Positions 1-29,231 of a DNA stretch of 29,231 bases are shown here, one piece after another. The position numbers were made by a program, and so were the translations under genes. This DNA is from a virus. Position 1 is the first letter of the stretch. Each line of letters opens with the position of its first letter. The stretch covers positions 1 through 29,231 of the IMG/VR virus record IMGVR_UViG_3300002460_000131; one strand, written 5' to 3'. The notes below the pieces were generated by a model, which was given only the letters and a program-made list of their open reading frames with translations, did no database searches and was not told the DNA's origin.

Positions 1-10
1 TGAGTGCCAT
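1..10 (-). CDS. 5' end of a leftward gene cut by the window edge
   Basis: Only the start codon and two more codons (Met-Ala-Leu) lie inside the window. They are preceded on the minus strand by a very strong Shine-Dalgarno stretch, AAAGGAGAGG, ending three bases before the ATG at 10-8. This gene follows the Ala-rich gene ending at 31, so the leftward operon continues past the window. Nothing can be said about the product. Confidence 0.5.
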
Positions 11-30
11 GGTCCTCTCCTTTCTCCTTA

Positions 31-705
31 CTACATCCCAGCTCCACACCATATCTTGCAGGCCGCAACCAGTATGCCGTCTGCGGAATAGCCAGCGATG
101 CTGCCGGCGCCGTAGGTTTCGGCAGCGTGATAGACCTCGGCGTAGGCGGCTAAGACAGCAGCCCGGGAGGAGAGAAGGGCCGCATTAGTGGAGTCATAAG
201 AAGCACTACGGGCCGCTCCGGCAGCCCGACTGATGCAAGTGGCGGCGGCGGCAGAGGCGATAGAGGCGTCGTTATCATGAACAATGCGGCGAATAGCAAT
301 GTCAGCAGTGTAGACAGCACGAGCCGCCTCAGTAAAAGTACCAGCCTTGCCACAGGCGGCAGCTTCGGCTTGTAAACCGCAAGCTGTTAACACTGGTGGC
401 AGCAGCTCTCGAACGGTTTGTAGTATAACCTCCTTTACCCATAACGTCCGCTTGTAATGCGGCCACTTTTCCCAGTCCCAAAGTGCCTCTAGGACTGGTA
501 CCAGCGCCTCAGTCCTGGCCTGGTCACTTGACCACGGCCCATCGTTCAACGGCCTAAGATCCGGCCACCGACTCGGGGTGTCTGACCATGGGTCACCTAT
601 CGCAGCGTGTGCCGCCTCTAACACACAAGCCTTACCATCGGCTTTTGTATGCTGACCGGCTGATAGCACCCCGTACTGTGCGACTATGTTCTGAAGCGTT
701 ACCAT
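31..705 (-). CDS. Ala-rich hypothetical phage protein (224 aa)
   Basis: I do not recognise a family with confidence. The ATG at 705-703 is preceded by TAGGAG three to four bases upstream, which fixes the start. The N-terminal half (about residues 1-100) is mixed and Trp-rich, with helix-like segments. The C-terminal half (about 115-215) is strongly Ala-rich with regularly spaced small residues and aromatic positions, as in long alpha-helical or repeat-like phage proteins. There is no signal peptide and no obvious enzyme motif. It is the last complete gene of the leftward cluster, 41 bases after the 54-aa gene, and is followed by another Shine-Dalgarno-led gene. GC content is clearly higher than in the rightward genes. 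The role is unknown. Confidence 0.75.
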   Translation of the reverse strand: MVTLQNIVAQYGVLSAGQHTKADGKACVLEAAHAAIGDPWSDTPSRWPDLRPLNDGPWSSDQARTEALVPVLEALWDWEKWPHYKRTLWVKEVILQTVRELLPPVLTACGLQAEAAACGKAGTFTEAARAVYTADIAIRRIVHDNDASIASAAAATCISRAAGAARSASYDSTNAALLSSRAAVLAAYAEVYHAAETYGAGSIAGYSADGILVAACKIWCGAGM

Positions 706-746
706 AATCTCCTACCTCTCCCTCCGGCCCGTACCGGCACCACTAA

Positions 747-911
747 CTACAGCATTGCTGCTATCTGCTCCTCCACTACCCTCCCTACCCACACCCTTTC
801 CCGCTTTTTCACCATCCGGAAGAACGCCTTCCGGTGTCGAGGCGCTGGCCCACAACAAGGACACTTAAGCCCCCCAGGGCCCAATCGGTTGAATATCCTT
901 CTGATATCCAT
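747..911 (-). CDS. Small basic Cys-motif protein (54 aa)
   Basis: A 54-codon reading frame fills the gap between the Ala-rich gene and the DUF4326 gene. It starts with ATG at 911-909, eight bases past the stop of the upstream gene; an AGGAG inside that gene's last codons can serve as ribosome binding site, though its spacing is long. The protein is basic. It carries a CPCC motif at residues 18-21 followed by a Lys/Arg-rich segment, and ends in a hydrophobic helix-like tail. Small proteins with one Cys pair and a basic tail are common in phage accessory regions and may bind zinc or nucleic acid; that is inference. A perfect 7-bp inverted repeat (816-822 with 828-834) lies inside the gene. Confidence 0.6.
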   Translation of the reverse strand: MDIRRIFNRLGPGGLKCPCCGPAPRHRKAFFRMVKKRERVWVGRVVEEQIAAML

Positions 912-918
912 ACCAGTA

Positions 919-1272
919 CTATCTCCTATTCGCTAACTCCACTAACACGTCACCGTGACATGCTAATGGCTTGCAGCAGCACACTAGGTCCTTACCCCTC
1001 AACTCCTCCAGGGGCAGGTTCTTCCCCACCCCTACAGTCATATACTCTCGGAATTTGGCGACCGCTTCCCTCCTTGATACAGTCGCCGTTATCTTGAAGG
1101 GATTCCCCCACTTAGAGGGTCTCATGATATTTATAGCACCATGAGGCACCCTACTTCGCCGGTTGTAGACCCTGGGAGTCGCAGCCTGCTGCTGGGCGGT
1201 AGTCATTCGCTGGAGCTCGCCTATCTGCTCAAGGCTGAACCCCATTACCATCAACTCCTCTATCTGAGTCAC
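919..1272 (-). CDS. DUF4326 domain protein with UBA-like N-terminus
   Basis: The C-terminal two thirds match the DUF4326 pattern. RPSKWGNPF sits at residues 51-59, an Arg/Ala-rich helix follows around 66-78, and CCCKPLACHGDVL at 98-110 holds the conserved Cys/His cluster near the end. DUF4326 proteins are small and common in phages and some bacteria; their biochemical role is not established to my knowledge. Residues 1-27 form a short helical motif (MGFSLEQIGEL) like a UBA or three-helix segment, also seen at the N-terminus of the neighbour at 1526-2047. The start is GTG, supported by AAGGAG six bases upstream. That ribosome binding site overlaps the stop of the 22-aa peptide gene, so the two are probably translationally coupled. 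Confidence 0.85.
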   Translation of the reverse strand: MTQIEELMVMGFSLEQIGELQRMTTAQQQAATPRVYNRRSRVPHGAINIMRPSKWGNPFKITATVSRREAVAKFREYMTVGVGKNLPLEELRGKDLVCCCKPLACHGDVLVELANRR

Positions 1273-1282
1273 TGGCTTCTCC

Positions 1283-1351
1283 TTAACTCACCAGAAGCAG
1301 TACCATGACTGCTATAGTGACTGCATATCCGACTACCGCTACTATTAGCAT
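1283..1351 (-). CDS. 22-aa single-span hydrophobic peptide
   Basis: The frame runs ATG (1351-1349) to TAA (1285-1283) and is preceded by GGAGGAG four to five bases upstream, one of the best ribosome binding sites in this cluster. The product is almost entirely hydrophobic (Leu, Ile, Val, Ala, with one Gly-Tyr), matching a single short transmembrane helix with almost no soluble part. Its stop overlaps the Shine-Dalgarno of the DUF4326 gene, indicating an operon. Possible roles include a membrane-active peptide or simply a leader that couples translation. The frame is very short, so the call rests on the ribosome binding site, the spacing and the composition. Confidence 0.5.
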   Translation of the reverse strand: MLIVAVVGYAVTIAVMVLLLVS

Positions 1352-1525
1352 TATACTCCTCCATCCCATCTAGCTAGAAGCTACTGCCCTACAGCTATTA
1401 GGCCCTTCCAGCCTCCCCTAATAGCTACTATACACTTAATAATTAGTTGCTGGCTAATCATTAGGCGTGGCCTAAGTATTGGGCCAAAGAGAGGAGAATT
1501 GCTCCCCCTCCCCTTGGCCCCCCGC
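1352..1525 (-). other. Intergenic region with three inverted repeats
   Basis: No gene was found here. Three hairpin-forming repeats lie between the stop of the gene at 1526 and the 22-aa peptide. The first is a perfect 10-bp repeat, AGCTATTAGG at 1393-1402 with its complement at 1417-1426. The second is a perfect 6-bp repeat with a 3-base loop, TTAGGC at 1461-1466 with GCCTAA at 1470-1475. The third is an imperfect long hairpin at 1481-1520 whose outer arms are GGGCCAA and TTGGCCC. None is followed by a clear U-run on the minus strand, so they may stabilise or process mRNA rather than terminate it. Confidence 0.55.
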
Positions 1526-2047
1526 CTAGATTGCGACCTTAGTACGGGTCGCAGTCCCGTTCCCGTTGTCCTTATCGGTGATGAACCCTCTCCTAGCGGT
1601 TAGGAACAGCCCCGCACCGGCCACTGCCACCTCGAAGGCCTCTTCCACCTCCTCCTTTCCGATGCCGAACTTCTCCTGGAGGGCCTCCAAGTACGTTCGC
1701 CCGAGACCCTTCACGATCCACCTCGGGTTCTGGAAACTGCCGTCCGCCAATTCGCCATTCTTCATGGTCTTGGCCTGATACTGCGCCACCTTCTTCCCGT
1801 GCTCGAAGATGGCCCGAACGAGCTCGGACGGCGAGACGTCACCAACCGGCTTCCACCTCGGGCCGCCATACACCTGCTGGACGGGAGGCGTCGGGAGCAC
1901 CCTGACCGGAGTAGTGGGCTGCGCCACCTTCTCCACCTTCTCCACATTCCCAGACTTAGCAGCGAACAGAGCCATAACTTGGTCGCTACTGAACCCGGCA
2001 GCAACCAACTCCTTCAATTGCGCCATCTCCCCGGCAGTGAGCATCAT
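1526..2047 (-). CDS. Hypothetical protein with UBA-like N-terminus
   Basis: The family is not recognised. The first 30 residues (MMLTAGEM..., with AGFSSDQVMALF) form a short helical UBA-like motif resembling the N-terminus of the DUF4326 protein in the same operon. A Pro/Val/Thr linker leads to a folded domain of about 100 residues containing Trp/Arg/Lys-rich and amphipathic helical segments, ending in a Gly/Asn/Thr-rich tail. Two starts are possible. A GTG at 2056 has a weak ribosome binding site. The ATG at 2047 has AGGTG six bases upstream and is preferred. The gene is GC-rich like the rest of the left arm and is the first gene of the leftward operon. No convincing leftward promoter was seen upstream. 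Confidence 0.75.
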   Translation of the reverse strand: MMLTAGEMAQLKELVAAGFSSDQVMALFAAKSGNVEKVEKVAQPTTPVRVLPTPPVQQVYGGPRWKPVGDVSPSELVRAIFEHGKKVAQYQAKTMKNGELADGSFQNPRWIVKGLGRTYLEALQEKFGIGKEEVEEAFEVAVAGAGLFLTARRGFITDKDNGNGTATRTKVAI

Positions 2048-2323
2048 CACGGACACCTCATACTCTTAGTCAGCAACCAAAACTTTCTGGCTGCTGCTGC
2101 CGACATCATGCCCAGACCCCGACCCCCCACGCTCCACCTCCGAACCCCACGCACGACAGGGAGGGGGGTGTGGACACGAGCAAGGGGCGGGCGAGATGTG
2201 GGAGAGGGAGGTCCCCCGTCTACTAAACAAAATTGAAAGGGGTGCGGGGGCCTTCCGATACGCGAGCAACAGCGTCGATGCTATTCCGTCGCCGGCTCCG
2301 CCCAACGCGATTCGCAATTGCTA

Positions 2324-2353
2324 TTGACAAGGGGGCATGATTTGTGATATGAT
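2324..2353 (+). promoter_or_regulatory. Strong sigma70-type promoter P1
   Basis: A perfect -35 box TTGACA (2324-2329) is separated by 18 bases from TATGAT (2348-2353). Transcription would start near 2360 and run rightward. The first recognised gene is about 385 bases further on, so the transcript would have a long leader or encode something not recognised. Confidence 0.65.
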
Positions 2354-2656
2354 AAGTATGCGCGGACGATAAGGGAGACCGCATGATCGTTGCGACACGA
2401 GAGGCAGAGGATAGGATTGTCGATGTACACGGTCCGGCTTTCTGAAAAGATTGCTGCCTCAAACCAATAATGGTGCTGATTACGGGGACAATACGCAGAA
2501 GTTGCGATTAGTCTATATTAGGCAGTTTTTAATCCGCGACACCGCAATTAGTCCTGTTTTCGGCTGCCCAAAATCCACGATAGCTAATTAGGTAGGGGGT
2601 AGGAATTTGTAGAAAAGGTGGGGATTTGGGGATTTAGGCACGAAAATCACCCACAC

Positions 2657-2685
2657 TTGACAAAAATAGAAAAAAGTGACATAAT
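2657..2685 (+). promoter_or_regulatory. Strong sigma70-type promoter P2 for the packaging operon
   Basis: TTGACA (2657-2662), a 17-base spacer, then CATAAT (2680-2685) form a near-consensus promoter about 60 bases before the small terminase start. An AATTAGGT element (2683-2690) overlaps the -10 box and also occurs at 2586-2593. It could be an operator. Confidence 0.75.
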
Positions 2686-2745
2686 TAGGTTATGGGCGGG
2701 CGGGGAGCGCACAAAAATAGAAAAGGGTGGTGGTAAACACCTGTA

Positions 2746-3384
2746 ATGAACAGGAAAGAGGTAGCAAGGTACAAGGAAGAGGGTAAAAAGGCGGTGGTAG
2801 GGCGTGTAGATGGGCCAGAGACCGCAGGCAGGGAGACTGTAGGCTGGAAGATAGGGGCCTTTGTGGCAGAGCTTAGCGAGAAGTATGGGTTAAGTATAGC
2901 CCAGCGGATGTTTCTCATGTTGAGGTGGAGATTTAAGACAGATAGTGAGTGCGCTAAGTCACTAGGACTAAAGTCATCAACCGTACCGTCGTGGAAGAAA
3001 CCCCAAGAGTATGCTGATGGTAGGAAAATCGGTAACTTTAATGACGCTTATACTGATTATTTTAAGGGATTTGATGGGATACTACTGAGCGAATTAGAGG
3101 GGCTGATGGGTAAAGCGGTGCAAAGGATTGATGGGATGCTGGATGCTACGAAGAGCTGGATAGGTAAGGGTGGGGTAGAGATGGTAGCGCCTGATTACGA
3201 TACCGTATTCAAAGGATTGCAGGCGTTAGGGCATTTTACTGGTAGATGGGCGCCTCGTAATATTACAGAGATTAATAATAATATGGTAAATGTGAGCGAA
3301 GAGTTTGCAAAACTACTAAGAAGGAAACAGCAAGAGGCAAGTAAATCTGGTATAATAGAGGGAGAAATAGCAATAGTAGGGTGA
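2746..3384 (+). CDS. terS: Putative terminase small subunit
   Basis: This 212-aa protein probably recognises phage DNA and loads it onto the large terminase. A helix-turn-helix-like segment lies at about residues 55-85 (MFLMLRWRFKTDSECAKSLG, then STVPSWKK), the usual DNA-binding end of small terminases. A central helical region follows, and a C-terminal part around 150-190 (FKGLQALGHFTGRW) looks like the tail of many phage small terminases. Position supports the call: it is the first gene of the rightward packaging operon behind a strong promoter and upstream of portal and large terminase. ATG 2746 is the first start after an in-frame stop; its ribosome binding site is weak. The call rests on architecture and context rather than a diagnostic motif. 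Confidence 0.7.
   Translation: MNRKEVARYKEEGKKAVVGRVDGPETAGRETVGWKIGAFVAELSEKYGLSIAQRMFLMLRWRFKTDSECAKSLGLKSSTVPSWKKPQEYADGRKIGNFNDAYTDYFKGFDGILLSELEGLMGKAVQRIDGMLDATKSWIGKGGVEMVAPDYDTVFKGLQALGHFTGRWAPRNITEINNNMVNVSEEFAKLLRRKQQEASKSGIIEGEIAIVG
3346..3356 (+). promoter_or_regulatory. Extended -10 promoter TCTGGTATAAT, copy 1
   Basis: TCTGGTATAAT includes a consensus TATAAT with the extended TGn element. It lies within the 3' end of the small terminase gene and about 50 bases before the next small gene. The -35 position shows no good match. The identical 11-mer occurs again at 9754 and 27128, both directly upstream of genes. Confidence 0.45.
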
Positions 3385-3403
3385 TATGAGAGGATGATGT
3401 AGT

Positions 3404-3523
3404 ATGGCAAAGGAAAGTATGGCGAAGGAAATGGCTAAGATGATGAAGGGTATGAAGGGGAAGAAGAAGGAGGAGCATATGAAGAAGATGGAAAAGGCTG
3501 AGAAAGCCCGTGGTTATAAGTAG
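3404..3523 (+). CDS. 39-aa Lys/Met-rich small protein
   Basis: A 39-codon frame from ATG to TAG lies 20 bases after the small terminase. GAGG lies about ten bases before the ATG. The product is extremely rich in Lys, Met and Glu (repeated MAKE, MKG and KKM steps) and would form a charged helix. Similar short Lys-rich proteins are frequent among phage structural genes, but no function can be assigned. The position within the operon and the following tightly packed small gene support it being real. Confidence 0.5.
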   Translation: MAKESMAKEMAKMMKGMKGKKKEEHMKKMEKAEKARGYK

Positions 3524-3538
3524 TAATGGGGGTATTTT

Positions 3539-3628
3539 ATGGACCTTAATACATGTGTCGGAATACTACAACAAATAGCAGAGTACTTGGAGTACCTTTC
3601 AATAGCTCTTCGTACCTTAATAGGATAA
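3539..3628 (+). CDS. 29-aa small helical peptide
   Basis: ATG 3539 is preceded by GGGGG with a spacing of about seven bases. The frame ends in TAA at 3626-3628, one base before the ATG of the next gene, whose ribosome binding site (AGGA) lies within the last codons, suggesting translational coupling. The product is an amphipathic Leu/Ile/Tyr-rich helix with one Cys. No family is recognised. Confidence 0.4.
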   Translation: MDLNTCVGILQQIAEYLEYLSIALRTLIG

Positions 3629-3629
3629 G

Positions 3630-3953
3630 ATGAAAGAGTACGGGTTTAAAATATCTATCCCACATCATGATCCGTCTGCCAGGATATTCCTATCGCACTT
3701 AGCCGAGGATAATAGGGAGGGGTTTGCGAAGGCTATTGCTATGGCGACTGCTGTAGAAATGGCGCAAAAAGATCCCAGGGTACTGTGGATATTAAGCCGT
3801 CCTGATATTATGATCGAGACGCATACTGAAACAACAACACATGTGGATTTCGTAATCACTGTAGATGATGACGAAGAGGCTCCGATAGGTCTCATTCCAT
3901 TAGTAGAAGCAGAGCCATTTCCAGAGATTATAGAAATAGGTAATGAGGTGTAG
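3630..3953 (+). CDS. Hypothetical protein (107 aa)
   Basis: The family is not recognised. The protein is acidic towards its C-terminus, with alternating strands and helices: a beta-like start with HHDP at residues 12-15, an Ala/Met-rich helix at about 30-45, a Thr-rich strand, an acidic VDDDEE patch at 77-82 and a hydrophobic tail. The ATG is coupled to the 29-aa frame upstream, with AGGA five bases before it. It ends in TAG at 3951-3953. The same frame continues as clearly coding sequence immediately afterwards (see the next gene), so the short distance between the two is notable. No membrane segment or signal peptide is present. Confidence 0.7.
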   Translation: MKEYGFKISIPHHDPSARIFLSHLAEDNREGFAKAIAMATAVEMAQKDPRVLWILSRPDIMIETHTETTTHVDFVITVDDDEEAPIGLIPLVEAEPFPEIIEIGNEV

Positions 3954-3956
3954 GTA

Positions 3957-6041
3957 ATCGCTGTATCAAGGCCGAGTATAGCAGATTTCCTTGGATCTAA
4001 TCAGGATCCTTGGCCACCACCACTCGATCCCGATGAAGAGGAGAGGAGAAGGAGGGAGCAGTGGAGGTATGTTCCACACCCGCAGTTACCTGGTGTAGGG
4101 CTGCCCGAGGAGGATACGTTAGGTAATAGGGTGGAAATGGTTGCAAGCTCACCTAGGGATTTGGGTGAAGCATTAGAACCTGCGGCGTTTGCTCTATCGA
4201 TGGGCGGTGGAACGCCAGGTGCCGCTGCGGGTATAGCAGATATAGAATTACAGGCTCGTAAAGAGGGTAGGGAGCCTGAATTATGGGAGAGGGGTTTAGG
4301 TGCTGCGGGAGGAGTGCCGATTGCGGGCGGCCTTCTTAGAAAGATGGCACCTGTCACGACAAAGTTATCAGATATGGTAAAGTTATATGGTGGTATGAAG
4401 TACGGGCCTAATGACTTATTAAATTTTATTAATTTGGGACGTCGCGACAGTGATATAGGGATCTTAGGCGGTTTAGATGTTCTAAAAAACCGGATAGCAA
4501 GGACTATTCAATCAGATAAGGTTATAAGAGAATTTCCAAGAATAGAACAGCATGTAAATAGCATATTACAAAAATATCCTGAAATGAGTGCCGGTACAGA
4601 GAATGTTATTGTAGATGTTCCAGGTGGTAGTAGGTATATGCCAGTGAGTGGTAATATCTATTACAACCCGCTTGAGGAATGGGATAGAGATTATGTAAAT
4701 AAAACTAATCGTACACGAGTTGATACAATGATGCATGAGCTTGTACACGGTATCGATAGCGCCGCAGGAAGTTCTTATCGCCCGTATACCCCACTTACAG
4801 AATTTTTAGGAACGCTTCGTGACAGTACGAAAGATATAGGATTTCGAATGCCTGGAGAACCTATAAATAATTTACAAACGCAAGGCTGGGTAGATGATCT
4901 TGATATTATACGACAAGATATGCCTGATTTTGGTACAGAAGCTCATAGAAAACGATTACTAAGCGAGTTAGAGCGTTTTAAACGCTCCTATTCCGACAGG
5001 GATTATGCTACTACCCCACCCACAGAGCTATTATCGATTATGATGGAAGATCCGGTAATAGCGGATAAGGCGATAGCGTGGCGTGATTTATTTGAATTAA
5101 TGAGGGATAGGATTAGAAAAGGCGATGCTACAGTACAACCGCCTATGACAGCAAACCAGTGGTTATCGCAGATAATAAACAATCCGTCACTACCAGGGTC
5201 ATACAGCGCTCAGCCTGGTAAAAGGGTACTGGCTCCAGAAGTAGTAGATTTTAAAAAGTTTCTGGGGGGATTACCTTTTCAGAGAGGGAGATTGTCTCTA
5301 AATGAGCTGGGAGATCTTGTAAACGCGCCGAACAAGACAGGACGTTTCGAGGATTCTATAAAAAGAGCGTATGGAGAAGCGTTTCAATTACAGGAGTACA
5401 TCGCCCCTAATGTTGAACGTGCGTTAGATACATACTCCCAAACCTCCACAAGGGGAATAAAAAAGCTTGGTGCGATACCTTTGCAAGATATTGCTAATAC
5501 ACGAGGAATCACAAGCGCGTTATTAGATTGGTTAGGCGTAAAAAATCCTGTTCTCTACAGAGTACGAAGGGATGTGGGGGGTAGTATTCGTCCTAAGAGA
5601 GGTCTTAGCTATAGCTCTGATCCTCGTATTGATCAGTTTTTACCTACTAAAGGACCTGTATATTCATCGGGGGTACCTACTAAGGAGATATTAGCATCGT
5701 ACATAACGCAGCCAAATGTAGAATGGAGTCCTAAAGAACGTGAATTCATACGATTGCCTGAATCTACGCTTTCACCGTTAAGTAAGCAGATTGATATACC
5801 GTTCAGAGACGCTATTAAGGGGACGTTACACGATGCTATGAGCATGCCATCACGGGCTGAGGCGCAAAAAGAGCTGGACGAGTTAAGCGTAGTGTATAAC
5901 ACTATGAAGCGTACGGCGTATTCTAGTAACGGTATGTGGACGGGCAGTGTACCGATAGATGAGTATACGAAAGTATATAGGAGGATCATGGAATTGGAAG
6001 ATCTACTATTTTATGGAGATATGGCCAATCCGGGATCATGA
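3957..6041 (+). CDS. Polyvalent-type protein: HExxH metallopeptidase plus ADP-ribosyltransferase-like domain
   Basis: This protein is about 694 aa if translation begins at an ATC codon (3957). The first conventional start is GTG 4131, giving 636 aa. In the 3957 numbering, an N-terminal motif PSIADFL is followed by an Arg/Glu-rich patch and a Gly/Ala-rich segment. HELVH at 260-264 matches the zincin zinc-binding motif; Glu357 in PPTELL is a possible third ligand. Near the C-terminus Arg535 (VLYRVRRD), Ser551-Tyr-Ser553 and Glu594-Arg-Glu596 (EREFIRLPES) follow the R-S-ExE order of ADP-ribosyltransferases. Both domain types occur in phage polyvalent proteins, thought to be delivered with DNA. 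The ribosome binding site GAGGTG lies six bases before the ATC. The gene sits between the terminase subunit genes. Domain calls are by eye. Confidence 0.65.
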   Translation: MAVSRPSIADFLGSNQDPWPPPLDPDEEERRRREQWRYVPHPQLPGVGLPEEDTLGNRVEMVASSPRDLGEALEPAAFALSMGGGTPGAAAGIADIELQARKEGREPELWERGLGAAGGVPIAGGLLRKMAPVTTKLSDMVKLYGGMKYGPNDLLNFINLGRRDSDIGILGGLDVLKNRIARTIQSDKVIREFPRIEQHVNSILQKYPEMSAGTENVIVDVPGGSRYMPVSGNIYYNPLEEWDRDYVNKTNRTRVDTMMHELVHGIDSAAGSSYRPYTPLTEFLGTLRDSTKDIGFRMPGEPINNLQTQGWVDDLDIIRQDMPDFGTEAHRKRLLSELERFKRSYSDRDYATTPPTELLSIMMEDPVIADKAIAWRDLFELMRDRIRKGDATVQPPMTANQWLSQIINNPSLPGSYSAQPGKRVLAPEVVDFKKFLGGLPFQRGRLSLNELGDLVNAPNKTGRFEDSIKRAYGEAFQLQEYIAPNVERALDTYSQTSTRGIKKLGAIPLQDIANTRGITSALLDWLGVKNPVLYRVRRDVGGSIRPKRGLSYSSDPRIDQFLPTKGPVYSSGVPTKEILASYITQPNVEWSPKEREFIRLPESTLSPLSKQIDIPFRDAIKGTLHDAMSMPSRAEAQKELDELSVVYNTMKRTAYSSNGMWTGSVPIDEYTKVYRRIMELEDLLFYGDMANPGS

Positions 6042-6042
6042 T

Positions 6043-7518
6043 ATGATTATACACCCATTTACAGCTATTGATTTCGAGATGATAGATTTTTGGTTAAAGA
6101 AAATCCTTCTCCCAACGCCATATAAACGTGCTGACAATTATCATAATGCAATACATAAAGAGCTTATACGCCCACGTTATGGAGAAGGCGGGCCGCTACC
6201 GATCCTTACTGTTCTATCAGGAGGTGAGCAAGCTGGGAAGAGTACCTTAGGCGCTGCTCATATGCTAGCTATGCATTGGTGTTCTAAAATCTTATGGATT
6301 GTGGGCGAGAGGTATGATGATACTCGTTTAGAGTTCCAATATCTCACAAGAAACGCGGTTGCTATAGGTATTATGAGGGGTGATGCTGTGAGCGCGCCTG
6401 CTAACGGCCCGTCCCGTGCTACGTTTAATAACGGTTGTGTCGTAAGGACATTAAGTAGTGAAGATGAGAGTACATTGGCGAGTGAAAGTCCTGATGGTGT
6501 ACTAATGGTGGAGGCGGGACGGCAAACATACCAAGCATTCAGAACTCTTTGGACGCGTGTTACACACAATACGGGATGGTTATTAGTCTCCGGGACCTTT
6601 GAGCAGTTTAAGGGACGCTGGTTTCCGGATCTTTGGAATATTTGTCAAGGTGATAACGAATTCCAGGGTAGATCGCTCTGCCTCCCTACCTATGCAAATC
6701 CCGAGAAATATCCTGACGGTCCACGAGACCCCAAGATATTAGCGATTAAAAAGACGTTAAGTGATGAAGAGTTTGATGAGAGGTTTCTTGGGACGCCTAG
6801 ATCGCCACTAGGAGTTGTTTTCCCAGAATTTCGGCGTAGTACACATGTAAAAACATATGCTGATTATACCCCACTCTACCCTATTAACATTTGGGTAGAT
6901 CCAGGATACTATCCTTCAAGTTATAGTGTACTCCTTACTCAGAATGTTGGCGGGCAGACTCGTTTATTCTACGAGTATTATACGAATACTAAACTTCCCT
7001 CCTACCTCAACATAAACCCCGACTCTCGACTGCCCTCAATGGTGAATGAAGATATTGCAAAGTATGTAGCTGGTAACTCGTTAGTTGAGGAATTTAAAAA
7101 AATTGTAATTGATATCGCCGCGGAGGCGCATGCGGGGGCAGGAGAACCAGCAGCAGAGGCATGGCGTAGAGAATTTGGTCCTAGAAATATACCAGTAGTA
7201 GGAAGATATGTTAAAATAGAAGAAGGATTGCAAAGAACCCATGACAGGCTTCGAATTAATCCGCTTACAGGGGCACCATATCTTATTATCCACCCATCAT
7301 GCGAAAACACTATATGGGAATTAGAAGAGGGTTATCGTTTCGCGTTACGAAAGGGTGGGGAGTTCGGGTCAGTAAATAAACCTATAGATAAGAATAATCA
7401 CTCTGCTAAGGCGATTGCGTATGGAATTATTGATGAGTTTGGAAAGGCTGATGGCGCACCACCAGAATCTAGACCACCTGCGCATCGCCGTATGAGTTAC
7501 GATAGGATGGTTATATAA
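6043..7518 (+). CDS. terL: Terminase large subunit
   Basis: This is the packaging motor ATPase and headful/cos nuclease acting at the portal. Numbered from the ATG at 6043 (491 aa), the Walker A loop is GGEQAGKS at 60-67. The Walker B strand is GVLMVE, with Asp151 and Glu157 as the likely acidic residues. In the RNase H-like nuclease half, acidic residues stand in WVDPG (Asp286), VIDIAAEAH (Asp357) and DKNNHSAKA (Asp449, His453). Length and motif order fit large terminases. An in-frame ATG at 5959 and another at 6013 exist, but both overlap the previous gene; ATG 6043 falls one base after its stop and directly before the conserved N-terminus. No start has a strong ribosome binding site. Portal follows after two bases. 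Confidence 0.92.
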   Translation: MIIHPFTAIDFEMIDFWLKKILLPTPYKRADNYHNAIHKELIRPRYGEGGPLPILTVLSGGEQAGKSTLGAAHMLAMHWCSKILWIVGERYDDTRLEFQYLTRNAVAIGIMRGDAVSAPANGPSRATFNNGCVVRTLSSEDESTLASESPDGVLMVEAGRQTYQAFRTLWTRVTHNTGWLLVSGTFEQFKGRWFPDLWNICQGDNEFQGRSLCLPTYANPEKYPDGPRDPKILAIKKTLSDEEFDERFLGTPRSPLGVVFPEFRRSTHVKTYADYTPLYPINIWVDPGYYPSSYSVLLTQNVGGQTRLFYEYYTNTKLPSYLNINPDSRLPSMVNEDIAKYVAGNSLVEEFKKIVIDIAAEAHAGAGEPAAEAWRREFGPRNIPVVGRYVKIEEGLQRTHDRLRINPLTGAPYLIIHPSCENTIWELEEGYRFALRKGGEFGSVNKPIDKNNHSAKAIAYGIIDEFGKADGAPPESRPPAHRRMSYDRMVI

Positions 7519-7520
7519 TT

Positions 7521-9662
7521 ATGATGAATTACCCAATGCAGGGCGTATTACCAGGAATGATGGAGTCATCTACTCCTACTACACTACCTACACCCCCTAC
7601 CCAACCGTCTTATCAGGGGATGATAGGGCTACCTGGAGAAATCGGCATCACATCGCCTCTTGATCGATTTGCTTTCAAGGAATTTAATAAAATGGCTGAT
7701 CAGCTCAACGAAGAGGAACTTCCACAGCTTTATGATTATATACTCAAAACATCCGATGTACTGATTAAGCATTGGGAGCCTCGTAATGAACGTATGCTCA
7801 GATCACAATCATTTTGGGAATTAGGATCTAGGTACGCTGAAGAGATGATTAGGAAGGCACGTGGTAAGAGTATAATTGATGGGGTTTCTGTGCAGGAAGG
7901 TGAGTTACTTGAATTAAATGATGGTTATTTAACTGTCGATAAGATTACGAGTATGGTGGCAGGAGCTCGTTGGGGGTTTGATGTACCGGCAGGACGCTTG
8001 GGTTTAGAAGATGTAGCACAATCAATTGAAGAGCTGTTAGTATGGGCAGATGATAAACTTGATAGAAAGTATAGTCAAGCACTTCACGGTAAGGCGATTC
8101 GGGATGAGGTTCATTATGCGGTGTTAAGGGGCTGGATAACCGGGATGATTATACCTAACCCAAACGACCGCTACCTACCGTGGACGTATCTCCTTGAAGA
8201 TCCTCTCTTTATATACCCACGATATAGCGGAGATGAGCTTTTGCAGGTAATACGTAAGTATACTGTATCAGTTATCGAAGCGCAGTCACAGTATGATACA
8301 GCATTTGAATATCTACTAGGTAAAGATGACGATGATGAGATTGATATAATTTGCTATTATGATTCTATTTATAAAATTGAGTTGTTAGTAGACGGAGGTA
8401 GTATTACAGTAAACGGGGCGCATGATAGAATAGTTTTACAACCACTTACTAAGCACGGATATACAGATTTACAAGGTAATTCATTAAACCCTTGGATTAT
8501 AATCACTCCTCGCGGAACACCAACTCGCCGTTTTAGCACATCTCGTACACAAAGTGATCGTGAAAGCGCTATTGCTCATATCGGTCTCGATGCCTTATAC
8601 CCTATTATCGGTATGATAGAAGCTTTCGAACTTCTTCTACAAATGCTTCTCACAGAAGTGTCAAAAGGTGTAAATCCACCACGACTAATATTCTATGACG
8701 GTTTTAATAAACCAGAACCATTAGACCTGGGTATCGGTGGCGAGAACTATATGATAATGCATACACAGGATGCTAGGATTCTAGATAGTACTGCGATGAA
8801 GCCTGATGCGGGTCCTATTCTACAAGTTATTCAAGAGCGTTTACAAAAAGGTGGGGTACCAAGCGTTCTCTATGGACAGAATACCGGGGTATTAGCGGGA
8901 TATGCGATTAACCTGTTAAGCCAGGGAGCGCAAGATGTAGTACAACCAATCTTGCATGGAATACAGAGGTTTAGGGAGATTAAGTTTGAGCGGATGTTAG
9001 AGATGTATGCAACAATTGGATACCAATTCGCCGGGCCTTTACAAATTGCTATGAATGACCCTAACACAGGACGTAAGTATATGAGTGGAAAATATATTGA
9101 TCCGTCGATGATTTACGCAAATGGTACCCATGTCGATGTTACATTTGATGCGGTGACGCCGAGAGATTCCGTGCCGCTTATTCAAGCCGCTGTAGGGGCA
9201 AATCAGGCCGGAATTCTCCCGTTATACGACGCTATGAAAGATTGGGTCGGTATAGAGGATCCAAGGGCGGCAATGCAGAGGCTAGCTGAGGGAATGAATT
9301 GGCATGATCCAGCAGTACAGAAGCATCTCGCTAGAGCGGCGGGAATGAAGAGTGGAAATCAACAATTAAAAGACGCTGTTCTAGCTGCGATGGCAGAGGA
9401 ACAAGCAATGTTGGATATGCAGTTACAGCAGATGGGAATGACGGTGGCCAGCGGTCAAGAGAGTACTTCTCAACAACCGCAGCCGAAAGGACAAGCTGGG
9501 GGCGCTGGAGGAAGAGCAACTAACGCATCTCCTCCCGCTAATCAGAATCCAATAACTGCTACAACCAACCAGGCGAATAATGTAGCAGCAAGTCTTAATG
9601 TGGGTAATGGAGGTTCAATGCCAATACCAAACCAACTTTCTAAGTTTTTAGGGGGTGAGTAG
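7521..9662 (+). CDS. Portal protein
   Basis: This 713-aa protein would form the dodecameric ring through which the terminase packs DNA. It follows the large terminase with a two-base gap. The first 35 residues are a Pro/Thr-rich disordered leader. The body has the mixed helix/strand layout of portal proteins. A conserved-looking segment from about residue 446 (VPSVLYGQNTG, then LAGYAINLLSQGA) resembles the crown/stem region seen in many phage portals. The last 100 residues are Gln/Ala/Gly/Asn-rich and low complexity, ending in LSKFLGGE. Length fits large portals of podovirus- or siphovirus-type phages. It is the most reliably placed structural gene after the terminase; the call combines context and overall pattern. 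Confidence 0.88.
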   Translation: MMNYPMQGVLPGMMESSTPTTLPTPPTQPSYQGMIGLPGEIGITSPLDRFAFKEFNKMADQLNEEELPQLYDYILKTSDVLIKHWEPRNERMLRSQSFWELGSRYAEEMIRKARGKSIIDGVSVQEGELLELNDGYLTVDKITSMVAGARWGFDVPAGRLGLEDVAQSIEELLVWADDKLDRKYSQALHGKAIRDEVHYAVLRGWITGMIIPNPNDRYLPWTYLLEDPLFIYPRYSGDELLQVIRKYTVSVIEAQSQYDTAFEYLLGKDDDDEIDIICYYDSIYKIELLVDGGSITVNGAHDRIVLQPLTKHGYTDLQGNSLNPWIIITPRGTPTRRFSTSRTQSDRESAIAHIGLDALYPIIGMIEAFELLLQMLLTEVSKGVNPPRLIFYDGFNKPEPLDLGIGGENYMIMHTQDARILDSTAMKPDAGPILQVIQERLQKGGVPSVLYGQNTGVLAGYAINLLSQGAQDVVQPILHGIQRFREIKFERMLEMYATIGYQFAGPLQIAMNDPNTGRKYMSGKYIDPSMIYANGTHVDVTFDAVTPRDSVPLIQAAVGANQAGILPLYDAMKDWVGIEDPRAAMQRLAEGMNWHDPAVQKHLARAAGMKSGNQQLKDAVLAAMAEEQAMLDMQLQQMGMTVASGQESTSQQPQPKGQAGGAGGRATNASPPANQNPITATTNQANNVAASLNVGNGGSMPIPNQLSKFLGGE

Positions 9663-9676
9663 ATTGGGGTTATACT

Positions 9677-9763
9677 ATGGTTAGTACAAAAGATAATACT
9701 ATTACTACTCGCCCATTCTCGGGCCGCCACCAGAAGAGCATTATTTCTTTCTTTCTGGTATAA
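9677..9763 (+). CDS. Possible 28-aa peptide
   Basis: ATG 9677 is preceded by GGGG seven bases upstream and runs to TAA at 9761-9763. The product is Thr/Ser-rich at the start and hydrophobic at the end. Its 3' end overlaps an extended -10 promoter. No family is recognised, and the frame may be fortuitous. Confidence 0.25.
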   Translation: MVSTKDNTITTRPFSGRHQKSIISFFLV

Positions 9764-9764
9764 T
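9754..9764 (+). promoter_or_regulatory. Extended -10 promoter TCTGGTATAAT, copy 2
   Basis: This is the same 11-mer as at 3346 and 27128. It is followed 14 bases later by a second GGTATAAT and then by the ribosome binding site of the 9792 gene. The -35 region is weak (GAGCAT), so activity would rely on the extended TGG element. Confidence 0.55.
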
Positions 9765-9791
9765 AAGAATAGGTATAATAGGAGGTGATAA

Positions 9792-10121
9792 GTGAAGGTA
9801 CAAAGTGCACGTTTAGGTGATGTTGTAGAAATAGATTGGATTGATTCTTGCGAGTTCACTGGGTGGATATCACAGGAGGAGGCTTATGAAGCATCACGCT
9901 CCGGTGATAGTGTTTGTCGATCCGTGGGTTACGTGTTTGATAGTAATAAACGCTACCTTACTCTCGCTTCTCATATTGGTGTTGATAACGGGTCATTAAC
10001 GGGTATGATGAGAATACCGAGGACCGTAATTACAGAAGTAAAGATTCTACAAAGGAAAAGGTATGCCAAAACCAGATTGGGAAAAGAAGCTACTACGAAA
10101 AGCTCAGAAAAAGTTCCGTGA
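9792..10121 (+). CDS. Hypothetical small beta-rich protein (109 aa)
   Basis: The start is GTG, fixed by the near-perfect ribosome binding site AGGAGGTGAT a few bases upstream. The first 85 residues look like a compact beta-barrel: DVVEIDWIDS near residues 10-19, GYVFDSN near 46-52, LTLASHIG near 56-63 and MMRIPRTVITEVKIL near 72-86. Small phage proteins with this strand pattern and a closing IPR motif are common, and none has an assigned function that I can state. The Lys-rich C-terminal tail overlaps the start of the next gene by 59 bases. It is the first gene behind the promoter at 9754. Confidence 0.75.
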   Translation: MKVQSARLGDVVEIDWIDSCEFTGWISQEEAYEASRSGDSVCRSVGYVFDSNKRYLTLASHIGVDNGSLTGMMRIPRTVITEVKILQRKRYAKTRLGKEATTKSSEKVP

Positions 10122-10245
10122 TAAGAAGAAGCAGGTGGAGTATATCACGAATGGTATAGAAAGCGGTGAACCATTTGCCGGAGAAAATAACAAGGTTAAA
10201 GAATGGAAAGTATCGAGTAACAGGACCGAGCGGTATCCACGCTAA
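10063..10245 (+). CDS. Lys-rich hypothetical protein (60 aa)
   Basis: ATG 10063 has AAGGA six bases upstream and lies within the 3' end of the previous gene in a different frame. The product begins MPKPDWEKK and is very basic over its first 25 residues, then polar. It may bind nucleic acid or the packaged DNA; that is only an inference from charge. Its last 80 bases overlap the next small gene in the third frame. No family is recognised. Confidence 0.6.
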   Translation: MPKPDWEKKLLRKAQKKFRDKKKQVEYITNGIESGEPFAGENNKVKEWKVSSNRTERYPR

Positions 10246-10324
10246 AGGTACCACTAAAAAGAAGGCGGAGGCTCAGGTACGAATTATCGCAGCCGCTGAG
10301 AAGAAGGGGCGGGGTGTGGTGTAG
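10166..10324 (+). CDS. Small protein of the KYRV...AKGTTKKKAEAQ type (52 aa)
   Basis: This 52-codon frame starts at GTG 10166 inside the preceding gene and ends at TAG 10322-10324. The product contains LKNGKYRVTGPSGIHAKGTT followed by KKKAEAQVRII, a pattern I recognise from very short proteins found repeatedly in phages and other viruses: a beta hairpin, then a charged helix with an AEAQ-R core. Function is unknown. The upstream ribosome binding site is weak, and a TTG three codons later is an alternative start. The stop overlaps the GTG of the next gene (TAGTG), which argues for translational coupling and for the frame being real. Confidence 0.65.
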   Translation: MNHLPEKITRLKNGKYRVTGPSGIHAKGTTKKKAEAQVRIIAAAEKKGRGVV

Positions 10325-11649
10325 TGGCGACTGAGTATCTAATAAATGGTAGGTGGGTAGGGGAGCACGAAGCTCAAGTCCTGATGCCTGGTAAGATGTA
10401 TATGGGCGATGGAGATTACGACTGGGATTATCAGAGTATGCCAAGTAGGAAGAGCTTGGATGAGATACGAGCTCAATTATCTAAGTCTGGACGTAGTACT
10501 AAGAAGCAATGGTCTCATGCAAAGACCGCGTTACAGGATTTGCTAAGGTATGGTGGTAGCAGCGCTAGCGGCGAAGCTGCGGATTTGTGGAGAATAGCAA
10601 ATGATCAGGGGAATAGCGCTTTCAAATGGTTATCAGATAACGATCCTACTACCGAGATGTTGAAGCGGAATGAGGCAAATGCTGCTGCTCAGATCGCAAG
10701 AGAGAATGGTGCGGGGGCAAATGATCCCGGTAATGCTATCATACGTAACTGGCAAAATTATTCCATTCCTGTACTAAAAACACTACTAACTAAACAGCAG
10801 TTAGCTATGTTACCAAGCGAGGCCCTTAGCCAATTCTCTAACGAGGATCTATTAGCAATTGATGCTGCGGTACCAGGATTTATTAAAACCCTCTATAATC
10901 TTCTTCCTGTAGGATCTAGGAAGAGTAGTTTAGCGCCGTTAGTTGCTACTAGTAGTGGAGGTGGTAATGGTAATGGTAATGGTAATGGTAATGGTAGTAA
11001 TCCACCACCATTACCGGGAGGTACTCCTAACACAGCACCCCTTGAAGCACACGATCCTAACTTCCAAACACGTACAGGCTCCGCAGATAATTTATTTGCG
11101 GGAGGATTCCAACGCGGTAATCTAAACGATTCTGATATTGCACGTCTATTCCCATTTGCAGAAGATCCTGATACCTCAGCAGATCGTCTTCTACAAGGAT
11201 ATGGGTTTGATATGAATATTTCAAATCCTTATACTGATTGGATGAGAAGTGAATTACCAAAACGTATGAGCCTACTCCGTCTTAGAAATATACTAGGGGG
11301 AAGGGATTATGATCCAGCAGCCCTCCTTACGCAACTAACATCAGGCGCGATGGGAGCGGATCAGGGCGGGCCGGATATACTAACCGGGCTAAAGGATTTG
11401 GTAACAAAGTATCGTGCCAATGATCCAAGTCTTTCGCAAGGGCAGAGGGGTGAAGGAGAGTTTCTTGTTGGTGGTGATACAAGGGGCGTCTATGACGAAT
11501 TCATGCGCTCTCAACGCCTGGACCCACGATTCCTAACAAACAATTTTCTTACACGAAACTATCAAAACACACTGCGTCGTTATCAAAATGCTGCTACTGG
11601 GCAGGGTGCTAACAAAACATATTGGGATTTTCTTACAGGGAATTTTTAG
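10324..11649 (+). CDS. Hypothetical virion-associated protein with shared C-terminal module (441 aa)
   Basis: The family is not recognised. The protein has a helical N-terminal half (about residues 1-205), a Gly-Asn linker encoded by a perfect hexanucleotide repeat, a Pro-rich patch, and a C-terminal domain from about 245 to the end. The C-terminal domain contains GFDMNISNPYTDWMRSEL near residue 300 and ends in YWDFLTGNF. Closely related elements occur in the 372-aa protein at 19173 (IGFDTSISNPYTDYL, ending in DWIQGAF) and, reduced, in the 102-aa protein at 11664. This suggests a docking or assembly module shared by proteins flanking the giant gene. The start is GTG, overlapping the stop of the 52-aa gene. 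Position between portal and capsid genes suggests a virion or assembly role. Confidence 0.7.
   Translation: MATEYLINGRWVGEHEAQVLMPGKMYMGDGDYDWDYQSMPSRKSLDEIRAQLSKSGRSTKKQWSHAKTALQDLLRYGGSSASGEAADLWRIANDQGNSAFKWLSDNDPTTEMLKRNEANAAAQIARENGAGANDPGNAIIRNWQNYSIPVLKTLLTKQQLAMLPSEALSQFSNEDLLAIDAAVPGFIKTLYNLLPVGSRKSSLAPLVATSSGGGNGNGNGNGNGSNPPPLPGGTPNTAPLEAHDPNFQTRTGSADNLFAGGFQRGNLNDSDIARLFPFAEDPDTSADRLLQGYGFDMNISNPYTDWMRSELPKRMSLLRLRNILGGRDYDPAALLTQLTSGAMGADQGGPDILTGLKDLVTKYRANDPSLSQGQRGEGEFLVGGDTRGVYDEFMRSQRLDPRFLTNNFLTRNYQNTLRRYQNAATGQGANKTYWDFLTGNF
10963..10998 (+). repeat. In-frame GGTAAT hexanucleotide tandem repeat
   Basis: Five perfect GGTAAT copies (10963-10992) plus one variant GGTAGT (10993-10998) encode a Gly-Asn linker between the two halves of the 441-aa protein. 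Gain or loss of a unit keeps the frame and would change only linker length. Confidence 0.85.
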
Positions 11650-11663
11650 GGGGTTAACATAGT

Positions 11664-11972
11664 ATGCCATTACCACCAATGTCGGATACACTTCGTGATT
11701 ATTATAGCGCTAACCCGCTAGCAGCCTTTAACTTCCTATACCCTACTACTGGCTATCATAGAGCAAAAACCGACTGGTTTCGCTCTCGCTACCAACCACT
11801 ATTTGAACAATATGAGGCAGCAGGCCCGTCCGCTCCTAACGCCTCATTTATGGATTTTCTTGGCGGAACAAATCTAGGTAATGATTTCATGAACCTTTCG
11901 CCAGCAGCTCGTGGGGAACAACGAGGATTAATGACCCCGCGGATCAATTATAATAGCAGGTGGTTTAGGTAA
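11664..11972 (+). CDS. Short relative of the shared-module proteins (102 aa)
   Basis: This small protein has DYYSANPLAAFNFLYP near its start, then TGYHRAKTDWFRSRYQPLF and PNASFMDFLGG in its middle. The TDW-F/M-RS step and the N-x-x-F-x-D-F-L-x-G step also occur in the C-terminal module of the 441-aa protein, in the same order. It therefore looks like a minimal stand-alone copy or a decayed relative. The ATG lies 14 bases after the upstream stop with a GGGGG ribosome binding site. The stop TAA overlaps the ATG of the 2398-aa gene (TAATG), so the two are probably translated together, and it may be a partner of the giant protein. Function is unknown. Confidence 0.65.
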   Translation: MPLPPMSDTLRDYYSANPLAAFNFLYPTTGYHRAKTDWFRSRYQPLFEQYEAAGPSAPNASFMDFLGGTNLGNDFMNLSPAARGEQRGLMTPRINYNSRWFR

Positions 11973-14900
11973 TGCCATTCGCACCACCTTCTATAGCAAG
12001 GTTTCTAAATCCTGGTGATCCAATCTCCCCAGACGATCTGGAAGAGAAGAGGCGTCGTGAGGCTCTTCTCGCCATGGGAATCGATCCCGATACAGGGCTG
12101 CAACTAGGATTCGGACGTGACACACAAGCTACTGAAGAGGTGCCTACTATTGTAGGAGGAAGTGCTCTTCCCCCATCTCCACAACAGCCATTTGAGCCTC
12201 GTACAATTGAGCCTAGAGGGTTTCAAACCCCACTACTTTCAGACGAGTGGACAGGTCCTGTAGGACCAATAGATAATCCAGTGTCTGAGGAAATCCGAAA
12301 ACGTAATAATATATTAAGAGAAGGATCACAGGACCCGTTACTATCGATCATGAATCGTATTATAGGATCGGATCCTAGAGACCCATTCGGCATGCAACAG
12401 GGTGTAAGGGGTGCTGTTGGCCGACCAGTATCCAATATTATTAAGGATATAAAAAAGCTTTATTACAACCCGGAAACTGTGCCGCCAGAGTTCATGCGAT
12501 TAGATAAGAGTGTAGCACCGATAATCGGTAATCTTATCGCTTCTCAATTACCTTTCGAGACTAATACTATTGGTAAGCAGTTAGAACAAGGATCAGTACA
12601 GCGTCCGGAAGGACCGCTAGTTGATATGGATCCTAATCTAGTAACAGGTATTCGTCAGCGCCCTCACGAACCTTATATGCCTGCTGGTACTCCTGGCCGT
12701 AGTGGAATAGGTGATTATCTTGCGGAGATTATGGGAGGAGCTATGATGGCAACTCCTCCACTACCTCCTGGTACAGGAAGGGTAATAGGTCAAGGATTAG
12801 GGCGCGGAGCGTTAGCTGGTGGACGCATGGCAGAAGATATCGCTAATAAAGCGTTAACGGGTACGGTTCGTGGAGCTGTATCAGCCGCTGAATCAGGAGT
12901 AGGTAGGAGGGTGGGTAGGGCTATTAGTGAGGCAGAGCGCCAGGTAACGGGCTCATACGCACGACCCGCAAGAAGGCAAATTGCCCGATCTTCTGATCTT
13001 GCACGAGGTCTTGATGCTTCTCAAAATACATTTATTAAACAAATTGTTGCTAAAATGGATGAGGAGAATCCTAAATGGCGTGAAACACCAGGGCCGAGAC
13101 AAGAAGATCTTCTTATGCGTAAATCTGCTGAAGTACGTGATGAAATACGTGGGACTCCACAAGAGATCCCAGAGGAATATTTAAACGATATCCCTACATC
13201 TGAAGAGGCGCGTGTTGCTCCATCTGTCTGGGAAACTGCTGTGAATACTGAAGGGGATTATTGGAATCAGCAAAGTACACAGGGTCAAAGAGAACTGGCA
13301 CAAGCCGCGGGTATTAGTGTAGGTTCTCAGCGAAGACCCTGGTCAAGCCTTCTACCACCTGACCAGAACAAGATTATTACCGCAATACAATCCCAAGTAC
13401 CAGAGTTTCAAGGAGGTATACAAGGTACTGGTGTGGGTGAACTAACAGTACCCGGAGCAAACTTACGCCGGCGTGCTACAAGCGTTCCCATTCGTGTACG
13501 TATAGCTCAGTATGAACAGCCCTCTATAATCGGATCTACTGATCGCACTACATGGGCACTACACCGCGCGGAATTAGAAGTTATTGTGAAAAACTCGGAC
13601 AATCTTCCTGCTAATCAAGCAGCTCTTTATCAAAAATATCTTAAAGAGTGGGATAATACTATAGATGAGATGCTTACCGACCCTGTACTTGCTAAACAAA
13701 TCACTGAAGGAGCTTTAGAGGGTAATAAGGATCTTATCATGAAGCATAAAGAAGCGCTAGATCGTCTAAAACGCCCGGATACTCTATCAGCTCCTGGTAG
13801 TGTAGAAGCAGAAGTTCCTATAGAAATAGTACGTAAAGCAAGAGCGGTAGGGGAGTTAAATACAGTACGGATACTATTACGTGAGGCTGATGAGGCTTCG
13901 AAGTCTCCCCGCCCAATTCTACCAAATGGGCAGCGTAAGACAATAGAAGATCATGAGGCCGATACTATACTTAGCATTTTTGAAACTAATGGTATAGACG
14001 CGTCTGATCCTATATCTGTGTATACAGGTCATTATCGTGGTAGTCCTCTCGTGAACACAAGAGAGGGTACGATAGGATTCTTATCTCGTGAAGAAGCTCT
14101 TGCTCAGCATCCAGAGTCTACTGATTGGATAGTAGAAGAATATATTATTACTCCTTCAGATATTATATCCACAAAACCACAGGCAGGACGTGTACTAAAA
14201 GGCGTGGATACTGGCGATTTTGTGAGGTTCCGTCCAGACACTACTCATCCACACGGCGCACAAATCCCTAATGAAATACCAGGAGAGTACGATGTTCCGA
14301 AGAGGGATGTGCCACGGACAGATAAATTACAAGAGGTTATAAGATCACAAGAACCTTATCAAATGCCTGATAAGCCTGGACCAATAGCACAAAGCCCAGA
14401 ACCTGGGCTCGAGCCCGTTACTCAAAGCCCAGAAGAGCAGTTTCGACAACTCCTTACACGCATTGATGAGATATTAGCTAACGAACCGGAGCGTATCAAA
14501 CAGATAGCGCCTGGAGACGAACAAGCAGTATTATGGGGAACGCCACAACAAGAACGAATGATACAGCAGTACGCAAAGGAACGTGGTGAAGCTACTCCCA
14601 AACCACCGACAGACGCAAATCTGTTTGCACCTAAAACAGGACGTTATGGTGAACTGTTAGAAAAGGCTGGTAGAGGAGAGGAGCTAACAGCAGGAGAGTA
14701 TAATGAGCTGTTAGATTTACGTACGGCAGAGGTAGGAAGAGCACCACGGACCATAACACCTATTGATACGACGATACCAACGTTCGAGAGGGAAATAACA
14801 CCGCCATTTGTAAATAAGGGAAATCCGACGCCCCGACGCCGCATGTCTGAAGGCTATAACCCTGACCTTGCACCAGATGCGGCGGCTAATCGTGAGTTTA

Positions 14901-17900
14901 TTACGATTGAACCTCCAAAAGTAGAGCCTATAAAACAACCATTTGATGAGGTTCTAGACCGCCTTCGTGCTAAAGCCAAAGAGAATCTAGCTAATAAGGC
15001 AAAATTAGCATCGGGTACGGAGCAAATAAAACCAGCTCCTACTATAAAAGAAGAGATAACAGCATTAGCAAATGAATATAATACAAAAGGGGTAGGGAAG
15101 GAACGTAAAGCAGAAATTGTACTAAAGATCAGGCAGTTACGTGCAAGAGAGAATGCTAGAATTCGTAGAAGTATGCCTGATGAGTCTCGACCTGATGAAA
15201 GTAACCTGAATGAGTTTGAGGGACTCTATGACGATTTATCAAAAGAAGATAAGACTAAAATCCTTCTTGGTCGTGGGGTTCCTTCAGAACAGGTACCGCA
15301 TGTTATCGGTATAGAAGGATTGTTATGGGATGATCTTAACGAACTATTTCCTCGTACTAAATCTGTTAATGTTCCAGGTACAGAGCCGATAGTAACTGAA
15401 CCAGTACCTACTACACCCACTGTTAAGAAACCACGGGCTAAATTTCAACCCCCAAGTGATGTACGTGATCTTCGAGAATGGGTAGAAGCGGATCCAACAC
15501 ATAAGCGTACCATAAAAATCGCTGTGAGAACAAAATCTCAAAATCAAGAAAAGTTATATAGGGCTAGTGGAGTTGATGAATTCGGACATACCTTTGAAGT
15601 TTATAACGGTAAACAACCGGCAGGGGCTATATGGGATTTAGATCAAGCAAAAGCTGCTACTAACCGTGCATTGCATCGTGCATTAGGATTGCCAGATCGT
15701 CCTGGTACTGTGGCTAACAAGCTAACAAAATCACTAGCCGGTGAAGGGTGGACAGAAGAGCAGGCTAAAAACCATATCCAAGATGTGTATGGTAAAGGTC
15801 ATGATGGTGTGTATGTGAGTATCAATAAAACACAACGTACGCTTATGGTTAGGGGTACTGGTCCGGATAATAAACCATTTAAACAAATTTATAAATATAC
15901 TAAAGGCGCTGGTGAGAATAGTCTTGAGAACAAAACTCTCCAGATGGTGAACTGGTTAGAAAATCATCAGGTTGTTAAAAAGGCAGATCGTCCAGCCTCT
16001 ACACTACCAGTACATCTACAAACAACTACCCTTTCAAAAGGGCAGATTACTGGTAAAGAGCAGCCAGAAGGTGTTGGGTTGGGGCATGTCATGTTCGAAA
16101 AACCGGGTCTGGTCTTTAACCCGGATAAGGTTAGATTTCTACCAGATACTATCGCATCTGATGGTAAGTCGAAGATTAAGCATGTAGGTTATGGATATGG
16201 CGATAGTGATAAGGTTGTGGGAAGTGGCAAGACTCTAAAGGATGCCGCAAGCGATGCGTTTAACAAATGGATAAATTCGGATAGTGGTGGAAAGCTTGAT
16301 GAGGCGGCGCGTAAAAAATTAGAGATTGAACATGGTGTTACCACCTCCCAGCCTGATAAAACACGGAATTGGTCACGGCTTGACGCTATACTCTCTTTAC
16401 GTAGAGACGGTCAATTTCAAGCATCCGGTTATGGGGTAGCGGTGCGTGGAGAGGTTACAAAAAAAGGAGGCCCAAGAATCTTAGCGATTACTAAAGATGG
16501 TGTAGTAGTTGGTTACACACCAGCCGCTGATTCATGGAAAAATGCTGCCTCAAGTGCTAAACAGTTAGCAATGACAAAGATGGGGACAGTAGAAGGGGGA
16601 GAGATAACGGCGTTAGAACTTACGGGCGGGGGTCGTGGTAAATACACTCGTAATTGGGGAGTAGGTGGCGATAAAGGTAAGGATGGTGGTAAGGTAGCAA
16701 CTACCACCTCTGAACCTGTACCACCAACCTCAATGCCCATGGATATCAGACAATTAGTAGATCGTCTTGCTGAAGCTGTCGATGCACAAAGACCGTTACG
16801 AACAGAACAGGCCGCTCTACATAGGCAATGGACGAGGCAGCGTACAGTAGATCTAGTATCAGCAGGTAAGAGTTTAACTGGTGAAGACAGATTCTACGCA
16901 CAGTTGAAGGCGCTTGGTGGCGAGATGCCTAAAGTTGGTACCGATACTATATACAATAAATTTACAAAAGTGGAGCGGGACGCACTTCTTAACTACATCG
17001 AAGATACTATCAAGCTTCGTCCTAGAGACACTTCAGTTAAAATCGCCCAGGATGTTCATAATAGTCAAGTTGAATGGATTACTCATCATTTAGCATGGGA
17101 TCGTTTTAACGCGAAGGACGCTCTTCATCGAGTATTTAACGGAGAGTTGATATCTGATGCTGATATAAAATATATGGGAAGAGTGTTTGGACGTGATCTA
17201 GTTAAAAAGCTAATGGATGCGAATAAGACGGGTACTCAGCAGGCAGTAGGATTAGCTCTAGACTACCTGGGTGCTCCAACAGCCCTTGTCTCATCTGGCG
17301 ACTTCTCCTGGCCTTTCCGACAAGGGCTTGCTGTACTAACCACTCATCCAAAAGCGTGGTTCGGGATGTGGAAGCCTATGATAAAAGCGGCTTTTAACAA
17401 GAAAGAAGCACAACGTATATACACTGAATTAGTACAACGCCCTTACTATTCCATCGGAGAGGAGAGCGGGTTAGAGATTCCTAAATGGGACGCTATTATT
17501 CATCTATCAGACCGAGAAGAAGGGTTACAGGTAGCGTTACTGGAGAAAGCTCCTCACGTGGCTGCTGCAAACCAGGGGTTTGTTACAGCAGGTAACGTTG
17601 CTCGTGCAGCTATGTTTGATAGAATGGCTCAGGATTTAGAGGCGTTAGGGTATACAATGACTAAAGACCCTAAACAGTTTGCTCATATCGCGGATTATGT
17701 GAATACGTTAACAGGGCGTGGTCATTTACCATTACTACAACGCCATGATTCACTACGCCGTGTATTAGGCACTGCTATGTTCTCCCCACGATACTTCTTA
17801 TCACGTTGGCAGTTGTTAGGAAAAACAGCAAAGGCTGGTTATAGTGCTATAGGCGGCCAGACCGATTACTCACCATACGTACGTGATCTTATACTTAAAG

Positions 17901-19168
17901 ATTCAATAAAATCAGTAGGGTTAGGTTTAGTGACGCTTGGTGCTATTAAGTGGGCAGCTTCCAGCGGTATGATAGAGGATGTCGATGTGGAGGCGGATCC
18001 TCGTTCCTCTGACTTTGGAAAGGTTCGTATAGGAGATACCGCATTTGATATGTGGGGCGGCCATCTACAAAACCTACGGTTTTTAGCCCAATTCTTTACA
18101 GCGCGCCGCAAAGCGGCTGGGAGTTTAGAAGTCTCCGAAGCTAACAGATTTAAAGATATATTACCAAGGTATCTACAGTCTAAGGCAGCCCCACTCGTAT
18201 CAAGTATACTAGAGGAAGGGTCTGGAGAAACGTTTGCCGGTGAAGATTTGAATAAACTAAATATGGCGGAACGCGCTGCCATTCGCACACTAAATCTAAT
18301 CGCCCCGCTCTCTGTTCAAGATATATGGAAAGGGATTAAAAGTTATCAAATGGATTGGATGCTTGCACCTATCATCACATACTCCCTAACGGGTGGCGGT
18401 GTGGAAACTCATTATCGTCCAGAACACCACGTTCCCGGCCTTCGTATGTATGAGAACGTAGATAAATTAGCTGCTCATACAGTATCTGACTTTTTTGGGG
18501 GGAGTGATAAAGATAAGGAGGAGCTGGAACGGAAATTGATTGCATATGGAAATGCTATAAAGAAAGGAGCTGCTATAGAACAGAAGAATGCGGTTGGTGA
18601 TCGTGTAGTTATAGATACATATACACGACTTAAATCCTTCTACTCTAACAAAATTCTATGGGATTATCAGAACTACGGGCTTGTTGATTACTTACGGACC
18701 AAAAACCAAACAGAGACAGGATTTACTCCAACGCAACCAAAACTAGATACCGATCTTCCAAATCCCGAACCCTCTGGTGAGAAACCAAAGAACCTACGTG
18801 GTCCGTGGCCTCAAGGATATACTAAGGATTGGGCTGCCAATACATTCGGTCCTAGATGGGGAATTGAAAATCCTTTAGTAGACGGTAAACATCAACCGTT
18901 ATACTTCAACCAACTTCCTAAAGAGTATCAAGAAGCGATTACTACATGGCTACGAGAGCTAGGCCCTGTTGCATTTCGGTTATATAAAAAAGACGAGTTT
19001 TGGGAGTTAAATGCGTCGCAAAAAGCAAATGTAATAAAAGCCTTAGGACATACACCAATCCTTGACACCGCCGCTCCAGAGGCGCGAATGCGTGAGGCGC
19101 TAAGAACCATAGAGAGTAAACCATTACCGACCGAGAAGGAAATACGTCGGATAGCTGAAGGGAGATAG
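11972..19168 (+). CDS. Giant polyvalent-type protein (2398 aa)
   Basis: The N-terminal motif PPSIARFLNPGD followed by EEKRRRE matches the start of the protein at 3957. Residues up to about 330 are Gly/Pro/Ala-rich. A segment at about 682-735 (VYTGHYRG, then GFLS, then VEEYIITPSDII) is weakly reminiscent of ADP-ribosyltransferase folds. Residues about 760-1150 are Pro/Glu-rich and disordered or helical. Several beta-beta-alpha-like modules lie at about 1185-1560. From about 1604 (PLRTEQAALHRQ, ERFYAQLKALGGEMPK-type pattern) to RVFG near 1736, and then SGDFSWPFRQG near 1773, TGRG near 1912 and MFSPRYFLSR near 1935, the sequence matches modules typical of very large phage polyvalent proteins, close to large polyvalent-associated domain 38. 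A hydrophobic stretch lies at 1980-1998. The probable role is an internal or ejected virion protein. Confidence 0.75.
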   Translation: MPFAPPSIARFLNPGDPISPDDLEEKRRREALLAMGIDPDTGLQLGFGRDTQATEEVPTIVGGSALPPSPQQPFEPRTIEPRGFQTPLLSDEWTGPVGPIDNPVSEEIRKRNNILREGSQDPLLSIMNRIIGSDPRDPFGMQQGVRGAVGRPVSNIIKDIKKLYYNPETVPPEFMRLDKSVAPIIGNLIASQLPFETNTIGKQLEQGSVQRPEGPLVDMDPNLVTGIRQRPHEPYMPAGTPGRSGIGDYLAEIMGGAMMATPPLPPGTGRVIGQGLGRGALAGGRMAEDIANKALTGTVRGAVSAAESGVGRRVGRAISEAERQVTGSYARPARRQIARSSDLARGLDASQNTFIKQIVAKMDEENPKWRETPGPRQEDLLMRKSAEVRDEIRGTPQEIPEEYLNDIPTSEEARVAPSVWETAVNTEGDYWNQQSTQGQRELAQAAGISVGSQRRPWSSLLPPDQNKIITAIQSQVPEFQGGIQGTGVGELTVPGANLRRRATSVPIRVRIAQYEQPSIIGSTDRTTWALHRAELEVIVKNSDNLPANQAALYQKYLKEWDNTIDEMLTDPVLAKQITEGALEGNKDLIMKHKEALDRLKRPDTLSAPGSVEAEVPIEIVRKARAVGELNTVRILLREADEASKSPRPILPNGQRKTIEDHEADTILSIFETNGIDASDPISVYTGHYRGSPLVNTREGTIGFLSREEALAQHPESTDWIVEEYIITPSDIISTKPQAGRVLKGVDTGDFVRFRPDTTHPHGAQIPNEIPGEYDVPKRDVPRTDKLQEVIRSQEPYQMPDKPGPIAQSPEPGLEPVTQSPEEQFRQLLTRIDEILANEPERIKQIAPGDEQAVLWGTPQQERMIQQYAKERGEATPKPPTDANLFAPKTGRYGELLEKAGRGEELTAGEYNELLDLRTAEVGRAPRTITPIDTTIPTFEREITPPFVNKGNPTPRRRMSEGYNPDLAPDAAANREFITIEPPKVEPIKQPFDEVLDRLRAKAKENLANKAKLASGTEQIKPAPTIKEEITALANEYNTKGVGKERKAEIVLKIRQLRARENARIRRSMPDESRPDESNLNEFEGLYDDLSKEDKTKILLGRGVPSEQVPHVIGIEGLLWDDLNELFPRTKSVNVPGTEPIVTEPVPTTPTVKKPRAKFQPPSDVRDLREWVEADPTHKRTIKIAVRTKSQNQEKLYRASGVDEFGHTFEVYNGKQPAGAIWDLDQAKAATNRALHRALGLPDRPGTVANKLTKSLAGEGWTEEQAKNHIQDVYGKGHDGVYVSINKTQRTLMVRGTGPDNKPFKQIYKYTKGAGENSLENKTLQMVNWLENHQVVKKADRPASTLPVHLQTTTLSKGQITGKEQPEGVGLGHVMFEKPGLVFNPDKVRFLPDTIASDGKSKIKHVGYGYGDSDKVVGSGKTLKDAASDAFNKWINSDSGGKLDEAARKKLEIEHGVTTSQPDKTRNWSRLDAILSLRRDGQFQASGYGVAVRGEVTKKGGPRILAITKDGVVVGYTPAADSWKNAASSAKQLAMTKMGTVEGGEITALELTGGGRGKYTRNWGVGGDKGKDGGKVATTTSEPVPPTSMPMDIRQLVDRLAEAVDAQRPLRTEQAALHRQWTRQRTVDLVSAGKSLTGEDRFYAQLKALGGEMPKVGTDTIYNKFTKVERDALLNYIEDTIKLRPRDTSVKIAQDVHNSQVEWITHHLAWDRFNAKDALHRVFNGELISDADIKYMGRVFGRDLVKKLMDANKTGTQQAVGLALDYLGAPTALVSSGDFSWPFRQGLAVLTTHPKAWFGMWKPMIKAAFNKKEAQRIYTELVQRPYYSIGEESGLEIPKWDAIIHLSDREEGLQVALLEKAPHVAAANQGFVTAGNVARAAMFDRMAQDLEALGYTMTKDPKQFAHIADYVNTLTGRGHLPLLQRHDSLRRVLGTAMFSPRYFLSRWQLLGKTAKAGYSAIGGQTDYSPYVRDLILKDSIKSVGLGLVTLGAIKWAASSGMIEDVDVEADPRSSDFGKVRIGDTAFDMWGGHLQNLRFLAQFFTARRKAAGSLEVSEANRFKDILPRYLQSKAAPLVSSILEEGSGETFAGEDLNKLNMAERAAIRTLNLIAPLSVQDIWKGIKSYQMDWMLAPIITYSLTGGGVETHYRPEHHVPGLRMYENVDKLAAHTVSDFFGGSDKDKEELERKLIAYGNAIKKGAAIEQKNAVGDRVVIDTYTRLKSFYSNKILWDYQNYGLVDYLRTKNQTETGFTPTQPKLDTDLPNPEPSGEKPKNLRGPWPQGYTKDWAANTFGPRWGIENPLVDGKHQPLYFNQLPKEYQEAITTWLRELGPVAFRLYKKDEFWELNASQKANVIKALGHTPILDTAAPEARMREALRTIESKPLPTEKEIRRIAEGR

Positions 19169-19172
19169 TATA

Positions 19173-20291
19173 ATGGCAGAACCGTACGATCCTAATGATC
19201 TTAGTGGATTAGGGCTTGGTGGTGATGATACAGGACAGACTTTACGCGAGGCTCATCCGGGTAGGTATCGAGACGATAACCAGTACGCTGATATTCCTGG
19301 TGGGGCAGATGACGAAACGATTCTAAAAGCTGCTGAGCAAGAAGAGGCTCGCTTACGGGAAGAAGATACGTATGAACAGCGCCGGGCACAGAGGATACAG
19401 GATCAGATTGATGCAGAAGGTAGGGCAAGAGCGAATAGGGTAGGGCCAGTAGGACCGACACCTATCAACCGTATTCCAAAAGACTCGTTTACTCCTGGCA
19501 ATCCATGGGCCGGTATATCAGATCAAGCGGCCTTACGCTGGGAGGAGACGCACGGAGCCTTACAGTCTGGATCTGGTAGTAGATCAGGAGGATCGGTTCT
19601 TGATATCATTTCTCGAATAAGAGGGTCACAACCACTTGATACAGAACCCGTACTTCCAGGAGATTTGAGAGGAGAACCACTATCAGGGCGTTTTACACCA
19701 CCAAAAACTACCGCTCCAATGACCGCTAGCGAATCTTTTAAAAACGCAAAAGGGTTTGGGGATATAAGTTCTGGTGAGGCTAAGTACTATTTACCGTTTA
19801 ATAATCCAGAGTTGGGCGGTAAGCAGCGTGCAGTGAGTAATGCCCTAAAATCAATTGGGTTCGATACATCAATAAGTAACCCTTATACAGACTATCTTGC
19901 CTCTGAGGGTAGTCGAATGACTGATCAGGCAGCATTATACCAGGGTCTTCAAGGAATAGCACCTGATGAGCGCTCCATTGCCTCAGACGTTATAGGTGCA
20001 TTAGGGCAGGGTAAAACTCGAATTATGACTCCAGAATATCTACGTGCCCAACTATCTACATTAAAAGGTAGAAATCGGGATGAACTTACACCCACTCAAC
20101 AAAGCCTTATGGAGGCTTTTGAGACAGACCCAGAATTCGCCCTTAACAGTATTGAATCTATATCTAATCTGGATCCAAAAATAGCCAGGTATTATAAACA
20201 AGCACAGGCAAAAAGATACTCACGGTTTTTAGATGAAGCGCCTTCCAATACAAATAGAGGTCTTTTTGACTGGATTCAAGGAGCTTTTTAA
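19173..20291 (+). CDS. Hypothetical virion-associated protein with shared C-terminal module (372 aa)
   Basis: The N-terminal half is acidic, Arg/Glu-rich and probably helical or disordered (residues 1-190). The C-terminal half contains IGFDTSISNPYTDYL at about 227-241 and ends in LFDWIQGAF, matching the order of elements in the C-terminal domain of the 441-aa protein at 10324. Between them lie helices with repeated Arg/Leu/Tyr positions. It begins five bases after the stop of the giant gene with GGGAG as ribosome binding site. This phage thus carries related proteins on both sides of the giant gene, which suggests that the three act together. No enzyme motif is visible. Confidence 0.7.
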   Translation: MAEPYDPNDLSGLGLGGDDTGQTLREAHPGRYRDDNQYADIPGGADDETILKAAEQEEARLREEDTYEQRRAQRIQDQIDAEGRARANRVGPVGPTPINRIPKDSFTPGNPWAGISDQAALRWEETHGALQSGSGSRSGGSVLDIISRIRGSQPLDTEPVLPGDLRGEPLSGRFTPPKTTAPMTASESFKNAKGFGDISSGEAKYYLPFNNPELGGKQRAVSNALKSIGFDTSISNPYTDYLASEGSRMTDQAALYQGLQGIAPDERSIASDVIGALGQGKTRIMTPEYLRAQLSTLKGRNRDELTPTQQSLMEAFETDPEFALNSIESISNLDPKIARYYKQAQAKRYSRFLDEAPSNTNRGLFDWIQGAF

Positions 20292-20294
20292 ATA

Positions 20295-20328
20295 CCATTT
20301 GACAAATGGCTGTACTATCTGTTATAGT
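20295..20328 (+). promoter_or_regulatory. Promoter for the scaffold-capsid genes with overlapping inverted repeat
   Basis: TTGACA (20299-20304) and TATAGT (20323-20328) are separated by 18 bases, a near-consensus sigma70 promoter located in the only gap before the scaffold gene. The -35 box sits inside a perfect inverted repeat CCATTT-gac-AAATGG (20295-20309), which could be an operator or a short hairpin ending the upstream transcript. Confidence 0.75.
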
Positions 20329-20357
20329 AAACTTAAAGGGGTTATTAGGAGGGTTGA

Positions 20358-21122
20358 ATGAATCAGTATAGTATACTTGACGGACCTGTAGAAGAAATGG
20401 TTGACGATGTAGACGAAGAGGTTCTTGAACAGCCGGTTGAAGCGGTTGATGTAGAAGAACAGTCTAGCGATAAGCCTGTAGAGCTGTCGGTAGATGATCG
20501 TATTGCACAAACCGAAGCGGTATGGAAGGCACAGGTAGATGCATTATCAAAACGTCTCGAGGCTCTTAACCCACTTCTTCAAGAAGCTGAATCACGACGT
20601 ACCCAGGCGTTTGAGAGTGGTATTGCCGAAATTGTTCAGAAAGTTTCAGACCTTAATGACCTTTCTGAGACACCGCTCGAGCCTGATGAGATGCAAGGTG
20701 TCGGGGCTTTAATTCGAGAAGGTGCTGAGTATCAACAATGGAAGCCTTGGATTAGTCAGAATATGGTAGCGGCCAACGCGATTACCATGGCGGGAAAGCA
20801 TCTCGGGCGCAACGCAACTATTGGCGAACTACAGGATTTGGCAAGGGAGTTGTCAGAGTTGCAGGATGAGCGTTTAATGACCAAACATCTTGCAATCTTA
20901 GAAAGAAATAGGGGTGTAGCAACAGAGGCTCAACGCCGTACAATTGCTACAGAACGTATTGTATCTGGTGTAGATCGGGTTACTCCTGCTCCTACTACGA
21001 ACGTCTCCGCCAGTGATTATAGAATTTTGGAGCAGAAGTATGGCGATGGTACCGCAACACCGGCTGAAGCGGCAAGGTTTGAGAAACTTTATCCGCAGCT
21101 CCGCCGAGGCGGAAGTTATTAG
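20358..21122 (+). CDS. Putative capsid scaffolding protein
   Basis: A 254-aa protein located immediately upstream of the major capsid gene, the usual place for a scaffold. The first 45 residues are highly acidic (DDVDEEVLEQ), the centre (about 50-185) is a helix-rich, Gln/Glu/Leu-rich region likely to form coiled coils, and the C-terminus ends with a basic patch and RRGGSY. An acidic, helical body with a basic C-terminal capsid-binding tail is typical of scaffolds. AGGAGGG lies just before the ATG, and a strong promoter lies about 30 bases upstream of the start. No protease motif is seen, so it appears to be a simple scaffold rather than a protease-scaffold fusion. Confidence 0.72.
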   Translation: MNQYSILDGPVEEMVDDVDEEVLEQPVEAVDVEEQSSDKPVELSVDDRIAQTEAVWKAQVDALSKRLEALNPLLQEAESRRTQAFESGIAEIVQKVSDLNDLSETPLEPDEMQGVGALIREGAEYQQWKPWISQNMVAANAITMAGKHLGRNATIGELQDLARELSELQDERLMTKHLAILERNRGVATEAQRRTIATERIVSGVDRVTPAPTTNVSASDYRILEQKYGDGTATPAEAARFEKLYPQLRRGGSY

Positions 21123-21135
21123 GAGGTGGTCTTAA

Positions 21136-22035
21136 GTGGCGATTACAACTACGTCCACCATGTCCAATTCACTGCCAGTCTTTAAGGCGGCTGCGAGGTT
21201 GACCCTAAAGCAGACTGGTGTGACGAGGAAGCGTGTGGATACAATTAGATTAGGTGCAGGTTCTGGTCTCACCTATAACGAACCAGTAATTAGTACGTTT
21301 AGTGTACTTGCTCTCACACAAGGCACTGATCTTTCTCAGGCTCAGACTGTTAGTGACACTAATGTTGCTATATCTGTGAGTGAGGCAGGGGGACAGGCAG
21401 TAATCACTGACCTGGCGGCAAAGGCGTTAAAGGATCCGATTCGTCGAAGGATCGGTGAAGGATTAGCCAACGCATACTCATACTATGTAGATAATGATCT
21501 TACATCATTGTTTAGTGGGCTAGATGCAGGATTTGGTTCCTCAAGCTCTACATTTGTGAGTGGCTGGATGCAAGCGGCTCAAAGCCGTCTACAGGCAGCA
21601 ACACGGCCTGTTTCTGGTGAGATTAGTATCATTCTACACCCCTATCATTATAGGGACGTAGCAACGGAAATTGCATCTCTCACTAACGGATCTTGGATCG
21701 AGGTTACTGGAACTCCGTCTACTAGTCGTGTAAGCGGCGGATCCATAACGGGGTTGACTGAAGAGGTTTGGAAGAATTATTGGGTGGGGAGGATGGCTGG
21801 AGCAGATGTTCTAATTGACCCTACAATTAGTATCACCTCATCCGCTGCTTACTCAGCAGTGTTTGCACGTGACGCACTAATTTTCGTAGAGTATACTGAG
21901 CCTGAAATGGAAGAGCAGCGGGATGCTTCTCTCCGGGCTACAGAAATCAACTACGTCGGCACTCAGGGTAAGGGCGAAAGGGACGGAACCTGGGGTTTTT
22001 ATATGCAGGCTGATGCAACAGCTCCTACAGCATAA
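21136..22035 (+). CDS. Major capsid protein (HK97-fold expected)
   Basis: This 299-aa protein follows the scaffold gene and has one of the strongest ribosome binding sites in the window (AGGAGGTGG), with GTG as start. It looks like the coat protein: Ser/Thr/Ala-rich N-terminal arm, a central region with LNAYSYYVDNDL-like helix residues at about 107-120, a beta/alpha P-domain-like part (ISIILHPYHYRDVA at about 164-177, VLIDPTISI at about 227-235, AVFARDALIFVEY at about 240-252), and an acidic then Gly-rich C-terminal part ending near WGFYMQADATAP. Strong translation signals and position behind a scaffold and promoter support the call. The exact coat family was not determined. Confidence 0.82.
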   Translation: MAITTTSTMSNSLPVFKAAARLTLKQTGVTRKRVDTIRLGAGSGLTYNEPVISTFSVLALTQGTDLSQAQTVSDTNVAISVSEAGGQAVITDLAAKALKDPIRRRIGEGLANAYSYYVDNDLTSLFSGLDAGFGSSSSTFVSGWMQAAQSRLQAATRPVSGEISIILHPYHYRDVATEIASLTNGSWIEVTGTPSTSRVSGGSITGLTEEVWKNYWVGRMAGADVLIDPTISITSSAAYSAVFARDALIFVEYTEPEMEEQRDASLRATEINYVGTQGKGERDGTWGFYMQADATAPTA

Positions 22036-22041
22036 GATTAG

Positions 22042-22073
22042 ATGGTGAGGGTAGGCACCATGATATCCTACCC
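22042..22073 (+). other. Two mutually exclusive hairpins after the capsid gene
   Basis: ATGGTG (22042-22047) pairs with CACCAT (22056-22061), while GGGTAGG (22049-22055) pairs with CCTACCC (22067-22073). The two stems share sequence and cannot form together. No U-run follows, so this is more likely an mRNA stabilising or partial termination element than a simple terminator. Confidence 0.5.
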
Positions 22074-22104
22074 ATACTACTAACATGATAGGAGGTGATG
22101 TGTA

Positions 22105-22500
22105 ATGAGCGTTTTTAGCGGGCTCACTGAGAAGGTTCTATCAGTGAATACAGATGTAACTGCCGATTCCTATATTCCTGTATGCAAATTTCCAAGAGTG
22201 CATACGGTAACGGACGCTTTCTACATCAAAGCAAATGCTCTGGCTGCTAGCACTACCATTTACATCACTATGACGATGATAAATGGAAAAACGACTGGTA
22301 ATCAGACGACAAATCTAGGTACTGCTGGTTATCAGGTTGGTGGAAAGAGTGTGGCGTGGACTGCGTACACTGGTAAGACTACTGGTACTAATTATACGTA
22401 TAGCGCTAATCACTGGATGGTTATGCGTTATTCAGAGGATGGTACGGTTACAGACTCTACCCTTACTGGATGCTATTGGGCAGTGGAGGGGAACGTGTAG
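22105..22500 (+). CDS. Small virion-like protein (131 aa)
   Basis: A Thr-rich, beta-strand-rich protein without enzyme motifs, lying directly downstream of the capsid gene behind AGGAGGTGATG. Short alternating hydrophobic/polar stretches (AFYIKANALAASTTIYITMT near residues 38-57, WMVMRYSEDGTV near 103-114, CYWAVEGNV at the end) suggest a beta-sandwich. Its location and strong ribosome binding site suggest high expression, for example as a capsid decoration or head-completion protein; this is inference. It has no clear sequence family that I recognise. Confidence 0.65.
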   Translation: MSVFSGLTEKVLSVNTDVTADSYIPVCKFPRVHTVTDAFYIKANALAASTTIYITMTMINGKTTGNQTTNLGTAGYQVGGKSVAWTAYTGKTTGTNYTYSANHWMVMRYSEDGTVTDSTLTGCYWAVEGNV

Positions 22501-22570
22501 TTGTAGGTATAGTAGGGGTACGTTATAGTACTAACCTCTGCCCCTAAAATATAAAAATAAGGAGGGTTGT

Positions 22571-23353
22571 ATGGAGAAGCCTAAGATTGTTATTGGTATG
22601 TATGTAGGTGCATATGTATCAGCGACATGTCCTATGAATATAGCAGCGCTAGTGACAGAATTAAGTAAGAATGATATGCTCTACGGTACTCAGTGGGTTA
22701 CTAGTTGTAGGGTTGATTCTAATCGCAATTATCTGATCGATGACTTCCTGCATAAAAGTAAGGGAGATTTTTTATTTATAATCGATGAGGATATGGTTCA
22801 TCCGCCATCAATGCCGATTGTATTAGCGGCCAGGGATAAACCTGTCATATCAGGATTGTACTTTAGGAGAAATGAGCAGGGAGTACATACCCCTCAGATC
22901 TACAAGAGGATAGAGGATGCTGCTGAAACACGTAGGGGCCACGGCACAGCTATAAATGCTACATACGAGCCTATGGTACAAGAGGTTAATGCGTTTTTTA
23001 ACGGTCTAGATGGTGTCCCCTATACTAATAGTCCTATCGCCCTTCATAAAAAGGACGGGAGTCTGCTAGAGTCAAGTGTTATACCTATAGATGCGGCGGG
23101 TTTTGGTTGTGTATTATTGAGGCGTGATGCATTGGAAATGCTAGACCCGCCCTATCTACAATCTGAGCCGGGTCTAAATGGAGATCTAGTATTCTATAAA
23201 CAGTGTCAGGAGAAGGGCGTAGAGGTGTATGGAGACTGTTCAGTAATAGCATCACATCGTCAGGTGAATGATGTAGGTGTTGGAGCCTTCTGTGATTTCA
23301 TGAACAAATTTGTGGATGGTACAGAGTTCCCAAAGAGTAATTATGGAGGATAA
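22571..23353 (+). CDS. GT-A type glycosyltransferase
   Basis: This 260-aa protein resembles family 2-like, GT-A fold glycosyltransferases that transfer a sugar from a nucleotide-sugar donor. An opening beta strand (KIVIGMYVGAYV) is followed by helices, then FLFIIDEDMVHPP at residues 67-79. Its DED at 72-74 fits the metal-binding DxD motif. A second conserved-looking region is IPIDAAGFGCVLLRRDAL, then a Gly-Asp-Leu-rich acceptor-site region and a C-terminal SHR. AGGAGGG precedes the ATG. It stands first in a group of surface-chemistry-like genes directly behind the capsid genes. The substrate is unknown; virion proteins or host surface glycans are the obvious candidates. Family assignment is by pattern. 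Confidence 0.78.
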   Translation: MEKPKIVIGMYVGAYVSATCPMNIAALVTELSKNDMLYGTQWVTSCRVDSNRNYLIDDFLHKSKGDFLFIIDEDMVHPPSMPIVLAARDKPVISGLYFRRNEQGVHTPQIYKRIEDAAETRRGHGTAINATYEPMVQEVNAFFNGLDGVPYTNSPIALHKKDGSLLESSVIPIDAAGFGCVLLRRDALEMLDPPYLQSEPGLNGDLVFYKQCQEKGVEVYGDCSVIASHRQVNDVGVGAFCDFMNKFVDGTEFPKSNYGG

Positions 23354-23708
23354 GTGGGTAAGGCAAGGATCATGTAACCACTGTGGTTGGTGTTGTGAGA
23401 ATTTAGGGGTATTTCTTATCACATTCCCTCTTTCTGCTAGTATGGATATAGAATATAATAAGATAAGAGGGATGGTAGTAGAGGACGGTGTTATGAAGAT
23501 AGTAGTCGATATGCACTCATCTTGCCAGCATCATAAAGATGATAGGTGTGATATTTACGAATCACGCCCCGTCACATGCTTCTCATTTCCATCTGAACCT
23601 AATCAAATAATCGGTACGCCGTGCTCTTATTATTTTAGCGATGAGAATGGTAAGAATGTTGGGGGCTTATCATCCCCATACCCAACAAAAAGAGCTGATA
23701 TGCTATGA
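23343..23708 (+). CDS. YkgJ-like CxxCxxCC cluster protein
   Basis: From ATG 23343 the protein is 121 aa. Cys11, Cys14, Cys17 and Cys18 form the CxxCxxCC motif (CNHCGWCC) typical of the YkgJ zinc/iron-chelating family, and CDIYESRPVTCFSFP further on matches the second conserved block. The biochemical role of the family is not clearly established; some members are linked to protein or metabolite modification. In-frame upstream starts (TTG 23310, ATG 23316) lie inside the previous gene and are less likely. The stop overlaps the next ATG (ATGA), so it is translationally coupled to the unknown protein downstream. In this setting it may act with the glycosyltransferases, which is inference. Confidence 0.82.
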   Translation: MEDKWVRQGSCNHCGWCCENLGVFLITFPLSASMDIEYNKIRGMVVEDGVMKIVVDMHSSCQHHKDDRCDIYESRPVTCFSFPSEPNQIIGTPCSYYFSDENGKNVGGLSSPYPTKRADML

Positions 23709-24463
23709 TCAACTCACGATTTAATTACGGAGGAGAGATTCGCTATGAAATTCTTCATGGGGATGGAAGTGTAGAAAATGTACTGATAAATAATCTGATG
23801 GCCGCCCGCAATCGTTTTTGCACAGATGTGTGCGGGAACAGGTTCCCTGCTTACTGGTACCTACCGCCTAAGTACTGGAAAATCCTTGAAACCACTCTCC
23901 TTAAAGAGCATGGTCTTCGCCTAAAAACGCTACGTACTAATAAAGATGATGGGGTGTTAGGATTAGTAGATGACTGCATATTGTATAAACGGCGTCACGG
24001 AACACACATTATTCTCTACTCACCGCATAACGATTGTTATTGGTTTTTAAAGGTTACGCAAAGACATGAGTTGATTAGGAAGACGAGATGTTTTGAGCTG
24101 GTCGGTAAAAACAAAGGGTTTGATATGATTATTCCCATGCACCCAATGTTAGGATATGCACCTCTTCATATACTATTGGAATGGAAGGAGGAGGGTTATA
24201 CTAGCGCCATAAGTACTTTAGAAAGTATAAAACTAATGGAGCCGAAACAGAAGATGCAATTAGTTTCGAATTGGGAAGGTAGAGGCTATCATAGTTCTAA
24301 ACAGTTATTGATAGAAAATGGGTTAGCAAAATTAGAAGATTTTAAGGTATTGAGTGGAGGGATGAATGAGCAGAATACATATCAGCGCGCCTTACCAGAG
24401 CCAAGCAATGATAAATCTAGTAGTTCCATTACTGAAGGCGAGTACAGAGAGTATGATGATTGA
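23705..24463 (+). CDS. Hypothetical protein (252 aa)
   Basis: The family is not recognised. The sequence has many aromatic residues (Trp, Tyr, Phe, His), a WYLPPKYWKILE segment near residues 51-62, HGTHIILYSPHNDCYWFLKV near 98-117, and a helical region in the second half. The last 33 codons overlap the start of the next gene in another frame for 98 bases, unusually long for this otherwise economical genome; the C-terminal tail (EQNTYQ..., Ser/Glu-rich) is probably disordered. It is coupled by ATGA overlap to the CxxCxxCC gene and sits between two glycosyltransferase genes, so a role in the same process is plausible. Confidence 0.65.
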   Translation: MINSRFNYGGEIRYEILHGDGSVENVLINNLMAARNRFCTDVCGNRFPAYWYLPPKYWKILETTLLKEHGLRLKTLRTNKDDGVLGLVDDCILYKRRHGTHIILYSPHNDCYWFLKVTQRHELIRKTRCFELVGKNKGFDMIIPMHPMLGYAPLHILLEWKEEGYTSAISTLESIKLMEPKQKMQLVSNWEGRGYHSSKQLLIENGLAKLEDFKVLSGGMNEQNTYQRALPEPSNDKSSSSITEGEYREYDD

Positions 24464-25829
24464 GGCGACTGACAAACCTGATTGGTCTGCCGATCTGAAC
24501 TATTTTATACCATGGCATCAAGCAGCAGAGGTAGTGGAAGGTAAGTCACTAGCCTTATATACCCATTGTAATCCAGGGGCTGAAGGTAGTCTCCGGCAAG
24601 CTGCAAAGAATGCTGAGGTTATTGCTATGAGTAGGTGTGGGGCAGATGAGTTTCATACTATAACATGTGGAGATGTGTATGATATTATACAGGCTCCTGT
24701 GAATCCAATTTTTAAACCAAAAACGTGTGAGATACTAGTTGTGGGGGCGGAGCAGCCCAACGGGCGCAAACGCTCCTGGCTACTCCTTGAATTGGCGTGG
24801 ATGATGGATCTTTCACCTTACCACTTTAGAATTATAGGTACCGGATGGGGACCTGTAGTAGAAAAACTTCGTGCGTTAGGAGTGTCAGTTAACTATACAG
24901 AGCACCTTGACCTTGATGCTCTTGCAATAGTATATGCAAATGCTGATGCTCTCCTTGTAACAGGGTTTGTCGAAGGAGGATCGTTACCAATACTTGAAGC
25001 AATTGCTAGTAATATTCCAGTACTATCTCCAGAATATGGGTATGCATCCGACTATCCTGAGGTTTGTCAGGTGTATACTAGTATTGAAGAGTTGTCTGAA
25101 CTTCTTTATAGGATGACGCGGAAGGATGCAAGAGAGAGGATTCTAGAGAAACATAGCGAAAAAATCTATGTAGCAGCGCATCTAAAAGTGTTTAGGAATT
25201 TGATGAGGGCAAAATCGGAACTTACCACAATCAAGTCTCGTTATGATTGGGTTCCACAGATTGTAAAAGAGAGTTTAAGCACTCAATTGTTGGAGATTGG
25301 TACGTGGACGGGAGAAAGAGCGTTGAGTATGATTGAGGCCGCTAAGACTACGTTTACTAAGGATAGTATCACATACTACGGCCATGATATGTTCCAACCG
25401 TTAACTAAAGAAATGATGGTGGTAGAGAATAGCAAACAACCACCCGATCTACAATGGGTAGCAGCAAGGCTAAGCCATACTGGAGCTCATATACATTTGT
25501 ATGCGGGATATAGTCATCACACATTGACTATAGACCAGCCACAAGTTCCAATGGATTTTATATTTGTGGACGGTGGACATTCTTGGGATACGATACAGAG
25601 AGATTGGGAAGCGATTCAACCTCTTATTACTACAAGAACTCAAATACTCTTCGATGATTACTATATCGATAATCCGCAAGGTATAGGTTGTCAAAAACTC
25701 ATAGAGTCTTTGGATAAAAATGTATGGAGGGTTGATTATCTTGCTCCTATTGAATCCTGGCCCCAACCTGACGGCTCTATACTACGTATTCAGATGATAA
25801 AGGTACAGAAGTATGGCGCTACTAATTAA
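24366..25829 (+). CDS. Fused GT-B glycosyltransferase and SAM-dependent methyltransferase
   Basis: This 487-aa protein appears to be a two-domain fusion. Residues 1 to about 290 resemble the GT-B fold of GT4-type glycosyltransferases. A donor-binding signature, GFVEGGSLPILEAIASN, lies near 200-216; its Glu and Gly-Gly-Ser-Leu-Pro step fits the usual E-x7-E-type motif. Residues from about 300 to the end look like a class I methyltransferase: LLEIGTWTGERAL near 308 (SAM-binding motif I), DFIFVDGGHSWDTIQRDW near 397, then FDDYY, as in small sugar or peptide methyltransferases. ATG 24366 has GGAGGG five bases upstream, although this places the start 98 bases inside the previous gene. It probably adds and methylates a sugar on a virion or host glycan. 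Confidence 0.78.
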   Translation: MSRIHISAPYQSQAMINLVVPLLKASTESMMIEATDKPDWSADLNYFIPWHQAAEVVEGKSLALYTHCNPGAEGSLRQAAKNAEVIAMSRCGADEFHTITCGDVYDIIQAPVNPIFKPKTCEILVVGAEQPNGRKRSWLLLELAWMMDLSPYHFRIIGTGWGPVVEKLRALGVSVNYTEHLDLDALAIVYANADALLVTGFVEGGSLPILEAIASNIPVLSPEYGYASDYPEVCQVYTSIEELSELLYRMTRKDARERILEKHSEKIYVAAHLKVFRNLMRAKSELTTIKSRYDWVPQIVKESLSTQLLEIGTWTGERALSMIEAAKTTFTKDSITYYGHDMFQPLTKEMMVVENSKQPPDLQWVAARLSHTGAHIHLYAGYSHHTLTIDQPQVPMDFIFVDGGHSWDTIQRDWEAIQPLITTRTQILFDDYYIDNPQGIGCQKLIESLDKNVWRVDYLAPIESWPQPDGSILRIQMIKVQKYGATN

Positions 25830-26259
25830 AATTGTAAAGGGTAATAAGGGTGTAGAAGAACAACTACCAGTGTGGGTACCTGATCGCTATGCATATGAAA
25901 GGCATATGGAGAGGGTTAATAGGCTATTAGAGGTCTGGGAGAAGGATCAGAAGGATAGGGGTAGTAGTGCCTTTAAAGAAGAGAAAGATCGCGCCCTTCG
26001 CGACACAAAACCCGAGATGGTGATTAACGATAGCGTTCCAGGCCGGAGAATTATTGCGGTGGGTGCTGGAACCGCGTGGCGTGGGGATCTAGAAGATTTG
26101 GCAAAAAGGGTGTTGGAGAAGGAAGACCCTAGAAAAAGGTTATCAAGACGGGATCAGATTTATAATGATATTGACAATTATGCATGGTTAAGTAAACGAC
26201 TACCAAAGGCCAAAGTGTCGTTTTATGTGGCTATAAAACCAGAATATACAGGAGGCTAA
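25813..26259 (+). CDS. Hypothetical protein (148 aa)
   Basis: The family is not recognised. The ATG lies inside the 3' end of the methyltransferase fusion (17-base overlap), with AAGG as ribosome binding site nine bases upstream. The protein is basic and highly charged: a strand-like start (LLIKIVKG), long Glu/Arg/Lys-rich helices at about 25-60, a central VPGRRIIAVGAGTAWRG segment near 75-91, and further charged helices. No membrane segment or signal peptide is present. It is the last gene of the glycosyltransferase group before the next Shine-Dalgarno-led structural gene. Confidence 0.65.
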   Translation: MALLIKIVKGNKGVEEQLPVWVPDRYAYERHMERVNRLLEVWEKDQKDRGSSAFKEEKDRALRDTKPEMVINDSVPGRRIIAVGAGTAWRGDLEDLAKRVLEKEDPRKRLSRRDQIYNDIDNYAWLSKRLPKAKVSFYVAIKPEYTGG

Positions 26260-26262
26260 ATT

Positions 26263-27120
26263 ATGACAATGGATCCGATAAGTGTGTGGGGAGCACGTTC
26301 ACCATCACCTCAAGAGGTAGCGGCCTTAGAGGAGCATCAACTGGAACTATCCCCCGATGATATGATACGAAGACAGACTGATAGAAATAGGGTGTTAAAA
26401 ATGAAGCCTGGTAGTTATTCTGTGGAGGGTAATAAGTTTGCACCTGCTCCACAATTTGCTGCCCTCTATCGTGGTGATGGTACTTTAGCGCCCGTACCCC
26501 TCGCCACATACCAATATTATTTAAGAAAACGCGATAAGGACGGGCGACGTATATTCTTCGTCTCTCCTCCCTGCCCACCTCCCCAACTTACAAGCGATCC
26601 CTGTCCAGTTTCCACCAGTGGTGTTGTATGCGGTGTAAGGATGCTTGATCAGTATGAATTGGTAATGCATATTATGAAGAAGCATCAGGATAGGGCATTC
26701 TTTTACCTGAGTCAGGCTCAGAGGGATATGGCTACTGGTAAGGTAGATAATATGCTTCAAAGAATGCTTGGGGAGAGAATTGGTAACGAACCTACCGCCC
26801 CACCCACCGCTCCTTTAGAAAACCCTAACGTTGTACGTTTGAGTACTGTGGTGAGAGAAAGTGCGCGGCAACGGGATGAGCAGGTTGTCGAAAAAGATGT
26901 AGATTTGATAGAGGTGGAAGAAGTTACAACTGTGCCTGTTGCGTATAAAAAGCGTTCAAATAACCTTACTCCTCACTCCTGTAAATATGGTGGGCGTTTG
27001 GGTAAGTACGATGACGCTTGTATACGATGCCAAGAGATATTGGCGGAGCGTGTAAGTGGTGGTGGGGTCAAGATTGTAGATGGAGGAGATGTGATAGGAG
27101 ATCCTCTTCTTGAAACATAA
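26263..27120 (+). CDS. Hypothetical zinc-finger-like protein (285 aa)
   Basis: AGGAGG precedes the ATG, which lies three bases after the previous stop. In the middle a PPCPPP...DPCPV...VCGVRML stretch followed by HIMKKH (about residues 100-140) has the Cys and His spacing of a C2H2-like zinc finger. Near the C-terminus a second group of three Cys (HSCKYGGRLGKYDD, then CIRC) also looks metal-binding. The rest is Pro/Arg/Glu-rich and probably flexible. Phage proteins with one such finger in the head or tail gene region are seen repeatedly but have no clear assigned job. It directly precedes the promoter-led group of small structural proteins. Confidence 0.65.
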   Translation: MTMDPISVWGARSPSPQEVAALEEHQLELSPDDMIRRQTDRNRVLKMKPGSYSVEGNKFAPAPQFAALYRGDGTLAPVPLATYQYYLRKRDKDGRRIFFVSPPCPPPQLTSDPCPVSTSGVVCGVRMLDQYELVMHIMKKHQDRAFFYLSQAQRDMATGKVDNMLQRMLGERIGNEPTAPPTAPLENPNVVRLSTVVRESARQRDEQVVEKDVDLIEVEEVTTVPVAYKKRSNNLTPHSCKYGGRLGKYDDACIRCQEILAERVSGGGVKIVDGGDVIGDPLLET

Positions 27121-27138
27121 GGAATTTTCTGGTATAAT
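27110..27138 (+). promoter_or_regulatory. Promoter with TCTGGTATAAT, copy 3
   Basis: TTGAAA (27110-27115), a 17-base spacer and TATAAT (27133-27138) with the extended TGG element form a strong promoter. The core 11-mer (27128-27138) is identical to the copies at 3346 and 9754. It lies in the gap before the 158-aa structural gene, whose ribosome binding site AAAGGAGG starts only a few bases downstream, so the leader would be very short. Confidence 0.75.
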
Positions 27139-27157
27139 ATAGAAAGGAGGAGTAAGT

Positions 27158-27634
27158 TTGGCAAATGCGATTGGTTATGAAGAGCTGTCTATAACTAGTG
27201 ATAAGGCTAGCGGTCCTGATACTGTAGCTACACTAAGTGCTAATGGCACGTTAGCTGGCGGTGTGAGAAGCGCTATATTCTACGTTGATCCAGAGAGTAC
27301 TGGTCGGGTAAGGTGGCGGAGTGATGGTAGTGATCCGACTAATGATTACGGATTACCCTTTTCCCCAGGCGCGGAAATAGTACTGGTTGGGGAAGCAAAC
27401 ATACGAAGAGCAAAGTTTATTACAGAGAGCGGCAGTGCCCATATGTATGCAGTGTATTATGATCAAGTAGATATTGCAGTTATGGGGTTAAATGGAGTGG
27501 CGAGAAGTAATAGAAATGACACTGCTAATAACTCGAAGCTTGATGAAATTATACGATTACTTACGCAGATTAGAAATTGTGCAGGAGAAATAGCATTTGA
27601 GACTATAGGCGATAGTGTGCCTTCAGATAATTAG
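27158..27634 (+). CDS. Small phage structural protein, beta-sandwich type (158 aa)
   Basis: The start is TTG, supported by AAAGGAGGAG upstream. The central part (RSAIFYVDPESTGRVRWRSD, then GLPFSPGAEIVLVGEANIRR and FITESGSAHMYAVYYD; about residues 37-110) has the strand pattern I recognise from small beta-sandwich proteins in many phage structural clusters, where a strand contains RWR-x-D-G-x-x-PT followed by a Gly-rich turn. The C-terminal 45 residues are Asn/Asp-rich, then helical. It may be a head fibre, decoration or tail-associated protein. It heads the last promoter-led operon in the window and has no enzyme motifs. Confidence 0.72.
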   Translation: MANAIGYEELSITSDKASGPDTVATLSANGTLAGGVRSAIFYVDPESTGRVRWRSDGSDPTNDYGLPFSPGAEIVLVGEANIRRAKFITESGSAHMYAVYYDQVDIAVMGLNGVARSNRNDTANNSKLDEIIRLLTQIRNCAGEIAFETIGDSVPSDN

Positions 27635-27670
27635 ACTTAGACAAGATTCATAAAGGGGAGAGAGAAAATT

Positions 27671-28279
27671 ATGGAACTTACATTAGCTGATCGTTTTGGT
27701 AATCTTTTGGGTGCGGCCCGTGGTAACATGAAGAATGGTGGCGTGTTGGTTCAGCATGCCGGAGCTGGTTTTGATGAAGCTGTGGAGAGAGGTAATGTGT
27801 ATGCAGTAGCAAATCAAACAACTGTTGTTACTCAAGCAGGGTTGTCAGCGACTACCCCCGCACTTACTATCGCTAATCGCGTTAATTCTGGGAAGAGTGT
27901 ACGTTTGTGGTATGTGAGTGCTGCTAGTCTAGTTGCGGCTGGCGCGGCTGCTACACTATTTGGCGCTCTTGGCGGGTACTCTGCTACAGCCGTAACAGAA
28001 ACTACCGCCGCAACCATCCGTAATATGAAAACTGGTGATGCTGGAGCAGCTCCAGGGGTTGCTACACTGGCTGTTGCTACCCTACCGGCAGCTCCTGTAG
28101 CAGTTTCTATCCTAGGCGCTCAGACCACTGCCGCTATTACTACTAATCCCAGAGGGTTTTTCTGTGATCGATGGTATAACGGGGCATTGCGTATCAATCC
28201 CGGTTATAACTTTACAATACAAACTTCTACCATCTCTACACTCTTCTGCGAATACATATTCGAAGTAGTTGATCTATAA
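27671..28279 (+). CDS. Virion-type protein (202 aa)
   Basis: The protein is rich in Ala, Thr, Val and Gly, with long alternating hydrophobic/small stretches (VRLWYVSAASLVAAGAAATL near 78-97 and a Val/Ala/Pro-rich stretch later) and a final beta-like segment (GALRINPGYNFTIQTSTIST, then FCEYIFEVVDL). This resembles beta-sandwich or fibre-like virion proteins found between the capsid and tail fibre genes. The closing strand pattern (a PG-containing turn, then a strand ending in FEV) is also seen in the next protein, ending WCEVQ. The ribosome binding site is GGGGAG upstream of the ATG. No family is named with confidence. Confidence 0.65.
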   Translation: MELTLADRFGNLLGAARGNMKNGGVLVQHAGAGFDEAVERGNVYAVANQTTVVTQAGLSATTPALTIANRVNSGKSVRLWYVSAASLVAAGAAATLFGALGGYSATAVTETTAATIRNMKTGDAGAAPGVATLAVATLPAAPVAVSILGAQTTAAITTNPRGFFCDRWYNGALRINPGYNFTIQTSTISTLFCEYIFEVVDL

Positions 28280-28286
28280 AGAAAGT

Positions 28287-28317
28287 AGTGTGGGTGGTGT
28301 ACCGGGCCACCCACACT
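28287..28317 (+). other. 11-bp perfect mRNA hairpin between virion genes
   Basis: AGTGTGGGTGG (28287-28297) pairs perfectly with CCACCCACACT (28307-28317) around a nine-base loop. There is no following U-run. The next gene's ribosome binding site (GAGGTGG) starts directly after the stem, so the hairpin may modulate translation or protect the upstream message. Confidence 0.75.
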
Positions 28318-28330
28318 GAGGTGGTGTGTT

Positions 28331-28882
28331 GTGTTAAAAGCTAATAGCCTACTACGATTTTTTAATAACATACTCGCAGGGTTTTTACCGTACCCTACAT
28401 ATAGGTATGATTTAAACGCGTTAAATGTGGCTGGTGCTGGTACTGCTGTTGAGCTACGAAACGCCTTAGACAGTGATGTTGTACTATTAGTACAACAAGT
28501 TTTTTACTCAAAGCCACAAGCTCAGCAAACATTAAAGCTGATAAAACAATCAAGTGATTCGACTGGCGGTACGGCTGTCAAGGCTAATGGTGTACCTTTG
28601 GATAGTCGTTGGAAGCCGTCAATAGGGCAAATTTTTCCTTATACCGCCGCTCCTACCGCCGGTACTGTAGCTGGCATACTGTGGCAAGGGGTAGTAGCAA
28701 CGACAGATGTGTTGTATGAGGAGTTTGGTAATGAGCGAAACAGTCATCCATTAGTATTGTATCCTGGCGAAAGTTTTGCTATTAATCATAGTGCGGCGTC
28801 TACTGCTACGTATGGGTATATAGAGTGGTGTGAGGTACAAAAAGGATGGTTTGCACAAATCAGGATAGCGTTAGGAATATAG
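28331..28882 (+). CDS. Virion-type beta-sandwich protein (183 aa)
   Basis: The start is GTG, behind GAGGTGG. A hydrophobic start (LLRFFNNILAGFLPYPTYRY) is followed by strands (DSDVVLLVQQVFYS) and a long middle with Thr/Ala/Gly turns. The end has HPLVLYPGESFAINHSAAS, then GYIEWCEVQKGW. The PGESFAI turn, then a strand, then W-x-E-V, is a pattern seen in small phage structural or receptor-binding-like proteins and resembles the end of the upstream 202-aa protein. It immediately precedes the tail fibre gene. No catalytic motif is visible. Confidence 0.68.
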   Translation: MLKANSLLRFFNNILAGFLPYPTYRYDLNALNVAGAGTAVELRNALDSDVVLLVQQVFYSKPQAQQTLKLIKQSSDSTGGTAVKANGVPLDSRWKPSIGQIFPYTAAPTAGTVAGILWQGVVATTDVLYEEFGNERNSHPLVLYPGESFAINHSAASTATYGYIEWCEVQKGWFAQIRIALGI

Positions 28883-28891
28883 GAGAAGATA

Positions 28892-29231
28892 ATGGGTAAA
28901 TATGCAGGTGGTGGTGGTGGTAGTACAGCGATTTTCACCCGCTTCACGGCGAGCGGTACCTGGACCAAGGGCGCCAACACGAAATTCGTCTCCGTAGAGG
29001 TCATTGGGGCTGGCGGTGCTGGTGGCGGCGGTAACGGCAACGCGGCCGCAACAAACAGGTACGGTGGGGGTAGCGGAGGCGGCGGCGCAAGGAACACCGC
29101 CACATATGATGCAGACGGGCTGGGCACTACGGAAACAATCACTGTTGGCGCTGGAGGCGCTAGCGGCAGCGGTGGCTCCTCTGCTGCCGGCGCCGACGGC
29201 ACCGCCGGCGGCACCTCCTCCTTCGGGTCCT
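28892..29231 (+). CDS. Glycine-rich tail fibre protein, partial
   Basis: The ATG is preceded by AGGAGA ten bases before. The open frame runs without a stop to the window edge (113 codons). After a short lead of GGGGG, residues 13-45 read as an opening strand (FTRFTASGTWTKG) and then KFVSVEVIGAGGAGGGG, which matches the glycine-rich domain found in many phage tail fibres and receptor-binding proteins, where KYV-x-VEV(I/V)G-GGGGGG is followed by Gly-rich collagen-like repeats. GC content is very high and codon choice differs sharply from the upstream genes, suggesting recent acquisition. The receptor cannot be guessed. The remaining part is outside the window. Confidence 0.8.
   Translation, partial: MGKYAGGGGGSTAIFTRFTASGTWTKGANTKFVSVEVIGAGGAGGGGNGNAAATNRYGGGSGGGGARNTATYDADGLGTTETITVGAGGASGSGGSSAAGADGTAGGTSSFGS

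What the first reader, a model, noticed from the sequence alone, without database searches (positions are those of the whole stretch)
4734..5745. Metallopeptidase plus ADP-ribosyltransferase-like protein inside the packaging module
Seen: HELVH at 4734-4748 and, downstream, Arg (YRV), Ser-x-Ser and Glu-x-Glu in the right order and spacing for an R-S-E ADP-ribosyltransferase. Known: zincin and ADP-ribosyltransferase domains are recurrent in phage polyvalent proteins, which are proposed to be injected early to alter host proteins. Inference: this is a virion-borne effector able to cleave or modify host proteins. Its place between terS and terL is unusual.
Basis: partly seen in the sequence, partly recalled or inferred. 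Interest (0 to 1): 0.75.

Follow-up and report, generated by a model that had tools for sequence, protein, structure and literature searches.

The report
Likely injected phage zincin–ART protein
An unusual environmental phage carries, just before its DNA-packaging motor gene, a protein that looks like a protease joined to a possible NAD-using protein modifier, and it begins with the same short peptide as the phage's giant internal protein, which suggests that both ride inside the virus particle into the bacterium.

Summary
The ORF very probably starts at a non-standard ATC at 3957, not at GTG 4131. Its first 34 residues match the N-terminus of the 2,398-aa giant protein at the same offset (1 of 20,000 permutations), and the leader DNA also aligns, ATC under ATG.

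Zincin: well supported. HExxH has a 0.4% chance in shuffles. Its profile score to zincins inside a giant phage protein of the same LPD group exceeds all 300 random pieces. No curated family matches.

ART: weaker. The generic R-S-E pattern occurs in about 20% of shuffles and unrelated proteins. A profile of an uncharacterised phage family (phrog_4776) aligns in catalytic register, with a score that 4 of 450 random pieces reach. It is not ART-PolyVal. AlphaFold2 was uninformative.

Best reading: a virion-borne polyvalent-type effector with a shared capsid-targeting-like tag. Whether it acts on host or phage proteins is open. A location beside terminase genes is typical of phage ARTs (PMC9503650), not unusual.

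The parts
3957..6041 (+). Candidate effector gene 'ZA' (694 aa from ATC 3957; 636 aa from GTG 4131), ends TGA
   Evidence: start by shared N-terminus and leader DNA with giant gene
3957..4058 (+). N-terminal tag, residues 1-34 (IAVSRPSIADFLGS...EEERRRRE), shared with giant protein N-terminus
   Evidence: 52% identity over 29 aa, both at residue 6; score 56, 1 of 20,000 permutations; null maximum 41 in 5,417 N-terminal pairs
3936..3959 (+). Leader and ATC start (...GAGGTGTAGGTA-ATC), parallel to giant gene AGGTGGTTTAGGTA-ATG
4182..4349 (+). Gly/Ala-rich mildly hydrophobic segments (residues about 76-131)
   Evidence: Kyte-Doolittle maxima 1.08 and 0.88, below a usual transmembrane level
4518..5115 (+). 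Zincin-like metallopeptidase domain (HELVH 4734-4748; Asp267 three residues after the motif; third ligand probably E357 at 5025-5027, alternative E301)
   Evidence: hhalign to L047 zincins score 31.7, 69 columns, P 4.4e-4; random maximum 25.5 of 300; Peptidase_M91 sub-threshold E 0.028
5550..5760 (+). Candidate R-S-E ADP-ribosyltransferase-like domain (R535 5559, S551 5607, E594/E596 5736-5744)
   Evidence: Register match to phrog_4776-type family; no Pfam, NCBIfam or PADLOC match
5847..6017 (+). C-terminal helical hairpin (residues about 631-687)
   Evidence: Only confidently predicted part of the AF2 model, pLDDT 76-92 over most of it
6043..7518 (+). TerL gene; probable start ATG 6043, 1 nt after the ZA stop (listed ORF from 5959)
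   Evidence: phrog_2 7.9e-13; tblastn to Microbacterium phages; start read from sequence
2746..3384 (+). Possible TerS (position only)
   Evidence: No profile match
3630..3953 (+). 107-aa ORF of unknown function, in the same frame as ZA, ends TAG directly upstream
11972..19168 (+). Giant 2,398-aa protein with large-polyvalent-protein-type C-terminal region and the same N-terminal tag
   Evidence: tblastn to ctf1B273 giant 6e-11; 291 IMG/VR stretches share the VDVxADPxSxDFxK block

Best explanation
The gene encodes a virion-borne early effector of the polyvalent-protein type. Shown by sequence: a zincin-like metallopeptidase domain, and an N-terminal peptide shared with the phage's giant LPD protein. 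Inferred: the shared peptide acts as a capsid-targeting tag, like the T4 internal-protein CTS or the N-terminus of P1 DarB, and brings both proteins into the procapsid. The protein leaves with the DNA during infection. The zincin then cuts either itself, the giant protein, or a host protein, and the C-terminal domain, probably an R-S-E ADP-ribosyltransferase, modifies host macromolecules using NAD+. Rough step probabilities: zincin fold 0.85, virion-borne 0.7, ART 0.5, catalytically active in the host cell 0.35.
For: HExxH with hydrophobic flanks, Asp at +3 as described for phage polyvalent zincins (PMC5512222), and profile similarity to zincins embedded in an LPD giant protein of a related phage: 31.7 against a random maximum of 25.5 in 300, and 13-26 for other HExxH proteins. 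Several LPD-carrying loci have HExxH zincins in or directly beside the giant (L047 twice, L026, L069, L100, L104, L105/L106), and two have ART-PolyVal domains over the cut-off. N-terminal tag shared with giant. Late-gene position next to TerL, as for many phage ARTs. ART-like register match: 17.4, reached by 4 of 450 random pieces, none over 45 or more columns. Precedents for capsid-targeting N-termini: T4 internal proteins (PMC3012670) and P1 DarB (PMC9024508). N4 vRNAP is an ejected virion protein whose C1 domain carries HExxH (PMC12633501).
Against: No homologue of the full protein in IMG/VR, phage records, or GTDB genomes, so conservation of the catalytic residues could not be tested. No curated family match at threshold. 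hmmsearch with the ART-like profile gives no positive score, and that family is itself of unknown function. AF2 models are unusable for the active sites. Virion content was not measured. The shared-tag and ART statistics are partly post hoc.
Confidence: 0.5

Rival explanations
1. Maturation protease reading: the zincin processes the phage's own internal proteins (itself and/or the giant 2,398-aa protein) during or after packaging, and the C-terminal part is structural, not an ART.
For: Polyvalent zincins are proposed for autoprocessing, with P1 DdrB cut before packaging (PMC5512222). The gene sits among head-assembly genes. The ART evidence is weak.
Against: The C-terminal region keeps S-x-S and E-x-E in register with a separately fetched phage family. 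N4 vRNAP is packaged unprocessed although it holds a zincin.
Confidence: 0.3
2. Structural or ejectosome protein with no enzyme activity: a divergent ejection protein in which HExxH is degenerate or coincidental.
For: Orphan protein; HExxH occurs in 1% of phage ORFs of at least 250 aa; no family match.
Against: Zincin profile similarity beyond the motif, 69 columns.
Confidence: 0.12
3. Intracellular effector made late, not packaged (for example protecting the terminase from host defence or acting at lysis).
For: Gene directly precedes TerL; protection of the packaging apparatus was offered as an alternative for terminase-linked ARTs (PMC9503650).
Against: N-terminal tag shared with the giant protein, which is of virion-protein type.
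Confidence: 0.08

Closest known systems
Polyvalent proteins of phages and conjugative elements (Iyer et al. 2017, PMC5512222)
   Same: Disparate enzyme domains in one polypeptide (if the ART is real), zincin-like peptidase with Asp at +3, virion-gene context; the same genome encodes a giant LPD-type protein
   Different: Only 694 aa; no match to MPTase-PolyVal or ART-PolyVal; candidate ART is R-S-E, not H-Y-D; zincin and candidate ART are on a separate gene from the LPD region
Zincins in or beside LPD giant proteins of related IMG/VR phages (L047 two copies; L104 stand-alone 699-aa protein beside the LPD protein)
   Same: HELxHxID motif and upstream strand region align with L047; L104 protein is of similar size and adjacent to the LPD gene
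   Different: About 22% identity; no ART-like region recognised there; located beside the LPD gene, not before TerL
phrog_4776-type phage family (YRG / G[LF]SWTT / ExE; L115, L132, L137 and others)
   Same: Order and spacing of R, S-[WY]-S/T and E-x-E; a V-x-K-x-x-I/V-L-A stretch before ExE
   Different: Mostly small proteins without a zincin, function unknown; score only modestly above random
T4 Alt and T4 internal-protein CTS; P1 DarB N-terminus
   Same: Head-packaged effectors entering with DNA; N-terminal sequence directs capsid targeting (PMC3012670, PMC9024508)
   Different: No sequence relation tested; tag function here is inferred only
N4 virion RNA polymerase C1 domain
   Same: HExxH zincin-like domain in an ejected virion protein (PMC12633501)
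   Different: About 3,500-aa polymerase; no similarity found in the PDB sequence searches
Peptidase_M91 (PF14891)
   Same: Best sub-threshold Pfam hit of the zincin segment, E 0.028
   Different: 15.2 bits against a cut-off of 25; only 42 residues

Membership tests
Zincin-like metallopeptidase superfamily | HExxH motif on a helix | tested here: met
   HELVH 4734-4748; the AF2 model puts it in a helix (residues 81-98 of the segment) but at pLDDT below 50, so only the motif itself is firm
Zincin-like metallopeptidase superfamily | Third zinc ligand Glu on a second helix | tested here: inconclusive
   E357 (TTPPTELLSIMME) or E301 (MPGE); L047 has QPGEVRAR; MAFFT does not align E357 with it
Zincin-like metallopeptidase superfamily | Profile similarity to a zincin family beyond the motif | tested here: met
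   31.7 against L047 zincins, 69 columns; 0 of 300 random pieces reach it; curated libraries sub-threshold only
MPTase-PolyVal (PF18818) | Match above gathering score | tested here: not met
   No match in own record at E 1
ART-PolyVal (PF18760, H-Y-D clade) | Match above gathering score; H-Y-D active site | tested here: not met
   No match; residues here are R-S-E; alignment to ART-PolyVal domains of L073/L094 not above shuffles
R-S-E ADP-ribosyltransferases | Arg on strand 1, S-x-S/T on strand 2, E-x-E in order | tested here: inconclusive
   Order present but found in 20% of shuffles; register match to phrog_4776-type profile, 4 of 450 random pieces reach the score
R-S-E ADP-ribosyltransferases | ART fold with the three residues in one NAD cleft | tested here: inconclusive
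   AF2 single-sequence model pLDDT 44, ART region below 40
Polyvalent proteins | Two or more disparate domains in one polypeptide | tested here: inconclusive
   Zincin supported, ART only probable
Polyvalent proteins | Encoded with virion or packaging genes | tested here: met
   Next to TerL, same strand as the giant and the MCP about 15 kb downstream
T4/P1-type capsid-targeted internal proteins | N-terminal peptide common to co-packaged proteins | tested here: inconclusive
   Peptide shared with the giant; co-packaging not observed
T4/P1-type capsid-targeted internal proteins | Peptide sufficient for packaging; protein in virion | not testable with these tools
   Needs bench work

The most novel reading that the evidence does not exclude
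This phage uses a short terminal peptide code ([DRK][FW][LI][GTNQ][GSP]) as a common address for internal virion proteins: at the N-termini of the zincin-ART protein and the giant protein, at the C-termini of the portal and of two paralogous proteins, and near the C-terminus of a small one. It would be a modular cargo-loading system that lets unlinked genes supply injected effectors.
Probability: 0.3. Interest if true: 0.65.

Novelty: new variant of a known kind. Interest (0 to 1): 0.45.

Why it matters
If true, the protein is a compact, stand-alone version of the giant polyvalent effectors, with a different ART class and a visible loading tag. It would show how effector domains can sit on a separate gene from the giant ejection protein and stay virion-borne by keeping the same N-terminal address. 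The tag gives a direct bench test of how such phages choose internal cargo.

Tried and rejected
Full-protein searches in IMG/VR, GTDB contigs, phage records, Pfam, NCBIfam, PADLOC, PHROGs and PDB sequences found nothing. TerL-, portal- and giant-based scans with single proteins found distant TerL relatives or nothing. A two-row alignment of the LPD block succeeded, but none of 5,076 ORFs in the loci held at that point is a clear homologue of the whole protein. AF2 on both domains, single sequence, failed (pLDDT 44 and 41), so no fold search was run. Recoding or readthrough of the TAG before the frame was considered and rejected: several other window genes end in TAG, and the tag begins after the TAG at the same offset as in the giant. 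Direct kinship with ART-PolyVal was rejected. The terminal motif was looked for in relatives and is rare there (3 of 765 ORFs). Rfam and tRNA scans of the window were empty. One query contained a meaningless 28-aa string typed in error; its empty result is ignored.

Full report
What the sequence holds. The window is a 29,231-base IMG/VR virus record. The ORF in question is open from 3954 to 6041 on the + strand. The first standard start is GTG 4131, but coding evidence reaches back to 3957.

Start codon. The first 34 residues from 3957 match the N-terminus of the giant protein 11972-19168: PSIADFL...EEERRRRE against PSIARFL...LEEKRRRE, both at residue 6. The local score is 56, reached by 1 of 20,000 permutations, while the largest score in 5,417 random N-terminal pairs from related loci is 41. 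The DNA also aligns: TGTAGGTA-ATC here and TTTAGGTA-ATG in the giant gene. An ATC start, or an ATG altered in this copy or its assembly, is the simplest reading. Recoding of TAG is unlikely, because several genes here end in TAG.

Zincin. HExxH is expected in 0.4% of shuffles of this protein. No curated family passes; Peptidase_M91 is the best sub-threshold hit (E 0.028). I then collected 80 loci that share the C-terminal LPD block of the giant protein. Several of their giant proteins, or adjacent proteins, carry HExxH zincins. A two-copy zincin in L047 aligns with this protein over 69 columns with score 31.7; 300 random pieces reach at most 25.5, and other HExxH proteins in the set reach 13-26. 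Asp267, three residues after the motif, fits a clade described for phage polyvalent proteins (PMC5512222); the conserved His at the end of strand 2 described for that clade was not recognised here. E357 as third ligand is likely but not shown; E301 is an alternative.

ADP-ribosyltransferase. The generic R, S-x-S, E-x-E pattern is found in 20% of shuffled C-termini and 19% of unrelated ORFs, so it proves nothing alone. A phage family with YRG, G[LF]SWTT and E-x-E was recruited with a DNA pattern and extended. It is phrog_4776, of unknown function. Its profile aligns here with S551 under SWT and E596 under the second Glu, score 17.4, P 0.018. Four of 450 random pieces reach that score and none does so over 45 or more columns. 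With the smaller first profile the score was not significant, though the alignment then also covered the region of R535, and hmmsearch found no such match. The family was chosen because I recalled its resemblance, so this is moderate, partly post hoc evidence. The protein is not ART-PolyVal, whose published active site is H-Y-D.

Structure. AlphaFold2 without relatives failed for both domains. Only a C-terminal helical hairpin (about residues 631-687) is confident.

Context. TerL follows directly, with a probable start at ATG 6043, one base after the stop codon. TerS is unverified. MCP is 27% identical to Pelagibacter phages and DSL-LC06. The giant resembles the 1,582-aa giant of ctf1B273, which itself contains a zincin. 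Phage ARTs are often found beside terminase and portal genes, and are thought to be packaged (PMC9503650).

Shared short motif. [DRK][FW][LI][GTNQ][GSP] occurs within 40 residues of a terminus in 6 of 22 window proteins: this protein, giant, portal, 10324-11649, 11664-11972 and 19173-20291. The expectation from shuffles is 0.09. In related loci it is 3 of 765 ORFs. The pattern was defined after seeing these sequences, so the figures overstate its strength. T4 internal proteins and P1 DarB are precedents for N-terminal capsid targeting.

Mechanism. Most likely the protein is packed with the giant protein through the shared N-terminus, is injected, and acts early. Shown: sequence features and the tag. 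Inferred: packaging, injection, catalysis and targets. Self-processing by the zincin is a serious rival to attack on host proteins (PMC5512222).

Verdict. A new variant of a known kind: a compact polyvalent-like effector with a supported zincin, a candidate R-S-E ART, and a tag shared with the giant internal protein.

Noticed in passing
window 9642-9659, 11626-11649, 11853-11867, 20268-20291, 11999-12013, 3984-3998: Short motif [DRK][FW][LI][GTNQ][GSP] near the termini of six proteins (portal, two paralogues, a small protein, giant, this protein); 6 observed against 0.09 expected in shuffles, rare in related loci.
   Followed up: partly
window 10324-11649 and 19173-20291: Two paralogous proteins (E 1e-6) flank the giant protein, sharing ISNPYTD and a similar C-terminus; probably virion proteins.
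   Followed up: partly
window 1-2300: Minus-strand ORFs with GC 0.55 against about 0.44 elsewhere; possible early module. 919-1272 looks like a DUF4326 protein by eye.
   Followed up: no
window 24366-25829 and 22571-23353: Glycosyltransferase fused to a methyltransferase-like domain and a possible second glycosyltransferase by eye.
   Followed up: no
window 23310-23708: Protein with CNHCGWCC cysteine cluster, YkgJ-like by eye.
   Followed up: no
L115, L132, L136, L137, L138, L139 and others: phrog_4776 family (YRG / G[LF]SWTT / ExE) is unannotated but has the layout of an R-S-E ADP-ribosyltransferase; worth a structure prediction.
   Followed up: partly
L073, L094: LPD giant proteins with ART-PolyVal domains above the family cut-off.
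   Followed up: partly
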